From NCBI RefSeq assembly GCF_000332195.1, contig NZ_KB235922.1, positions 2,701,322 to 2,765,321 of the forward strand: a stretch of DNA of 64,000 bases, read 5' to 3'. The stretch's first letter is position 1; each line of letters begins with the position of its first letter. Shown here one piece after another: positions 1 through 64,000 of the stretch. The stretch is from Pleurocapsa sp. PCC 7319 (GTDB lineage Bacteria > Cyanobacteriota > Cyanobacteriia > Cyanobacteriales > Xenococcaceae). Both the position numbers and the translations under genes were made by a program. The notes beneath the pieces were generated by a model. It was not told the DNA's origin. It was given only the letters and a program-made list of their open reading frames with translations, and made no database searches.

Positions 1-439
1 TTCGACAGCCCATGCCGATACGGTAGAGAAAAGCCCTAATTTGTGTGGGATTGCGCTTGATTCCCGTGAGTTCTTCGATTTTGGCCTGGGCTTCAGCCAC
101 CTTTCGCGGCGGATGCTCCTGGAAGTAGACCTCAATAGTTTTGACCTGCTCATTGAGCTGACTGGGCTTCCCTTTGTAGTTCAATTGCTTCAGTTGCTCT
201 ATTCCTCCTTGCTGATACTGTCGAACATAGCTAACTAAGGTCGTTTTACTAATTTGGCATAAGCGACGAATCTCTTGATGGGATAGCCTCCGACTTTTCA
301 GGTAGAGCACTTCCATCTTCTTTTGTACTCGGGGATGGGGATGATGATAGCGTTCGTAATTTAGCTGTTGAATTTCTTCTTCGCTGAACTCAATCTGGAT
401 CATATCTCGCCACTCTTCTTCAGTTGAATACTGCCGCAT
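1..439 (-). CDS. IS630-type helix-turn-helix transposase, N-terminal part, cut by window edge
   Basis: On the minus strand an open frame starts at the ATG at 439-437 (MRQYSTEEEWRDM) and runs off the left edge, so about 146 residues are visible. The first ~50 residues lead into a helix-turn-helix (RRLSHQEIRRLCQISKT), then the GGIEQL and PPRKVAEAQAKIEELTGI stretches typical of the N-terminal DNA-binding half of IS630/Tc1-like transposases. The DDE catalytic half lies outside the window. The element end is probably near 470-475, where a TA dinucleotide (the usual IS630 target) meets the broken 3' end of the tail-sheath gene. Family is inferred from the HTH region alone. Confidence 0.8.
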   Translation of the reverse strand, partial: MRQYSTEEEWRDMIQIEFSEEEIQQLNYERYHHPHPRVQKKMEVLYLKSRRLSHQEIRRLCQISKTTLVSYVRQYQQGGIEQLKQLNYKGKPSQLNEQVKTIEVYFQEHPPRKVAEAQAKIEELTGIKRNPTQIRAFLYRIGMGCR

Positions 440-475
440 TATCCCACCTCAGCCCATCTCAAAAAAGTCCACTAT

Positions 476-902
476 TCACCCGCTCGGAGTATAAGTAACT
501 AACAGACCATTTTCGCCCGTGCTGTATTTACCAACAGGTTCGGAGACCTCAGTTCCAGTAGGAATAGCCACCGAATCTTCTGTATAGTGGTAGTTAAGAG
601 AAGTCTGTAGATAGGGATAATAGGCTGCTCCATACTTGAGATCGCTAGTACCAATTCCATTCCTAAAGTTACCCCCAATGGCACTGGTTGCGGTTTTGCC
701 ATCCCCTGCCAACACATCAAAAATTCCAAACCGATCTTGCAGTTTATTGCATTGACTCAGCACACTCACGCATAGACCGTAATAGTCAGCCTCAGTAGCC
801 AAATTCACCCCATCGGTCAGCAACAGAAGAGTCGGTTCATCTTCTTTGGTGATCGCCGTTAATCCCTGCTCAAAAGTATCCTTACTGGGAGTAGTTTCAT
901 AG
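476..902 (-). pseudogene. Contractile tail sheath protein, middle fragment (eCIS)
   Basis: The minus-strand frame is open from 902 to about 476. It contains TLLLLTDGVNLATEADYYGL, a stretch ending DRFGIFDVLAGD, and AAYYPYLQTSLNYHY, the pattern of the N-terminal/middle domain of phage-type and eCIS tail sheath proteins (helical segment, FAI-D-hydrophobic strand, then a YYPWL-like motif). The sheath contracts to drive the inner tube. The frame ends against the IS630 copy at the left and against the IS701 terminal repeat at 903. Its reading frame continues exactly in the fragment at 2359-2457 once IS701 and one target duplication are removed. Sheath assignment rests on motif recognition. Confidence 0.75.
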
Positions 903-2358
903 CCCTCTTCTGTCAGACTCCGAAAAAAGAATTATAATTAAATCAATCAGAAGACAAGTAAAAGGTAACCAGAGCAATGGATGTGGAGCTACAGATTCTC
1001 AAACATTTGAAACGAGATGCTCGCCCGACAATATCAATCATTGACCAATATTGCTTTGCTTATCATGACCTATTTCCTGAAGTTAGAAGTTACGAATGTT
1101 TCAAATATTTACATCAAGGTATTATCTCACCAATTAAAAGGAAGTCATTGCCAGAAATAGCAAAGGTAGTGGGAATATCATCACCCCAATCGTTACATCA
1201 TTTTATAGCTAACTCGCCTTGGTCAGTAGAAGATTTAAAGCAGAAAAGATTGGAATTGACGATTAAAGCTTTAAAAGAGAAAAAAATTACAGTGATAATT
1301 GATGAAACAGGAGATAGAAAGAAAGGAAAAAAAACTGATTATGTTGCCAAACAGTATTTAGGAAGTGTAGGTAAAATAGATAGCGGTATTGTCTCAGTAA
1401 ACGCTTATGGAGTCTATGAAAATGTTACTTTTCCCTTAATATTTAAAATATTCAAGCCAAAAGGAACACTAAAACCAGAAGATAAGTATAAAACGAAGAT
1501 TGAACTAGCATCAATAATTATTACAGAATTAGTAGAATTTGGATTCAATATCGAATTAGTATTGGCAGATAGTCTATATGGCGAAGCCAGTAATTTTCTC
1601 TCAACTTTGAATAAATACAAATTACCCGTGGATTGTCTCCATTAGAAGTAATCACGGAATCTGGATGCTTAACAATCAAAAAGTAAGAGCTTAATAAATG
1701 GTGTAAATTTTCCCAGAACTTTTAGCAATCAAAAATTTGAAAATAGATATATTCGCGAAATCATTTATGGTAAAAGACATCACATAACTTATTGGCAATT
1801 AACCACTGATACAGAAACCATGCCAGAGAATTCTACTTCTTTTGTTATGACCAATATCAAAGACACTAAAAGTAAGATGAAAAAGACTCTTGGTAACTTA
1901 TATGGATTAAGAACATGGGTGGAATATGCTTTTCGACAATGCAAACAAGAACTTGGTTGGACTGATTATCGATTTACTAATTTTGCTGAAATTAATAGAT
2001 GGTGGGAAATTGTCATGAGTACCTATTTGATGATTAGTTTAAATACCCAAGTTTTCTTATCTTTGAATACATCTGATAGTCAAAATCATCAAACAGAAAT
2101 CTCAGCTAGTTTTACTACTCATCCACAATGGAATTATCAAACTGGATGGAAGAATGTTTTGAATAATTTTCGTCTTCTGATTCAACCAAGCCTTCTTTTG
2201 TGGTTAATTTTTCCTTGGCTAGAGATATTTCCTAATTCTTCTTTATTGCTAGGATTACATAACTTAATTGATAGCATCAATCAATTAACAACACTGCCTC
2301 TTTCTGGATAAATCTTCTTATTTCCTACTCTTAAATCTCGGAGTCTGACAGAAGAGGG
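903..2358 (+). mobile_element. IS701-family insertion sequence, complete ends, dead transposase
   Basis: The element is bounded by perfect 20-21 bp terminal inverted repeats starting CCCTCTTCTGTCAGACTC at 903 and ending with the complement at 2358. It is flanked by a 4-bp direct repeat ATAG (899-902 and 2359-2362), the target duplication length known for IS701. It lies inside the tail-sheath gene. The last 383 bp recur at 13772-14154 without a difference that I could see. Confidence 0.9.
977..2311 (+). pseudogene. IS701-family transposase, frameshifted
   Basis: Residues from the ATG at 977 include VIIDETGDRKKGKKTDYVAK and LADSLYG, the first two acidic-residue regions of the IS701/DDE_5 transposase fold. 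The frame stops at 1643-1645. The same frame resumes near 1716 and continues through YWQLTTDTETMPENST to the stop at 2311, containing the WVEYAFRQCKQELGW region with the third acidic residue. Between them the expected IRSNHG segment is readable only in another frame. Three separate one-base insertions (about 1628-1632, 1691 and 1711-1714) explain this and together restore the original frame. The transposase is therefore inactive unless the differences are sequencing errors. Confidence 0.85.
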
Positions 2359-2457
2359 ATAGTCACCAACCGAAACGATATAACAAGCACCTCCACCATT
2401 CTCAAAAAATAAACGCAGCGTATAGTACATCAAATACTCTTTGCTAGTGGTGATTGT
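2359..2457 (-). pseudogene. Contractile tail sheath protein, N-proximal fragment (eCIS)
   Basis: Reading the minus strand from 2457 to 2359 gives a segment ending LRLFFENGGGACYIVSVGDY, the strand-turn-strand motif near the N terminus of tail sheath proteins (FF-x-NGG-x-x-CYVVSVG). Joined to the frame at 902, with one copy of the ATAG duplication removed, it gives SVGDYETTPSKDTFEQGL without a break. A stop codon lies just upstream at 2458-2460, so the true N terminus of the sheath protein is missing here; a deletion probably fused this fragment to the gene upstream (2430-2849). It overlaps the 3' end of that gene in another frame. Confidence 0.7.
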
Positions 2458-2849
2458 TTAGATGGTTCGAGAGCCAGTTCTTCTCGCTGAAGTAATGTAG
2501 AGGTCAGGGAGAATGAATCCGTAGTAGCATTGGCGGCTTCATCGCTAAAAACATACAGGCTGTTGGGTTGGTACTCAGGATCGAGGTCAGTAATACTGAG
2601 AAAATGGGGATTATTCAGCTTGAGGAGAAAGGTGAAAATTGCCGACGAGTCTAGTGGAATTACTGGCTGCCGATCGGTTTGCAAAGGCACGAATAGCTGC
2701 CAGCCATTTCTCTTGGGTTTACTGACTAAGCGATGGTTATGCAAAATTCGCTGACAGTCATTAGTGGGTTCAATCGTCAAGTCGGCACAAGTTTGCTGTT
2801 GATAGTAGTCGTGAAATAACTGAAGACTGAAATAAGGCTGGTAGTTCAT
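2430..2849 (-). CDS. eCIS-associated protein of unknown function, probably C-terminally truncated
   Basis: A 139-residue frame begins MNYQPYFSLQLFHDYYQQQ and includes LIPL-like and LDPEYQPNSLYVFSDEA segments. The start lies 27 bp after the stop of the DUF4255 gene on the same strand, so the two look co-transcribed. I recall similar proteins of unknown function beside tube-cap genes in eCIS clusters, but cannot name a domain. No transmembrane segment or catalytic motif is visible. The final residues (about SKQSPLAKSI) run into DNA that in another frame encodes tail-sheath sequence, so the natural C terminus appears to have been lost in a deletion near 2430-2460. Confidence 0.55.
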   Translation of the reverse strand: MNYQPYFSLQLFHDYYQQQTCADLTIEPTNDCQRILHNHRLVSKPKRNGWQLFVPLQTDRQPVIPLDSSAIFTFLLKLNNPHFLSITDLDPEYQPNSLYVFSDEAANATTDSFSLTSTLLQREELALEPSKQSPLAKSI

Positions 2850-2876
2850 AGACTAAACCTTTAATACATCAATTTG

Positions 2877-3455
2877 TTACAGCAAAGAAGTTTCCGTTAG
2901 AATGTTCCTTAGGGCAGTGCCAGTCTCGACTTGCTCAATTTCAGCATCCTGGAAAATCAACATCCTGACTTTATACAAAGCAGAGGGACTACAAGGCATT
3001 TCCAGCGATCGCCACAATTCACTTTGCTCCATAAAAGTAAGATTAACCAACTCAGTTGATAGCTGTTGAATTTCTGGGCTGATTTGAGGGAATTTTTTTT
3101 GGGTGAACAGACGATAACTCCGAAAGAATTTTAAAACCAGAGAAAGAATTCTTAGCCCCTCTGCATAGTCCTTGAAATTAGCCACAAACATCAAATGAAA
3201 GTTCAGATCGAGATGGGGTATTTCTGCTTGGTTGCCTTGACTTGACAAATGATTGATCCGAGTTGCCCCAGAGCGAAAAGTCCGTTCCTCCTCCAAATTC
3301 ACCATCAAGGACGTAATGGCATTGTTCTGCATCACAATTTCTTTCGGGAGTTGGATTTCAGGAAACTGGACAACATCTTCCCTCTGTCCACCGGTTTTGA
3401 TCTTGATATAGTTACTTAGCTCTTCTTTAAAGAAGACAAGAGCCCTATCTAACAT
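2877..3455 (-). CDS. DUF4255 (Pvc16/Afp16-like) tube terminator/cap protein
   Basis: This is a 192-residue protein from the ATG at 3455; a TTG three codons upstream is the alternative start. It begins MLDRALVFFKEELSNYI and has AITSLMVNLEEERTFRSG, then LDLNFHLMFVANF and SLVLKFFRSYRLFTQ, matching the DUF4255 family. In eCIS particles such as Photorhabdus PVC and Serratia Afp, these proteins (Pvc16/Afp16) cap the inner tube and sheath and set tail length. The neighbours support this role: an AAA+ ATPase upstream on the same strand and tail-sheath sequence downstream. Length is usual for the family. No frame damage is seen. Confidence 0.8.
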   Translation of the reverse strand: MLDRALVFFKEELSNYIKIKTGGQREDVVQFPEIQLPKEIVMQNNAITSLMVNLEEERTFRSGATRINHLSSQGNQAEIPHLDLNFHLMFVANFKDYAEGLRILSLVLKFFRSYRLFTQKKFPQISPEIQQLSTELVNLTFMEQSELWRSLEMPCSPSALYKVRMLIFQDAEIEQVETGTALRNILTETSLL

Positions 3456-3464
3456 AGCGATCAA

Positions 3465-3849
3465 CCTACTAAAACAATAAGGACGAGAACAAAGCCTTGA
3501 AATTTAAATTTAATATAATCCTAAATATTCTTTATAAGCCCAAAAAACTTGGCAAATTCATTTATTTGATGTCCTAATAAACTTATCAGAATCCTATCAT
3601 GTCAATACTGCTATCAAGATAAAGCTCGTTATATCTTGTAACAATCTGCATTTAACTGTGATACTTCTCGATTTTCAAAGGACAATTGTAATCTAAAATG
3701 AAAGCAATAATAATTAAGAAAAAAATATAGCATTATTTATGTATAGATTAGGACATTTTTATAGTCAGTGCTAATTTATTCTCGATCCTTACTAACTAAC
3801 AAATTTACTTGTCCTAATTAAACCTTGTACGGCTATAGATAGGACAAGC
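3465..3849 (-). other. Intergenic region between AAA+ ATPase and DUF4255 genes
   Basis: No credible gene is present. The stretch is strongly AT-rich and probably holds the promoter of the DUF4255 gene and the 3' end of the ATPase transcript. No clear terminator hairpin or repeat was recognised. Confidence 0.4.
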
Positions 3850-5850
3850 CTACTTTTCTGTCCAACCTTGCAATTCTTCCGTGGTGAGTAATTTTTCGAG
3901 TTTACTATAGTCCCGTTGGGCAGCAAGGCGGATCTGTTCCATCGAGATCGGACTATTAGTCTGAGCTGCTAAAAATGCTGAAGTGAGGGCGATGTTGCGA
4001 ATATTGCCTCCTGCAACTTTCAGCTGTCCGAGTTTACTATAGTCCAACCCTTGGCGAGGAGTTTGGCTGGGGAAGATATGTTGCCAGATTTTGGTGCGGG
4101 CTGTTGCATCGGGAAAAGGGAAAGAAACAATAAACTGTAGACGGCGCAGAAATGCTCGATCCAGGTTTTGTTTGAGGTTACTGGTAAGTATCGCTAGACC
4201 ACTGTAGGTTTCTATGCGTTGGAGTAGATAGCTAACTTCGATGTTTGCATGGCGGTCGTGGCTATCTTTTACTTCGGTGCGCTTGCCAAATAGGGCATCA
4301 GCTTCGTCAAATAAAAGTATCACGCCACCGGATTCGGCTGCGTCAAAAATGCGCCGTAGATTTTTTTCGGTTTCGCCAATATATTTACTGACAACAGTGC
4401 TGAGGTCAATGCGATATAAATCTAGCTGACAAACTTGAGCTAAAACTTCTGCTGCCATGGTTTTTCCTGTACCGCTTTCTCCATGGAACAAGGCACTAAT
4501 ACCTAAACCCCGATCGCCTTTCTTAGCGAACCCCCAGTCTTGATAGATCCGAGAACGATATTTTAAACGGGTGGCAATATCTTCTAATAGTTGACGCGGG
4601 CGATCGGGTAAAACTAGTTCCTCCCAGGTTGCTCTGGCTTCAATGCGTTGGGCTAGAGCATCTAAATTTGGTCGGGCTTGGAGGCGGCAGAGATGCCAAA
4701 GTCGATCTTGGTGCTTCCTCGATTTTTGTGGTGGGTTTGAGGAATTGTTCTTGTCTTCATTTTTAAATGTTGAAAGATTTGGCTCATCTTCTGGAGTATC
4801 TTGTTGCAGCCTAAATTGGCTACAAATCTTCTGAATGGCGGTGGGGGTGAGATTGAATTGGGTGACTAGGGTATCCACATAGCCATTTAACTCTCTTGGG
4901 GTAGAACCTAGATGCTGATGCCAAAGGTCTGTTTGTTCCTGATGGGGTAGAGAGGGGACTTCTAAGACGATCGCCTGACGGCGTAATGTAACCTTCGAGT
5001 CGGGACTACTGAAAATAACTGGCGTACTAATTATTTCGAGAAAAAGAGCGATCGCTGCCTGTTTTGAAGGATCGGATAAGGTATGAAGATCTGATTCGAG
5101 CAGTAACACGCTATTGCTGAGAATGGCTTCCCGCTCCCAATGGCGTTGGCAGATTTTGAGGTCATCAAGATTGGTGGGAAGAACAGCAACAGGAAGAGTC
5201 ATGATCTGAAATCCAAGATTTCCACAGGCAGCAACCGCAATCTGTTGATTCGTAGTAGCATCAATGCCAGAAAGGGTTATCGGAGGTAATGAGGGCTGGG
5301 ATGTCGAGTTTGACCAAGCCGTAATAATCTGTTGAGTCAGGGTTGCATGGGAAGGTAGTAAAGAGTCAATGCCTTGGACAGAAATAGGTTGGAGCCAATT
5401 GCTTAGTTGAGGCGATCGCCCAGGCTCTCCCAGCAGATAACAAAGAATACGGCAATCGATTTGGAGCGGTGAATGGGTCAGTAGGCGCTTCGGTTCGGTG
5501 TGGATGAGCTGCCAATAGTGCAGTGGATTTTGGGGAGAAAGTACAGACCAATCAGCATCGGGAAAAGCCGAGAGAGCAAGCCCTAAGGTGGCATACCCCG
5601 CAGTATCATCCTGGTGGGCTTGGGCACAGAGAGCTGGAAAATTAGGTTCTATTTCTATTGCCGCACAAAGCAGCAAAATAATTCGCTCAAAGGGGGATAG
5701 CCGAAATTTTTCGCCAATTAGGGCGATCGCCCTAGGTTCTGTGGATAATATATTTACCGTGGCAGAATCTGTTTCCCCTTTGATGTAGCTTTCTAAAGCT
5801 TCATTAAGATACTGAAAACTGAGGAAAAGTTCACTAGTTGGATTTGTCAT
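3850..5850 (-). CDS. eCIS AAA+ ATPase (Afp15/Pvc15-like)
   Basis: A 666-residue protein from the ATG at 5850 (MTNPTSELFLSFQYLNEALE); an upstream ATG at 5901 adds 17 residues that look like non-coding sequence. The C-terminal third is an AAA+ domain with Walker A GESGTGKT (457-464), Walker B ILLFDEADALFG (DEAD at 515-518), a sensor-like LAILTSNLKQNLD and the arginine-containing AFLRRLQF. The long N-terminal half is helical and resembles the N-terminal regions of ATPases encoded in contractile injection clusters, where the ATPase (Afp15/Pvc15) is needed for particle assembly or effector loading. It starts divergently from the DUF4157 effector. The gene appears intact, although its structural partners are broken. 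A truncated paralogue lies at 10890. Confidence 0.85.
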   Translation of the reverse strand: MTNPTSELFLSFQYLNEALESYIKGETDSATVNILSTEPRAIALIGEKFRLSPFERIILLLCAAIEIEPNFPALCAQAHQDDTAGYATLGLALSAFPDADWSVLSPQNPLHYWQLIHTEPKRLLTHSPLQIDCRILCYLLGEPGRSPQLSNWLQPISVQGIDSLLPSHATLTQQIITAWSNSTSQPSLPPITLSGIDATTNQQIAVAACGNLGFQIMTLPVAVLPTNLDDLKICQRHWEREAILSNSVLLLESDLHTLSDPSKQAAIALFLEIISTPVIFSSPDSKVTLRRQAIVLEVPSLPHQEQTDLWHQHLGSTPRELNGYVDTLVTQFNLTPTAIQKICSQFRLQQDTPEDEPNLSTFKNEDKNNSSNPPQKSRKHQDRLWHLCRLQARPNLDALAQRIEARATWEELVLPDRPRQLLEDIATRLKYRSRIYQDWGFAKKGDRGLGISALFHGESGTGKTMAAEVLAQVCQLDLYRIDLSTVVSKYIGETEKNLRRIFDAAESGGVILLFDEADALFGKRTEVKDSHDRHANIEVSYLLQRIETYSGLAILTSNLKQNLDRAFLRRLQFIVSFPFPDATARTKIWQHIFPSQTPRQGLDYSKLGQLKVAGGNIRNIALTSAFLAAQTNSPISMEQIRLAAQRDYSKLEKLLTTEELQGWTEK

Positions 5851-6152
5851 TTCTGATCGAGCTAAAGGCAATTCGAAGGCTAGGCATAGGCCTAATGTCA
5901 TCTGAGATCTGTTCTATCTCACCATGACAGCTCTTCTAACAGAAATGAAATAGTTTTTGATGTTTAAACGGCGATCAACAGAAAAAAGATTGCCACTATG
6001 CAAACATTTACAGCCAAGCCATTTATTTTTCCTCTAACAACTGCCAGAATATAAGATATTACCTTAATCGGGTTTAATAGATTTTTTTCGCTCTCGAATA
6101 CTAACAGTTCTCAAAATTCCCCTTAATTTACCTCTGGAATTAGGGTTGTCCT
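5851..6152. promoter_or_regulatory. Divergent intergenic region between ATPase and effector
   Basis: About 300 bp separate the minus-strand ATPase from the plus-strand effector, and must hold both promoters. The region is AT-rich. No ORF, defined operator or unusually strong ribosome binding site is visible. Confidence 0.4.
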
Positions 6153-9041
6153 ATGAATACTTACGCTTCTCCTTCTAAGTCTTTCAAAAAAGCTGCTGCT
6201 GTCTCCAGAGATCCGAAGAATATCTCTCGAAAGGTTTCTCAGAGAAAAGAGGATGATAGTTTCAATGCACAGATAGGAAATGCTGAATCAGAGAGGTTAA
6301 GAGAAAAGCCACTGCGGTTAGGCAATATGATGGCGAATATAAGGGCATCATCTCCAGGCTCAAATACAGCAAATAGCAATACTAGCTTAGTTTCAGCTAC
6401 TTCTTTCAAAGCAACGTCTGGACATGCTTTATCAACGGGCAGAGCCATCCAAAGAAAGTTAACTATTGGCAGACCCAACGATCTCTATAAGCAGCAAGGG
6501 GATCGGGTAACATCCCAGGTAAAACAACAAATAAATGCCCCCGCTTCTACTCAGTCATCTCAAGGGCAATCTGTACAGCGACAGGAAGCGACAGGGGATT
6601 TGTCATCTGCGATCGCCAATGTGCGGTTGTCGGCAACTCAAGGCGATCGCAAAACGCTCCGTAGGAATCGCACACAAGAAACTTCCTCAGCACTCATCCA
6701 AGTCAAACAAGCAGAAACCACCAACAACACTGGTTTACCAGATCTCCTTAAAACGGGCATTGAACACCTCTCTGGTTATTCTATGGATGATGTGAAAGTG
6801 CATTATAACTCTGACAAGCCTGCTCAATTACAAGCACATGCTTATGCACAGGGAACTGATATTCATATTGCTCCAGGACAAGAAAAACATCTCCCTCATG
6901 AAGGATGGCACGTAGTGCAGCAGATGCAGGGTCGTGTGAGGACTACGACGCAAGAAAGAGGGGTGATGATTAATGACGACCACGCGTTGGAGCGTGAAGC
7001 CGACCTTATGGGAGAGAAAGCGGCATCTATAAAAATAGGCAAAGGCTACCCAAAAACTAATCAAGTTACTCAAAAGCAGAATAGAGAATCTACATTTCAA
7101 TTTAGCGATGATCTTCCAAAAGCAATTGAGCAAACGAAAAAGCAAATAGAAACCCGATTAAGAGAGTCAATCTTGATGAAGGGAAACGCAAATAAGCGCT
7201 CAGTACAACTTGCCTCTGTTCAGAACATGCAGTCTTCAGAGCGAAGTGTAATGAACACTGAAGGCAATCTCATGAGGCCGACAAATACCAAAAACGTGAA
7301 TGTAGATAGTCGTGTTATTCAGAGGCAGATTAGACTTCACAGAGGATATACCCTAGCTAGAGCGCGGGATGCAGTCAATAATAAAGGCTCACTTGATCCT
7401 GTAGGCGCAGGCGAATTCGGAAAAGGTCTTTATTTTTGGGAAGATAATCCAAAGGCTGCTTTGATTTCCGCTGTTGCATACTACGGGAACAAAGATTGGG
7501 CTGTTATAGAGGTATCCATTCCTAATGATGTTTACGATGAACATATCACCAGACAATTGGAATTCCCTTCTATTGTGGAGCAGATAGCTGAGGATGAAGA
7601 TCTTGGTACTCCAAGTAATAAACCGAGCGTAGACATGGCCGTTACCATGCTGGGTTCAACTAGCAATATAAAATTAAAGATGTGGGTGGAAGAATTTAGA
7701 CGTATGAATCAGATTGCCGGAGACGAGGCATTCGTGCAAGGTGGGGCGAATGATAATACTTCTTGGAACTATGATGCAATAAAAGGACCAAGTGCTGCTC
7801 AATACAATGACTATTCCTTAAATCAGATCAAGTACGAAAGAGTCGATCTATTTCAGGATCCCCAAGTAACGGTTCAAATCGTTGCTCAAGGGCCACCCAT
7901 AGATAATTATCGTAGATTCAAAATGAGCGATAAAAACGATCGATACACACAGCTACGGAATACAGAGAAAGTAACTATTCAGTTCAAAAAAAAAAAAAGA
8001 CCTGACCTAGCAAAACCTTCGGCGTCCCAATTGAAAACACCAGTTGTGCAACTAAAGGTTAGCAAGGATAGTAGAAAAAATATTATTCAATTTTCTGGTG
8101 AATATAAGAAGCTAGAAGCCCAGAAGAAAGTAGCTATTGATGAGGAAAGTGAAGAGAGATATTATAAAGCAATTACTGCTTTTGAAAAATACCTCGGCTG
8201 GTACGCAGCTAGACATCCAAAATCCATAGCTGCCGCCAGTGATATGTTGAGTGTGATTGTAGAGCTTGCCCAACCAAGAATTGAAAAAGCCCTATTATCA
8301 ATTCCAGAAGTTTTTGGAACAACAGATCCTGGTACAACCGGAGGGGTAGGTATGGATGCGGATAAGATTACAGAAGTACTTCGAGAGGGAAATTTTCGGG
8401 AAAAAATGACCTTGATCTATAACTCCTACTGCAATAGAAAATTAAGTCCTTTGATCTCAACTGCAATTTGGGGAAATCCCGATCCAAAGTCTCTCTTTAG
8501 CCGTCCTGAAAGCATTATGAAAGATAGACAAGAAAGGAAGAATGTTGAAGACAAATCGGCTACCTTAACCACTGAGACTGTGGATTCTGTACAAAATCCA
8601 CCATTAAGCGATCGAGAACGAGAATTCAGTGTAGTAGACGATAGATTACAGTGGGTTTCAGGTATGCGGCGAATTTATTACGAGGAACATAGTGAGTATA
8701 TAAAGGAAGCTAAACGATTAAAAGTACTGGCCGGTGGAGGAATATCAGGAACTGCGTATGCGATCATAGAAATTGCAATGATCTTAGGGATTTCAGATCT
8801 TAATAATGCGAGGTTGGCTGCCCTCGGATGGATGCTTCCTGCCCATGATCATACGTTCTATGAGATTATGCAAGCTTCGACGGAAATGGGCCTCGAATAT
8901 GTTCCAGGCCCATTGGGTTACCATTTTATTGATCCGCTTGATACGTCAGAGATTGAGCGAAATGTGCTTGTTGAGTCGGAAGGTAAATTTCCAGATTATT
9001 TCCTTTCCGATGTTTACAAGGATAAACTTGCAAAAGGATAG
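6153..9041 (+). CDS. DUF4157 (eCIS core domain) multi-module effector with ART-like region
   Basis: A 962-residue protein without signal peptide. Residues 1-190 are low-complexity and rich in Q/R/K with repeated QR patches (AIQRK, SVQRQ). Residues about 195-295 form a DUF4157 domain ([20 protein letters not shown], then [15 protein letters not shown] with HEGWH at 249-253). This domain marks eCIS cargo and has a metzincin-like HExxH. Residues about 394-600 contain [26 protein letters not shown] (418-431) and a following AVIEVSIP strand, resembling ADP-ribosyltransferase/DUF3990-type toxin folds; this is inference. After a lysine run coded by 13 A's, the last ~290 residues form another module with GGGISGT (861-867), a long helix and [19 protein letters not shown] do not recognise its function. 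It is divergent from the eCIS ATPase, consistent with a dedicated cargo protein. Confidence 0.8.
7986..7998 (+). repeat. A13 homopolymer in the effector gene
   Basis: Thirteen consecutive A's encode the KKKK run between the ART-like region and the C-terminal module. Runs of nine or more A's are known sites of replication and transcription slippage, so frame changes here would detach the last module. Confidence 0.85.
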
Positions 9042-9198
9042 TGCGATCACTCTTGTCTGGTTCGTCAATATCCAGAATTAGAAACTTTGCTAATGATTTA
9101 GAACTATCTCTTATTTATAATGCGATCGTGTTTGGTAAGTCCCTAAAATTGATATTGCGATTACCCAAGGGGTACGCTTCGCGATCGCATTACCTTAA

Positions 9199-9381
9199 TG
9201 GGACTTAGACAAAAAATGATGGCAAAAAGGGGGGAAAGCCTTATATATCAATATTTTTAGGTCAAAAATACCTAAACCCTGAATATAACTAGGTTTGAGG
9301 CGAGTTTACCTCGAACGAGGTAAACTCGTTGTCTGGCAAGGCTTTCCTCCCTTTTTAGCCCGAAAAAATGTCTAAGTCCCG
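9199..9381. mobile_element. MITE with IS701-like ends and TTAA target duplication
   Basis: This non-coding element of about 183 bp has imperfect inverted arms of ~45 bp: GGGACTTAGACA at the left, the complement of TGTCTAAGTCCC at the right, with AAAGCCTT and its complement further in. It is flanked by TTAA at 9195-9198 and 9382-9385. Inside lies a perfect 13-bp stem (9301-9313 with 9316-9328, CGAGTTTACCTCG). The tips differ by one base from those of the IS701 copy at 17588-19039 (GGGACTTAAACA), and the 4-bp duplication fits the same family, so an IS701-type transposase probably moved it. Confidence 0.75.
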
Positions 9382-9451
9382 TTAATTGTCTCTACAAGGA
9401 AGATGACGGCAAATAGTGTAATTTATTTCCATACTCTCCTTTTCTCACTTG

Positions 9452-9522
9452 TGATCGCTATCTATATGCTTATCCCCGATGTGTTTTGCGATCGCTAACA
9501 CACCCTACAAAAACGGCGATCG
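9452..9522 (+). repeat. Dispersed repeat, copy 1 (second at 14155-14222)
   Basis: The stretch with ATCTATATGCTTAT followed by a HIP1-containing GCGATCGCTAA recurs in the same orientation at 14155-14222, roughly 70% alike by eye. It is non-coding in both places. Confidence 0.55.
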
Positions 9523-9549
9523 TTGGGGTGGAGCGATCGCGTTTTTTAG

Positions 9550-9704
9550 GTATGGAAGGGAAATGCGATCAGGCGGAGCCTGGCACTACGTGATCGCGCG
9601 TTGAGCAAATGATTAATTTTGAACTTGGAATTGAAGGGCGATCTTATTGCCGTCCACTGTCAGGATCAGGATTTAGGGGATGATAGGATGAACAGGATGG
9701 GACT
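9550..9704 (+). repeat. Direct repeat upstream of the HEPN/MNT pair (copy A)
   Basis: About 155 bp beginning GGAAGGGAAATGCGATCAGG and ending near GATGAACAGGATGGG. A closely similar copy in the same orientation lies at 10583-10735. A shorter third copy of its second half lies at 9743-9812. The two full copies bracket the toxin-antitoxin genes. Confidence 0.8.
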
Positions 9705-9742
9705 TGGGTTGGGACTTGGGTGATCGCTTTTAATTCTGTTTT

Positions 9743-9812
9743 AATGGTTAATTTTGAACTTGGAATTGAAGTGCGATCTTATCGCCGCCCATTGTCAGGA
9801 TCAGGATTTAGT
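9743..9812 (+). repeat. Partial copy of the dispersed repeat (copy B)
   Basis: About 70 bp from GGTTAATTTTGAACTTGGAA to TCAGGATCAGGATTTAG repeat the second half of the unit at 9550-9704. It lies just upstream of the nucleotidyltransferase gene. Confidence 0.8.
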
Positions 9813-9889
9813 ACAATTGTTACAGGCATTGTGGCAAAATCAATGAGTATTTTAAAGAAGAAGATTAAATAGGAGAAATAAATTCAAGA

Positions 9890-10225
9890 ATGGCGATCGC
9901 TCCAATTATCAAAGAACATATTACAAGCTTAGTTGCCTTATGTAAAAAGTATGGAGTAGTGCGATTATATGTTTTTGGATCTGTCGCTAAAGGGAAATTC
10001 AATCCTAATACAAGCGATATCGATTTCATCGTAGAATTGGAGGAACTATCTCCGTTGGAGAAAGGAGAACGATTATTGTCTTTATGGTCTGAACTGGAAA
10101 GTCTTTTTCAAAGAAAAGTTGATCTTCTAACTGATAAGCCCATTGTTAATCCCTATTTCCGAAAAAGCGTAGAAAAATCGAAATCCCTTATCTATGATAG
10201 ACAAAGCGAAAAAATATTTGTCTGA
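9890..10225 (+). CDS. mntA: MNT-domain nucleotidyltransferase antitoxin (MntA-like)
   Basis: A 111-residue protein with YVFGSVAKGKFNPNTSDIDF, the GSx(11)DxD signature of minimal nucleotidyltransferases (G30-S31, D43, D45), and a third acidic site near KVDLL. In studied HepT/MntA pairs the MNT protein neutralises the HEPN toxin by adding AMP to a tyrosine. The ATG at 9890 is preceded by GGAGAAA at suitable distance. It overlaps the downstream HEPN gene by 32 bp, so translation is probably coupled. Length is normal for the family, and the gene looks intact. Confidence 0.9.
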   Translation: MAIAPIIKEHITSLVALCKKYGVVRLYVFGSVAKGKFNPNTSDIDFIVELEELSPLEKGERLLSLWSELESLFQRKVDLLTDKPIVNPYFRKSVEKSKSLIYDRQSEKIFV

Positions 10226-10529
10226 TATTATCCGTGCTATTGAACTGATCGAAATCTTTATGGATGGAGTGGATGATTTCGATGAATATGTTGATGACCT
10301 AAAGACAAAAAGTGCTGTAGAAAGACAATTGGGGATTATTGGCGAAGCCGTGAATAACTTCCGCAAAATAGAGCTAGAATTTCAACTGACAAATACCAGG
10401 GACATCATTGGGTTCAGAAACCGAATCATCCATAACTATGATGAAGTAGATGAGACATTGGTATGGGCAATTATTCACAATCATCTTCCTTTTTTGAAAG
10501 AAGAAGCTGAGGAAGGTCTCAGTAGATAA
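10194..10529 (+). CDS. hepT: HEPN-domain RNase toxin (HepT-like, DUF86)
   Basis: A 111-residue, mostly helical protein with the HEPN active-site motif RNRIIHNY (R75-x4-H80-x-Y82), matching the Rx4HxY signature of HepT toxins. These act as RNases on tRNA or mRNA as dimers. Y82 is the kind of residue AMPylated by the MNT partner. Its ATG lies inside the end of the MNT gene. The QLGIIGEAVNNF helix is also typical of DUF86. The pair looks functional and sits between direct repeats in a decaying injection-system locus. Confidence 0.9.
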   Translation: MIDKAKKYLSDIIRAIELIEIFMDGVDDFDEYVDDLKTKSAVERQLGIIGEAVNNFRKIELEFQLTNTRDIIGFRNRIIHNYDEVDETLVWAIIHNHLPFLKEEAEEGLSR

Positions 10530-10582
10530 AATACTTATAACAGCTAGGTATTAGAAAAGTGTGATCTCGTTTTGGCAATAGA

Positions 10583-10735
10583 GGAAGGGAAATGCGATCA
10601 GGCGGAGCTTGGCACTACGCGATCGCTCTATTAAGAAAATGATTAATTTTGAACTTGGAATTGAAGGGCGACCTTATCACCTCTCATTGTCAGGATAAGG
10701 ATTTAGAGGATGATAGGATGAACAGAATGGGGCTT
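10583..10735 (+). repeat. Direct repeat downstream of the HEPN/MNT pair (copy C)
   Basis: This is the counterpart of 9550-9704 in the same orientation, with scattered substitutions (GGAGCTTGG for GGAGCCTGG, AGGATAAGGA for AGGATCAGGA). The rest of 10530-10889 contains only HIP1-rich non-coding sequence. Confidence 0.8.
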
Positions 10736-10889
10736 AGGCGATCGCTTTAAGATCGCGAACTTAATCTCGGAAGTGCTTTGTTTCTCTGGTGCGATCGCTT
10801 TTTGGCGGTAGTGCGATCGTTCTATAAAGCAAGTAATTAATTTTTGAACATTTAATTTTGTCTACCTGCTTAATAGTTACTCATTCCTC

Positions 10890-12152
10890 ATGACCTCCCA
10901 ACTCGATAAAAACGCAGACTGCATCGATTGCGAACTCACCTGGTTCAACAGCATCTTAGAACATCGGATAAAACTTCATTTCGAAGGTGTTCAGACATCA
11001 GAAGATTTAATCGAATCAATCCCGCCACCAAAACTGCCCCATAGTGATGCACCCTATTCCGAAATTGTTCACCAATTCAATCTGCTACCAGCCGAGCGAC
11101 TTATACTGATTCTCAGCGTTGTACCTCACATCAAACCACATCTACTCGATACATTTTTCATTCGCAATCAAAACCTCGATCGCGGATATACTGAATTTGG
11201 TGGTCTGAGCGGAAATTCCCACGGTGGATTCTTGCCCACCGGTGAAACAGCTATGTTTTTATTAGCAGGTGATAAGCTCTCGGCTCGACTTCGTTATGAT
11301 GAAATGTTCAAGAGCGATCTCGTCTTATTCGCCCAAGGAATCCTCTACCTCGATCATCAACAGGTCAACGAGCCACAATTAGCTACGGCGTTATGTTTGA
11401 GTCCAGAATATCGCGAGCGAATTATAACAGGACAATCCTATGCTCCGCCCTTTAGCTCAGAGTTTCCTGCTCAGTTAATTAAAACTGACTTGGAATGGGA
11501 TAACCTTGTACTCAATCCAGTCATAAGACAAGAGATTGACGATATCCTTACCTGGGTTCAAAACAAAGATGTACTAATGGATAAATGGCAATTGAAGCAG
11601 CGTATCAAGCCAGGTTTTCGCTGCCTTTTTTATGGCCCACCTGGAACTGGCAAAACGATGACCGCCTGCTTGCTAGGGAAAAAGTCAGGTTTCCCTGTTT
11701 ATAGGATCGATCTTTCTAAAGTTATTTCGAAGTATATTGGGGAAACTGAAAAGAATCTGGCTAGACTCTTCGATCGCGCTCAAAATCAAGATTGGATTTT
11801 GTTTTTTGACGAGGCAGACTCGTTATTTGGAAAACGTATTGAGACCCAAAATTCCAACGACCGTGCTGCTAACCAAGAAATCTCATATCTATTGCAGCGC
11901 ATTGAAGACTATTCTGGTTTAGCAATTCTGTCTACGAATTTGCGTACTCATTTAGACAAAGCATTTGCGCGTCGGTTCCAGTCCATGATTCTGTTTCCCA
12001 TGCCAAATGCCGAGCAACGTTTGCAGTTATGGCAGGATATTTTCTTAAATAAGCCATTCGATCGGACATTTCGCAGGTCAGTCAGCAGATTAAATAATAT
12101 TTTTGGCAAGGGTTTCCAAAAAACCGTAAGATCTTCAGTCGGGTGTCAGTAA
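10890..12152 (+). pseudogene. Second eCIS-type AAA+ ATPase, 3' end replaced by IS1634
   Basis: From the ATG at 10890 about 392 native residues are encoded. The AAA+ core has Walker A GPPGTGKT (249-256), Walker B ILFFDEADSLFG (DEAD at 307-310), and RIDLSKVISKYIGETEKNL, very close to the ATPase at 3850-5850. The N-terminal half is shorter and divergent. At about 12066 (LWQDIFLNKPFDRT) the frame enters the IS1634 end and continues as non-native sequence to a stop at 12152. The small C-terminal helical lid of the AAA+ domain, about 70 residues, is missing and was not found elsewhere in the window. It could still be translated but is unlikely to be fully active. Confidence 0.85.
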
Positions 12153-13764
12153 GATTAGAAACTTGTATTTGATGATTCAAATGAACAAGATGAACCGCCT
12201 GAAAACACTGAAATACCCATCTTAGTGTAGGAGTAGAGGTGGGTTTCTTGAGTTGGTTGGGAATAGTCTGCTCGGAATGAGCTAAGACTTGTCTTAATTG
12301 ACGTTGACCGAGAGTATAAACTAGCAAACACAAACCCATAACCATTGCCAGGGCTGCCACTCGCCGAGGAGTATTCAAAAAGACACTCGAAGTAAAAAAC
12401 AGAGGATCTTTCAAGAATCGGAAACCCCTTTCCGAACTTTGCTGACCTTTATATTCAGTTAAAATCTCATCATTAGTCAGAATCTTCTCATCGAGAACAT
12501 TAGTAGCGAGAACAAACCTTCCTGCTTGTCTTCTGGCAATCTCAATTACCTCATCTACAGGAACAACTTGAGCCTTGATACGATAGGTAAAATGTTCAGG
12601 AGACTGATTTTTCCTAGGTCGTCCTGCCTTTGTGTAGTGAGCATCAGTCTCAATGTCGATTAATTCTAAGGAATGATATTTCCAGTTGCGGCTAAGTTTT
12701 TCCGCCGCTTTTTTGGCATCGGCAGCACAGGCAAAATCTTGTCTCATCAGTGACTTAAGTTCACTTGTCGCTATTTTAAGTTGTTTTGTTAGTCGCTTTT
12801 CGAGTTGCTTGAGATCGCTATTAAGACGCTTTTCACTTTCAATAATTAGCCAACGTTGATGAACTCCTCCATAATCGCAACAACATGATGCAATACGATA
12901 ACCTGGAATTTTGCTCTCAACCAACACCTCGCCTTCGATTGATTCAGCTAAGATTTTGGCGGTTTTTATACTTCGAGGGACAAGGGTAATCCAGTTTAAC
13001 TCTCCCAGTTGTTGAATATTTGCTGAACTGTAAAGCGCACTGTCAGCAACGTAGATACTATCCAGATTCCATTCCTGTTTAAATTGCTCGATCAATTGAG
13101 CAAAAACAGCACGGTCGGATTCGTTTCCATTTCCTATCCTCACAAACAGGGGGACATCTCCATCTCCTGTACAGATAACATCCATCATGAATTGTTTTAA
13201 ATCTGGTCGATGATCTTTGGAGTAGCCGTAAGTTATCTTGACGGATTCGATTGATTCGGTTGATTCGGTTGATTCATCTGCGGTTTCTATTTCATAGCTT
13301 CCCTCCAAACTAAAGCTACTCGAATCTAGATGTAGACTCTTGGTCAAAAGGTTAAATCTTTGATGGGCTAACATCGCAATGCTAGTGAATAAGGTCGTTA
13401 ATCCTTGATTCGACAAGCTATCCAAAGCTCTTCCAATTCGGTCATCATTCAGATGTTCTGGTTTAATCCCCTCTCCTAAAAGATGTTCCGTTGCTTTGCC
13501 AACGAAAAACTCACTAAATAAGTACAGCGGTGCACTGACAAACCCTAATCCATTGAGAATCATAGCTTTCACCACTTGTCCTGTGCTGATGATTTGTTGG
13601 GGATGTTGCTCTATTTGCTTATCTATTTCTTCAACTAATCCTATTTGGTCAACGATTCCTGCTACTATACCTAGGTGGTCTAAGTTTTTAACTTGGATAT
13701 CCATTCAGAGGTTATTTTAACTCTTCATTTTAATACCCTATCTTTATTCCTCAACCTGCGAAAT
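12068..13764 (-). mobile_element. IS1634-family insertion sequence (copy 1)
   Basis: The ends carry an 11-bp inverted repeat ATTTCGCAGGT (12068-12078 and the complement at 13754-13764). The left side breaks the second AAA+ gene and the right side abuts a truncated IS701 copy. The flanks therefore come from different sequences, and no matching target duplication is present. Confidence 0.75.
12082..13704 (-). CDS. IS1634-family transposase (DUF4277 N-terminus)
   Basis: A 540-residue protein that begins MDIQVKNLDHLGIVAGIVDQ, a DUF4277-type N-terminal domain. It continues with LHLDSSSFSLEG (first catalytic acid region), SIYVADSALYS (second) and EYKGQQSSERGFRFLKDPLF (third, the YREKxxxE-like region of IS4-type DDE transposases). 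It is full length, fills the element almost end to end, and shows no frame damage. It catalyses cut-and-paste movement of its own element. Confidence 0.9.
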   Translation of the reverse strand: MDIQVKNLDHLGIVAGIVDQIGLVEEIDKQIEQHPQQIISTGQVVKAMILNGLGFVSAPLYLFSEFFVGKATEHLLGEGIKPEHLNDDRIGRALDSLSNQGLTTLFTSIAMLAHQRFNLLTKSLHLDSSSFSLEGSYEIETADESTESTESIESVKITYGYSKDHRPDLKQFMMDVICTGDGDVPLFVRIGNGNESDRAVFAQLIEQFKQEWNLDSIYVADSALYSSANIQQLGELNWITLVPRSIKTAKILAESIEGEVLVESKIPGYRIASCCCDYGGVHQRWLIIESEKRLNSDLKQLEKRLTKQLKIATSELKSLMRQDFACAADAKKAAEKLSRNWKYHSLELIDIETDAHYTKAGRPRKNQSPEHFTYRIKAQVVPVDEVIEIARRQAGRFVLATNVLDEKILTNDEILTEYKGQQSSERGFRFLKDPLFFTSSVFLNTPRRVAALAMVMGLCLLVYTLGQRQLRQVLAHSEQTIPNQLKKPTSTPTLRWVFQCFQAVHLVHLNHQIQVSNLTDTRLKILRFFGNPCQKYYLIC

Positions 13765-13771
13765 CCCCGCC

Positions 13772-14154
13772 ACTAATTTTGCTGAAATTAATAGATGGTG
13801 GGAAATTGTCATGAGTACCTATTTGATGATTAGTTTAAATACCCAAGTTTTCTTATCTTTGAATACATCTGATAGTCAAAATCATCAAACAGAAATCTCA
13901 GCTAGTTTTACTACTCATCCACAATGGAATTATCAAACTGGATGGAAGAATGTTTTGAATAATTTTCGTCTTCTGATTCAACCAAGCCTTCTTTTGTGGT
14001 TAATTTTTCCTTGGCTAGAGATATTTCCTAATTCTTCTTTATTGCTAGGATTACATAACTTAATTGATAGCATCAATCAATTAACAACACTGCCTCTTTC
14101 TGGATAAATCTTCTTATTTCCTACTCTTAAATCTCGGAGTCTGACAGAAGAGGG
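13772..14154 (+). mobile_element. Truncated IS701 copy (3' part only)
   Basis: These 383 bp match 1976-2358, including the C-terminal ~98 residues of the transposase (open from the ATG at 13811 to 14107) and the right terminal repeat ending AGACAGAAGAGGG-like sequence at 14154. The 5' part is absent because the IS1634 element lies immediately to the left. Identity with the copy in the sheath gene implies recent spread. Confidence 0.9.
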
Positions 14155-14222
14155 CTAATCTATCTATATGCTTATTCTCGGTGCATTACGCGATCGCTAA
14201 TATAGCCTAGAGAAAAGGCGAT
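14155..14222 (+). repeat. Dispersed repeat, copy 2 (first at 9452-9522)
   Basis: This HIP1-containing stretch starts right after the IS701 right end and resembles 9452-9522. No continuation of the second AAA+ gene is found here, so the flank after the IS pair is not the expected one. Confidence 0.5.
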
Positions 14223-14301
14223 CGCGCTGTGAATTATATTAAAGCGATCGCAAATTGATTGAGGTGAAATAGCTCATAGTCACAGTAAAAGGGAAAAGAA
14301 G

Positions 14302-14563
14302 ATGACAGCCAATAACACCCTAGAAAATAGACTCGTGGAAAATGTGAAAAAACTCTCTGTCGAACAAATCCAACAAGTAGAAGAATTGATTGATTCCCTG
14401 ACTCAATAAAATACAGAGCGACAGCTAGCACTCACTTATATCCACAAAAGTATCTGAATCTGTGTTTAACAAAATTTGGGATAATCCTGAAGATGCAGAT
14501 TATGACGACGAGAGAGACTTTCGATCAGAAAGCATCTCTAATCGTCGTGTTGACAAACTATAA
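14302..14563 (+). pseudogene. Small antitoxin of a PemK/MazF pair, frameshifted
   Basis: The ATG at 14302 opens a 35-residue frame rich in helix-forming residues (LSVEQIQQVEELIDSL) that stops at 14409. The expected continuation is readable in other frames as RQLALTYI and then STKVSESVFNKIWDNPEDAD to a stop at 14563. This pattern is common in short antitoxins preceding PemK/MazF toxins in cyanobacteria. Frame changes near 14406 and 14443 break it. Confidence 0.6.
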
Positions 14564-14570
14564 CTTTGGG

Positions 14571-14793
14571 AATATTCCGCTTGTTCCTTTTCCTTATACT
14601 GATCGAACATCCAGCAAAAAAAGACCAGCAGTGATTATCAGTTCCAAGACTTAATAATCAACAAAAACCAGACTTAATAATTATGGCAATTACCAGCCAA
14701 ATTAGTTCATCTATAAGTTTGGGAGAATTGCAAATTATTGATTTTTCAGCCGCAGGATTAATTACACCTTCTGTGATTAAACCCATGTCTTAA
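14571..14793 (+). pseudogene. PemK/MazF-family toxin remnant
   Basis: Translating from 14571 gives PLVPFPYTDRTSSKKRPAV, the N-terminal signature of PemK/MazF endoribonucleases. Stops at about 14653 follow one extra base; in the shifted frame the family sequence resumes (QKPDLIIMAITSQ, then GELQIIDFSAAGLITPSVIK) to the stop at 14793. No start codon is evident. The toxin is therefore inactive, together with its antitoxin upstream. Confidence 0.7.
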
Positions 14794-14928
14794 ATATGCA
14801 ACATTGAATTTGTTCGCTTTATTCTTCTTTGCCTGGAAATCGATTTCCCTGAAAACCAAACAAATGCGATCGTTTCAGTAAAATGAATAATATTACCGTA
14901 TGTAAATTTCAATATTTTAGTTTTTAAT

Positions 14929-16894
14929 CGGAACTTTCAGCATACAAATGAACTAAAACATACTCAAAGCTATATATAAAAGTAGATTGGAGGATTGAGT
15001 TTCCCGGTTTGTAGCCATGTAATTTTAGCATTTTTTAATTGTTGTGGTGGGACATTTTTCGGCATAATGTAGTCATGTATATAGAAAAAGTTCCTAACAG
15101 AAATTCTCCTCCTGCCGTTCTTCTCAGAGAGTCCTATCGAGAAGGAAAAAAAGTCAAGAAAAGAACCTTAGCCAACCTCTCTAAATTGCCAGATGAAGTA
15201 GTAGATAATTTACGTCTGTCTCTCAAGGGTTCATCTGTCGTTAATCAAGAGGAATTGCCTGAGTTATGTACAGTACTGAGGAGTTTACCTCATGGTCATG
15301 TAGCGTGCGTATTAGGAACAATCAATAAATTAGGAATTCCCCAATTAATTGAATCAAAAAGAACTCGTTCACGGGATTTAGCCGTAGCAATGATTGTCTC
15401 CAGAATTATCAACCCAACTTCAAAACTAGGAACAGTTAGAGGCATCAGAGCCGAAACAGCTAGTTCCAGTTTAGGGGAATTATTAGGATTATCTCATGGG
15501 GACAGAAATGAATATTATGAAGCTCTAGATTGGTTACTATCAAAACAGCTCGATCTTGAAAATGCTTTAGCATCAAGACATCTGCAAAACGGGTCATTAA
15601 TTCTCTATGACTTAACTTCAACCTATGTAGAAGGAACGGAATGCTCTTTGGCAGCTTATGGCTATAGTCGAGACAAGAAAAAAGGAAAACTTCAGATAGT
15701 TTTTGGGATTTTATGTAATCAAGAAGGTTGTCCAATTGCCGTAGAGGTATTTGAAGGGAATCGTTTAGACCGTCAAACTTTAGCACAACAAATTTCTAAA
15801 GTACAGAAACGTTTTGCCATCTCTCAAGTAGTGTGGGTAGGAGATAGAGGGACGATTACCAACGCTAATATTTTAGATGAGCTAAAAGCCAAAGATGGAT
15901 TAGATTGGATTACAGCCTTAACCAAGAGTCAAATTAGAAAACTGGCAGGAGTTGACCAGATTCAATTGGGATTATTTGATGAAAGAGATGTCATAGAAAT
16001 AGAAAGTAATGATTACCCAGGAGAAAGATTAATTGCTTGTCGTAACCCTTTGATTGCTGAGAAAAATGCTCAAGTTAGAGAAGAATTATTACTCGCAACA
16101 GAAAAAGAGCTAGACAAAATAGAACAAGCTATGACTAGAGAAAAGAGAGCATTAAAGGGAGCAGATAAAATTGGCTTAAGAGTAGGAAAAGTTTTAAATA
16201 AATTTAAAGTAGGAAAGCTATTTGAGATTGAGATCTCAGATTCTCATTTTGCTTATCGCAGAAAATCAGAAGTAATCGAAAGAGACAAAATCTTAGATGG
16301 AGTCTATATTATTCGTACTTCTGTTGAGTTGGAAAAAATGGATGTAGCAACCACAGTAAGAGCATATAAAGGACTATCAAAAGTCGAACAAGCTTTTCGA
16401 TGTCTGAAAACAATTGATTTAAAAGTACGTCCCATTTATCACTATCTAGACCATCGAGTCAAAGGGCATATTTTTCTCTGTTTTCTAGCTTATTATGTCG
16501 AATGGCATATGAGAAAAGTTCTTGCTCCCATTTTATTTGAAGAAGAAGACATCGAACAGATTTCCTCCTCAGACAGAGAGGAATTATTGAGATATCAACC
16601 CTCACCAATTGCCAAGCAAAAAGCTGGTAATAAGCGAAATCAAGAGAACTTGCCTGTTCACAGTTTTTCTACTTTATTGAATGATTTAGCCACAATTGCC
16701 CAAAATAAAATTCAAATCAATTTACAGGGAGAGAGAGTGACATTTGAGAAGATAACTCAACCTACAACACTACAACAATCATGCTTAGATTTACTGGGTG
16801 TTTCCCTGATTTGTACCCAGTAAATGACTGGCTCAACAGGGCTGTATCCCTCACGATGCATAGCTTTTGCTGTTTTGTCAATCTGAAAGTTCCG
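14929..16894 (+). mobile_element. IS1634-family insertion sequence (copy 2), complete
   Basis: The ends are the 12-bp inverted repeat CGGAACTTTCAG (14929-14940 and complement 16883-16894), flanked by a perfect 6-bp duplication TTTAAT (14923-14928 and 16895-16900). Length is 1966 bp. The insertion falls between the dead PemK pair and the coiled-coil membrane protein gene and damages neither. Confidence 0.9.
15075..16823 (+). CDS. IS1634-family transposase
   Basis: A 582-residue protein from the ATG at 15075 (MYIEKVPNRNSPPAVLLRES, the standard IS1634 opening); an ATG 12 codons upstream is less likely. Catalytic acids lie in LILYDLTSTYVEG, VVWVGDRGTI and KGLSKVEQAFRCLKTIDL. It is intact and occupies most of the 14929-16894 element. 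Confidence 0.92.
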   Translation: MYIEKVPNRNSPPAVLLRESYREGKKVKKRTLANLSKLPDEVVDNLRLSLKGSSVVNQEELPELCTVLRSLPHGHVACVLGTINKLGIPQLIESKRTRSRDLAVAMIVSRIINPTSKLGTVRGIRAETASSSLGELLGLSHGDRNEYYEALDWLLSKQLDLENALASRHLQNGSLILYDLTSTYVEGTECSLAAYGYSRDKKKGKLQIVFGILCNQEGCPIAVEVFEGNRLDRQTLAQQISKVQKRFAISQVVWVGDRGTITNANILDELKAKDGLDWITALTKSQIRKLAGVDQIQLGLFDERDVIEIESNDYPGERLIACRNPLIAEKNAQVREELLLATEKELDKIEQAMTREKRALKGADKIGLRVGKVLNKFKVGKLFEIEISDSHFAYRRKSEVIERDKILDGVYIIRTSVELEKMDVATTVRAYKGLSKVEQAFRCLKTIDLKVRPIYHYLDHRVKGHIFLCFLAYYVEWHMRKVLAPILFEEEDIEQISSSDREELLRYQPSPIAKQKAGNKRNQENLPVHSFSTLLNDLATIAQNKIQINLQGERVTFEKITQPTTLQQSCLDLLGVSLICTQ

Positions 16895-16913
16895 TTTAAT
16901 TTGATTTGTATTT

Positions 16914-17501
16914 CTAAAATTTTTGATTTAGGAAAACTATAGTTACCAATCCCAAAACTATTGCGACAGGAAGAATCCAAGCGATAATTACCGTTCGACG
17001 AGCATATTTTATAGCTGCTTCAGTTTGAACCAATAAATGTTTCTGCTTTTTTACCAAAACTGACATTGAGTTAATCAACCCATTTGAGACGGTTTGTAAA
17101 TTCTGATGCTCATTTGCCAAACCCTCTAAGACTTCAATTAGTTTAGTATCCAATTTCTGTTGATTCTTCTGAACATTTTCTAGCTGACCTTTCAACTGCT
17201 GATTAATCCAGTTAGAAGTATCAACAATCTGAGTCGTATAAGCTTCTACGGATTCAGATAGCCCTATTTTTGCCTTAATTATCTTCTTCCCAGAACCACC
17301 AAGTACCTCAACAGCAGCGATATTTTGTGCCACACAGAAATAAAAATCGAACAACTCATTATCAACAAAATACTGATTATCGTTCAGCCATTGATATACT
17401 CGTTCTTTAACTTTCGGCTCTTCATTGTGTAGACGTTCATCTACAAATTCTCTTAGCTCGTTTTGCTGCTGAGATAAAGTTGGCTTTTTTAAATGAGTCA
17501 C
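16914..17501 (-). CDS. Coiled-coil membrane protein partnered with ParA-like gene
   Basis: A 195-residue protein starting with GTG at 17501 (VTHLKKPTLSQQQNELREF). The GTGA at 17501-17498 overlaps the stop of the ParA-like gene, so translation is coupled. Residues about 95-165 are a heptad-rich coiled coil (LENVQKNQQKLDTKLIEVLE). Residues about 170-190 form one hydrophobic membrane helix (VIIAWILPVAIVLGLVTIVF), with a short basic tail. I do not recognise a named family. The arrangement suggests an accessory or membrane anchor for a plasmid-type partition ATPase. It is intact and ends 20 bp from the IS1634 right end. Confidence 0.65.
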   Translation of the reverse strand: MTHLKKPTLSQQQNELREFVDERLHNEEPKVKERVYQWLNDNQYFVDNELFDFYFCVAQNIAAVEVLGGSGKKIIKAKIGLSESVEAYTTQIVDTSNWINQQLKGQLENVQKNQQKLDTKLIEVLEGLANEHQNLQTVSNGLINSMSVLVKKQKHLLVQTEAAIKYARRTVIIAWILPVAIVLGLVTIVFLNQKF

Positions 17502-17587
17502 CCTTTCAACCTCAAAGTTTCAACATTAAACCCAGCATCATCAAAGACTTGATAGACTCGTCGCATATATCCTCTTAATCCTGCTAA
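17498..17587 (-). pseudogene. ParA/MinD-like ATPase, C-terminal piece
   Basis: These 90 bp encode LAGLRGYMRRVYQVFDDAGF and a short tail to the TGA at 17500-17498. Removing the IS701 element and one CTAA duplication joins this in frame to the main part at 19040-19715 (HGEFSTAQ + LAGLRGYMRR), restoring a protein of about 253 residues. Confidence 0.8.
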
Positions 17588-17660
17588 CGGGACTTAAACA
17601 ATTTTAGAAGTCAAAATGAGATAAAATACTTTTGCTGATTAAGTTTAACATTATCCTAAA

Positions 17661-17699
17661 TAGCGATTGCGCTCCGCGCAGTGGCAAAGCCAATCGCTA
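17661..17699. repeat. Palindromic insert upstream of the IS701 transposase start
   Basis: A 9-bp stem TAGCGATTG (17661-17669) pairs with CAATCGCTA (17691-17699) around a GC-rich loop. It lies in the leader of the transposase gene and probably is a small cyanobacterial palindromic repeat. It argues that the upstream ATG at 17667 is not the start. Confidence 0.6.
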
Positions 17700-17702
17700 G
17701 CG

Positions 17703-19022
17703 ATGAAAGAAACCACTCCCGCAGCCATGCCTCCTTGCTTCGATAGATGGTGTCAAAAGTTTGATGATTTGCTGAGAAATAAAGCACAAAAAAGAGAGTG
17801 CGGAATGCACCGTGCTGCGTCAACTCGGATTTTAAATCCGAGTTACGCACGGTTTAGGCATTATTTAGGGGGATTACTGGGGGAAAGTGAGCGAAAAAAT
17901 ATGTCTCAAATGGCTAAAGATGCGGTAGAAGTCACATACCATAAATTACACCATTTCTTAACTGAAGCAACCTGGTCGGCACAGAAAATAAATGAACGTC
18001 GTTTGGAGGTGATGAATAAATGCAACCAAACCAGAATAAGTCGGGGATTTAGTCTAATTGTTGACGATTCAGGGCATAGAAAAAGTGGAAATTTCACTGC
18101 TGGAGTAGGTCGTCAGTATATAGGAGAAATAGGTAAAACTGATAATGGGAATGTTGTGGTGACAACTCACCTTTATGATGGTAAAAAAAGCTTACCTTTA
18201 GATATTGAATTATATCAACATGGTAACTCGTTGCCAGAAGGAAAAAAAGACCCAAAGTTTAAGAAAAAACCTACCTTAGCCTTAAGTTTAATTGATAAGA
18301 CCCTTGAAAGAGGACATAGACCAGGGATAGTATTAATTGATTCTGGATATGGAAACAATACATCTTTTCTAGTTGAATTAGAAAAAAGAAAATTAAACTA
18401 TTTGGGAGGACTAGCTAAAAATAGAAAAGTTAAAGTTGTTAATTTAAATGAACTAACAGAAGAAATAAGATTAGATGTTTTGGCAGAATCATTACCCAAA
18501 AAGACTTTTACTAAAACCATAATCAACTTAGAAAAACCTAGAACAGTTTGGATAGCTATCGTTGAAGTAGAAATATCGCGTCTTGAAGGAATCAGAAAAA
18601 TAGCTATCGTCATGAATGATTCAACCTTTGAAGATGCAGAAGATATTGATTACTTCATAACTAATATTGACCCATCAATCGTTACTCCACAGTGGATAGT
18701 TAATACTTATTCTCAAAGAAACTGGGTTGAAGTATTCTATCGCGAAGTAAAAGGATGGTTGGGATTAAAAGAATATCAGGTTAGAGGAAAAAGAAGTTTA
18801 TTAAGGCATTTTATCTTAGTCTTTTGCGCTTATACTTTTATCCTTTGGCATAAGCTTACTGGTGGGTTAAGAAGACGTTGGGCGAATAAACCTTTAGACA
18901 CCTTTCCTGAAGCTTTAGAGGCTTTTCGTACAGCTATATCTTTCCGTTTTGTTCAATGGCTCAATCATAATCGCGACGTATTTATGGCTTATAAAAAGAG
19001 TTTGGGCTTTGTTTGGGCTTAA
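17703..19022 (+). CDS. IS701-family transposase with an in-frame palindromic insertion
   Basis: From the ATG at 17703 (MKETTPAAMPPCFDRWCQ) 439 residues are encoded. They contain IVDDSGHRKSGN and GVGRQYIGEIGKTDNGNVVV (first DDE acid region), IVLIDSGYGN (second) and RNWVEVFYREVKGWLGLKEY (third), the IS701/DDE_5 fold. Residues 33-50 are extra relative to the family, in which a KRE-like segment is followed directly by FRHYLGGLLGESERKN. They are encoded by a palindrome at 17799-17852. The rest is undamaged, so activity may or may not survive. Confidence 0.88.
   Translation: MKETTPAAMPPCFDRWCQKFDDLLRNKAQKRECGMHRAASTRILNPSYARFRHYLGGLLGESERKNMSQMAKDAVEVTYHKLHHFLTEATWSAQKINERRLEVMNKCNQTRISRGFSLIVDDSGHRKSGNFTAGVGRQYIGEIGKTDNGNVVVTTHLYDGKKSLPLDIELYQHGNSLPEGKKDPKFKKKPTLALSLIDKTLERGHRPGIVLIDSGYGNNTSFLVELEKRKLNYLGGLAKNRKVKVVNLNELTEEIRLDVLAESLPKKTFTKTIINLEKPRTVWIAIVEVEISRLEGIRKIAIVMNDSTFEDAEDIDYFITNIDPSIVTPQWIVNTYSQRNWVEVFYREVKGWLGLKEYQVRGKRSLLRHFILVFCAYTFILWHKLTGGLRRRWANKPLDTFPEALEAFRTAISFRFVQWLNHNRDVFMAYKKSLGFVWA
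17799..17852. repeat. 54-bp palindromic element inserted in frame in the transposase
   Basis: The core is a perfect 11-bp stem AACTCGGATTT / AAATCCGAGTT with a one-base loop (17822-17844). An outer CCGTGC...GCACGG pairing surrounds it. The segment is 54 bp, a multiple of three, without stops in the reading frame used, so it adds 18 residues and keeps the gene open. Confidence 0.7.
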
Positions 19023-19039
19023 TTTCTGTTTAAGTCCCG

Positions 19040-19715
19040 CTAACTGAGCCGTACTAAACTCGCCATGTCTTCTAGCTTCAGTAAAACTCAGAGCATTTTT
19101 ATAAACCGTCGTCGCTGTATCAAACCTCAACTTTGGCAGGTCAATTACCTTCAACTTATATTCTGCAATCAACTTAGTCGTAATAAACTGGTCAAAGCTT
19201 TCCCAATCTTCACAACGTCCCAAATTTCTGACTAATATGTGAGTCGCATTATCTTCAACAAACTCCAGCGTTCTCAAAAACCCTTCATAACATTCAGCCG
19301 AATCATCTAGCACATACCAATTCTGAATCTCTACATCTAAGTCTCTTGATGCTTCTAAAATATCGCTAGCCGTCAGCCAATGATTAAATGCCTCTTCAAC
19401 ATTTCCAGGCAGATCTACCAACACCAATTTCTCTAATGCCAAATCCAAAATCTTATCTGGTATCTTCCAATTTTTATCTAGTTCACTAAAGCGAGTCGGT
19501 AGAGCAAAATCGGGATAGGCTTTCAAAAAACTCTCCTGTCGATCTGCGTCTAACGCATAGAAATCTAACCCTGACTCCAGACAATAAGCTGCCTTCAATT
19601 TAGATAACAGTGTCTTCCCCACCCCGCCTTTCTTACAGTTAGATATTTGAATACCTGGACGAGTTGGAATAATTGTAGATGTCGATTCCGTCTTGTCTAT
19701 TTTGACTTTGACCAT
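19040..19715 (-). pseudogene. ParA/MinD-like P-loop ATPase, main part, interrupted by IS701
   Basis: From the ATG at 19715 about 225 native residues are encoded. There is a deviant Walker A region ISNCKKGGVGKTLLSKL, FYALDADRQESFL, and LEKLVLVDLPGN, as in small ParA-type partition ATPases of plasmids. After HGEFSTAQL the frame enters IS701 and continues with foreign residues to 18915. The C terminus lies at 17498-17587. The downstream partner is the coiled-coil membrane protein. Such pairs are typical of plasmids and integrative elements; the substrate is unknown. Confidence 0.8.
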
Positions 19716-19886
19716 GATGACTTAAGTAGTAAGACAGAATTAATTGTATATTTTAAGATAAAGTTTTAAGTGACTATTTTCAGGTTAAATTAAGGGGTCA
19801 TTATAGGAGAAGTTGAGGCAATCGCTGAAAGTTCGGGAGAACCCAAAGTGCTCGGCGATCGCCTAAATAAAAGAAACTAGATTAAG

Positions 19887-20885
19887 ATGAGATATATTAA
19901 GGGTTTAAACAAAGATACATTAAAACTTTTAAAGAGAATTTACCAGCAGAGTAAATATTATCAAGTAAGACAGAGAGCCCATTGTATTAAATTAAGTTAT
20001 CAAGGCTATAAAATCTCAGAATTAAGGGAAATATTTCAAGTAAGTCGCAATACAATTTACAATTGGTTTAATGCTTGGGAATCATCTAAATTTTCGGGAC
20101 TTTATAATAGTCCTGGTCGGGGAAGAAAAAAGCTATTTACTGTTGAGCAACAGCAACAAATAAAAAATTGGGTAAAAGACACGCCCAAAAATCTGGAAAA
20201 AGTCCAATCAAAAATTTTAAGAGAATGGGGAAACACCGTAAGTAAAAAGACTATAAAAAGAATAATCAAATCAGCTTATATGGGTTGGTCTAGAATCAAA
20301 AGAAGGGTAGGAGGAAATCCTATCCCTGAATTTTACGACCGAAAAGTCAAGGAATTAGACAAATTAAAAGAACAAGAGTCAACAGGAGAAATTGAAATTA
20401 GATACGTAGATGAAAGTGGTTTTTGTTTAATTCCATATATCCCTTATGCCTGGCAAGAAAGAAAACAAAAAATCGAAGTCCCTAGTCAACAAAGTAAAAG
20501 ATTAAATGTCTTAGGCTTTTTAAGCAGACAAAATGAACTAGAAGTATACACTTTTAAATGCAGTATTAATAGTGACGTCATTGTAGCCTGTATAGACCAA
20601 TTTTGTGAAAAAATCACCAAAAAGACCATTCTAATCATGGATAATGCTTCAATCCATCAAAATAACTTTCTCTGGAATAAGGAAGCAGAGTGGTCAGAAA
20701 AAGGACTAGAGATTTTCTTTCTACCAACTTATTCCCCTCATTTGAATATCATAGAAATTCTCTGGCGTTTTATTAAGTATAAGTGGTTAGAAAGTGATGC
20801 TTATGAAAGTTATTCTGCTTTAGTAGATGCTGTCGAAAATATTCTCAAAAACTTTGGTACGGAATATACAATTAATTTTGTCTAG
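19887..20885 (+). CDS. IS630-family transposase
   Basis: A 332-residue protein with an N-terminal helix-turn-helix (YKISELREIFQVSRNTIYNW) and the DDE motif of IS630/Tc1 elements: D in IRYVDESGFCL, D in ILIMDNASIHQN, E in PHLNIIEILWRFIKY. It appears complete. Its right end lies within an ISKra4 transposase gene on the opposite strand (stop region at 20890). Exact element ends were not resolved; IS630 elements duplicate only TA. Confidence 0.9.
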   Translation: MRYIKGLNKDTLKLLKRIYQQSKYYQVRQRAHCIKLSYQGYKISELREIFQVSRNTIYNWFNAWESSKFSGLYNSPGRGRKKLFTVEQQQQIKNWVKDTPKNLEKVQSKILREWGNTVSKKTIKRIIKSAYMGWSRIKRRVGGNPIPEFYDRKVKELDKLKEQESTGEIEIRYVDESGFCLIPYIPYAWQERKQKIEVPSQQSKRLNVLGFLSRQNELEVYTFKCSINSDVIVACIDQFCEKITKKTILIMDNASIHQNNFLWNKEAEWSEKGLEIFFLPTYSPHLNIIEILWRFIKYKWLESDAYESYSALVDAVENILKNFGTEYTINFV

Positions 20886-20889
20886 GTAC

Positions 20890-21449
20890 TTAGACTGCTG
20901 ATAAACGTGCTGCTTGATAATCCCGCCACTCACATTTGTCTCCACGGTTTGGAGTTTTCAATCTCACTTTGCCTCCATCAAGGCATACCTCGTTGATAGC
21001 TATTGGGCTATCAGGAAAATCTAAATGCTCTTTTTCTGTATAGACATGTCTCTGTAAGGTGCTATGTCCTACTTTTATCCCTGTCAGTAGAAACAAGTCT
21101 TGCTCTGCTTGAGAAAATGATTCATTAGCACTCAAACATAGACAACATTTTTGAAGCAAAGGACTAATACGGGTTCTTGCTTCTACACCTAGCTTTTCTA
21201 ATTGTCGACGACGTAAACGTAATTTTCCGACCGAGCTTTTGATTATTCGCTCTTTTCCAATGTTTGTTTGAGTTTTTTGTTCGATAAAAAAAATGCCATC
21301 TTGGATCCGACTGATTCCAAGAGATGTTCTCTAACTGATTTCTCTATATCCTCCAAGGTCTGGCATTTGTCTAATGGAGTATTACGATACAAAATCTCTG
21401 ATAGTTCTTGGACACACTCTTGAACACGTACTTTCTCTGATGGAGTCAT
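20890..21449 (-). pseudogene. ISKra4-family transposase, N-terminal part, frameshifted and truncated
   Basis: Residues from 21449 (MTPSEKVRVQECVQELSEIL) are the usual N terminus of ISKra4 transposases. The frame stops at 21243. The next frame carries KLRLRRRQLEKLGVEART, then LLQKCCLCLSANESFSQAE, IKVGHSTLQRHVY and VCLDGGKVRLKTP as far as the IS630 end near 20890. The catalytic remainder is gone. A frameshift near 21243 and the IS630 insertion both inactivate it. Confidence 0.8.
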
Positions 21450-21506
21450 TAACCTTCCTTATAACTCAAGTCTTCTTTCAGTTTGACCTTCATTGTTCTT
21501 ATTTCT

Positions 21507-22010
21507 CTACTTCTTCTGTTTTTCTTCCGAAATGGGATGCTCCCGTCTCGTGTCGGGGTCAGTAGTCAAAACTAAGTCAATCAACACTTTTTCGCTCAAA
21601 CTTTCAGTATTGTTTAACCGTTTGAACATCGCCTTATACTCTGTATTCCAAGTAGTCATCGTGCGATCGTTATTCTCTTTACGATTAAAATAATCAGCTT
21701 CAAACTCTTTTATCCAGTAACCAACACTGCCAATACTACTCTCTTGGATAGTCCAATCATCCCAGTTAAATTCTTTCAATGCCAACTGACTGGCCAACTT
21801 TTGCGCTTGCTTCTCCGCGCTCTGTATTCCCGCAGCATTACAATAAATCCCCAGGCTTATAGTTTGCTGTGATGATTTATCTCTACCTGTCTTTGGTGGC
21901 AGCATTCCCCGTAATGATAACTTCTGACCACGCCTAAATATTTTGATGCCAGCGTTTGACTGTTTAAGCCTATTGTTAGCTGTATCTAGTCGTTTATCTA
22001 TCTTGTCCAA
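21507..22010 (-). pseudogene. Tyrosine-recombinase-type integrase, N-terminal fragment
   Basis: About 150 native residues are encoded from a TTG at 22010 (the start is uncertain). They include KLSLRGMLPPKTGRDKSS, ISLGIYCNAAGIQSAEKQA and LALKEFNWDDWT, a pattern I know from cyanobacterial phage-type integrases: an arm-binding domain followed by the core-binding domain. The frame leaves the family sequence at TTDPDTR, where ISKra4-related DNA begins, so the catalytic domain is missing. The gene starts about 150 bp from the 3' end of tRNA-Tyr, the usual position of an integrase at a tRNA attachment site. Confidence 0.65.
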
Positions 22011-22117
22011 TTAACTAAGGATATCGATCTAAATGTGATCTAATTTTAGGTCGCGTTTGACAGTTTTTAAAAGTTTTCAGGAGTTATAAGAACATTCTTG
22101 AAGATTCAAAATAGCCA

Positions 22118-22150
22118 ATAAAAAAAGAGGCTCTAAACCTCTTTTTTATT
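22118..22150 (-). terminator. Intrinsic terminator after tRNA-Tyr
   Basis: AAAAAAGAGG, loop CTCTAAA, CCTCTTTTTT forms a stem flanked by A and T runs. It lies just downstream of the tRNA 3' end on the minus strand and could also work in the other direction. Confidence 0.8.
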
Positions 22151-22156
22151 ATGTAG

Positions 22157-22238
22157 TGGGCCGAGCTGGATTTGAACCAGCGTAGGCATAGCCAGCGGAT
22201 TTACAGTCCGCCCCCATTAACCACTCGGGCATCGACCC
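22157..22238 (-). tRNA. trnY: tRNA-Tyr (GUA)
   Basis: The minus strand folds as a class II tRNA of 82 nt. The acceptor GGGTCGA pairs with TCGGCCC (one G-T), the anticodon loop is CTGTAAA with anticodon GTA, there is a long variable arm, and the T arm is CTGGTTCAAATCCAG. The discriminator base is A and CCA is not encoded. Its 3' end faces the integrase fragment. Confidence 0.95.
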
Positions 22239-22344
22239 ATTTATGCCACGGTTATAAATCATAGCATAGGATTCTGACACTTTTGCAAGAAAAAAGCATT
22301 TGGTTGATTTCTGACTTAGTTTTTTAAGTACTAGCCACAAAAAG

Positions 22345-22482
22345 CTACGCTATGTAAGCCGATTTTAAGGCCCAGGAAATTAAAGCAATAATGCCACCAA
22401 AAATTAAAATCGCCGATACAGCAACCAGAATCGGTTTATCTGCACCTTTAAACTTCATAATTCCACGATCTAAGTCAGACAT
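22345..22482 (-). CDS. Small single-helix membrane protein, conserved type
   Basis: A 45-residue protein starts MSDLDRGIMKFKGADKPIL, followed by one hydrophobic helix (VAVSAILIFGGIIALISWAL). A purine-rich AGAAGAG lies about 9-12 bases upstream of the ATG. The short N-terminal cytoplasmic segment and single helix resemble small cyanobacterial thylakoid proteins; I think it may be of the Psb35 type but cannot confirm that. It lies between tRNA-Tyr and the divergent SGNH hydrolase. Confidence 0.7.
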   Translation of the reverse strand: MSDLDRGIMKFKGADKPILVAVSAILIFGGIIALISWALKSAYIA

Positions 22483-22661
22483 AATAATTTGCTCTTCTAT
22501 ATTTGATTAAGGGACTATTTAATGGAAATCAGCATAGCAGAAAATTATCTGTTTGCTATCTGGGTTTTTTACTAATTAAATGGTATCAAAACAAATTTAC
22601 ATTCAGTAAAATTCTGCTAATTTTTCCTAGAACCTCTAATTCAAGTCAGTCAAACTTAATC

Positions 22662-23603
22662 ATGAAAATATTTTTAATTGTCTTAGCTAGTGTAGCTGGA
22701 CTAACTGTCGCAGCAGAAATTGGTCTTCGTCTAACTATGGGATTCGGAAACCCCACATTGTACGTTGCCGATGAGGAAATTGGTTACTTACTTGCTCCTC
22801 GGCAAAAATTACGTCGTTTTGGTAATCTGATTGAAATAAATCAATATTCAATGCGTAATCAAACAATTCAGGCAGAAAAAGACAATGATAATAGTCGCAT
22901 TGTCTTATTAGGGGATTCCGTAGTTAATGGTTCTTGGTGGACAGATCAAGCGCAAACTCTTTCCACCTTGGTAGCTAATCAACTAACTAAAACCAAGGGA
23001 AATCAATCAATTGAAGTGTTAAACGTCTCGGCAAATTCCTGGGGTCCCCGTAACGAACTAGCTTACCTGAAGCGTTTTGGGTTATTTGATGCCGATGTCT
23101 TAGTTTTGATAATTAATACTGATGATTTATTGGCTGCTAAGCCAACATCCTTAGCTATCGGGAAATCGCTTAGTTACCCCGATCAAAACCCTCCTTTAGC
23201 CTTGATTGAACTATATCAATTTTATTTTGCTGCTCCTCGACCAATTCCCGAGTTAGAGCAGTTGCGACAATCAGAAACCGACAAAGTTGAGGCAAATTTA
23301 GCAGCTATTAAAGAAATCAAAGCGATCGCCGAAAAATCAAATACCAAATTTATTTTGGCGATGACTCCCTTGTTACAGGAATTTAAACAGGGTGGGGGAG
23401 ATAACAAAATGAAAGCTAGAAAACGTCTCCAAGAATTTGTTACAACCGAAAATATTGAATTTATTGACTTTTTAAAAGTCTGGTCGGATTTCCCTCAACC
23501 CGAATTCCTCTATCGCGATCATATTCATCCCAGTCCTCAGGGTAATACTAAAATTACAGAAACCTTGACTCAATCTTTGAAAGATGCAGAAGCTATTAAG
23601 TAA
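22662..23603 (+). CDS. SGNH/GDSL-like hydrolase, membrane-anchored or secreted
   Basis: A 313-residue protein from the ATG at 22662, chosen because it gives a clean signal sequence (MKIFLIVLASVAGLTVAAEI); an in-frame ATG at 22503 adds 53 less plausible residues. The block I motif is IVLLGDSVVNG (G84-D85-S86), and the catalytic pair DHIH lies at 286-289 in YRDHIHPSPQGN, as in SGNH esterases and acetylhydrolases. The likely substrates are acyl or acetyl groups on extracellular glycans. It is 62 bp upstream of a polytopic membrane protein on the same strand, suggesting a shared role in surface polysaccharide metabolism. Confidence 0.8.
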   Translation: MKIFLIVLASVAGLTVAAEIGLRLTMGFGNPTLYVADEEIGYLLAPRQKLRRFGNLIEINQYSMRNQTIQAEKDNDNSRIVLLGDSVVNGSWWTDQAQTLSTLVANQLTKTKGNQSIEVLNVSANSWGPRNELAYLKRFGLFDADVLVLIINTDDLLAAKPTSLAIGKSLSYPDQNPPLALIELYQFYFAAPRPIPELEQLRQSETDKVEANLAAIKEIKAIAEKSNTKFILAMTPLLQEFKQGGGDNKMKARKRLQEFVTTENIEFIDFLKVWSDFPQPEFLYRDHIHPSPQGNTKITETLTQSLKDAEAIK

Positions 23604-23665
23604 AGTAAATCAAATTTTTTAGTTAAATTTATGGCAATCTAATTTATGTCAATCTAGCGATCGCA

Positions 23666-25372
23666 ATGCAGAAGACAGTCAACAATCGCCGTCATTTTAG
23701 ATTATGGTTGGGATTAAGTATCCTTGTCTGTCTCTACTATGGTCTGATTTCCGCTCATTATTGTTTAAACCAAGATTATGTGGTGCAAGATGATGCTAGA
23801 CAACACGTTGTTTGGTTACAAAGATTCATCGATCCGCAACTTTTCCCTGATGATTTAATTGCCGATTATTTCATGAGCCTTGCTCCATTGGGGTACAAAG
23901 CTGTTTATTGGATAACAGCTAAAATAGGCATTGAGCCAATATTTTTAGCCAAAATATTACCAATATTTTTAGGCTTAGTTACTACTATCTATACTTATTT
24001 TTTCTCTTTACAGATATTAGCTTTACCTAGCACTGCTTTTCTCAGTAGTCTATTTTTAAATCAACTAATTTGGTTGAATGATGATTTGATTAGTTCTACC
24101 CCCAGAGCTTTTTTATATCCTTTATTTGCTGCTTGGCTATATTATTTAAGCAAAAACAAATTGATTTTATGCTTAATACTAATGACTTTTCAGGGTTTAT
24201 TTTATCCTCAGATATTACTGCTAGAATTAGCCATCTTAAGTGTCAGATTGTTACGCTGGAATAAGCTTCAGTTAACTCAAGATAAACAAGACTATCTTTG
24301 GTGGATACTGGGGTTAATTGTAACTATTATCGTTCTATTACCTTTAACCCAAAAACCAACTGAATTAGCGACTACAGTTACCGCTAGTCAAATGCAGCAA
24401 ATGCCAGAGTTTAATTTATCTGGTAGAAGTACGTTTTTTGGCGTAAATCCTGTTAATTTCTGGTTGAACGACACTAGTGGTTTGGGTGTTCCTCTATTTC
24501 CACCGATTATTTGGCTGGGTTTTTGTTTCCCATTATTAGTACCCCAGCGACTCAAGATCATTAAAATTGCCACTTCACAGCTGGTTATCTTAAGACAAGT
24601 AGCGATCGCTTCTTTATTAATGTTTTTTGTTGCTCACTTAGTATTACCTAAAATTCATTTGCCTGGACGTTATACATATCATTCAATCAGATTTTTATTA
24701 GCGATATCTACAGCAATAATTGTCACTAATTTGAGCCGCTTTTTTGAAAAATGGTTACAAAAGAACAGCAAACAAGCTCATTTCAAAATAAAAGATAAAT
24801 TCAAACTTATTTTAATTAGCTTATTTTCGCTGACAGTAATTATTTTCCCGGCTGTGCCATCTGTTTTTATTAATTGGTTTCAAAGCTGGCAAATCGGACA
24901 AGATATAACAATCTATCAATTTTTAGCTCAACAGCCTAAAGATACTCTCATTGCATCTTTAACTCCAGAAGTAAGTAATATTCCTGCTTTTTCTCAGCGT
25001 TCTATTTTAGTAAGTAGAGAGTTCGCTATAGCTTATCATCCATACTATTATCAACAAATTAAACAACGTACAGTTGACCTTATACAAGCACAATATAGTG
25101 ATGATATTCAAAATCTGGTCAGCTTCATCAATAAATACCAAGTGAATTTTTTTTTGCTAGATAAAACTGCATTTAGTCCAGAATATCTTAAAAAACAAAA
25201 ATGGTTAAATCATTCCTCTTGGCAACCAAAAACTTACCAAGTAATCAGCTACTTAGAATCTGGACAAAAGCCAATCATGAGTGAATTAATCACCCCTTGT
25301 CTTGCATCTTCTACAGAAGATTTAATATTACTTGACGCTCATTGTATATTCAGGGTCGGCGCAAGAAAATAG
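23666..25372 (+). CDS. Polytopic membrane protein, possible GT-C-type glycosyltransferase
   Basis: A 568-residue protein with about nine to eleven hydrophobic segments. A first loop between helix 1 and 2 contains VVQDDARQHVVW; paired acidic residues in that loop are typical of GT-C glycosyltransferases. A soluble C-terminal ~150 residues follows the last helix. No family name is recognised. Its position after the SGNH hydrolase suggests glycan modification. The 3' end is followed at once by an IS1182 remnant, but the protein ends naturally with a stop at 25372. Confidence 0.6.
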   Translation: MQKTVNNRRHFRLWLGLSILVCLYYGLISAHYCLNQDYVVQDDARQHVVWLQRFIDPQLFPDDLIADYFMSLAPLGYKAVYWITAKIGIEPIFLAKILPIFLGLVTTIYTYFFSLQILALPSTAFLSSLFLNQLIWLNDDLISSTPRAFLYPLFAAWLYYLSKNKLILCLILMTFQGLFYPQILLLELAILSVRLLRWNKLQLTQDKQDYLWWILGLIVTIIVLLPLTQKPTELATTVTASQMQQMPEFNLSGRSTFFGVNPVNFWLNDTSGLGVPLFPPIIWLGFCFPLLVPQRLKIIKIATSQLVILRQVAIASLLMFFVAHLVLPKIHLPGRYTYHSIRFLLAISTAIIVTNLSRFFEKWLQKNSKQAHFKIKDKFKLILISLFSLTVIIFPAVPSVFINWFQSWQIGQDITIYQFLAQQPKDTLIASLTPEVSNIPAFSQRSILVSREFAIAYHPYYYQQIKQRTVDLIQAQYSDDIQNLVSFINKYQVNFFLLDKTAFSPEYLKKQKWLNHSSWQPKTYQVISYLESGQKPIMSELITPCLASSTEDLILLDAHCIFRVGARK

Positions 25373-25375
25373 AGA

Positions 25376-25986
25376 AGGAGGAATGCTGAAAATATCGTTA
25401 CTTCAGCTTCATCGTATCAAGTGAAATTAGTCGGTCGAGTTTTGGATGATAACAGTTGGCAAAATAAATCCGCTCAAGCCTTTGATTTGTCTTGTTTTGA
25501 AATTGATTGGCAACAAGAGCAAACAACTTGCCCTCTAGGTCAAACAAGTCGTAATTGGCGTTGTTTTCAGGATGATTCTGATAATCAGGTAGTGGAAGTT
25601 CGTTTTCATCAAGCTATTTGCGCTCAATGTGAGCAGCGACACCATTGTACCAAAACAGCGAAAGCCCCTTGTGTTCTAAAACTGCGACCAATGGCTCAAC
25701 ACCAAGCTTTACAAGCAGCACGACAAAACCAACAATTGTGAAATTTCAGGCTCAATATACTCCTCGCGCTGGGATTGAAGGGACTATTTCTCAAAGTGTT
25801 AGAGTTAATGATTTGCGACGTTCGCGTTACATTGGTTTGACCAAAACTCATTTACAACATCTTGCCACTGCTGCTGCGATTAATTTATCTCGACTCAGTA
25901 ATTGGTTTCAAAGTAATTGGTTTCAAAAAATCCCCTTAGCCTCAACTCGCACTTCTCGTTTTGCTGCTCTCGAAACTTCTATTTGA
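25376..25986 (+). pseudogene. IS1182-family transposase remnant
   Basis: The first frame (to 25741) gives FDLSCFEIDWQQEQTTCPLG, CAQCEQRHHCTK and LQAARQNQQL. A frameshift follows, and the next frame gives FQAQYTPRAGIEGTISQSVR and RRSRYIGLTKTHLQHLATAA to 25986. This is the C-terminal half of IS1182 DDE transposases, including the zinc-binding cysteines. The N-terminal half is missing and one base appears to be deleted near 25742. Confidence 0.85.
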
Positions 25987-26015
25987 TTCGCCAACAGGAT
26001 CTTGTAAGCTTCCTC

Positions 26016-28961
26016 TCAGAGATATTGGAATACCAAGTCAAAATCGCAAGCAAAGCGATTTGCTTTGAGAATTTCTTTTTGTTCAGTTAGACTTAACCCC
26101 CAAGTAGAGCTATCCTCAAGCAAGCGTCGCATTTGTTGGGGTTGAGTGTATAACTTTACTATTGTCATTGCATATTCTTGCAGAAGTTTCTTCTCTTGAA
26201 CTGTAAAAGTTGGTCGGACAGCATTCAGCAGTTCAAGGCGATCGCTATCATCCTTAAAGGCTGTACTGAGATCGAGTTTCTTAACCAATTCCCATGCTTG
26301 AGACCAGTTTTGCTTGGATTTGTATTGAACAACGATGTGACAGAATCTGCGAAGTTCTGATTGAATTTCATTGTTATTTAATAAACAGTGTTGCTCGTAT
26401 AGTCCGAGATCGAGCAATTTTTCAGCTAAAGGAAAATTTTGCTTGAGACGATCATTTAACAGTTGGCTGAGGGATTTAGGGAGAAGTCGGCTCAACTGTG
26501 TAAATAGTAGTGGAATGTCTTGAGTCGGATCGATCGCTTCCAAGTCAATGCTAATATAATCCAGTACTAACTCAAAGTCACGGGCTTGATCGTTTACTCT
26601 TCTAAGAATGTCTTTTAGTTGAGTAGAGTCTAACTGCCAAGCTTTACAAGCTTGAAGCAAGCGTCGCGTTTGTGTAGGTTTGGTATAGAGATTATTAGCG
26701 ATTTCTATTGCTCGATCCAGCAACTCTATTTTTTCCTTTACCCCTAAATCTGGTCTACCTGGAGGCAGATTTAAATCAGTACCTATTGTCCAGCAGACGT
26801 ATTGTAGTTTCAACCAATCATGATATGTGAATTTCTGGGTGACATCAGGGTTAGTTACCAGAGTTCTCAAGTCATCATCAACTTGCTTGTGTTGATTCCA
26901 ATAATCGCACAGGCTATGGATCAGATTGCTATTAATCCAGTCCAAACGGTTGCTATCTCGCAAACAGCGTAATAAGGTGGTAGCATATTCTGGTCGAGTA
27001 ACGACGAATTGATCGAAATGCTCCCGTTGCGATCGTAACTGTTCCCATGCCGAACTGTTTTGACAAAATTCTCTCCTGAGATTCTCATCTTCGGCTATTA
27101 TTGGCAGCCAAGTTTCCAATACCTCAGCAGGCAATATTGTTCCGACTCTTTTATCGAGAAAAGCAGCAGAGTGTTGTTGATTTTCGTATAGAGCTTTAGC
27201 TAGTTCTTTCCAGTTGTCCCAGGTAATGCTTGGTTGCTGGAGTGCAATGAAAATATTGCTGAATTCAGGCTTTTTGCCCTCAAACCATGCACGGGTTTTT
27301 ACTAAAGTATTACCATTGAATTGGCTACCCGATTCCTGAGTCTGGTCAATCAGGGCTATTAGTAATTCCCGTCCATCTTCATAAGAAGGAGACCAAGTGT
27401 CAAGGACTGTTTGGTAAAACTTATCCTGTTCGGACTCTTCCATCCCTGTTAAATTTGCCAGTTGTGGCAGGTGTTTTAAAGCTGTATTCCGCTTTGTGAG
27501 TAAGGTATTAAGCAATTCTGCTGCTCGTGAATTCTTGGTTTGTAGCTGGCTATACAAATTGCTAGTGTGAATTTTAACAGCATCAAAATTAACTAATAGA
27601 AGTGCAAGTTTGCAGTTGAAGGAGTTATACAGGTCTTCAACTTTAATTTCACCAGCAAGGGAAGTATCTAACAACTCAAAGCGTGCAGTAATATTATCCT
27701 GAAAGATTTTGTTTGTCACAAAATGAGTAGCAAGATTCCAAGCTTTTTGGAAGTCTTTCTGAGATTTATCAGCAACTACACTCTGACAAAGCGCGATCGA
27801 CTCCCGCACAAATTCATTGTCTTCAGTTTCATAAGGTAGCTGTTCTAATAACTTCTGCTTTAATAACAATATCTCAGCTAGGTGCAAATTATCTCGGAGT
27901 TCTTTCAAAAACTGGATTTGCTTGGTGCTTGAAAGAGACTTCCACACCTGCTGAAATATCTGGGGGAACTCCTTAATGAGACGGATAATGATGTTGGCAG
28001 TAGCAGGATCTTCTAGTGTGACGTTATTATCCTCAATGGAATCTAGTTGCTTGAGTAGTCGTGGAATTATGTCTATATCTGGGATATTCAGGATAGCTTG
28101 AAGTAGAGTGACGTAATCAGACTTAAATGTAGTATCTCTGTTAAACTGCCCCTCAAACTTTTTACTACCGTAATTGAGTCGAATAAGCTTATCAACAAGT
28201 TTACCCCTAGAGGAATTATTAGCTTTAATAAGCAATTTCGCCCAATTGCAATATTCCTCGTCGAGTATACCTCGCGCAATTGAGACTTTGCTACGCACCG
28301 AAGCAGGGAGCAATAGCAACAGACTCTCAACAAAATCTATCCTGTTATTGTCTGTTAAAAGTAAACGCTTATCATTGTTCAAGACAGCCAAAGCCAAGAG
28401 AAGTAATGGCTGACCTTCATTATTAGTATCATTAAGGTAGCACTTTATCTTATTGACTTCTTCTTGATTTAACTCCGTTGGCAATGGCTCATTGAGAGGT
28501 TCAATTGGTGGAGATGATAGGTCAGCCTCAAATTTAGAAAAGAGTCGAATAGGTTGAGTATTCATCCAATTCAATAATTGAAATGTCCGACCCTGTAATT
28601 GCTTAGTTACCGAATCTATTGGGATAATAATATAGTGACGTTGCCTAAATGTTCTTCCGCCACTTGTGGCTTCTATTTTACTTTCATCAACAGCAGTTTC
28701 AACCTTCACTAACACCAGATTTTTATTTCCTTCTTCCAAGAAGATGCCTATCGCCTCCGCATTCTTTTCAGGGGGTCTCGAACCCCAGAAGCGATAGGTT
28801 TCCACCATAGTTCCAAGATGTTCTTCATTCGTTAAATCAGTACTACGAGCAACTAGGCGATAACCAGAATCTGTTTCTGTGACGAATTTGCCATAGACAA
28901 AAGAATTATACACTGACGCTAAATTCATGTTAGGTATATAAATGTAATTTTGGGTTTGCAT
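26016..28961 (-). CDS. Large GTPase-associated protein (GAP1-like), third gene of GTPase operon
   Basis: The ATG at 28961 gives 981 residues (MQTQNYIYIPNMNLASVYNS); a GTG nine codons upstream is possible. The first ~160 residues look like a compact mixed alpha/beta domain (GYRLVARSTDL, FRQRHYIIIPIDSV). The remaining ~800 are nearly all helix, with repeated leucine-rich helical pairs and two similar blocks around AWNLATHFVTNKIF and AWELVKKLDLSTAF. No enzymatic motif or signal peptide is seen. The neighbours are a small P-loop GTPase and a dynamin-like GTPase on the same strand. This makes it similar to the large partner protein (GAP1) of GTPase-centred conflict systems described by Aravind and colleagues; the assignment is inferred from layout. 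Confidence 0.55.
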   Translation of the reverse strand: MQTQNYIYIPNMNLASVYNSFVYGKFVTETDSGYRLVARSTDLTNEEHLGTMVETYRFWGSRPPEKNAEAIGIFLEEGNKNLVLVKVETAVDESKIEATSGGRTFRQRHYIIIPIDSVTKQLQGRTFQLLNWMNTQPIRLFSKFEADLSSPPIEPLNEPLPTELNQEEVNKIKCYLNDTNNEGQPLLLLALAVLNNDKRLLLTDNNRIDFVESLLLLLPASVRSKVSIARGILDEEYCNWAKLLIKANNSSRGKLVDKLIRLNYGSKKFEGQFNRDTTFKSDYVTLLQAILNIPDIDIIPRLLKQLDSIEDNNVTLEDPATANIIIRLIKEFPQIFQQVWKSLSSTKQIQFLKELRDNLHLAEILLLKQKLLEQLPYETEDNEFVRESIALCQSVVADKSQKDFQKAWNLATHFVTNKIFQDNITARFELLDTSLAGEIKVEDLYNSFNCKLALLLVNFDAVKIHTSNLYSQLQTKNSRAAELLNTLLTKRNTALKHLPQLANLTGMEESEQDKFYQTVLDTWSPSYEDGRELLIALIDQTQESGSQFNGNTLVKTRAWFEGKKPEFSNIFIALQQPSITWDNWKELAKALYENQQHSAAFLDKRVGTILPAEVLETWLPIIAEDENLRREFCQNSSAWEQLRSQREHFDQFVVTRPEYATTLLRCLRDSNRLDWINSNLIHSLCDYWNQHKQVDDDLRTLVTNPDVTQKFTYHDWLKLQYVCWTIGTDLNLPPGRPDLGVKEKIELLDRAIEIANNLYTKPTQTRRLLQACKAWQLDSTQLKDILRRVNDQARDFELVLDYISIDLEAIDPTQDIPLLFTQLSRLLPKSLSQLLNDRLKQNFPLAEKLLDLGLYEQHCLLNNNEIQSELRRFCHIVVQYKSKQNWSQAWELVKKLDLSTAFKDDSDRLELLNAVRPTFTVQEKKLLQEYAMTIVKLYTQPQQMRRLLEDSSTWGLSLTEQKEILKANRFACDFDLVFQYL

Positions 28962-29145
28962 TGTATAGTCATTCCAATTAATTCCCACAGGTTGATCTGT
29001 ACTAGAAGTAACGAGTAACGAGTAGTAAGAATAAACATTCCTCTGTTTCCTATTTAGAACGACTATATGTCTTGAAAATGATAAGTGAGGAGAGGATTTT
29101 TATATTTTGAAACATCCCCTGAACCCTATACTCACCCTGAAATCA

Positions 29146-30285
29146 TCAGTTTTGTTTTGGTGAATTACTAGTGTTAGGACGGGAAGGTGGATGATTTTGG
29201 ATTCTCTGAATTAACCACTCAACTGGTTCGAGCACATTATATGAGTTTAATGTCACATCTGACTTGATAGTCGGTTGGCATTTTGAAGACGAACTACTAG
29301 GATTTGTATTGATTGGTTGTGAGGGTGTATCGTCATCAAAGTCATATCCTTTCTTCAACTGTTGATTGGATTTACTCTTTTCTTGTGAATTGGAATTGCT
29401 CGTTTGTGCTGGTTCAATTACAGATACTTGCGACTTGCCATCTTTGTCTTGATAACGACCTATAGATGATACAGAAAAAAATTCGCAACGGTTTTCTTTG
29501 CTTGGCTTATTTTTTCCTGTTTCTCTATCTAACTCTAACCGACAGAAGTTTTGAAGACGCTGCAACTCCCAACCCATCACATTTTCAGCTAACTTATCAG
29601 ATTCATCCCCCTTATTCCAAAGCTCTTCACGATCGAACTTGGTCACACAAAATGCCATGTATTGCTCTAGCAGATTGGACTCGCTTCGAGGGCGTCGAGA
29701 GCGAGATCGCTCTTGAAATTCTTGAAATAACTTTCTCAACAGAGTTGAGTACGTCTTATTATCTTTCTTGCTTCTTATGGGGTCAAGCAAAAAGATAATT
29801 CCATCACAAGCAATCAAATAGTCCACGATATCCTTTTCCCTAGACTCCTCGTCTTCAATAACTTTGCCTTTGGTATCCTGGATATTTTCATAAAATTCCC
29901 CAGGGGCATCGATAAAGTTAAGTATGATTTCGGAATTAGCAACACGTGGAGACTTAGGTCTGAGTATGTAACTGTAAATCTCTAACTCTCCTGGTTCAGT
30001 AGGCTCTGGGAATTTTCGTTCTTCCTTGATAGTGTCAAGATTGTATTCCAAAAATGAACGTGCATTTGGGTTAACTTCAACCCACCAATTGCCTGATAGT
30101 TCTAGAGCATCGTAAAGCATTGTCAGGTAAGTAGTTTTACCTGCCCCTGTAGTTCCCCAAATTCCTAAACGTATATTTCTAGGAGAAGCTTGTAAGTTTT
30201 CCTTAAACTCATTAAACTTCTCAGTGAAAATCTTCGTGTAGCTTTGTAGACGATTGCTGAAGTCCGACCAGTTAGGACTAGTCAT
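29146..30285 (-). CDS. P-loop GTPase, second gene of GTPase operon (DO-GTPase-like)
   Basis: A 379-residue protein with a strong ribosome binding site (GGAGG nine bases before the ATG). G1/Walker A is GTTGAGKTT (44-52), G3 is FIDAPGE (D126), and G4 is VTKFD (214-218, a TKxD form). Residues about 280-345 are a Ser/Asn/Pro-rich disordered linker. The C-terminal tail has PVEWLIQRIQNH. The DAPGE form and TKxD resemble the DO-GTPases described in bacterial conflict systems; that family name is inference. It lies 157 bp after the dynamin-like gene and about 180 bp before the GAP1-like gene. Confidence 0.75.
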   Translation of the reverse strand: MTSPNWSDFSNRLQSYTKIFTEKFNEFKENLQASPRNIRLGIWGTTGAGKTTYLTMLYDALELSGNWWVEVNPNARSFLEYNLDTIKEERKFPEPTEPGELEIYSYILRPKSPRVANSEIILNFIDAPGEFYENIQDTKGKVIEDEESREKDIVDYLIACDGIIFLLDPIRSKKDNKTYSTLLRKLFQEFQERSRSRRPRSESNLLEQYMAFCVTKFDREELWNKGDESDKLAENVMGWELQRLQNFCRLELDRETGKNKPSKENRCEFFSVSSIGRYQDKDGKSQVSVIEPAQTSNSNSQEKSKSNQQLKKGYDFDDDTPSQPINTNPSSSSSKCQPTIKSDVTLNSYNVLEPVEWLIQRIQNHPPSRPNTSNSPKQN

Positions 30286-30359
30286 GAAGGTTCCTCCATA
30301 TTTATCATTAATAACTGCTTTGTTGTATTTTTAACTGCACCTGATTAGATTTTGAGTGA

Positions 30360-30403
30360 AGTGAAGCATCTGTGTTGTTGAAATCTTCTTGAGATGCTTC
30401 ACT
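30360..30403. repeat. Inverted repeat between GTPase genes
   Basis: AGTGAAGCATCT (30360-30371) is complementary to AGATGCTTCACT (30392-30403), a perfect 12-bp stem with a 20-base loop, in the 157-bp gap between the dynamin-like and the small GTPase genes. It could stabilise or partly terminate the upstream message. Confidence 0.7.
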
Positions 30404-30442
30404 TTGTCGAGCATGACAGCCACTACTCAGTGAAATGTAATA

Positions 30443-33166
30443 TCACTCCTTAATACTCGATAAAATAGAGATTTTATTCTTTAGTGAAACCTCGTACTCC
30501 CAATTTGGATCGGAAATAAGTATTTCAGATAGCCAAACAGGAACTGGACTATCACTATCATTGTTTATAAGGTTTGGAATCTGATTATCCATTTCGGTAA
30601 ACACATCGTCAATATATTTAAATAACTTACGCTCAACCACAATCATTTCGTATCGATAAAGATTCAAAAGACTGGAAACACAATATTCAGAGACGAAATT
30701 CTCGTATAACTTCCTCGCTTCAGTAATAAAATTGTCAAACTTATCGGGAGACAAATTCTCGTTGCGCATATCTTCGGACTTAAAAATGTTAAAGAGTTGT
30801 TCCTTCTCTGGTTTGTTATTTTGAAGAGCAGAAAAATGATTCTCTCGATTGGTCATTGTTATCATGGCAATACGCTCGGCGATTTGAGCCATTGTGCGGT
30901 TCATATCATCAATAAACCTTTGAATTTTTGCTTCTATTTCTACAATTTCCTTAAAGCCGAAGCAATGATTAACAATTTTCTGAACTACTTCGAACTTTTG
31001 AAATGCTTCCCCATACAAACTAGACAAATATATTGCTAGCTTTGGTATACGTTGATTGAGATTTTCCCAAAGCTCAACTTGGGCATCACTTAGCACAGGT
31101 TCAATTAGGGGTTTGCCAAACTTTTCAATTTCTAGAATATCGTTGCCAGTCTTAAAGTGTTTCTTCCAAATATGGGGCATCTTCTCCCTTAGCTTGTCAT
31201 CTGCTTCATCACAAATTTTGTTGGCTTTATTTTGTAGTTCTATGCTAATTTCCTCAAATTTTTTGAGTATTTCTTTTCGGAAATCCAACAACTTCTTCTC
31301 AAGAACCTTTCTTTTGTCTTGGATCTGAATTTCTATGTTCTTCTGAGAAGCATATTGTCCTTGGTTATCAATCACTCTTCTGTATTCACTGTCATACCAA
31401 CTGTGGAGTGGGTTGATAATGCTATTTAAAGCCTGCTTACCATCACGAATTTGTCCTTCAATGCGTTTATCGCGAGCAAACTTAGTTAACTCTTCTACCA
31501 GCTTCGGGACTCGACTTGCTTTAAGCACTTCCTCATCACCCCCAAACTTATCATTGAGGCTTTTGTAAAAATCACGATAGGGAGCAATCGACTCTCCCTT
31601 GAGCTTCTTCTGAGCACAGTACGCTCCCAATGCGGATGTCATGAAATATGGGTTGTTACCTCCCCGCTTGCTTAACTCCGAGGAATTTGCATAAGCAGGT
31701 AGGAGTTCGATTAATTTCTCTAACTCTCCTCGTACCTCAGGCGGTACCTCGTCAGTTGGGATTTTGTCAAAGGCGTTTAGCACAAGAAAAATACGTTCGC
31801 CCGATCTCTCCATTCCTTCAGGGCTTATGTATTTGCGTACTTTTTTGAACAAATCCTCAGCACCGTGACCACGAATACGTGATGGACTCGTAATGAAAAT
31901 GACTGCGTCAGCATCTTTAATTCTTTCACTAATAATTATGTCGTGTAATAGGGTGCCACCGAGTCCAGGTAAATCAACCAAGCATACATTACCAGGTAAT
32001 TGCAGTGTCTGCGAGTCATTAGAGTTTTTATTCGACTCAAGATGATATGTTACGGACTTCACTAAGCCGATCCTGCGCTGTTTAATGTCTTTATTGAGAT
32101 TGCTGTTCTCATCAATAAGCTCCATCAATTCATTGCGATCGTTGTCATTGCTAAGTGAGAAGTTAGTTTTTAGAGTGTTCTGGGCATTACGAAAATACTG
32201 CTCACCCAGATCGATAAACATCTGGGTTAAGTCTTTAAATTCTTGTCGAGTTTCTTCTTGTTGAGCTTCATGATCATTACCAGGATAATCTAACGATTTT
32301 AATGCTTCTAATGCTTCTTTAAGTTTGTCATCAATTTCACCTTTAAATTGTGATTCATCAAATCCATATCGTTGAAAAAAATTCTTAGAAATTAATTGGA
32401 ATATATTGTCTCGATCGCGATATGTAACAACTGCTCTTTCTTTGTCATTCTCCGAGACATCAAGAAATATTTCTAAAGCTACACCTGTTACAGCACTACC
32501 CTCTTTTGTTGGTAATAGCTCGCGCCCTAGCATGGCATTCAACATCGTACTTTTTCCTGCACCACTAATACCAGCCACAGCAATACGGTACGGTTGTTTA
32601 TAGTTAAATGCTTTTCTGGCACGAGCTAATAGATCTTCATAACCATTAAGGTCTTCAGGATATTCAGCAAAAAAGCTTTCTAGTACTCCTAACCTCTTAA
32701 GATGCTTAAGATATTCTTGTGCTTCCTCGTCGGTAGCATCAGGTAAGTATTTCTTAATCTCGTCAATATTCACCATCTTCTTACTCCATATATTGATTAA
32801 AGACTTAAGTTCTGAAATTTGAGGTTTCAATTCGTCTACGGCTGCAAACTTATCAAGTACACGAGCCATACTTGGTAGTGGATGCTCTTTTGCTTCTGAT
32901 GCCAATTCTTCGACAGTTCGATTAAATTCAGTATTATTTTGTCTTTCTGACTTTACTTCCTGAAATAATTGCCCATAATCCAAAGCTTCTACAGGTTCTT
33001 GTCTAATAGCAATTGCAGTATTTGGAGAGTGTTGTTCGAGGGTTTCTAAAAATCTCTCAAGAATTGTATCTCCTGCCCATTCTCCTATTCTTACTTCCAA
33101 TCTCGACAAGGTGCTTCTCGCGATCGCAGAAATAACAGCTAAAAGTGTTTGTGTTACAAAGTCCAT
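30443..33166 (-). CDS. Dynamin-like large GTPase, first gene of GTPase operon
   Basis: A 907-residue protein with GGGAGA eight to thirteen bases before the ATG. Residues 1-190 are a helical N-terminal extension, followed by a dynamin-type GTPase: G1 VAGISGAGKST (199-207 core), G2 threonine in SAVTGVA (227), G3 VDLPGLGG (398-404), G4 LNAFDKIP (464-469). After the GTPase come ~350 residues of long helices with coiled-coil character (KKLLDFRKEILKKFEEISIE), as in the stalk of bacterial dynamin-like proteins. No transmembrane segment is obvious. It is the promoter-proximal gene of the three-gene set. Bacterial dynamins act on membranes, and some protect against phage. Confidence 0.85.
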   Translation of the reverse strand: MDFVTQTLLAVISAIARSTLSRLEVRIGEWAGDTILERFLETLEQHSPNTAIAIRQEPVEALDYGQLFQEVKSERQNNTEFNRTVEELASEAKEHPLPSMARVLDKFAAVDELKPQISELKSLINIWSKKMVNIDEIKKYLPDATDEEAQEYLKHLKRLGVLESFFAEYPEDLNGYEDLLARARKAFNYKQPYRIAVAGISGAGKSTMLNAMLGRELLPTKEGSAVTGVALEIFLDVSENDKERAVVTYRDRDNIFQLISKNFFQRYGFDESQFKGEIDDKLKEALEALKSLDYPGNDHEAQQEETRQEFKDLTQMFIDLGEQYFRNAQNTLKTNFSLSNDNDRNELMELIDENSNLNKDIKQRRIGLVKSVTYHLESNKNSNDSQTLQLPGNVCLVDLPGLGGTLLHDIIISERIKDADAVIFITSPSRIRGHGAEDLFKKVRKYISPEGMERSGERIFLVLNAFDKIPTDEVPPEVRGELEKLIELLPAYANSSELSKRGGNNPYFMTSALGAYCAQKKLKGESIAPYRDFYKSLNDKFGGDEEVLKASRVPKLVEELTKFARDKRIEGQIRDGKQALNSIINPLHSWYDSEYRRVIDNQGQYASQKNIEIQIQDKRKVLEKKLLDFRKEILKKFEEISIELQNKANKICDEADDKLREKMPHIWKKHFKTGNDILEIEKFGKPLIEPVLSDAQVELWENLNQRIPKLAIYLSSLYGEAFQKFEVVQKIVNHCFGFKEIVEIEAKIQRFIDDMNRTMAQIAERIAMITMTNRENHFSALQNNKPEKEQLFNIFKSEDMRNENLSPDKFDNFITEARKLYENFVSEYCVSSLLNLYRYEMIVVERKLFKYIDDVFTEMDNQIPNLINNDSDSPVPVWLSEILISDPNWEYEVSLKNKISILSSIKE

Positions 33167-33758
33167 CGATTATCTCCCAATAATAAGTAGCAGTGAGTTG
33201 ATTTGGTTCTGTTTCAAAAAGTTTTAACTGACAGAATTTGCGTAAATAAAGGAAAAACAAGGGTCTAAGCCATCTTCACTTTGAGAGTATTCAGAGGATG
33301 TACCAAAAAATATAATTAATCACTTAAGATATAGTGATCGCTGGTAAAAATTCATGAAAAAATGGACATATGAGATAGCTTTTGACCAGAGATTTCTATC
33401 TTGGTGAGGGTTTTGACTTTTCGTACATCCTCTAACCTTGGTTTTCCTATTTACTGTCTTTATCGTAGAGATTCAAATAAGGAAAAACATCTGACAAACG
33501 TCTTGAAACTCTCCTCAACGAAAGTGATAACTATCCTCTGACTTTCGCCGACTTAATCAGGTATTTCTCTCTATAACTAAAGTTCTATACCCGAAATAAT
33601 TATTGTGTACATTTATTCACTATTAATTTATTAATAAAGCAGAGAATATTAGCTTGATATATATTTGAAATTAACTGAATAATCTATTATTTGATGTTGA
33701 CTTGAATAGGTAAGTTATTTGTGATAGTTTAAGCACTGCTGAATCAAAATGATTATTA
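33167..33758. promoter_or_regulatory. Divergent intergenic region upstream of the GTPase operon and CAP gene
   Basis: No gene is seen in these ~590 bp. An 11-bp inverted repeat AGAGGATGTAC (33293-33303, complement at 33423-33433) borders a 141-bp block whose arms stay partly complementary for about 22 bp, so it may be a decayed MITE. The rest is AT-rich and should contain the two divergent promoters. Confidence 0.45.
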
Positions 33759-34190
33759 ATGTCTTCTGATCAATTCGACCAAAGAATACTTGAATTAGTC
33801 AACATTGAACGGGCAAATGTAGGACTAGATTCTTTATCAATAGATAGCCAGTTAGATCAGGCAGCTAATTTACATACAGACGAGATGGTACGAGCAGATC
33901 AAATGTCTCATCAACTTCCTGGAGAAGCAAGCCTAGGCGATCGCGTTAGTGCAACAGGTTATGATTGGACGAGATTAGGAGAAAATGTAGCAGCAGGGTA
34001 TACCACTCCCGAAGCAGTAGTGGAAGGATGGATGAGTAGTACTGGTCATAGAGAAAATATTCTTAACCCCGAATTTACTCATCTAGGTGTGGGCTATGAA
34101 GATGCTCCTGACGATATAACAGGAACTCCCGAAAATCCAGACTTCGATGTTTACTGGACTCAAGTATTCGGTACGGAGGGTTTTAGTTAG
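33759..34190 (+). CDS. CAP/SCP-domain protein
   Basis: A 143-residue single-domain protein with the CAP signatures LVNIERANVGLDSLSI, HTDEMVRADQMSHQ, YDWTRLGENVAAGY and WMSSTGHRENILNPEFTHLG. The histidine and glutamate residues of the CAP cavity (SH, GEN, GHRENI) are present. No signal peptide is visible. In cyanobacteria such domains occur in secreted calcium-binding proteins, so export by another route is possible. It is transcribed away from the GTPase operon, with its own promoter. Confidence 0.85.
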   Translation: MSSDQFDQRILELVNIERANVGLDSLSIDSQLDQAANLHTDEMVRADQMSHQLPGEASLGDRVSATGYDWTRLGENVAAGYTTPEAVVEGWMSSTGHRENILNPEFTHLGVGYEDAPDDITGTPENPDFDVYWTQVFGTEGFS

Positions 34191-34315
34191 TAGTTAAAGA
34201 TCTTAGCTATCAGCTATGAGCTATTAGGTATTAAATAATTACAGAGACTTAAACGATCGAGAATTTAAATTTCAGCTTAAGATTTTATGGATTCAATAAT
34301 CCCTCTCGATTTCAT

Positions 34316-37300
34316 TTACCTAACTTCTTTTCTTGGAACGTGACAATCAGAGGTAGTTTGAATCGAATTACTGGCAACTGTTCCAGAAACTTGGGAAGTA
34401 AGAACTATTTTCCCTTGAGGAGTTGTATACCATCCACGGGCTGGAGCAGGTAATGTGGCGACACTTTTTGATGTGGAACTCGTTGACTGTTTAGTTTGAT
34501 CGATAGGAGTATCAAAAGCAATGATAGATTCACCGCTCAAAGGTTCTTGGGGACGAGGCGGCAATCCCCCTCTACCTGTAAAAGTCAGCTCGCTAGTATT
34601 AGATTGTCCTTCCCTTGGACAAGCAACAGCAACCTCTTCTTGTTTCTGAGCCGGCTGTTGAGGTAAATCGACTACTTCTAGCTGAGGATCTGGTTGTAGG
34701 GTTTCGATGTTTACTTGTCCATCGATTCCCAATCGAGAACTGGCACTAATTTGACATTCTCCACAGATGAATAATCCTTGAGTATCGATCTGAATATTCC
34801 CTCCCATGCCCATAAAGGCATCGGCAATAACTTGACTAGCTTCTAAAACAACTACATTATCGGCATCAATCCTGATGTTACCACCGTTGCCAATTCCTGC
34901 TGCTCTGGCGGTAGCAGTGCTATTTCCTTGCAAAAAAACATTTTTTGTCGATAGAGTAATATCACCTCCAACACCAGACCTAGTCGCCGCAGACAAACTA
35001 CCTTGATTATCGAGCATAATTGAATCGGCATCAATTTCCAGCGTTCCCGCATCTCCCAAACCTTCGTTAACTACCGAAACCTCAGCTCTATCTGTAATTT
35101 TCAATACTCCAGTTTTGATGGTTACATTTCCTGCATTGCCACTGGGTAGAGCAGGCAATCTTAAAATCTGTTGGGCTAATTCATCTTCGATATTAGCACC
35201 CGAACTAATGAGACTAGGATCAGTGCTTCCAGGTACTGTCCCACTAATTTCAATGGATTCAGAAGCTTGAATATTAACATTGCCTGCCGAGCCTGTTGCA
35301 GCAGCAGAAGAATCTACTCTTCCTCCATCCCGTGCGACTAATCTAGTAGTGTCTATAGTTAAATTACCAGCATCTCCAGCTCCCAAACTAGAAGCTCCCA
35401 GAAGGCTAGCTACAGCTTGGCTGGGTTCAGCTCCTATAACTTCGATCAATTCTGTTGCCTTAACATTGATATCTCCACCTAAACCAACTCCCAAAGTGCC
35501 AGCTCCTACCCTCCCTCCATCAAGAATAGTTAACTTTTCCGTTGATAAATTCAAATCTCCAGCATCCCCAGTACCAAAGGAGGAAGTACTGATAAAACTC
35601 AGCATACTCGGATTAACCGCTGAAAAACCTTGAACACGAACATCTTCAGCTGCATCGATTGTTATATTTCCACCTCGATAATTTGTGAAAGTGTTAGTAG
35701 AGATAGTGGCTCCCGTTTCAACGACTAACTGCTGGGTCGAAATATCGATGCCTCCACCTTGAACATTTTCTGAGTTTTGAGGAGATTCGATACTGAAATT
35801 GTTACCAAAACTAGGTTGTCCTGGAAGACTGCTTTCATCACTTAAAAATATATTCGGCATCATGCCTATCTCCGATGTGATGCCACTATCATTATTTAAA
35901 TAGATAGAATCGGCATCAATTCTGACACTGCCTGAATTTCCCAATCCATCATTGCGAGCGGTGATTAAAGCTCCATCGGTAATACTCAACTGTGAAGTGT
36001 TAATTTGTATGTCTCCAGAGTTGCCACTCGGTACTGGAGGCAGTCTTAATAATTGTTGTAAAGCTGGATCTAGGATATTGGCTGACGAAATGATCAAGCT
36101 AGGATTAATGGAGCCAGGTACAGTACCACTTACCTCTACTGAATCAGTAGCGTTGATAGTGACACTGCCAGCATTGCCTGTTGCCGTGGTTGAAGCATCA
36201 ACTCGACCTCCATCTCGCACAACTAACTGCTGAGTATCAATAGTCACGTCTCCAGCATCACCAGCACTACCAGTTCCTGCTGTTATTTGACTTGGAGTAA
36301 ATACCCCTGGAGTAACACCGATCAATTCAACAGATTCACTGGCATTAATATTTACCTGACCTCCAGATCCACTGCTAGTTATCCCTCCAGTTACTGAAGC
36401 GATATTGCCTCCATCGAGAGCAGTCAATTTCGTGGTGGATATGCTGATATCTCCTGCCTTTCCAGAACCAAACGTTTGACCTGAGATAATACTGAAGCGA
36501 CTTGGGTTCACCGCTGAAAACCCAAGTATCTGCAACGATTCTGAGGCATCAATCGTTACATAACCCGCTTCGGCATCACTAAAAGTACTGGATAATACGA
36601 CTCCTCCATCTCGAATTGTTAATTGCTGAGTTGAAATTTCCAGTTCTCCTCCACTACCACTGCCCAAAGCTTCGGTAAACAGACCACTGGATAATCCTCC
36701 ATCGGCAGTAGTTCCATTTATTTCTAAAGACTCGGAAGCGTTAACGACTAAATTTCCCGATACTCGATCGCCTTGATTTTGAATTAAAATAGCCGAACCA
36801 TCTTGGAGCGAAACTTGCTTGCCCTGTACTTGTATAGAGCCACTGTTAATTCCACTAGCATCAGCGAATGCTTTTTGAGAAAAACTAATATCTTGAAAAA
36901 CAAGCGAGTTATCGTAACTCAATTCCCAGCCTTGAGGAATAGGATTAAGATCAACTATACTTCCCGCCACACTGCCCAACTCAATCCGTCCCTCCTTTGC
37001 TGTTAAAGTTCCACCATTAATATTGAGATTCCCTCCTACTAAAGCTAAAGTCCGACCTGGTTGAACTTCTAAACCCGCAACCTCCCCAATGGTAAATGGT
37101 GAAAAAATTGGAGCTTCAAGACTCAAATTGTGTCCTGTTCCCTCAACATTTATTGCAGCTGGGTTTTGTCCCAATTGCAAGCCCACAGGAACCCTGATGG
37201 TTAACATGGGTTCTGCTTGAGTATTTCTGGTACTAAATACTGTACCATCCTCAAAAATAACGCTATCTGCGGAACTACCTAAAAAAGAACCACCAATATC

Positions 37301-37792
37301 TAAGCTGGCATTTGCACCGAAATTAATCCCGTTAGGGTTAATTAGAATTAAATTGGCATTACCATTAGCTCTAATCAAGCCATCAATGTTAGAAATATTA
37401 CCTCCCGTAACTCGACCAATAATATTGCTAATATCGGAGGCATTATTAAAAAATGCACTATTATCTGTTGCTACAGAAAAGTCCTGAAAACTGTGAAATA
37501 AATTACTATCCGCTCTCACCCCTCCCGTAATTTCTGTAATATTGTCAGCAGAATTAACCTGAGTTCCTAAAGAACTATCAGGAGTAATTTGTGCCTTAAG
37601 AGAGCTATTATTAATCAAAAACCATCCTGTCAAGCTGCCAATAAACCAAACCCAGGAACCAATTTGGGATAGAGCTAAATTCTTGCTAAGACTATGGGAA
37701 TTACCGAGTATACCTAAAGGATAATCACCCTGAAATTTAGGCGCCTTGATCCACACTGGAGTGCTTAGTTTATGAGCAATCTTGATCTTCAT
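34316..37792 (-). CDS. Filamentous-haemagglutinin-type exoprotein (two-partner secretion TpsA), copy 1
   Basis: From the ATG at 37792, 1158 residues. There is a long N-terminal extension and hydrophobic signal segment (WVWFIGSLTGWFLI), then the TPS domain with DGLIRANGNANLILINPNGI (NPNG near residue 152) and GGSFLGSSADSVIFEDG. The body is a beta-helix of short Gly/Asn/Asp repeats. An internal block of about 350 residues is present twice: GFSAVNPS, then SGTVPGS, then GDAGT-type turns. The C terminus has the conserved RGWYTTPQGKIVLT tail shared with the next gene. It is exported through an outer-membrane TpsB pore, which is not encoded in this window. Confidence 0.88.
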   Translation of the reverse strand: MKIKIAHKLSTPVWIKAPKFQGDYPLGILGNSHSLSKNLALSQIGSWVWFIGSLTGWFLINNSSLKAQITPDSSLGTQVNSADNITEITGGVRADSNLFHSFQDFSVATDNSAFFNNASDISNIIGRVTGGNISNIDGLIRANGNANLILINPNGINFGANASLDIGGSFLGSSADSVIFEDGTVFSTRNTQAEPMLTIRVPVGLQLGQNPAAINVEGTGHNLSLEAPIFSPFTIGEVAGLEVQPGRTLALVGGNLNINGGTLTAKEGRIELGSVAGSIVDLNPIPQGWELSYDNSLVFQDISFSQKAFADASGINSGSIQVQGKQVSLQDGSAILIQNQGDRVSGNLVVNASESLEINGTTADGGLSSGLFTEALGSGSGGELEISTQQLTIRDGGVVLSSTFSDAEAGYVTIDASESLQILGFSAVNPSRFSIISGQTFGSGKAGDISISTTKLTALDGGNIASVTGGITSSGSGGQVNINASESVELIGVTPGVFTPSQITAGTGSAGDAGDVTIDTQQLVVRDGGRVDASTTATGNAGSVTINATDSVEVSGTVPGSINPSLIISSANILDPALQQLLRLPPVPSGNSGDIQINTSQLSITDGALITARNDGLGNSGSVRIDADSIYLNNDSGITSEIGMMPNIFLSDESSLPGQPSFGNNFSIESPQNSENVQGGGIDISTQQLVVETGATISTNTFTNYRGGNITIDAAEDVRVQGFSAVNPSMLSFISTSSFGTGDAGDLNLSTEKLTILDGGRVGAGTLGVGLGGDINVKATELIEVIGAEPSQAVASLLGASSLGAGDAGNLTIDTTRLVARDGGRVDSSAAATGSAGNVNIQASESIEISGTVPGSTDPSLISSGANIEDELAQQILRLPALPSGNAGNVTIKTGVLKITDRAEVSVVNEGLGDAGTLEIDADSIMLDNQGSLSAATRSGVGGDITLSTKNVFLQGNSTATARAAGIGNGGNIRIDADNVVVLEASQVIADAFMGMGGNIQIDTQGLFICGECQISASSRLGIDGQVNIETLQPDPQLEVVDLPQQPAQKQEEVAVACPREGQSNTSELTFTGRGGLPPRPQEPLSGESIIAFDTPIDQTKQSTSSTSKSVATLPAPARGWYTTPQGKIVLTSQVSGTVASNSIQTTSDCHVPRKEVR

Positions 37793-37912
37793 CTTTATTA
37801 CAAACGAGCTGTAAGTAATTATACAGATTGAATAGAACAAGAAATAAAAATACCCTTTAAGTTTTGATTAGCTCAATAATCGCTCATTTTCCTTGATCCA
37901 CCTAACTATTGT

Positions 37913-40900
37913 TTATTGAGCATGGCAATCTAGGGCATCTAAGCTCGAATTTTTGTCAACAGTCCCAGAAACTTGAGCGGTAAGAACTACCCTTCCTTGA
38001 GGAGTCCTATACCACCCACGGGCTGGAGGTGGTAAGGTGGCGAGACTTTTTGTTGTAGAATTCGTTGACTGTTTAACTCCATCAACGGAAGTATCAAAAG
38101 CAATGATAGATTCTCCGCTTAAAGGTTCTTGAGGGCGGGGTGGTAATCCCCCTCTACCTGTAAGGGTCAGCTCGCTGGTATTTGAAATTCCTTCTCTGGG
38201 GCAAGCTACAGCTACCTCTTCTTTTGCTTGGGCAGGCTGTTGAGGTATGTCAACTATTTCTAACTGAGGATCTGGCTGTAAAGTTTCGATGTTGACTTGC
38301 CCATCTATTCCTAATCGAGAACTAGCGCTGATTTGACACTTCTCACAGACAAATAATCCTTGGGTATCAATCTGAATATTTCCTCCTACACCCCTAAAGG
38401 CATCGGCAATAATTTGACTGCCTTCTAAGACAACTACATTATCAGCATTAATGATAATGTTGCCTCCATTACCGCTTTCTGCTGCAGTTGCTGTAGTTGT
38501 ACTCCCGTTCCGCAATATAAAATTTTCAGCATTGAGAACAATATCTCCGCCTTCTCCAGATTGAGTAGCTGCGGAGATAGTTCCTTGTCGATCTAGGGAA
38601 ATTAGATCGGTATCGAGCTTGAGAGTCCCTGCATCTCCTGTCCCTGAAGAAGCAACTGAAATCGCACTTTCATTAGTGATATTTAACTGACGATTAGGTG
38701 TGACAGTAGAATTTGCCTCGTTTTCTCCATTTATAGTTAAAGGTTGAGTTTCCCTGGCAGTATTGGCTAATAAAAGATTGTTGGCTAATTCACCTTCTAC
38801 AGTTATTGAGTCTGTAGAATCAATAGTTAAGTTACCTCCATTTCCAGAACCTAAAGTTGAGGCAATAACTTGTCCCCCTGCCAAAACCTCTAAGGAGCCA
38901 GTATCAATATCAACATTTCCACCTGGACCTGTAAATATAGTACTAGCTGTGATAACGGAAGCATCTACTGTAAGAGTTGCCGAGGCATCAATCTTCATCG
39001 AACCTGCTGCACCATTACCTAATGTAGCCGTACCTACAAAAGCACCATCATTAAGCTGTAAGTTGGAAGTTTGAAGCGCGATGTTGCCCGCATTACCTTC
39101 TCCAAAAGTAACAGCAATGATTCCTTGAATAATCCCACTGGGATCGATAATGGTTGCCGATTCGGGAGTCAGAAACCTCAAATCGTCAAAAGTTTCTAAC
39201 AGCGACTCAAAACCAGAGGCATTAACTTCTAGAGAGTCTCTAGCTTCAATTTCAATATTACCGCCCGTTCCCGAGCCAGATACAGAAGCATTGATTAACC
39301 CTCGATCGATCTTCAAGGTATTGGACTTGATTTCAATGTTTCCCCCTACCCCAGATTGAGTCCCAGCAGATAAATTTCCTTGGTTATCAAGCAAAATAGA
39401 ATCAGCAACAATATCTAAATTTCCACTATCTCCTGTTGCCAAACTCTGCACGTTAATAGTTGCGCCATCTCGAACGATTAACTTCCCTGTGTTGACGGCA
39501 ATATCTCCAGAAGCACCAGTTGCTTTTACATCAGGAAAGTTAGCTCTTCCAGAAGTCGCAAATAAACCACCTTGATTCATTCCATTAGGGTTTGTTGTGC
39601 CAATTAATTCTATAGATTGATTGGCATTTATAGTTAATGTTCCTCCATCTCCTGCACCTACAGTTGCTGTGGCAAAATCCGCTCCATCGCGAATAATTAA
39701 TTTATCAGTAGAAATCGTCACATTTCCTGCGTCAAATGGGCTATAAGTAGTTGAGCCAATACCACTATCAAATATTGGATTAGCGGGTATTCCTCCTACT
39801 TCAATGCTGTCATCAGCTTGAATATTAATATTGCCTCCTAAACCTCCTACAGTAATTATTCCCTCGGGCGGTACTAAAGCCCCTGTATTACTGCCAATAA
39901 CTGCATCTTCAACTTTTAATTTTCCTGTATTGATATTGACATCTCCTCCCGTTCCTAAACCTTGATTAGTATTTGTGTAGATTCCAGTTAAAACAATAGT
40001 GTCAATTGGGCTGTCTATAAGTTCTATAGACTCATCAGCAGTTATATTTACATCTCCACCAGCAGCATCACCAAGAGTAACATTAATAACGGTTGCTCCA
40101 TTTCGGACATTTAACCGCTTGGTTTCAATGTTGATGTCTCCTAAACTTCCTCTGGTATTACTTTCAATAACCGCTCCGCTCTGCATTGTTGAGGCATTAA
40201 GCTCAATGTCAGCGGCTTGAAAGTTTAAATCTCCACCAATACCTGAGCTGAAAACCGGACTAAAAATAATTGCCCCTTCATTAAGTTTTAAGGAATTAGT
40301 ATTGATAGATAGAGTTCCCGCCTGACCATTTGCTGTCGTGCCGATAAATATTCCCGTACCGCGATCTTCTGGTTGGAGAGCGCCGCTTAAAGGAGCAAGC
40401 TGAAACGTCTGTTGAAATTCAGCAAATCCCGTACCAGTGATATTTATATCTGATGCCAGGATATTTACATTACCTCCATCTCCGGCACCAAAAGTTGTGT
40501 TGGAAATAAACGAGCGATCGCTGATATTCAAGCTACCTGTCTCGATGTTGATTGCACCACCTTTTCCACTCGCTTCTGGACTGACTTCGTTGAGTATCCT
40601 AGAACCTGAAATTGTGCCATCTTGGATTTCACCATGAAGAGAAAGTGATTCTGAGGCATTGATGTTAATGCCAGCACCTGGTGAATCAGCTAGAGTTGGT
40701 GCTGAAATCTGCGATCGCTTTAAGGTAATATTTTTGCCTTGTACCTGAATACCACCATCGGGATTATTAACTAAATTCGGATTTCCCAGGGAAGATGCGG
40801 CTAACAACTGCAGATTAGCTAACTCGGTGACTGCTTCATAGCCCAATTGCCAACCCGCAGTTACCTCACTAATACTTACTTCTCCTTTGGCAACGCTACC

Positions 40901-41704
40901 AAGCTCGATTCTTCCTGATTCGGCAGTTACCACACCACCGTTAAAAGTAATGTTATTTCCCACTAAAGCGAAGGTATTCCTTGGAGTTACTGCTAAACCA
41001 GGATTCTCTTCAACATCGAAACTAATATTTCCCGTACCTGTTACCTGAATTGCCCCAGAATTTTGCCCCAATTGCAAACTAACCGGAACACTGATGGTTA
41101 ACATGGGTTCTGCTTGAGTATCTTTGGCACTAAATACCGTACCATCTTCAAACATTACTTGATCTGCGGTACTACCTAAAAACGAACCACCAATATCTAG
41201 ACTGGCATTAGCACCGAAATTAATTCCGTTAGGGTTGAGCAAAATTAGATTAGCATTGCCATTAGCTCTGATCAAACCGTCAATATTAGATGTATTACTT
41301 CCCGTAACTCGACTCACAATGTTGCTAATATCCGCGGCATTATTAAAAAATGCAGTATTCCCCGTGGCAACAGAAAAATCTTGAAAACTGTGAAACAAAG
41401 TACTTCCTGAGCTAGTTCCTCCAGAAATTTCAGTCACATTATCAGCAACATTAACTTGTGTTTCTAGGGAATCATCTGGGATAATCTGTGCCTGAATAGT
41501 ATCACTACAAATTAAACACCACCCCATAACACTTCCAAGAAACCAAATCCAGAAAACAATCTGAGGCATAGCATAATTCTGGTTAAGATTATCTGAATTG
41601 CTTAATTCACCAGCAGGATAATCATTTTCAAATCTACGTTTAAATTTACACGCTTTTGCCAACTTTGGAGTGATTTGCCGATAGTTACCTTTGATTGTCA
41701 TCAT
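37913..41704 (-). CDS. Filamentous-haemagglutinin-type exoprotein (TpsA), copy 2
   Basis: A 1263-residue paralogue of the neighbouring gene. It has the same long signal region (FWIWFLGSVMGWCLICSD), TPS domain with LILLNPNG (157-160) and GGSFLGSTADQVMFEDG, a different set of beta-helix repeats (GAGDGGNVNILASDINITG, GSGTGGNIEIEARDSLEV), and a nearly identical C-terminal ~200 residues ending RGWYRTPQGRVVLTAQVSGT. It lies 120 bp upstream of copy 1 on the same strand and probably arose by tandem duplication with divergence of the middle. The two may be co-transcribed. Both lack an adjacent TpsB. Confidence 0.88.
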   Translation of the reverse strand: MMTIKGNYRQITPKLAKACKFKRRFENDYPAGELSNSDNLNQNYAMPQIVFWIWFLGSVMGWCLICSDTIQAQIIPDDSLETQVNVADNVTEISGGTSSGSTLFHSFQDFSVATGNTAFFNNAADISNIVSRVTGSNTSNIDGLIRANGNANLILLNPNGINFGANASLDIGGSFLGSTADQVMFEDGTVFSAKDTQAEPMLTISVPVSLQLGQNSGAIQVTGTGNISFDVEENPGLAVTPRNTFALVGNNITFNGGVVTAESGRIELGSVAKGEVSISEVTAGWQLGYEAVTELANLQLLAASSLGNPNLVNNPDGGIQVQGKNITLKRSQISAPTLADSPGAGININASESLSLHGEIQDGTISGSRILNEVSPEASGKGGAINIETGSLNISDRSFISNTTFGAGDGGNVNILASDINITGTGFAEFQQTFQLAPLSGALQPEDRGTGIFIGTTANGQAGTLSINTNSLKLNEGAIIFSPVFSSGIGGDLNFQAADIELNASTMQSGAVIESNTRGSLGDINIETKRLNVRNGATVINVTLGDAAGGDVNITADESIELIDSPIDTIVLTGIYTNTNQGLGTGGDVNINTGKLKVEDAVIGSNTGALVPPEGIITVGGLGGNINIQADDSIEVGGIPANPIFDSGIGSTTYSPFDAGNVTISTDKLIIRDGADFATATVGAGDGGTLTINANQSIELIGTTNPNGMNQGGLFATSGRANFPDVKATGASGDIAVNTGKLIVRDGATINVQSLATGDSGNLDIVADSILLDNQGNLSAGTQSGVGGNIEIKSNTLKIDRGLINASVSGSGTGGNIEIEARDSLEVNASGFESLLETFDDLRFLTPESATIIDPSGIIQGIIAVTFGEGNAGNIALQTSNLQLNDGAFVGTATLGNGAAGSMKIDASATLTVDASVITASTIFTGPGGNVDIDTGSLEVLAGGQVIASTLGSGNGGNLTIDSTDSITVEGELANNLLLANTARETQPLTINGENEANSTVTPNRQLNITNESAISVASSGTGDAGTLKLDTDLISLDRQGTISAATQSGEGGDIVLNAENFILRNGSTTTATAAESGNGGNIIINADNVVVLEGSQIIADAFRGVGGNIQIDTQGLFVCEKCQISASSRLGIDGQVNIETLQPDPQLEIVDIPQQPAQAKEEVAVACPREGISNTSELTLTGRGGLPPRPQEPLSGESIIAFDTSVDGVKQSTNSTTKSLATLPPPARGWYRTPQGRVVLTAQVSGTVDKNSSLDALDCHAQ

Positions 41705-42375
41705 TTATTTCAAACGTACTATTTGTAATTATACAAACCAAAGTAAACGTCTAATATCAACTTCGCTTAAATACCCATAATTAAATTAAAACCGCTTCGC
41801 GTTTAGCTAAGAGCTAAACTGGCATAGTGGGCGAATTAGACCCGCCACTATACGTTTTTCCACAAAGCGATCGCGGTATACTCCAAACATAGGTGTAATC
41901 GTCTCAAAACACTCTTCAGATAAGCCTTAGAGAGATTGTCCTCGGTAACAGGGTCTTTCAAAATCGATGAAAGTTCCTCTGGATAAGGCTTTTGTTAATT
42001 TTTCAATCTGAAAGTTCTGTTTTAAGTCGCCGTAACCTAGTATTACTGGGAGCTAAAGACCCAAAAAGAGCTAAGCATTGGTAAAAAATATGTGTTAGCC
42101 TATTACTCTCCAAAATTATATTTTGAAGTAAATTGACCTCAATTGAAACAGCAAAATTATCTTTTGGTTAAACATAGTTCTTATTATTTTTTGAATATAC
42201 CGAAATTGCTTTTATTTACCGCAAGTAAAATTAATTATTCTAACAATTAAGATGATCGTAATTTATAACAGTATGGATCACATACTTTGTCACAGATTTT
42301 CCCCTCGGTTTACGCTGAGTACGGCTGTGACAGTTGGTCAATCAACTATAGGGGAAGATTAGGAGAAGGTTACCA
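41705..42375. other. Intergenic region with IS1634 end remnant and hairpins
   Basis: No gene is supported. About 41964-42017 resembles the right end of the IS1634 copy at 14929-16894 (CAATCTGAAAGTTCTG against CAATCTGAAAGTTCCG, preceded by a similar GCTTTTG stretch), so an old element probably decayed here. A hairpin (TGTCACAG 42288-42295 with CTGTGACA 42325-42332) lies about 45 bp before the DEP gene and may be regulatory. Confidence 0.5.
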
Positions 42376-43008
42376 ATGCTCTTCTTAGATCATACACAAG
42401 TACAGTATTGTAAGTTACAAGGCAAAGACAAGATTATATCGGGTATTAACTATAATGGAAAAGCCTTTGTGCGAGTAAAAGCTTTTCCTAAAGAAGAATT
42501 AGAAGCGGCAATCAAAGAATGTCGAGAAGAATATTTAGATCATGAAGAACGTTCTCAGATACCAACTTTGCTGATCAAAGAAAAAAATGGCGTCGGTATT
42601 TGGATGCAAAATAATAGCTATAAGTTAGATAAGACTTCTATTGTAGACGGTGAAAACCATTCTGCTTCAGAATCAGCATCTGCAACTGCTGTCAAATCTA
42701 AAACAGATGTAAATCGAATTAGTGTTAGACAACTAGCATCAGAAATGCGTTCTGAAAATGGTGTAGAAGTAAAAACTCGTCGTTATAAATTAAAGTTGTA
42801 CCAGCGTTGTTTTTTAGGTAATGAAGCTGTAGATTGGATTTCTAAAAGAGTTAAGGTATCTCGAATAGATGCAATTAAACTGGGGCAGCAAATGATTAAT
42901 AAAGGTCTTTGTCATCACGTCCTTGATGAACATCAATTTAAAGATGAACCACTATTCTATCGCTTCGACGAAGATGAAGGAAAAAGTATTTGGAATAGTA
43001 GTATTTGA
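42376..43008 (+). CDS. DEP-domain protein
   Basis: A 210-residue protein with GGAG about 13 bases before the ATG. The N-terminal ~95 residues (MLFLDHTQVQYCKLQGKDKI) form a small domain I cannot name. A Ser/Ala-rich linker follows. Residues ~118-200 are a DEP domain: RRYKLKLYQRCFLGNEAVDW, then IDAIKLGQQMINKGLCHHV and FKDEPLFYRF. DEP domains mediate membrane or protein targeting in signalling; here no catalytic domain is attached. Its upstream leader contains a hairpin at 42288-42332. Confidence 0.85.
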   Translation: MLFLDHTQVQYCKLQGKDKIISGINYNGKAFVRVKAFPKEELEAAIKECREEYLDHEERSQIPTLLIKEKNGVGIWMQNNSYKLDKTSIVDGENHSASESASATAVKSKTDVNRISVRQLASEMRSENGVEVKTRRYKLKLYQRCFLGNEAVDWISKRVKVSRIDAIKLGQQMINKGLCHHVLDEHQFKDEPLFYRFDEDEGKSIWNSSI

Positions 43009-43010
43009 TG

Positions 43011-43090
43011 AACTACTTCTGATATCGTTTTGGTCTAAAAGTTTCAGCTAAACTACTTCTGATATCGTTTTGGTCTAAAAGTTTCAGCTA
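43011..43090. repeat. Perfect tandem duplication of a 40-bp unit
   Basis: The unit starting AACTACTTCTGATATCG occurs at 43011-43050 and again at 43051-43090, with five more bases (AACTA) of a third unit. It fills the gap between the convergent DEP and DUF1501 genes and overlaps the stop codon of the latter (43088-43090). Confidence 0.95.
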
Positions 43091-44311
43091 AACTAAGAAA
43101 TCAATTTTGTTGGCAAATTGATAATCAGGGAAGACTCTATTTAAGCCGTCATTAGAAATAGATAGATGCTGTTGCAAAATGAGAGAGATTACTTCTCTAA
43201 AGTCTGTAGTTACAGATAAATCTCTATTTTGATGCAACGCTGCCTGATTGAGACCTTTCCACTCGCCATAAACTTTACCGCCACGAACTGCTCCGCCCAA
43301 AAGCCACATAACATTACCGTATCCATGATCTGTTCCTTTGTTACCATTTTCCTTGGCAGTACGCCCAAATTCTGACATCACAACAATTGTCGTATCAGAA
43401 TAAACCTCTCCTAATCCTTTGACTAGTGTTGCCAGACCCAGACCCAATGAAGGTAGTAATCGCTTGAGTATATTGTTCTGGTTAATATGGGTATCCCAAC
43501 CACCAACTTCCATGAATGCTAATTGTGTTTGAGTATTTCCTACCATCAGTCTTGCTACTTCCGCTGCATCATCAACAAAAGCATTAACATTGCTTGCTCC
43601 GCGAGAAGCATACATCATTTCCTGTTTTAACTCGGTCAGGATTACCTCTCGAGCTTTACGTCCATCTTGATAAGCTTTACTAAGAGCATCTTGCCCACTA
43701 TACAAATTACTAAAGGCGCTGTTAATCTGAGGGCGATCTGTGGGGGTTGGCGCAGCCGAATTTCTTCCTGGTTTCATGCTAGCTATGGGCATTTTCCCCC
43801 GCAGAATATATGGAGTTGTTACTCCTACATTCAAAGCTTGAGCAGTTCTTTGCTGAGGCAATTCACCAAGAAGGCGATTCATCCAGCCATCTGTGGTTTT
43901 TTTAATTCCTGGAGTACCATTTTCCATATAGTCTTGGGCTTGAAAATGAGAACGCTCAGTTACGGGTGAACCACTAGAGTGAACGAAAGCGAGGCTACCT
44001 TGTTTCCACATAGGCATCAAATCACTGAGCTGAGGATTCAAGCCAAAAAAGCCATCTAAATCAATTGCACCATTGTTTTCCTGAGGATAGGGAATGGCAA
44101 TAGTGGGTCGAGCCTGATAATAGTCTGAGTCTTGATGGGGGATCACTATGTTTAGACCGTCAATTGCACCACGCAGAAAAACTACTACTAAACGTTTACG
44201 ACTAGTTGCGCCTGTTACTCCTTGAGCAATATAACTATGTAAACCAACTGGAATTAACATTCCTACGGTTGCTAAGCTGGCAGCAGTTAAAAATTTTCTT
44301 CTTTTCATCAA
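43088..44311 (-). CDS. DUF1501 secreted protein
   Basis: A 407-residue protein with a twin-arginine-type leader (KRRKFLTAASLATVGMLIPV). The body has LVVVFLRGAIDGLNIVIP, GFFGLNPQLSDL, FMEVGGWDTHINQ, VVMSEFGRTAKENGNKGTDH and GYGNVMWLLGGAV, the DUF1501 signature of a sulfatase/alkaline-phosphatase-like fold. The biochemical role is not established. It lies 71 bp after the DUF1800 gene in the same orientation; the two families are almost always paired and probably act together at the cell envelope. Confidence 0.9.
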   Translation of the reverse strand: MMKRRKFLTAASLATVGMLIPVGLHSYIAQGVTGATSRKRLVVVFLRGAIDGLNIVIPHQDSDYYQARPTIAIPYPQENNGAIDLDGFFGLNPQLSDLMPMWKQGSLAFVHSSGSPVTERSHFQAQDYMENGTPGIKKTTDGWMNRLLGELPQQRTAQALNVGVTTPYILRGKMPIASMKPGRNSAAPTPTDRPQINSAFSNLYSGQDALSKAYQDGRKAREVILTELKQEMMYASRGASNVNAFVDDAAEVARLMVGNTQTQLAFMEVGGWDTHINQNNILKRLLPSLGLGLATLVKGLGEVYSDTTIVVMSEFGRTAKENGNKGTDHGYGNVMWLLGGAVRGGKVYGEWKGLNQAALHQNRDLSVTTDFREVISLILQQHLSISNDGLNRVFPDYQFANKIDFLV

Positions 44312-44382
44312 CTTAATAAAGTATTTTGTCTAGTAATAAATTTAGGTATCGATTATGTCTTGGTGAACTTAACTTTTTAACT

Positions 44383-45867
44383 TTAGCGATACATCGCTTC
44401 CGGACTACCCAATATTAGAGCTGAACGCAACTTAGGAGGACTTTGAGCAATTACCTGTTTTGTTCGCTGAGAAAGATCGCCAAAATTAGCTTCTAGTTGT
44501 TTATATTCAATCAAATAGTCTCGGTTTAAAGCATTATTGGCGATCGCCATAGCCAATCCGATTCTTTGTAGCATAGCTTGAGGATTTAACCAAGCTTCTT
44601 GAGTATTTTTATAGCCAGTGGGAGGGACACACATATACATTGGCATTGATAGCTGACTTAACATTCCTCGAATACGTTTAAAATCAGGCTGTTCGATCTC
44701 AGCCGTACGAACCAAGGAAACTAAGTATTGATAGGGTGTTTTGAATTTTTGATTGTAATATTCTGGGTTATTAAATTCTTGACTATGAATTAAAGCATCT
44801 AAGATAACTTTGATATTGCCATTGCTGTCGAGAAACTTCTCTGTCAACATGTCTACCAGGCTAGATGGAGGTTGATCGGCAACAAAATATTGAGCCAGCT
44901 TATAACTGATAAAACCTGCAGTAGCAGGATGAGTTGCCAAAATATCTAGAGCTTGTTTACCTTCTTCGATACCATTAGCAGTAATTTTGTGACCTAAAAA
45001 TATTTTTTCACCGCGATCGTGGCGATTTTTATCAAAGAAAAATCCATTTTGCTCTCCTCTTTTGCCTTGATAATCTACCCCCCAGCCCGTAAAAATTCTG
45101 GCTAAAGTAACAATATCATCCTGAGTATAACCACCATTAACGCCCAATGTATGTAATTCCATTAACTCTCGGGCATAGTTTTCATTTAAACCTTTAAATT
45201 GTCCTTTTGCTCCAGGACTATTAGGGGCAGTATTTAAAACATTATCCAGATAGAGCAACATAGCTGGATGCCTTGCCGTTGCTCCTAGTAAGTCTCGAAA
45301 ATTCCCCAAAGCATTCGCTCGAATCTCATTTTCGTAACTACTCAACCAAAAATTTATGTTCTTTTTAGCAGCAAATACATTAAAGTGATTAAACCAAAAA
45401 TCCACCATTACTTCTTGTAATTGACGAGAAGAATAGATTGCTCTTACTAATCGAGCATCTGTAGCTTGATCTCTAGCTTTTTTGTTTAACTGTGAAATTT
45501 GTTCTTGTACTTTTTCTTTTTGGGCAACAGATGACGAAGAATTACGCAACTTTCTCTTTTCCACCAATTGTTTATGTAATTTAAGTGGATCTTGATTCTT
45601 CAAATCCAGTTCAGCCAAAAACTGTTCTACTATGGGAGACTCTGGAATTTGTTGTGGGTTAAGTTGAGACTGAATATATGCCTCAATACTATTAGTTGCG
45701 ACCTGATGTACTTGTTCTGAAGTAGTTCCAAAACTAAGGCGCTCTAAAATGTTGACTATTTGAGGCTGATACAATTCGCTCTTAGCTTCTGCTTGTTGCG
45801 TCCAACCAAACCATAAAATTGAACTACAAATTAAAATTAATATCCCGTATTGCAGTTTCTGCCTCAT
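44383..45867 (-). CDS. DUF1800 secreted protein
   Basis: From the ATG at 45867 (MRQKLQYGILILICSSILWF, a typical signal peptide ending near AEA) 494 residues are encoded; an upstream ATG would add 14 residues before the signal. It contains LERLSFGTTSEQVHQV, MVDFWFNHFNVFAAK, PAMLLYLDN, LNENYARELMELHTLGV and DDIVTLARIFTGWG, the DUF1800 hallmark. Function is unknown. It is first in the two-gene operon with the DUF1501 partner. Confidence 0.9.
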   Translation of the reverse strand: MRQKLQYGILILICSSILWFGWTQQAEAKSELYQPQIVNILERLSFGTTSEQVHQVATNSIEAYIQSQLNPQQIPESPIVEQFLAELDLKNQDPLKLHKQLVEKRKLRNSSSSVAQKEKVQEQISQLNKKARDQATDARLVRAIYSSRQLQEVMVDFWFNHFNVFAAKKNINFWLSSYENEIRANALGNFRDLLGATARHPAMLLYLDNVLNTAPNSPGAKGQFKGLNENYARELMELHTLGVNGGYTQDDIVTLARIFTGWGVDYQGKRGEQNGFFFDKNRHDRGEKIFLGHKITANGIEEGKQALDILATHPATAGFISYKLAQYFVADQPPSSLVDMLTEKFLDSNGNIKVILDALIHSQEFNNPEYYNQKFKTPYQYLVSLVRTAEIEQPDFKRIRGMLSQLSMPMYMCVPPTGYKNTQEAWLNPQAMLQRIGLAMAIANNALNRDYLIEYKQLEANFGDLSQRTKQVIAQSPPKLRSALILGSPEAMYR

Positions 45868-46024
45868 AACAACAATTTTTGTCGCTCCAACTCTAGATAG
45901 TATAGACAAACTAACATAGATTTTAGTTCATTTATTTTTCAATATTGGAGTGTAAAAGACTAGCTTTTAGCTAGAGCAAAGATCTAAAAAAATTTATAGA
46001 GTCCAACAAAAATTTTCTGAAAGA

Positions 46025-46058
46025 CAAAAAATGAAGCTTTTAACACAAAAACTTCATC
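46025..46058 (-). terminator. Probable intrinsic terminator of the DUF3747 gene
   Basis: On the minus strand ATGAAGTTTT and AAAAGCTTCAT form a stem with one bulged base, followed by a T run, about 35 bp after the stop codon. Confidence 0.6.
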
Positions 46059-46090
46059 TATCTAGTTAACTATTAGATTAAATTACTAAT

Positions 46091-46906
46091 TTAATTACTA
46101 GTATTTGGCGGGGATTGGGGATTAGTAGGAGTAGACGTAAACATATCATTATAAGTGTTATAAACAGCCTGACTTAAAGGAGTCAAAATATTAGTAATTA
46201 AACCTTCCACCGAAGTCGTAGGAGTTTGAGCAGGAGTAGGCTGATTAGCAACGGGTTGTTGTGTTGGCACAGGTTGGGTTTGGGGTGTACCTACTTGAAC
46301 AGGATTGGTTTGGGCTGGAGGGTTCGCAGTGGGTGCGGTAGCCACATTCCCTAATACTTGGGGATTGGGGTTATTACTCATATAAATATGCTGAATTGCA
46401 CTGCCCTGGTAAAGACGCTTAGTAAACTGCCAATTAGGATCGAGTACAATTTTCATCGGAGCTTCTACTACACCATTTGTACGTCCGATAACTAAATCCG
46501 GTCTTTGGGGATCTTGGTGATCGGCTATTAATTCTAATTGTCCATTATTGTTAATTAAATTTAGCGTATATTCTACTTTGTCATCTTTGCCATTAAATCT
46601 TAACGAGTAACCGTTTGTATCTACTGCTTTACGACAACTCTTGGTATGGTCAAAATTGAGTAGCAATAAATCTATGGTCGTAGGATTATTACCAGACTCA
46701 CGCCAACAAGCTTGCTGTCCAGGAACTTGTTCAATAATTGCCAACTTGAATCTTCGGTAATTATAAGGAACTGCAACAGCTACAAATTGACTTTGATCCA
46801 CAGCAAATTCATCAAATTCAGTAGCGCTAGCTGCTTGAAAAGGAGCGATCGCACTCAAGCTCAGAGATATAGCTGTGAACAGTTTGACAGACTGAGATAG
46901 TTTCAT
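46091..46906 (-). CDS. DUF3747 secreted protein
   Basis: A 271-residue protein with a signal peptide (VKLFTAISLSLSAIAPFQAA). The DUF3747 domain at about 30-180 has FVAVAVPYNYRRFKLAIIEQ, ACWRES, LLNFDHTKSCRKAVDTNGYS and the C-proximal KIVLDPNWQFTKRLYQGSAI. A Pro/Gln/Thr-rich tail follows (TQPVPTQQPVANQPTP). DUF3747 is a cyanobacterial exported domain of unknown function with two conserved cysteines. It is a single gene with its own terminator. Confidence 0.85.
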   Translation of the reverse strand: MKLSQSVKLFTAISLSLSAIAPFQAASATEFDEFAVDQSQFVAVAVPYNYRRFKLAIIEQVPGQQACWRESGNNPTTIDLLLLNFDHTKSCRKAVDTNGYSLRFNGKDDKVEYTLNLINNNGQLELIADHQDPQRPDLVIGRTNGVVEAPMKIVLDPNWQFTKRLYQGSAIQHIYMSNNPNPQVLGNVATAPTANPPAQTNPVQVGTPQTQPVPTQQPVANQPTPAQTPTTSVEGLITNILTPLSQAVYNTYNDMFTSTPTNPQSPPNTSN

Positions 46907-47075
46907 AATTTTGATAATTGAGGTGTTTTTTGAAGTTAATATGCGAATATACGTATTACTTTAAACTTTAAAGCAATTCTATAAGACTGAAATAGACTGC
47001 ACAAAACACTTTAACCAAACTTATCGCAACTTTGAAACAAATTTAGTTTGCAAATTATTTGATTAGGGCGTGTCA

Positions 47076-47474
47076 TCAATTAGATTTACCATCGCTGCCA
47101 AAATATTCTCGATAGCCGCAAATTTTGTCTCCTCGTACATCAAAGGAGACGGCGATCCGATTCTTATAGGGTTCTTGCCACATCCTTCCTTCATCTCTGA
47201 ATTCAAATACAACCGTTGTCTCATTGTGGGTAACGCGATCTAGACTGGTCAATTTAATTGATTGCTCAAAAACTTCCGAGACGTATTGAAAAAAATCTTG
47301 AGCTTTTGCTTTGCCCTCATTTAATCCATGATATGGTCCCACTGGAAACCAAAAAGTAAAGTCTTCTGTGAGTAGATCTAGCATAGGATTCCAGTCCCCT
47401 GTTGACAAACCATGCTGTAAGTTGGCAAATGCTTGGTGAGCAACCTTTAAAGTATTTTCTGAACTTTCTGTCAT
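47076..47474 (-). CDS. SnoaL/NTF2-like protein
   Basis: A 132-residue single domain: ALSTGDW-type helix (HGLSTGDWNPMLDLLTEDFT), FWFPVGPYHGLNEGKAKA, FEQSIKLTSLDRVTHNETTV and a final NRIAVSFDVRGDKICGYREY, the cone-shaped SnoaL/ketosteroid-isomerase fold. The ligand cannot be told. It lies 28 bp after the MDR oxidoreductase gene on the same strand, so the two likely form an operon acting on the same small molecule. Confidence 0.85.
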   Translation of the reverse strand: MTESSENTLKVAHQAFANLQHGLSTGDWNPMLDLLTEDFTFWFPVGPYHGLNEGKAKAQDFFQYVSEVFEQSIKLTSLDRVTHNETTVVFEFRDEGRMWQEPYKNRIAVSFDVRGDKICGYREYFGSDGKSN

Positions 47475-47502
47475 TAGTAACTCCTCGACTAGACAGCAAA
47501 AA

Positions 47503-48513
47503 CTACTTGTACCTAACTACTACTTTTCCACAATTTTGACCACTGAGTAAGTATTGGACAGCAGTAGGAATAGATTTTATACCATGAAACTGTGTGGGAT
47601 CGACAGCAACTTGAAGTTTGCCAGAGTAAAACCAATTTAACAGGCGATCGCCTGCTTCGGTCGCATATTCTTGATAGAGAGGCATCAAAAAACCACGGAC
47701 AGAGGCAGCTTTCCAAAAAATCTGCTGATAAATACGGGGTTGGGTGACTTTTTCCAATTCTTTGCCATATTCAGCAATATAACCAACGATAACTAAACGC
47801 CCCTGAATTGCTAAGTTTTCCAGACAGGCATCAAAAACTTGTTTACCTACACAATCAAAAACTAAGTTGATACCTTGAGGATATTCCTGTTTTAGGACTT
47901 GATCGAGGCTTTCCTGGCGGTAGTTAATAATGCGATCGCATCCTAATTTTTGCAGCAATTTTTCCTTGGTTTCAGAGCCACAAGTACCAATGACATGATT
48001 ACCTGCTAACTTTGCCAACTGAACTGCAATATGTCCTGTTCCTCCTGCTGCTGCTGTTACCAGCACAACTTCATCACTGGTCATCTGTCCTACCTGTTCC
48101 AGGGCTACTAAAGCTGATATCCCTGTGGGCATTAAGGTTAACACTTCTGGTATTGCCGAACGAACTTTGAAGGCAAGTTGAGCATCGATCGCTTGGTATT
48201 CTCGATAACCTCCTCCTCGAATAGTAGTTACCACCGCATCTCCAACTTGAAAATTTTGGACATCCTCTCCCACAGCTACAACTTCCCCTACAGCTTCTAC
48301 ACCTAAATCAAAAGGAGGAGTTAAGTTTACATAGGGAACCTTACCTTGACAGAGTAAGGTGTCAAAACCACTATTGATACCTGCAAATTTATTACGAATG
48401 AGGATTTCGTTAGCAGCAGGTTGAACCAGAGGGTTTTCGACTATGGTGACGGCAGATTGAAAATCTTGAGCGAATTGCTGGCAAACTAGCTTTTTGTAGG
48501 TTGTGACATTCAT
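47503..48513 (-). CDS. Zinc-free MDR oxidoreductase (quinone/enone reductase type)
   Basis: A 336-residue medium-chain dehydrogenase/reductase. The N-terminal GroES-like part has NKFAGINSGFDTLLCQGK and FDLGVEAVGEVVAVGEDV. The NADPH-binding Rossmann region has VTAAAGGTGHIAVQLAKLAG (AAAGGTG at 154-160) and VFDCVGKQVF. The catalytic-zinc cysteine cluster of alcohol dehydrogenases is absent, as in quinone oxidoreductases and prostaglandin-reductase-3-like enzymes. It probably reduces an alpha,beta-unsaturated carbonyl. It is first gene of the pair with the SnoaL-like protein. Confidence 0.88.
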   Translation of the reverse strand: MNVTTYKKLVCQQFAQDFQSAVTIVENPLVQPAANEILIRNKFAGINSGFDTLLCQGKVPYVNLTPPFDLGVEAVGEVVAVGEDVQNFQVGDAVVTTIRGGGYREYQAIDAQLAFKVRSAIPEVLTLMPTGISALVALEQVGQMTSDEVVLVTAAAGGTGHIAVQLAKLAGNHVIGTCGSETKEKLLQKLGCDRIINYRQESLDQVLKQEYPQGINLVFDCVGKQVFDACLENLAIQGRLVIVGYIAEYGKELEKVTQPRIYQQIFWKAASVRGFLMPLYQEYATEAGDRLLNWFYSGKLQVAVDPTQFHGIKSIPTAVQYLLSGQNCGKVVVRYK

Positions 48514-48584
48514 TTACTAGACTTTCCTTGCTGCTCTAACTTAAACAATAGCTAAAAGCTAACAGCTTATGGCTAAGAGCTTGT

Positions 48585-49385
48585 TTAACCTAAAGCTTTA
48601 TCCCACTCAAGTTGATGAGCTAAACCATACTTAATAAAATCTTCTTGCTTGGCGCGATCGCTTTGACCAAAAACGCCTAAACTGTGAGGATTATCTTGCA
48701 TTCTTTGGCTGACTTGTTCTGTTTCAAATTGAATTGCTTTCTCCCGTGACCAATCTGGTTTAAAAAAGTCGACAATTAAAACAGTTCTGTCATAGTTGGT
48801 GTAATTGTGGGGACAATGAGGATAACTATGATCCAAAATCATAAATTTTCCTTCATGCCAATAGAGCTTGTCATGACAGATTTTCATCGCCACATCTCCT
48901 TGGGGGACGATCAACCCTAAATAGCCACGATTCATATGGGGATTATAGTTGACATGAAGCTTAATATCTAAGCCTGGATGAAAAGTACCAAAATAAACGT
49001 TTCTGACAATATTGTCTTCGACTGAATTCACCTTGGCGATCGCTTTAGTTAAATTGGGAAAATATTTTTCTCTTAATGCCAAGGCTTTAGCTGCTGCATC
49101 ATTAGAATTGTAATCTGGATATTTTATTTGATGCAATTGAATATACTTTTCAATCAAGATACCTTGAAATAAAATCCCGAAGGCTGAGTATTTCTTCTTC
49201 CCTTTAGTTTTGATGGTTGCACTTTTAGGTCCCAAAACATCGTAGGTGAAGTCTAACTCCTCATCAGATGCATTTTTGAGGAAGCTGGTAAACTCATCTC
49301 GAATTTCTTGCCAGTGCTCCTGAAAAGATTGAAGAAAAGGAAATTGCTCTGGGTCTAAATGGTACTCATTAAAATTTTCCATCAT
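48585..49385 (-). CDS. Aspartyl/asparaginyl beta-hydroxylase-family protein
   Basis: A 266-residue protein (a second ATG one codon on is equally possible). The C-terminal half has LDIKLHVNYNPHMNRGYLGL, GKFMILDHSYPHCPHN and YDRTVLIVDFFKPDW, matching the Asp_Arg_Hydrox fold: metal-binding histidines (about H144 and H190 region) and the 2-oxoglutarate-binding arginine R200. Such enzymes are Fe(II)/2-oxoglutarate dioxygenases. The substrate is unknown and no partner is adjacent. It is 72 bp upstream of the MDR gene on the same strand, so co-transcription is possible. Confidence 0.8.
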   Translation of the reverse strand: MMENFNEYHLDPEQFPFLQSFQEHWQEIRDEFTSFLKNASDEELDFTYDVLGPKSATIKTKGKKKYSAFGILFQGILIEKYIQLHQIKYPDYNSNDAAAKALALREKYFPNLTKAIAKVNSVEDNIVRNVYFGTFHPGLDIKLHVNYNPHMNRGYLGLIVPQGDVAMKICHDKLYWHEGKFMILDHSYPHCPHNYTNYDRTVLIVDFFKPDWSREKAIQFETEQVSQRMQDNPHSLGVFGQSDRAKQEDFIKYGLAHQLEWDKALG

Positions 49386-49832
49386 CTTGTCTCCCGATCA
49401 GACACTTATAAGTCTGATGTGAATTTGCTACGTTCGCATTAAACGGTTTTTAGCTTTTAGCTTTTAGCTTTTAGCCTATTCAGTAAATAGTGCTGGTGAT
49501 GTTCTTTTGACTTTCTTGTTTCATATATAACTATTGTGTATCAATTTTGATTGCAACTTATACCAAAAGCCTCATGTGAATCAAACTCGCCATTTCAAGT
49601 AAAATTAGCTAGCAAAACAGATATTTTAACTAAACTTTAGTTACGAAGGGGCTTGGGGAAGCCGTCACTTCCCCAACTGGCGAGCGACCCCGCGTCGGCG
49701 TAAGACGCAAGGGAATGCGCGAGAGTGGGGTCTGGGGGAAAGTTCCCCCAGAAATAAATCTAGTTTTGAAGAATGAATTACTAACAAAATAGTTCATAAT
49801 AATGCATCATTAATCAACATTAAGCGTACCAA
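49386..49832. repeat. Intergenic region with GC-rich palindromic repeat
   Basis: No gene is present. At about 49650-49751 a GC-rich block stands out from AT-rich surroundings: GGGGAAG...CTTCCCC pairing, GCGTC/GACGC pairing, and a perfect 9-bp stem CTGGGGGAA (49732-49740) / TTCCCCCAG (49743-49751). Short iterations of CTTTTAG lie near 49450-49480. The block may be a dispersed palindromic repeat that also serves as a transcription stop for dgt. Confidence 0.55.
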
Positions 49833-51164
49833 TCAATTCCAATTATCCAGGAAAGAGCCTTGACTAATGCCGATCAAACGACGATATTGAACTACAGCTT
49901 CAGCTTCACTCAATCCTGAGACAATATCGACTGCCATACGGGTTTTTTCTTGCTCAATCTGAGTTGCGCTAAGAGAATTTTCTTCAATTTCTAAGAATTC
50001 TCTGACAAAACGAGCTGGAATAAAACTTAAGTCGCGATCGCGAATGGCTTCGAGATAAATTTCAAATAAGGTTCTAATAATCCTTTTTTGACCGTATCTT
50101 TGAGTAGCTAAACGGGGATTAGAAATTACATAAGACCAGACAATCCGCTGAAGAAATTTGAGTTCTTCTTCTCGCTGAAGATTATATTTTAAGTGCCCGC
50201 GATCGCCGTATTTGGTGCTTAGCTGTACTGAATGAATATAAGTTTGAATTAATTGCGAACTAATTCGTTTGATTTGAGCTTTTTGTTCAAAAGACCCAGG
50301 GGGATATTGTCCTTTGAGGTTGTAAGTAGCATCGAGAAAGTTTTGAAAACGATGGGGATTAGCTTTTACTACTCTTGCTACACGGTTATGGGGAAACTCC
50401 CGCAGCCATTGGCTGACAAAGCGATCTAATTCGTCCCAATCCGTTGCCAAAAGCTCTAAGGGAATTAAACCAGCTAAATAAAAATCTTCTAAATCGTGAA
50501 CACTGTAAGTGATATCGTCAGCAAAATCCATGATGCTAGCTTCGATTGACTGATAAGCATTCGATTCGGGTCGGGCAAAATTAAAAGCTTCCCGATCTGA
50601 GTTATAGATAGAATACTTACGATGTTGTTTAGATTTTATGTCTGGCGATCGCAGCCAAGGATATTTCAAAATGGCATTGAGAGTCGCTCTAGTCAAATTT
50701 AGACCATAATAATCAATGCGATGAATTGCTAATCGTGTCAAAATACGGAAGGATTGAGCATTACCCTCAAAGCCATCAGCTAAACCCGCTTTCTGAGCGC
50801 AAGCATCTAATTCTTCTTCTGCCGTATGACCAAAAGGCGGATGTCCCAAATCATGGGATAGTGCCGCTGCTTCAACTACGTCAGGATCGATTCCGCCGAT
50901 CGCCTCGGCTACCTTTGGCTGTTCAGCAACCAGTCTTTCAGCTAATCTCCGAGCCACTTGCGCTACTTTGAGAGAATGGGTTAACCGATTATGAAATACA
51001 TGACCTTCTTGGGCGGTAACTACTTGGGTAATCTGTGCCAAACGTCGAAATGCCGAAGAATAGAGAATGCGATCGCGATCAACCTGAAAAGATTTGCGAC
51101 TGTCTCCTGGCTTATCGCCTCGATTACCGAAGGGATTATGTTGTCTTTGATCTCTTTCCAACAT
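49833..51164 (-). CDS. dgt: Deoxyguanosinetriphosphate triphosphohydrolase-like HD protein
   Basis: A 443-residue protein with the HD-domain metal ligands H63 (NRLTHSLKVAQVARRLAERL), H104-D105 (ALSHDLGHPPFGHTAEEEL), H108 and H113, and the distal D in IMDFADDITYSVHDLEDFY. It hydrolyses dNTPs to nucleoside plus triphosphate, probably to balance pools. The start MLERDQRQHNPFGNRGDKPG matches the family. A single gene, it lies 84 bp from a small winged-helix-like gene on the same strand. Confidence 0.92.
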   Translation of the reverse strand: MLERDQRQHNPFGNRGDKPGDSRKSFQVDRDRILYSSAFRRLAQITQVVTAQEGHVFHNRLTHSLKVAQVARRLAERLVAEQPKVAEAIGGIDPDVVEAAALSHDLGHPPFGHTAEEELDACAQKAGLADGFEGNAQSFRILTRLAIHRIDYYGLNLTRATLNAILKYPWLRSPDIKSKQHRKYSIYNSDREAFNFARPESNAYQSIEASIMDFADDITYSVHDLEDFYLAGLIPLELLATDWDELDRFVSQWLREFPHNRVARVVKANPHRFQNFLDATYNLKGQYPPGSFEQKAQIKRISSQLIQTYIHSVQLSTKYGDRGHLKYNLQREEELKFLQRIVWSYVISNPRLATQRYGQKRIIRTLFEIYLEAIRDRDLSFIPARFVREFLEIEENSLSATQIEQEKTRMAVDIVSGLSEAEAVVQYRRLIGISQGSFLDNWN

Positions 51165-51248
51165 AAATATTCAACACTAAATATAAAGACGTACTGTCAT
51201 CTCGATAGTACGCCCTCACAAATTTATTAGCCGTAATTACCTCAAAAT

Positions 51249-51464
51249 TCACATAATTTCTAAATCCCAGGTAGAATTAAACTTGGCTTTGCCTTCTTCA
51301 ACCAATTGCCAAGCAGCTTCTTTGAGAGTTCGTTGGGACAAGACGGTATCGCCACCTAAGTTAAGCCCTAACTCTTGTAAACTGATTGGGGTTTGATGTT
51401 CTCTAAGTTTAGTTAGCAGCAAATGTCTAGTTTGGGCTGCTTGTTCGACAGTAGATCGTTTCAT
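51249..51464 (-). CDS. Small winged-helix-like protein
   Basis: A 71-residue protein: RHLLLTKLREHQTPISLQEL, a turn, SQRTLKEAAWQLVEEGKAKF and a final NSTWDLEI. Helix-helix-helix-wing spacing suggests a small DNA-binding-like fold. I do not recognise a named family. It is just upstream of dgt on the same strand and may be co-transcribed with it. Confidence 0.65.
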   Translation of the reverse strand: MKRSTVEQAAQTRHLLLTKLREHQTPISLQELGLNLGGDTVLSQRTLKEAAWQLVEEGKAKFNSTWDLEIM

Positions 51465-51775
51465 TACAGGTACTAATCAATTATTTAGATATAGAGGCTA
51501 TATACTATATGTAGCGGTTGAAAGTGTTTTGTTTGCACGTCAAACTCCACCCATAGTGCCGTCTACTATTATGCAGCAAGATCTTCAAATGTGTAGTGAA
51601 ATTTTGTATAAATTTTAATCATTTCCTAACTTGAAATTAATGAAACTGGTTATTGTAGTTAAATCAAACTACTTCTCTAACCTCAGAAGTAATTTAGTTG
51701 CATAATTTGATCCGCACTTGAACGCCGAAAACTGCTATCCTGATTTAACTGTACGGCATTAAGTTAAACTCTTTT
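51465..51775. promoter_or_regulatory. Divergent intergenic region upstream of glyS
   Basis: About 310 bp between the small winged-helix gene and glyS should contain both promoters. I see no ORF, T-box-like structure or hairpin that I can defend. Confidence 0.35.
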
Positions 51776-53926
51776 ATGGCTAATTTTTTATTAGAAGTAG
51801 GTACAGAAGAATTACCCGCAGATTTTGTGAGTAGCGCGATCGCACAATGGCAAGCCAAAATCCCTGCTAGCCTGTCCGAGGAGTTTTTGAGTTTTACTAA
51901 GATTGAGTATTATGCAACTCCTCGCCGTTTAGCCGTACTGATCAAAAATCTTCCCAGTCAACAAGCAGACCGAGAAGAAGAAGTGAAAGGACCTCCTGTC
52001 AAAGCAGCATTTAAAGATGGTGAACCCACTAAAGCAGCAGAGGGTTTTGCCCGTAAGCAAGGGGTAAGTTTAGATGACTTAGAAATTCGCCCGACCCCGA
52101 AAGGAGAATTTGTCTTTATCCAAAAACAAATTAAAGGACGCAGTACTCAAGCGATTTTACAAGAGCTTTGTCCCCAATGGATTACTCGCTTAGAAGGGAA
52201 ACGCTTTATGCGCTGGGGTGATGGTGATTTACGTTTTCCCCGTCCAATTCGTTGGCTGGTGGCATTATGGGAGCGTGAAGTTTTACCCTTAGAGTTGGTT
52301 AACGGCTCAGAAACTATTAGTAGCGATCGCTTATCCCGTGGACATCGTGTTTTATATCCCGAGCAGGTCACTATTCCCCACGCTACAGATTACGTGTCAA
52401 CTCTGCGCACAGCCTACGTAGATGTAGATTCTAGAGTCCGAAAAGAGAAAATACAAGCAGAAATAATTGCCGAAGCCAATAATCTTGCAGGAAAAGCCGA
52501 AATATATCCTGATTTGTTGGCAGAAGTTGTTAATTTGGTGGAGTATCCGACGGCAGTAACAGGAAAGTTTGAAGCCGAATTTCTTAAGCTACCAACTGAA
52601 GTGATTACTACAGTCATGGTTAGCCATCAACGTTATTTTCCTGTTTATAGACAAGACGGCAAAGACCAGAATACTCTCCTACCTAACTTTATTACTATTT
52701 CCAACGGCGACCCCCAGAAAAAAGAACTGATTGCTGAAGGTAACGGGAGAGTGATTCGTGCCAGATTAGCCGATGCTCAATTCTTCTACCATGCTGATTG
52801 TGATGAACACTTAGATACTTATCTACCGCAACTGGAAACAGTAACTTTTCAAGAAGATTTAGGTACTATGCGAGATAAGGTAGATCGAATTATCGATACG
52901 GCTAAGATTATTGCCGAACAACTTAATACTAATGAAGAACAGCAAAGTGAAATCGAAAGTACCGCTCTCCTTTGCAAAGCGGACTTAGTTACGCAAATGG
53001 TCTATGAGTTTCCTGAATTGCAGGGAGTAATGGGAGAAAAATATGCTGTCGTCAGTGGTGAGTCTCCCACGGTAGCCAAAGGTATTTTTGAGCATTATTT
53101 ACCGAGGGGGGCAGATGATTTGATGCCTACGACCTTAAATGGTCAAGTAGTCGGTTTAGCCGATCGCTTGGATACCTTAATCGGTATTTTTGGTTTAGGC
53201 ATGATTCCCAGTGGTTCCTCCGATCCTTTTGCTCTACGTCGTGCAGCTAACGGAATCCTAAATATTACTTGGGATGCCAATTTAGAAATTAATTTAAACC
53301 AGCTAATTGAACAGGGTGCAGCTGATTTTGTCTCGGCTCATCCTGACCGCCAATCTCCTGTCACCACTTTACAAGAATTCTTCATTCAACGGATTCGCAC
53401 CCTATTACAGGACGAGAAAAATATTGATTATGATTTGGTCAATGCAATTATTGGCGAAAACGATGCTGAGTATGCTGAGCGAGCTTTAGAAGATTTACTG
53501 GATGTACGCGATCGCGCTTTATTTCTGCAAGAAATTCGCGATAATGGTCAGCTAAACGAAATTTATGAAACTATAAATCGTTCTACTCGTTTAGCAGCTA
53601 AAGGAGACCTGGATACCCAAACGTTAGACCCCAAAGAAGTGGTTAACCCAAAATTATTCGAGCAGTCTTCGGAACAGGAATTGTATGCAGCATTGTTAGA
53701 GTTACTACCGCAAACTGAGGCTTCTCAAGAGCAACGAAATTATCAACTATTAGTAGATAGCCTAGCTAAAATTGCCCCGGCTGTGAGTAACTTTTTTGAT
53801 GGCGAAAATAGCGTCTTAGTTATGGCGGAGAATCCTGACATCAAGCGCAACCGCTTGAATTTACTGGGTTTACTCCGTAATCATGCCAGGATATTAGCGG
53901 ATTTTGGGGCGATCGTTAAAGGGTAG
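51776..53926 (+). CDS. glyS: Glycine-tRNA ligase beta subunit
   Basis: A 716-residue protein starting [18 protein letters not shown], the invariant N terminus of GlyS. Further family blocks are [74 protein letters not shown] and [16 protein letters not shown]. It forms the alpha2beta2 glycyl-tRNA synthetase with GlyQ (not in this window) and contributes tRNA binding. It is intact and full length. Confidence 0.96.
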
Positions 53927-53936
53927 TTTAAAAGTT

Positions 53937-55133
53937 ATGCTTCACTTTAATTTCAAAAATCTCAAAAAGCTGAGCTTAATTGCTCTAGCGATCGCTTTAT
54001 TATCTATATTGTTTTTGACGAAAAGTTCACCTATTGTTAAGTTGATATTTTCTCCAGCAATAGCTCAAAATACCCAATTACTTAACTCTAATCATCAAGA
54101 TCGTCTACAGCAGCCAACATCATGTGATCTGGTCGGGAATCTACCGTGGCTTCAAGCAGATGGAAAATGGATCAAAGATGAAGCAGGTAATCCCGTGACC
54201 TTGAGAGGGATGAGTTTCTGTGGTTTTAATAGTGAATGGGGAGAAAAGGTTTTGCCAGACTTTGCCCAAAAAATCCCTAAAGTAACTAACGGTGTTAAAG
54301 GTTGGTATCCTAATTTACTACGTCTACCAATTAAGGATTATCACTTGGATAATTTTAGCTTAGAAGAAGTTTATCAAGCTTTAAAAGCTGGAGTAGAGGA
54401 ATGTGTTCAACAAAGAGTTTACTGTATTATTGATTGGCATCCAGTAGACGGAGAAGAAGGAGCAGATTGGCGATCGCCAGAAATGGAGCAAAAAACGAAG
54501 GCCTTTTGGAATTATATGGCACCTCGATTTAGTAATTACTCCAATGTCATTTTTGAACTCTACAATGAGCCTGGCTATCCTAAACTAGTAACCCCAGAAA
54601 ATTGGCTTAACTGGCGTGCTAAGGCTCAAAAATGGGTAGATTTAATTCGGGAACAAGCACCGAGAAATATTATTCTGATTAGTTCTCCTCTGTGGGCTCA
54701 AATTACCCAATTTGCTCCCCAGTATCCATTTCGCGGCAGCAATCTCGCTTATGTTAATCACACTTATCAAGGAATGAAGGAAAGTTGGCCGAGGGAGATG
54801 GGTCAGGATTACGATTGGGAAGAAGTATTCGGTAAAGCAGCTGACAGGGTTCCCATTTTTATTACAGAATTTGGTTGGCAAGCAGATGCGGAATGGGAAT
54901 TTGGTCGAGCAACAACCGCAGAATTTGGTCAACCAATGAAAGAATTTTTAAGTATGCGTCCTCAGATTAACTGGACAGTTTGGACTTATGACCACTATTG
55001 TTCCCCCAGGTTAGCCGATAAAAATGATCGAGTCTTGGGAGGTAAAAAAATGGGTCTTTTTGTTCGTGACTGGCTCCAAGAAGAATGGCATAAACCTACT
55101 AATCCAGTTACTGCAGACTGTAACGGTCAATAA
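53937..55133 (+). CDS. Glycoside hydrolase family 5 (cellulase-type), secreted
   Basis: A 398-residue protein from the ATG at 53937, 10 bp after glyS; an earlier ATG overlapping glyS is less likely. An N-terminal hydrophobic segment (LIALAIALLSILFL) serves as signal or anchor. The GH5 fold shows GMSFCGFNSEW, VYCIIDWHPVDG, the acid/base E211 in FELYNEPGYP, YVNHTYQGM and the nucleophile E311 in PIFITEFGW. It probably cleaves a beta-glucan in the periplasm or envelope. Co-transcription with glyS is possible from the spacing. Confidence 0.88.
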   Translation: MLHFNFKNLKKLSLIALAIALLSILFLTKSSPIVKLIFSPAIAQNTQLLNSNHQDRLQQPTSCDLVGNLPWLQADGKWIKDEAGNPVTLRGMSFCGFNSEWGEKVLPDFAQKIPKVTNGVKGWYPNLLRLPIKDYHLDNFSLEEVYQALKAGVEECVQQRVYCIIDWHPVDGEEGADWRSPEMEQKTKAFWNYMAPRFSNYSNVIFELYNEPGYPKLVTPENWLNWRAKAQKWVDLIREQAPRNIILISSPLWAQITQFAPQYPFRGSNLAYVNHTYQGMKESWPREMGQDYDWEEVFGKAADRVPIFITEFGWQADAEWEFGRATTAEFGQPMKEFLSMRPQINWTVWTYDHYCSPRLADKNDRVLGGKKMGLFVRDWLQEEWHKPTNPVTADCNGQ

Positions 55134-55519
55134 AATGCATCAGGCGATCGCTAGATAATTATGTGACATACTCACCGCCCTAAAAGGTACGGTGATTCTA
55201 GGAACAAAGATCCTCTTAAGAACTGTGCTTTACCTTAAAAAGCTTTAAGCTCTAAGCCTTAAGCTTTAAGCTCTAAAGTTTACGCTTGGTAAACGGCTAA
55301 CAGCTTATAGCTATCGGGTTTAATGCCCCCAGCAAACGAAGTTTGGTGGTCTACAATTAGGAGAGGTTAAAGCCTCTTCTAATTGGCTTACAGCTTACAG
55401 CTTACAGCTTATAGCTGCGGCTCTGCCGCTTTACGCTTGCTTTGGTAAAATTGAAATCTTAATTCCGAATTATGATCAAATTTTAAACAGTATTACCATT
55501 TGTATCCTCTACAAAGCTT
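55134..55519. repeat. Intergenic region with short tandem iterations
   Basis: No gene is seen. Seven-base iterations TTACAGC (about 55387-55412) and AGCTTTAAGC/AGCTCTAAGC-like units (about 55238-55279) form two clusters of the kind called STRR repeats in cyanobacteria, followed by a GCGGC/GCCGC stem. Confidence 0.6.
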
Positions 55520-56302
55520 GTGCTTATATTAATTTCTCCAGCAAAAACCCTCGACTTTGAAAGTTCACCCAGTATTGACCACTTTACTCAACCAGATTTT
55601 TTATCAGAAACTACAACTTTAGTCGAGCAACTACGTCAGTTATCGGCAACCGAAATTTCCTCTCTGATGAAAATTAGTGACAAACTAGGAGAACTTAATG
55701 CATCCCGATATCAGACTTGGCAACCATCTTTTGATAATACTAATGCTAAACAAGCTTTACTAGCCTTTAAGGGGGATGTCTATCAAGGATTGGATGTTGA
55801 TAGTTTTGAACCGCAAGACTTTGATTTTGCTCAAGACCATTTAAGAATTTTATCGGGGTTATATGGTTTGCTTAAACCTTTGGACTTAATTCAACCCTAT
55901 CGCTTAGAAATGGGTACCAAATTAGCTCATTCTAAACTGAAAGACTTAGCAGCTAATAACCTCTATGATTATTGGCAGGACAAATTAACTCAAGCCATCA
56001 ATCTGCAATTAGAACAGCTCCAGAGTAAAACTATAGTCAATTTAGCTTCTAATGAATATTTCAAAGCTGTAAAACCCAAATTACTTCAAGGAAATATTAT
56101 TACTCCTATCTTCAAAGATTGGAAAAACGGCAAGTATAAGATTATTAGTTTTTATGCCAAAAAAGCACGGGGTATGATGGCAGCCCATATCATCAAAAAT
56201 CAGCTCCAAAATATTCAAGGTATCAAGAATTTTTGTGATTCTGGCTATGCTTATGACGCAGCATCATCTGACGAGCATAATTTTATTTTTATCCGCCAAT
56301 AA
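55520..56302 (+). CDS. yaaA: YaaA (DUF328/UPF0246) peroxide-stress protein
   Basis: A 260-residue protein starting with GTG (MLILISPAKTLDFES in translation). Conserved blocks are LMKISDKLGELNASRY, ALLAFKGDVYQGLD, LRILSGLYGLLKPLDLIQPY and FYAKKARGMMAAHII. In E. coli, YaaA lowers free iron and protects DNA during hydrogen peroxide stress, and has a DNA-binding fold. It is full length and stands alone between AT-rich spacers. Confidence 0.93.
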   Translation: MLILISPAKTLDFESSPSIDHFTQPDFLSETTTLVEQLRQLSATEISSLMKISDKLGELNASRYQTWQPSFDNTNAKQALLAFKGDVYQGLDVDSFEPQDFDFAQDHLRILSGLYGLLKPLDLIQPYRLEMGTKLAHSKLKDLAANNLYDYWQDKLTQAINLQLEQLQSKTIVNLASNEYFKAVKPKLLQGNIITPIFKDWKNGKYKIISFYAKKARGMMAAHIIKNQLQNIQGIKNFCDSGYAYDAASSDEHNFIFIRQ

Positions 56303-56557
56303 TTGATTTAGTATCAAAATTATCAATCAGCAAAAGTAAATTTGGTTTTACTTTATGATTTATGACTCGATTTACTAGATTATACTTAGTGGTATCTAAG
56401 CCAATTAAAAATTATTTAGCTCATTTTAAACATTTATTATCTCCAAAAAAGTTTAATTTGTCTTTTATATCAGCCATTATGCCGAGGAAATGTTATCTAT
56501 GAAAGATGCATAATTTCAAGCGTCCCTATCTATAAATAATATTTACTAAATATTTTT

Positions 56558-56740
56558 ATGAGCAGTCAAAATAATGCAAATCAGGTGCTTCAATTTCTTT
56601 GTCAGCCTCAGGGTGGTAGAAATTATCTGCTTAATGCTTTAAATTCAGACTCTGAACAAGCTTTTATGGAGGCGTTACACAATATTATTGATGCTATGAG
56701 TCAGGAGATGACCGCTAATTCTCTTTTGGTTCATAAATAG
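56558..56740 (+). CDS. Small hypothetical protein
   Basis: A 60-residue frame (MSSQNNANQVLQFLCQPQGG) that is mostly helical with a polar N terminus. The composition and the even helical pattern favour a real gene, and it lies 63 bp upstream of the UbiD homologue on the same strand. No family recognised. It could be a spurious short ORF. Confidence 0.45.
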   Translation: MSSQNNANQVLQFLCQPQGGRNYLLNALNSDSEQAFMEALHNIIDAMSQEMTANSLLVHK

Positions 56741-56803
56741 ATTGTTGATTGCTCCCCAACTCTTCTAGACTAGATAATATATTATCGCTTTATATTTCTT
56801 AAT

Positions 56804-58312
56804 ATGGCTAGAGACTTACGGGGATTTATCAAACTTTTAGAAACCAAAGGTCAACTAAGGCGTATCTCAGCATTAGTAGATCCAGATTTAGAGATTGCCG
56901 AGATTTCTAATCGGATGTTGCAGGCAGGAGGTCCTGGACTATTATTCGAAAACGTTAAGGGTTCGCCATTTCCTGTAGCGGTCAACTTGATGGGAACGGT
57001 AGAGCGTATCTGTTGGTCCATGAATATGGAAATCCCAGAAGAATTGGAAACTCTGGGATCTAAGCTAGCTATGTTGCAGCAGCCTAAACCACCGAAAAAA
57101 ATTTCCCAAGCTGTTGATTTTGGTAAAGTGCTGTTTGATGTCCTCAAGGCTAAACCCGGACGAGATTTCTTTCCTCCCTGTCATCAGGTAGTACTGGAAG
57201 GAGAAGAGGTCGATCTAAATAAAGTCCCGATGATTCGACCTTATTCTGGGGATGCGGGCAAAATCATCACTTTGGGTTTGGTAATTACTAAAGACGTAGA
57301 AACGGGTACACCCAATGTTGGAGTATATCGTCTACAGCTACAGTCTAAAAATACCATGACCGTCCACTGGCTTTCCGTTCGTGGTGGTGCGAGACATTTG
57401 CGAAAAGCAGCGGAAGCAGGTAAAAAATTGGAAATTGCGATCGCCCTAGGAGTCGATCCGCTGATTATCATGGCAGCAGCTACGCCCATTCCCGTAGATT
57501 TATCAGAGTGGTTATTTGCTGGTTTATATGGTGGTAGTGGAGTCAAGCTCGCTAAATGTAAAACTGTTAATTTAGAAGTTCCTGCCGATTCAGAATTTGT
57601 CCTCGAAGGTACCATCACCCCAGGAGAAATGCTACCTGATGGACCTTTTGGCGATCACATGGGTTATTACGGTGGCGTGGAAGATTCTCCCTTAGTTCGT
57701 TTCCATTGCATGACCCATCGTCAAGATCCTATTTATTTAACTACCTTTAGCGGTCGTCCTCCCAAAGAAGAGGCTATGATGGCGATCGCCCTGAATCGAA
57801 TTTATACGCCGATATTGAGACAGCAAGTCTCGGAAATTGTTGATTTCTTCCTTCCTATGGAAGCTTTGAGTTATAAGGCGGCGATTATTTCCATCGATAA
57901 AGCTTATCCAGGTCAAGCTCGAAGAGCGGCTCTCGCTTTTTGGAGCGCCTTACCGCAATTTACCTACACTAAGTTTGTGATTGTGGTAGACAAAGATATC
58001 AATATTCGCGATCCCCGTCAGGTAGTCTGGGCAATCAGTTCCAAAGTAGATCCTTCTCGCGATGTCTTCATTTTGCCTGATACTCCCTTTGATACTCTGG
58101 ATTTTGCTAGCGAGAAAATTGGCTTGGGTGGACGCATGGGTATAGATGCCACCACTAAAATCCCCCCGGAAACCGATCACGAATGGGGGGAACCTTTAGA
58201 ATCTGATGCAGATGTAGCAGCAATGGTTAGCAGACGTTGGAGAGAATATGGTTTAGGGGATATTGATTTAACTGAAGTAGATGCTAATTTGTTTGGCTAT
58301 GACATGAAATAG
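56804..58312 (+). CDS. ubiD: UbiD-family decarboxylase
   Basis: A 502-residue protein with MARDLRGFIKLLETKGQLRR, FPVAVNLMGTVERICW, KVPMIRPYSGDAGKIITLGL, SVRGGARHLRKAAEAGKKLE, FGDHMGYYGGVEDSPL, MTHRQDPIYLTTFSGRPPKE and GGRMGIDATTKIP. These include the ExxR/E residues that bind prenylated FMN and the metal. UbiD enzymes need the prenyl-FMN made by UbiX (not in this window). In cyanobacteria the homologue probably decarboxylates an aromatic quinone precursor. It is full length and intact. Confidence 0.92.
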   Translation: MARDLRGFIKLLETKGQLRRISALVDPDLEIAEISNRMLQAGGPGLLFENVKGSPFPVAVNLMGTVERICWSMNMEIPEELETLGSKLAMLQQPKPPKKISQAVDFGKVLFDVLKAKPGRDFFPPCHQVVLEGEEVDLNKVPMIRPYSGDAGKIITLGLVITKDVETGTPNVGVYRLQLQSKNTMTVHWLSVRGGARHLRKAAEAGKKLEIAIALGVDPLIIMAAATPIPVDLSEWLFAGLYGGSGVKLAKCKTVNLEVPADSEFVLEGTITPGEMLPDGPFGDHMGYYGGVEDSPLVRFHCMTHRQDPIYLTTFSGRPPKEEAMMAIALNRIYTPILRQQVSEIVDFFLPMEALSYKAAIISIDKAYPGQARRAALAFWSALPQFTYTKFVIVVDKDINIRDPRQVVWAISSKVDPSRDVFILPDTPFDTLDFASEKIGLGGRMGIDATTKIPPETDHEWGEPLESDADVAAMVSRRWREYGLGDIDLTEVDANLFGYDMK

Positions 58313-58397
58313 TAAAGAACGCCGGATAGTGCAAATGTAGTTCAAAATATATTGCGATCGCAAAGCCGCCAAAATGGCGAACCTGTGTTGTAAGGTA

Positions 58398-58631
58398 TTA
58401 ATAATACGATGCATTTAAAGCTTGATTTTGGCTAGATGCAGCTACATTTGTTTCTAATGCTAAATAATTGAGAAATTCTTCAATTTCTTTTCCACCCATT
58501 TCATTGGGATGCTTCTTATCATGGAATATGATATGGCGTTTAATCCAGTTAACGGAGTTTTTTTCGGTTGATTCTAGTGTTTTCCTATAAGAGCGAGCAT
58601 GAAAATACATGAAAATACCAAGCTTCATCAC
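58398..58631 (-). pseudogene. Integron-type integrase fragment, core-binding domain part
   Basis: About 55 residues match the N-terminal SAM-like domain of integron and related tyrosine recombinases: STEKNSVNWIKRHIIFHDKK, then GGKEIEEFLNYLALETNVAA and SSQNQALN. The family sequence ends there and the catalytic domain is missing. The residues before STEKN (from MMKLGIF) do not look native. The remaining N-terminal piece of such a protein lies about 5 kb away at 63657-63778 in the same orientation. Confidence 0.75.
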
Positions 58632-59214
58632 TCATTACCATATGGAAGATCGTCAACCATTCCTGACTTTATCTGAGCTAGAAAATGGTAAAGATAGTCC
58701 TATATTTCAAGAGCTAAGAGATCGATATAAAAATAATGCTGGTTATCAGAGAAGATATGGAAATTATTATATTGGCACTAGAAAAAAAATTGAGAATAAT
58801 TTGCGCCGTCTTTTCATAGAGCGGGGTGGAAATCCGCTCAGGAAATATCCATTTTATTTCGTCCTTGGATCATCAACCTGGTTTAAACACCTCATTGAAA
58901 ATCAAATAGAAGTTAGAATACCAATTTGCGATTTGAATTCAGCAACAACATCTTTTACTTTTCCAGACAGTTATATTGCATTAACCAACAATAAAAAGCC
59001 TTACCACGGGAAGATATTTCTGCTTCACGAACTTAAAAGTTTTATTGACAAGTATGGGATGCCTGGTGATGATGACTCTCGAAATTATGAACACTACTGG
59101 GAAGGGGATTTTGAAAAGTACATCGAGTTTCAGATTTGGGAGAATAACATAGTTGAGCCTTTTATAGATAAATATTTCAGAGCTAATGACGACAAGAGAA
59201 TTCGACCCAAATAA
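58609..59214 (+). CDS. Hypothetical protein
   Basis: A 201-residue protein from the ATG at 58609; the ATG at 58642 (MEDRQPFLTLSELENGKD) is equally plausible and would avoid the overlap with the integrase fragment. It has charged N-terminal helices (KKIENNLRRLFIERGG) and a beta segment YPFYFVLGSSTWFKHL followed by TFPDSYIAL. I cannot assign a family. There is no signal or membrane segment. It sits among mobile genes, so it may be cargo. Confidence 0.6.
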   Translation: MKIPSFITHYHMEDRQPFLTLSELENGKDSPIFQELRDRYKNNAGYQRRYGNYYIGTRKKIENNLRRLFIERGGNPLRKYPFYFVLGSSTWFKHLIENQIEVRIPICDLNSATTSFTFPDSYIALTNNKKPYHGKIFLLHELKSFIDKYGMPGDDDSRNYEHYWEGDFEKYIEFQIWENNIVEPFIDKYFRANDDKRIRPK

Positions 59215-59306
59215 CACTGCCTTGCAACGGCAAAATACAAAAACTAGTATAAAGTCAAGTTTATCATTCGCTGCTTAACTAATTCGTTGAATTCTATACT
59301 CATATA

Positions 59307-60690
59307 TTGACATCCTCCCGCCGCTAAATCAGAGATTATAGCGGGGGATTCCTAAGACTCACGACTTAGGTTTCTGTTTCCTTCCCCTACGGGTTTTTCG
59401 CAACTGCCCTTTAACATTATGGTTATCAGGTCTTATGTCCGCTCCACAGACAATCACCGCAAGCCCTGCGGCGAGTATATTTTTCCCAGCGTTGATGTCT
59501 CTATCGATACCTGTAGTTCCACAACTGGGACAATCCCAGGTACGAACATCAAGAGGCATTTTGTCAGCGACAAACCCGCAATGGTTGCATCGTTTGCTGC
59601 TGGGGAAAAACCGATCAATTTTGACCAGCTTCCGCCCGTACCATTCGCATTTGTATTCAAGTTGACGAAACATTTCACCCCAAGCAGCATCGCTAATGCT
59701 GCGAGCCAGCTTGTGATTTTTGACCATGTTTCTAACTGCCAAATCCTCAATAGCAATTACGCTATTTTCTTGAACCAAGCCAGTAGTCAACTTGTGCAGG
59801 AAATCGGTACGAGCATCTTTAATTTGGGCGTGTATTTTAGCTACCTCAAGTCGCGCTTTATATCGGTTAAGAGAGCCTTTGGTTTTCCGACTCAATTCCT
59901 TTTGCGCACATGCAAGCTTTTGATACAGCCGATTAAAATGCTTTGGATTGGCTATCTTTTCGCCATCACTAGTAGTTATCAGTCTGGAGATACCCGCATC
60001 AATACCAACTTTTTTCTTAGTTGGTGGCAAGGTTTCAATCGTGTAGTCATCTACCAACATCGAGACAAACCAGCGACCACTAGGATCAAGTTTGACTGTC
60101 ACAGTAGATGGTTCGCATCCATCTGGCAAAAGTCTAGACCAAACTATATTCAACGGCTCCTTACACTTAGCAAGCCAAAGAGAACCATTGCGATAGTTAA
60201 ACGCCGACTTAGTAAATTCTGCCGAACCACCATAGCGTTTAGCTTTAAACCTTGGATACTTGGCACATTTTCCCCAAAAGTTGGCAAACGCTTTTTGCAG
60301 ATGTCTCAAGCATTGCTGCAAAGGTACACAGCTAACCTCATTAAGAAAATCCAAGTCCTCAAGCTTTTTCCACCCAGTAAGAAGACTAGAAGTTTCTTTA
60401 TAGCTGATCCTCTCTTGTCTTTCATACCAAGCGATTGTTCGAGTAGCCAAAGCCTTGTTATATACCAAGCGCACACACCCCATTGTCCGCCGCAAGAGAT
60501 TCTCTTGCTCGGCAGTGGGGAAAAATCTGTATTTGTAAGCACGTTCGGTCATGCTTCACATTATACAATATCAAATGTAAAAAATCTAATTGGAGGCGCG
60601 CATTCCAAAGGCGGAAACGGTCGGGTTCCCCGACCATGTTCCACGCCGTCCCACCGCTAAGCCCTACATCCTTGGGGCTATAGCGGGGGT
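59307..60690 (-). mobile_element. IS605/IS1341-type element with tnpB only
   Basis: The element carries tnpB without tnpA. Both sides have subterminal hairpins sharing CCGCTA/TAGCGGGGG: the right end at about 59317-59346 and the left end at 60654-60686 (a stem with CCGCTAAGCCC). On the minus strand the right end reads GGGAGGATGTCAA, a tail I know from cyanobacterial IS200/IS605 elements, placing the boundary at about 59307. No target duplication is expected. The left boundary is approximate. Confidence 0.75.
59359..60552 (-). CDS. tnpB: TnpB RNA-guided nuclease
   Basis: A 397-residue protein with an N-terminal OrfB/HTH domain (RAYKYRFFPTAEQENLLRRT), WED/REC-like middle region and a split RuvC domain: D185 (KKVGIDAGISR), E269 (SVIAIEDLAV), D352 (GIDRDINAGKN). 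The zinc finger cysteines are C322, C325 (RCNHCG) and C341, C344 (CPSCG). All catalytic residues are present and the length is typical of compact TnpBs. Known TnpBs use an omega RNA from the element's right end to cut DNA next to a motif. The RNA should span the gene's 3' end and the hairpin at 59317-59346. Confidence 0.92.
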   Translation of the reverse strand: MTERAYKYRFFPTAEQENLLRRTMGCVRLVYNKALATRTIAWYERQERISYKETSSLLTGWKKLEDLDFLNEVSCVPLQQCLRHLQKAFANFWGKCAKYPRFKAKRYGGSAEFTKSAFNYRNGSLWLAKCKEPLNIVWSRLLPDGCEPSTVTVKLDPSGRWFVSMLVDDYTIETLPPTKKKVGIDAGISRLITTSDGEKIANPKHFNRLYQKLACAQKELSRKTKGSLNRYKARLEVAKIHAQIKDARTDFLHKLTTGLVQENSVIAIEDLAVRNMVKNHKLARSISDAAWGEMFRQLEYKCEWYGRKLVKIDRFFPSSKRCNHCGFVADKMPLDVRTWDCPSCGTTGIDRDINAGKNILAAGLAVIVCGADIRPDNHNVKGQLRKTRRGRKQKPKS

Positions 60691-60708
60691 ATCCTGCGCG
60701 AAGATTTG

Positions 60709-61155
60709 ATGATTGAAGTCCGCCACTGCAAACTTCAAGATTTAGCTGCACTCAGAGAAATATACCTGTTAGCTCGCAGAGATACATTTTCGTGGTTAGA
60801 TACCTCCGGCTATAAACTCTTAGACTTCGATAAACATACTGAAGGAGAAAGTATCTTTGTCGCTTCAGACCAAAACATTTTAGTTGGCTTTGCCTCGGTG
60901 TGGTTACAAAAGAACTTTATCCATCTCCTTTATGTTCATCCCAGACGTTTACGGGAAGGAATCGGTCATCAGCTATTGACTACTTGTTTGGATGTCATGG
61001 ATAGACCCGCTAAGTTAAAGTGTCTTACCAGAAACCAAAATGCGGTGGATTTTTATTTGGCGATAGGTTGGCAAATTACTGAAACAGCAGTAGGCGAAGA
61101 TGGTGAGTATTTTCTAATGTCTTTAGAAAAAAATTTAACTAAACGCTGCAAGTAA
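60709..61155 (+). CDS. GNAT N-acetyltransferase (first of pair)
   Basis: A 148-residue protein from the ATG at 60709 (MIEVRHCKLQDLAALREIYL). GNAT features: ILVGFASVWLQKNFIHLLYV (beta4 strand), HPRRLREGIGHQLLTTCLDV (acetyl-CoA pyrophosphate-binding loop), and NQNAVDFYLAIGWQIT (motif B). The substrate is unknown. It begins about 20 bp after the tnpB element hairpin and lies 14 bp before a second GNAT gene. Confidence 0.88.
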   Translation: MIEVRHCKLQDLAALREIYLLARRDTFSWLDTSGYKLLDFDKHTEGESIFVASDQNILVGFASVWLQKNFIHLLYVHPRRLREGIGHQLLTTCLDVMDRPAKLKCLTRNQNAVDFYLAIGWQITETAVGEDGEYFLMSLEKNLTKRCK

Positions 61156-61169
61156 CGCTAAATGGAAAT

Positions 61170-61619
61170 ATGAAACTACGGAAGCTTTCAGATAGTGATT
61201 TTGAGTTTTTATTGAGGTTGCTTACTGATAGTGAGGTAAGAGAGTATTTGGGTGGTGCAGTACCTTTCAATGAAGCTAAAAAAAGAGTTTCTACTCTTTT
61301 GAATCAGAAACCCAAAAGTTACTGGGTTATTGAGGTCAAGGACAGTCCAATTGGAACGGTCGTTTTCGGAGAACATGTGGATTCAGGAGAGGTAGAGTTA
61401 TCCTACCAATTACTTCCTGAATACGTAGGTCAGGGATTAGCATTTAAAGCGGTGCAAGAAGCACTGAGAAACAATGGAAGTTCATTAGTGGTTGCTGAAA
61501 CACAAGTAAAAAATTTTAAATCTAGAAAGCTATTGGCAAGGCTTGGTTTTAAAGAAATAAAAAGACTGGAAAGATTTGGCGAAGTCCAAGCGTATTATGA
61601 ACTCCGTACTAAGCAATAG
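61170..61619 (+). CDS. GNAT N-acetyltransferase (second of pair)
   Basis: A 149-residue protein of the RimJ/RimL-like GNAT type: MKLRKLSDSDFEFLLRLLTD, YWVIEVKDSPIGTVVFGEHV, ELSYQLLPEYVGQGLAFKAV (cofactor loop in the QGLAF form) and NFKSRKLLARLGFKEIKRLE. Only 14 bp separate it from the upstream GNAT gene, so the two form an operon. The target may be a protein N terminus or a small amine. Confidence 0.85.
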   Translation: MKLRKLSDSDFEFLLRLLTDSEVREYLGGAVPFNEAKKRVSTLLNQKPKSYWVIEVKDSPIGTVVFGEHVDSGEVELSYQLLPEYVGQGLAFKAVQEALRNNGSSLVVAETQVKNFKSRKLLARLGFKEIKRLERFGEVQAYYELRTKQ

Positions 61620-61760
61620 AAGCTAATTCTCAAATTCTGAATAGTTTCTAGCTTCACTGTTTATTGAGCATAAACTTGGTAACATTCTCACAGCAAAAGA
61701 TTAATAGGAGTTGCGATCGCCAAGCTTTCAAATTTTTGTTGCAACCTAGCAATATTACGA

Positions 61761-63650
61761 CTCACGGTTCGCTTAAATCAAAGATGGCTAGAAAAATAAA
61801 ACAGCTCAACTGTATGCTGAGAAAGAAGTTGAAAGAATAGAGAGACCAACCCGTCTTGAAAGGAACTAACTCAGAAAGAGCAGATGATCTTCCTCTAATT
61901 ATTCATTGGCTAAAGCAAATGGAAATAGCATCAATAATTGATCGAGAGCTACCTGTTCCTCATGGGAATCGAAAAGGATTAAGCTACGGTCAATTATCAG
62001 TCCTATTTCTAAGTTATGTAGTGAGCCAATCAGACCATCGATTATGTGCCGTAGAACCATGGGTAGAAAAACATCGGCAAACCTTAGAAATAGCAACAGG
62101 ATGGAACATTGGGGGCAAAGATGCCACAGATGACCGACTAGCTGACTTATTAAGTGTCATCGGTTCATCGGAAAATCAAGGGCGAGAGAAAGTAGCAATT
62201 CAATTGGGACAAAGCACAATACGAGCTTATGAATTACCAACGGACAAAGCCAGAAGCGATACCACAAGTTTTAGTGTCTATCATCAGCCCACAAAAGAAA
62301 CAGAAGGAACTAACTTGCTGAATTTTGGTTATAGTAAAGACCGCCGCCCTGATTTGGTTCAATATCGTCAAATGTTAGCTACTCTCGACCCCATGGGAAT
62401 GCCTCTATTGGGAGCTACATTATCAGGAAATGGAACAGATGAATCTCATTATCTACCAACATGGCAACAATTGGTGGAGATTATTGGTCACAAAGATTTC
62501 TTGTTTCTCGCCGATTCTAAAGGCTCTACTTGGAATAATCGGGGGAAAATTAATCAACAAGGAGGAATTTACTGTTTTCCGCTAGCGATGCATCAGCCTC
62601 GTCCCAAACTGTTATCGCAATGGGTGGCTAATCCACCAACAGCAGTGCAAGAAATTTGTCTCAACTCCGAAGCCGAGTCAGAATCTCCCATTGGTAAGGG
62701 TTTTGAAGTTCCGTTGGGCAGTCTCTGGTATGAAAAAGAACATCAAAAGTGGCATCGTTGGTCAGAACGATGGTTAGTGGTTTGTTCTTATGCTTTACAA
62801 CAGCGTCAACTTAAAAGCTTGTCAGCTCGTCTGAGTAAAGCGGAACTTGCCCTAGAAAAACTCGCTAAAAAACCACCACAAGATGAGGTAGCTCTACAAA
62901 CCAAAGTGGAGACTATTCTGAAACGTTATCGAGTTACGGGGCAGATCTTAACTGCGATTGAGAAGAAAATTGGCTATCAAAAAGTTTATCAAGGTGCTGG
63001 TCGAGGAAGTAAGAATCGTCCCTCTCGTCGTGTTCGTCAAACTACTCTTTCCTTGACTTATCAACGTTGTGAGACCGCTATCACCCATCAACAATCCATC
63101 GCTGGTTGGAGATTGTATGTAACTAATGCTAATTCACAGCGTCTTTCTCTTGAGCAAGCTGTTAACTCTTATCGGGAGCAATGGCAACCTGAAAGAGGTT
63201 TTCATCGTTTTAAACGAGGTCGTCTTCCCGCTTTACCCATCTATTTTCAAGATGAAGAACGGATTCGAGGGCTGATGTTTTTACTAACGATCGCCCTGAC
63301 TCTGTTTACCTTGATGGAATTTGTGGTTCGTCGCCAACTAGCGGTGACAAAGCAATCACTTCCTGGACTTTATTCAGGCAATCCCAAGCGCACTACTTTT
63401 CGTCCCACTGCTGAACAATTGCTAGCTGCTTTTGGCGATCTAACTTTGTATCTTTATCCTGATGGCTCTACTGAAATTAGTTCTCTTAATTCTCTTCAAA
63501 GACAGATTTTAAATCTGATGAAGATTCCTGAATCGATTTACATTCTTCCCCAGCTAGTTCCTGATTGACTCCAATCCAGCAAATAATTGCTGTGACTTGA
63601 TTCTATCCTCTTTATTTGATTCAATGCATTTTATTTAAGCGAACCGTGAG
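61761..63650 (+). mobile_element. IS1634-family insertion sequence (copy 3), complete
   Basis: Perfect 18-bp inverted repeats CTCACGGTTCGCTTAAAT (61761-61778 and complement at 63633-63650) and a 6-bp target duplication TTACGA (61755-61760 and 63651-63656) define the 1890-bp element. Confidence 0.92.
61856..63568 (+). CDS. IS1634-family transposase (copy 3)
   Basis: A 570-residue protein, apparently starting with TTG. It has the DUF4277-like N terminus (LPLIIHWLKQMEIASIIDRE), TDKARSDTTSFSVYH (first acid region), KDFLFLADSKGSTW (second) and SYREQWQPERGFHRFKRGRL (third). It is intact. It differs clearly from the two other IS1634 transposases in this window, so three IS1634 subtypes are present. 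Confidence 0.88.
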   Translation: MKGTNSERADDLPLIIHWLKQMEIASIIDRELPVPHGNRKGLSYGQLSVLFLSYVVSQSDHRLCAVEPWVEKHRQTLEIATGWNIGGKDATDDRLADLLSVIGSSENQGREKVAIQLGQSTIRAYELPTDKARSDTTSFSVYHQPTKETEGTNLLNFGYSKDRRPDLVQYRQMLATLDPMGMPLLGATLSGNGTDESHYLPTWQQLVEIIGHKDFLFLADSKGSTWNNRGKINQQGGIYCFPLAMHQPRPKLLSQWVANPPTAVQEICLNSEAESESPIGKGFEVPLGSLWYEKEHQKWHRWSERWLVVCSYALQQRQLKSLSARLSKAELALEKLAKKPPQDEVALQTKVETILKRYRVTGQILTAIEKKIGYQKVYQGAGRGSKNRPSRRVRQTTLSLTYQRCETAITHQQSIAGWRLYVTNANSQRLSLEQAVNSYREQWQPERGFHRFKRGRLPALPIYFQDEERIRGLMFLLTIALTLFTLMEFVVRRQLAVTKQSLPGLYSGNPKRTTFRPTAEQLLAAFGDLTLYLYPDGSTEISSLNSLQRQILNLMKIPESIYILPQLVPD

Positions 63651-63656
63651 TTACGA

Positions 63657-63778
63657 CTCACTAAATAAAAATAATGCTTCAGACGAATAACATCGCTTAC
63701 TTGTTCAAGGAGTTTTTTAGGCGGGTTTCCCACGGAATGATATCCTGAAAAATTCTTGATATTATACTTATTTGGCAT
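63657..63778 (-). pseudogene. Integron-type integrase, N-terminal piece
   Basis: The minus-strand frame, possibly from the ATG at 63778, contains NPPKKLLEQVSDVIRLKHY (about 63727-63671), the usual N terminus of integron and related integrases (PP-x-LLDQV-x-x-x-I-R-x-x-HY). After KHY the sequence is no longer native and enters the IS1634 copy. The neighbouring 63700-63860 stretch has three GATATCC-containing iterations that could be recombination or regulatory sites. Confidence 0.6.
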
Positions 63779-63919
63779 GATATCCAGAAATTTTATTGAT
63801 ATAAACGACGAATATACCGAAATTTTATAACATGCTACAAAGGGTGGATATCCAGAAAGCTTCCGCATAATAAATAGTTATAGCTCTCATGCTTATTTGC
63901 GCGAAAATTAATACTTAGA

Positions 63920-64000
63920 ATGGATTATCCAAAGCAACCATTGCCATTTACACAGCGATCATTAAAAGATGACTTAACCTCTTGTGGAATCACAGAGGGA
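63920..64000 (+). CDS. AAC(3)-like N-acetyltransferase, N-terminal part, cut by window edge
   Basis: From the ATG at 63920, 27 residues are visible: MDYPKQPLPFTQRSLKDDL, then TSCGITEG. This resembles the start of aminoglycoside 3-N-acetyltransferase (AAC(3)/YokD) family proteins, in which T-x-x-SL-x-x-DL-x-x-LG-x-x-xG precedes the acetyl-CoA-binding domain. Too little is visible to be sure. It is divergent from the integrase N-terminal piece. Confidence 0.5.
   Translation, partial: MDYPKQPLPFTQRSLKDDLTSCGITEG

Follow-up and report, generated by a model that had tools for sequence, protein, structure and literature searches.

The DO-GTPase family was defined within candidate conflict systems in which, as described there, the GAP1 gene typically lies directly downstream of the DO-GTPase gene (PMC7159879). 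BELL (bacterial HeLo-analogous) domains have been described as presumed membrane-targeting death effectors of NLR-like receptors, with the link to cell death given as a prediction (PMC7889193). Both the DO-GTPase systems and the BELL domains are presented as predicted immune parts, the function of which awaits experiment (PMC7159879, PMC7889193). Among bacterial dynamins, DynA of Bacillus subtilis was reported to give phage resistance (PMC8844932).

The locus analysed here lies in a stretch of 64,000 nucleotides from Pleurocapsa sp. PCC 7319, which is referred to as the window. It consists of three uninterrupted minus-strand ORFs, together 2276 codons, which were found exactly where the original prediction had placed three intact same-strand genes. 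The G-motifs that it quoted are all present and intact (GISGAGKST, DLPGLGG and NAFDK in the dynamin-like protein; GTTGAGKTT, DAPGE and TKFD in the DO-GTPase). The locus comprises the following features, given in window positions.

30443 to 33166, minus strand: first gene, dynamin-like protein of 907 aa (Pfam Dynamin_N, PADLOC LeoBC, predicted fold)
32759 to 33166, minus strand: putative BELL-type (NLR-associated) domain, residues 1-136, fused to the dynamin-like protein (HMM match)
32546 to 32572, minus strand: P-loop GISGAGKST of the dynamin-like protein (invariant residues in orthologues)
29146 to 30285, minus strand: second gene, DO-GTPase of 379 aa (Pfam DO-GTPase2)
30130 to 30156, minus strand: P-loop GTTGAGKTT of the DO-GTPase (invariant residues in orthologues)
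26016 to 28988, minus strand: third gene, large partner protein of 990 aa from a GTG start (same place in 12 other operons)
28089 to 28928, minus strand: residues 21-300, the conserved N-terminal part of the large protein (many invariant alignment columns)
26016 to 28001, minus strand: residues 330-990, the part of the large protein predicted as an alpha-solenoid (AlphaFold2 model, Foldseek)
26016 to 26516, minus strand: additional segment copies in the large protein, residues 825-990 (Roseofilum orthologue alignment)
25421 to 25986, plus strand: transposase remnant in two frames (Pfam DDE_Tnp_1_6 in both ORFs)

The original prediction had proposed that genes for a dynamin, a second GTPase and a large helical partner make up one operon, and it had named missing linkage in other genomes, together with the lack of a GAP1-type match of the large protein, as evidence to the contrary. 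Such linkage was found: 12 other operons, which come from 11 cyanobacterial genomes, have the order dynamin-like protein, DO-GTPase and large protein. Moreover, the three proteins show correlated pairwise identities across 11 operons (Spearman 0.80-0.88; Mantel permutation, 0/5000 for each protein pair). Because the same gene order is present in other genera and the pairwise identities co-vary, the operon is not a chance arrangement, and the three-gene module is well supported as a conserved unit.

By its G1-G4-type GTPase domain and its predicted fold, the first gene product is assigned to the dynamin superfamily. Pfam detects Dynamin_N (4.8e-11; 43.4 bits against a cut-off of 27), and the structural model of residues about 137-907 contains a helical stalk or neck behind the GTPase domain within an overall dynamin fold, which in a structure search matches SynDLP, BDLP, mitofusin and Mx. 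G199, G204, K205, S206 and T207 of the P-loop are invariant in all eight aligned first-type orthologues, in which the G3 residues are likewise conserved. The nearest defence-annotated model in PADLOC is LeoBC (4.6e-19), a likeness shared with the LeoABC bacterial dynamins (PMC4159319). However, the operon holds no second Leo gene, its two other genes are without a PADLOC match at E<=0.5, and the dynamin-like protein is accompanied by a DO-GTPase and a solenoid protein instead. The three operon proteins match no whole PADLOC system. Among ten window proteins compared with PADLOC for signs of a defence island, only two AAA ATPases match, which resemble IetA/TRIP13 and are encoded about 14 and 20 kb from the operon, beside contractile-injection genes.

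The middle protein is, on sequence grounds, a member of the DO-GTPase family. It matches DO-GTPase2 in Pfam (1.2e-9; 38.7 bits against a cut-off of 27), and nine of ten orthologues match DO-GTPase2 and nine of ten DO-GTPase1 at E<=0.01. G44, G49 and K50 of its P-loop are invariant in all ten. The operon resembles the DO-GTPase/GAP1 systems, as far as these are described in PMC7159879, in its GTPase family, in a large partner encoded directly downstream, and in Cys-motif and membrane-spanning parts of the relatives, at least one of them with a peptidoglycan-binding domain. It differs in having the dynamin-like protein as a constant first gene, and the word 'dynamin' is absent from the main text of that paper. 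In those fourth proteins and neighbouring genes that were scanned, Pfam detected neither FNIII nor GASH domains.

The large protein, which lacks a detectable GAP1 domain, the defining partner in those systems, is best described as a predicted alpha-solenoid with an unrecognised N-terminal region in the GAP1 position of the operon. The internal Met21 (position 28928), giving 970 aa, agrees best with the starts of relatives and is the likelier start. In the AlphaFold2 model, nearly everything from about residue 290 onward is helical, as the original prediction had anticipated, while residues 4-173 have a pLDDT under 50. Searches of Pfam, NCBIfam and PADLOC gave no family over the cut-off, and Foldseek with the model returned generic helical-repeat scaffolds alone, none at E<=0.001.

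The proposed partner relationship therefore stands in one part, as a large helical protein adjoins the DO-GTPase, but its identification as GAP1 is not supported by sequence: none of 11 large-protein orthologues matches a GAP1 model in Pfam, and neither the profile comparison nor the decoy test revealed a match. GAP1-N2 is absent from the Pleurocapsa genome and matches at E<=0.1 in 7 of 291 genomes, none of which carries the operon. GAP1-N1 (searched as PF20012) is over the cut-off in 0/291 genomes and below it in eight, of which one (G346) is an operon genome, yet the match lies on another contig. Profile comparison by hhalign gave a P of 0.14 against a GAP1 profile of only three sequences, two of them cyanobacterial and the third from Rhodococcus; this profile is thin, with plasmid searches yielding almost nothing and 386 genomes of the phylum nothing at E<=0.001. 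In the decoy test, the three GAP1 proteins are equalled or outscored by 44, 222 and 250 of 328 decoy ORFs, respectively. A homology perceived by eye, with three motifs ordered as in GAP1-N2/M, was rejected, as the Pfam, profile and decoy tests gave it no support. A true DO-GTPase/GAP1 system, in which GAP1 has diverged beyond the reach of sequence tools, would agree with the position of the large gene, which is typical of GAP1 (PMC7159879), with a best local hhalign region that is collinear and inside GAP1-M (179-248 of the large-protein profile against 180-245 of GAP1), and with the membrane and Cys-motif parts, which resemble those described for GAP1-N2 systems. Set against the low hhalign score, the equally good decoys and the lack of any matching orthologue, such a divergence appears doubtful.

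The feature that sets the Pleurocapsa dynamin-like protein apart is its N-terminus. An HMM built from 24 stand-alone relatives, with the Pleurocapsa sequence excluded, matches residues 1-136 with an E of 7.6e-20, and at E<=1e-4 the Pleurocapsa genome contains no other match of the small-protein family. The same fusion is absent from all other dynamin-like proteins examined. The stand-alone relatives are small proteins of 118-194 aa. For 23 of the 24, an ORF of at least 150 aa follows downstream on the same strand within 1.6 kb, and at least 16 of these 23 ORFs encode NB-ARC or NACHT. As judged from these matches, residues 1-136 belong to a small-protein family whose genes immediately precede those for NACHT/NB-ARC (NLR-like) proteins.

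This small-protein family fits the published BELL effectors, an assignment made by family match and NLR adjacency. As in the BELL-BASS-NLR amyloid signalosomes (PMC7889193), members of a family of small, putatively helical proteins are encoded beside NLR-like genes, and some share a terminal motif with them. Between the small-protein C-terminus and the NLR N-terminus, the mean motif score is 41.2 against 25.0 in permuted pairs (0/10000), for 17 pairs that are not independent, since several of the loci closely duplicate one another (L113/L114, L125/L126). The motif is clear in 7 of the 17 pairs, and the remaining ten score 22 or less. The 17 were taken from 23 pairs after dropping L076, L113, L114, L128, L129 and L130, which were broken or had no plausible NLR start; these exclusions were made before scoring, but after the ORF starts had been seen. 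The Pleurocapsa domain departs from the signalosome arrangement in being fused to a dynamin, in lacking the C-terminal motif, as its chain runs on into the dynamin, and in having no NLR gene beside it. A paper combining 'Bell domain' with 'dynamin' was not found in the open-licence literature. Structurally, residues 1-130 are modelled as all-helical with a pLDDT near 50, and among the structure matches listed for the dynamin model none spans residues 1-136, so that they are silent on the fold of this part. Hydrophobicity of the segment is no more than moderate: the mean over 19 N-terminal residues is 1.29 in Pleurocapsa and 0.31-1.62 in the 24 relatives, mostly below 1.6, the usual transmembrane threshold for such a mean. 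Because a dynamin-like protein is joined to a second GTPase and a large helical partner and also bears an NLR-associated small domain, the operon is a good candidate for a cell-death or anti-virus system, and this N-terminus provides indirect backing for a defence role.

All 12 other operons contain a fourth gene, which encodes a Cys-motif, usually transmembrane protein. One of these proteins (L063) has a peptidoglycan-binding domain over the cut-off, and another (L068) a sub-threshold PPC match. In the Pleurocapsa window, tblastn with ten relatives (all E>0.6) and a search for the Cys pattern detected no relative of the fourth gene, and a genome search with one relative as query likewise gave none (best E 0.02). 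The transposase remnant, in accordance with the predicted IS remnant nearby, lies about 30 bases beyond the stop of the large gene, on the flank that carries the fourth gene in all 12 relatives; five further transposase ORFs are found within the window. The Pleurocapsa copy, which is without the fourth gene and perhaps without a tail of the large protein, may thus be impaired.

It is conceivable, although somewhat improbable in our estimate, that this copy is a decaying remnant, with its fourth gene and the large protein's tail lost to mobile-element activity and the remaining ORFs non-functional. The nearby transposase remnant, the five additional transposase ORFs and the failure to find a fourth-gene relative would agree with this, as would the 1011-aa Roseofilum orthologue: its residues 789-881 align with 896-990 of the Pleurocapsa protein, and it runs about 130 aa past the matching end. 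As only 132 and 128 bases of the transposable element match elsewhere and its end could not be fixed, truncation by this element is something that we infer. Decay is less easy to reconcile with three uninterrupted ORFs with intact G-motifs next to a transposase that is itself frame-broken, although a short decay time would explain this too, and with a conserved extra domain on the dynamin-like protein.

The distribution of the operon is uneven. Among 291 genomes of the order, nine, its own included, contain close relatives of the DO-GTPase (E<=2e-26), and in all nine the GTPase gene adjoins the large gene; none of 12 congeners has the GTPase. One of the related operons is located on a plasmid of Stanieria, and operon copies are eroding in Okeania. 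The best reading of these observations is that the operon is patchy and mobile, moving horizontally among cyanobacteria. An impression that the large protein is unique, gained from a sample of 292 genomes of the phylum of which a single one had it, was overturned by the neighbourhoods of the GTPase matches in the order sample.

Alternatively, the operon could serve the upkeep of the envelope or the thylakoids. On this account, the dynamin would repair or remodel membranes under stress, regulated by the DO-GTPase and the solenoid protein and without immune purpose. SynDLP and NosDLP are among the best structural matches of the dynamin-like protein, and to our knowledge none of the cyanobacterial dynamins nearest in structure is a defence protein. 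The domains in the fourth proteins L063 and L068 would also suit a maintenance role. In addition, conserved contexts of cyanobacterial dynamins, including one clade with a downstream HSR1 GTPase, were read as membrane functions (PMC5827413). In contrast to these contexts, the present operons pair the dynamin with a DO-GTPase, behind which come one (Pleurocapsa) or two more conserved genes, and the Pleurocapsa protein has an extra N-terminal domain. For a maintenance function, a stabler gene would be expected than one with such a patchy distribution, a plasmid copy and eroded copies, and an NLR-associated N-terminus would be unexpected. We therefore regard maintenance as unlikely.

A mobile, GTPase-switched and membrane-acting conflict module appears to be the best explanation of the operon, a reading to which we give about even credence. 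In such a module, the DO-GTPase would act as the switch, with the large solenoid protein as a dedicated partner that likely serves as sensor or scaffold, and the dynamin-like protein would be the membrane-acting output, while in the relatives the membrane-anchored Cys-motif protein would tie the complex to the envelope. The scaffold would sense an insult, such as phage infection, and the DO-GTPase would change its state; the dynamin-like protein would then be released and oligomerise on the membrane, which might be permeabilised, pinched or sealed, so that the infection fails, possibly with cell death. In Pleurocapsa, where the anchor gene is gone, the BELL-type N-terminus may now supply membrane targeting or killing. 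The gene order, the protein families, the fusion, the missing fourth gene and the patchy distribution are observed; complex formation, sensing, membrane action and an immune function are what we infer. As a more tentative proposal, the operon might represent a new class of immune effector, a DO-GTPase/solenoid-gated dynamin that in this species has absorbed a BELL-type death domain of NLR receptors, which would replace the membrane anchor that an ancestral four-gene system possessed. A single protein would then combine a necroptosis-like domain for membrane targeting with a membrane polymer driven by GTP.

Bacterial dynamins have so far shown scattered links to phage resistance. In the Pleurocapsa operon, a DO-GTPase, a BELL-type domain and a dynamin meet in one testable unit. 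If the proposed reading is true, it would place a dynamin in a switchable immune pathway of bacteria and would offer a simple genetic test of the target that a DO-GTPase controls and of the effect that a BELL-type domain has on a membrane.

The three genes are long, uninterrupted ORFs on one strand, as the original prediction had it, and lie in the window among the following features:

2877-3464, minus strand, Pvc16_N protein
3850-5901, minus strand, AAA ATPase
6153-9041, plus strand, AAA ATPase
10890-12152, plus strand, eCIS_core protein
977-1645, 12082-13704, 15039-16823, 17667-19022 and 19887-20885, five transposase ORFs of several families, left of the operon
26016-28988, minus strand, large protein
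29146-30285, minus strand, DO-GTPase
30443-33166, minus strand, dynamin-like protein
33759-34190, plus strand, small CAP-domain gene between the operon and the TPS-domain genes
34316-37840 and 37913-41704, minus strand, a neighbouring pair of large proteins with TPS domains (two-partner secretion type), beside the operon

The Pvc16_N, AAA ATPase and eCIS_core genes at the window's left, beside transposases, probably belong to a cluster for an extracellular contractile injection system, and the five transposase ORFs indicate an unstable region.

The product of the first gene matches Pfam Dynamin_N (4.8e-11) and that of the middle gene DO-GTPase2 (1.2e-9), each above its curated cut-off, which bears out the predicted dynamin-type GTPase and second GTPase. 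Among PADLOC models, LeoBC matches the dynamin-like protein best (4.6e-19); the protein's residues ~137-907 are predicted to adopt a dynamin fold, and the structures nearest to the model are SynDLP, mitofusin, Fzo1, IniA, NosDLP and Mx. The third protein matches no family over cut-off in Pfam, NCBIfam or PADLOC; its predicted model shows an alpha-solenoid beyond about residue 290-330, in keeping with the large helical partner that had been proposed. A second dynamin-like gene in the same genome (locus L074, 6534-9023; 829 aa, 25% identical over part) is adjoined by neither a DO-GTPase nor a large-protein relative.

Conservation of the gene order, suggested as a check, was found well beyond the window. 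A DO-GTPase search of 291 genomes of the order gave 23 matching genomes at E<=0.001, of which nine, including the genome of the window, reach E<=2e-26; none of 12 other genomes of the genus matched at E<=0.001. All eight other genomes at E<=2e-26 carry a dynamin-like gene, then the DO-GTPase and finally the large protein, all on the same strand, in nine operons (loci L062-L066 and L068-L071; one genome has two), with the dynamin-like gene of L070 identified solely via its relatives. Locus L067 of genome G404 holds a further dynamin-like relative in a neighbourhood without DO-GTPase and large protein. The large-protein alignment was also run against named genomes, through two short peptide patterns and hence not exhaustively, and gave nine loci, in Roseofilum halophilum, Symploca, Planktothricoides, Okeania (five, one a remnant) and Trichodesmium. 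Among them, L099, L100 and L102 are further operons, in genomes distinct from G394, the one checked for overlap; the dynamin-like gene of L099 and the GTPase gene of L100 are each split into two ORFs. The order thus recurs in 12 operons from 11 genomes besides the window. One copy (genome G340) resides on a plasmid of Stanieria cyanosphaera PCC 7437. The three genes are co-inherited: the pairwise identities of their proteins co-vary across 11 operons (Spearman 0.80, 0.85 and 0.88; 0/5000 permutations each). A second, very different dynamin-like type, assigned by blastp and not Pfam, occurs in L069-L071, L099 and L100 (15-18% identity to the first in three compared).

Several Okeania and Trichodesmium copies have additional features. 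Directly upstream of the dynamin-like gene, L068 (1273-4319) and L102 (529-3662), of Okeania and Trichodesmium, have two extra genes, one for a protein of 469-498 aa that matches nothing in Pfam and one for a DUF1822-HEAT protein; in these copies the pair may be part of the operon. The second-type Okeania operons (L070/L101, L100 and L099) each have two tandem large-protein genes, and in two of the three operons the second is eroded or carries an internal deletion. Only operon fragments are present in Okeania hirsuta (L103), flanked by genes 89-99% identical to the flanks of other Okeania copies.

DO-GTPase systems are described by Kaur et al. (PMC7159879) as a GTPase with a typically downstream GAP1 protein of N, M and C domains. 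In the window, the large protein takes this place downstream of the DO-GTPase, but its proposed assignment to GAP1 found no support, as none of 11 large-protein orthologues matches any GAP1 model. Over cut-off, GAP1-N1 is found in none of the 291 genomes, and GAP1-N2 in two, neither of which has the operon; from the window's own genome GAP1-N2 is absent. Profile comparison aligned the large protein with GAP1 at a collinear position with P 0.14. The best of three GAP1 proteins was equalled or outscored by 44 of 328 decoy ORFs, and the other two by 222 and 250. Judged by sequence, only the position of the large protein is GAP1-like.

The dynamin-like protein of the window is a fusion. Its residues 1-134 find short stand-alone ORFs (113-194 aa among the matches listed). 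At 26 such places inspected, the small gene was kept in 24 at blastp E<=0.001 (L075-L079, L081, L113-L122 and L124-L131), leaving out L123, where it was not found, and L132, where the dynamin part alone matched. An HMM built from these 24 proteins, excluding the window, matches residues 1-136 of the window protein (E 7.6e-20) and no other ORF above 194 aa in a set of 1063. The window protein is also the only domain match in its own genome and, among 27 genomes of the family, the sole match with a long open frame. Four small proteins scanned (L075, L077, L078 and L079) have no Pfam match over cut-off. A same-strand ORF of at least 150 aa follows within 1.6 kb downstream of the small gene in 23 of 24 loci, with NB-ARC matches in 16 and NACHT matches in nine (overlapping sets). 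Small-protein C-termini and the N-termini of these NLR-like proteins have a motif in common (e.g. ENWQGI..KGGIN.I in L115), clear in 7 of 17 pairs, with a mean local score of 41.2 versus 25.0 for shuffled partners (0/10000). This fits the BELL/BASS arrangement portrayed in PMC7889193, in which a small domain made of helices, one of them hydrophobic, is encoded next to NLRs and has a hypothesised role in membrane targeting and killing. The N-terminal helix is only moderately hydrophobic (1.29 in the window, 0.31-1.62 in the 24 relatives), and the name BELL is given to the window's domain on the basis of architecture.

All 12 other operons encode, downstream of their one or two large genes, a Cys-motif protein (two in each of L063 and L065). 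Its sequence starts with a W-x-C-x-G ... H ... C-x(2 or 4)-C pattern and in 11 of 12 operons includes a strongly hydrophobic stretch (19-residue mean at least 1.79); the shortened copy of L099 reaches 1.49. Among seven scanned, coiled-coil-type matches occur in L062, one of the two in L063 and L068; L063 also has a peptidoglycan-binding domain over cut-off (1.5e-6) and L068 a sub-threshold PPC match. Searches of the window and its genome found no relative. The IS remnants noted near the operon include a frame-broken transposase remnant at 25421-25986, with some 30 bases between its end and the stop of the large gene. In alignment, the window's large protein ends opposite residue 881 of the Roseofilum orthologue, which is 1011 residues long; the last 165 residues of the window protein are additional copies of segments that stand earlier in orthologues. 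The simplest story, which we infer as the element's end could not be mapped, is that mobile-element activity deleted both the fourth gene and the large gene's tail. A chief rival holds that the window copy is decaying, a reading to be set against its three uninterrupted ORFs.

Taken singly, DO-GTPase conflict systems, BELL domains and bacterial dynamins are known. In the open-licence papers searched, we found no description of a DO-GTPase and BELL domain combined with an always-present dynamin, a partner in which no GAP1 domains are detectable and a membrane protein with the Cys motif. Cyanobacterial dynamins are sorted by their neighbours (KGK, tandem, HSR1 and chaperone) in PMC5827413, and in its section 7 none of these groups resembles the window operon. 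The other chief rival assigns the operon to membrane maintenance instead. Under the immunity reading, which we prefer, the solenoid large protein would act as sensor of a putative trigger or as scaffold, the DO-GTPase as switch and the dynamin-like protein as actor on the membrane, within a putative complex that the membrane-anchored fourth protein would tie to the envelope in relatives. In the window variant, this anchor is absent and a BELL-type domain heads the dynamin.
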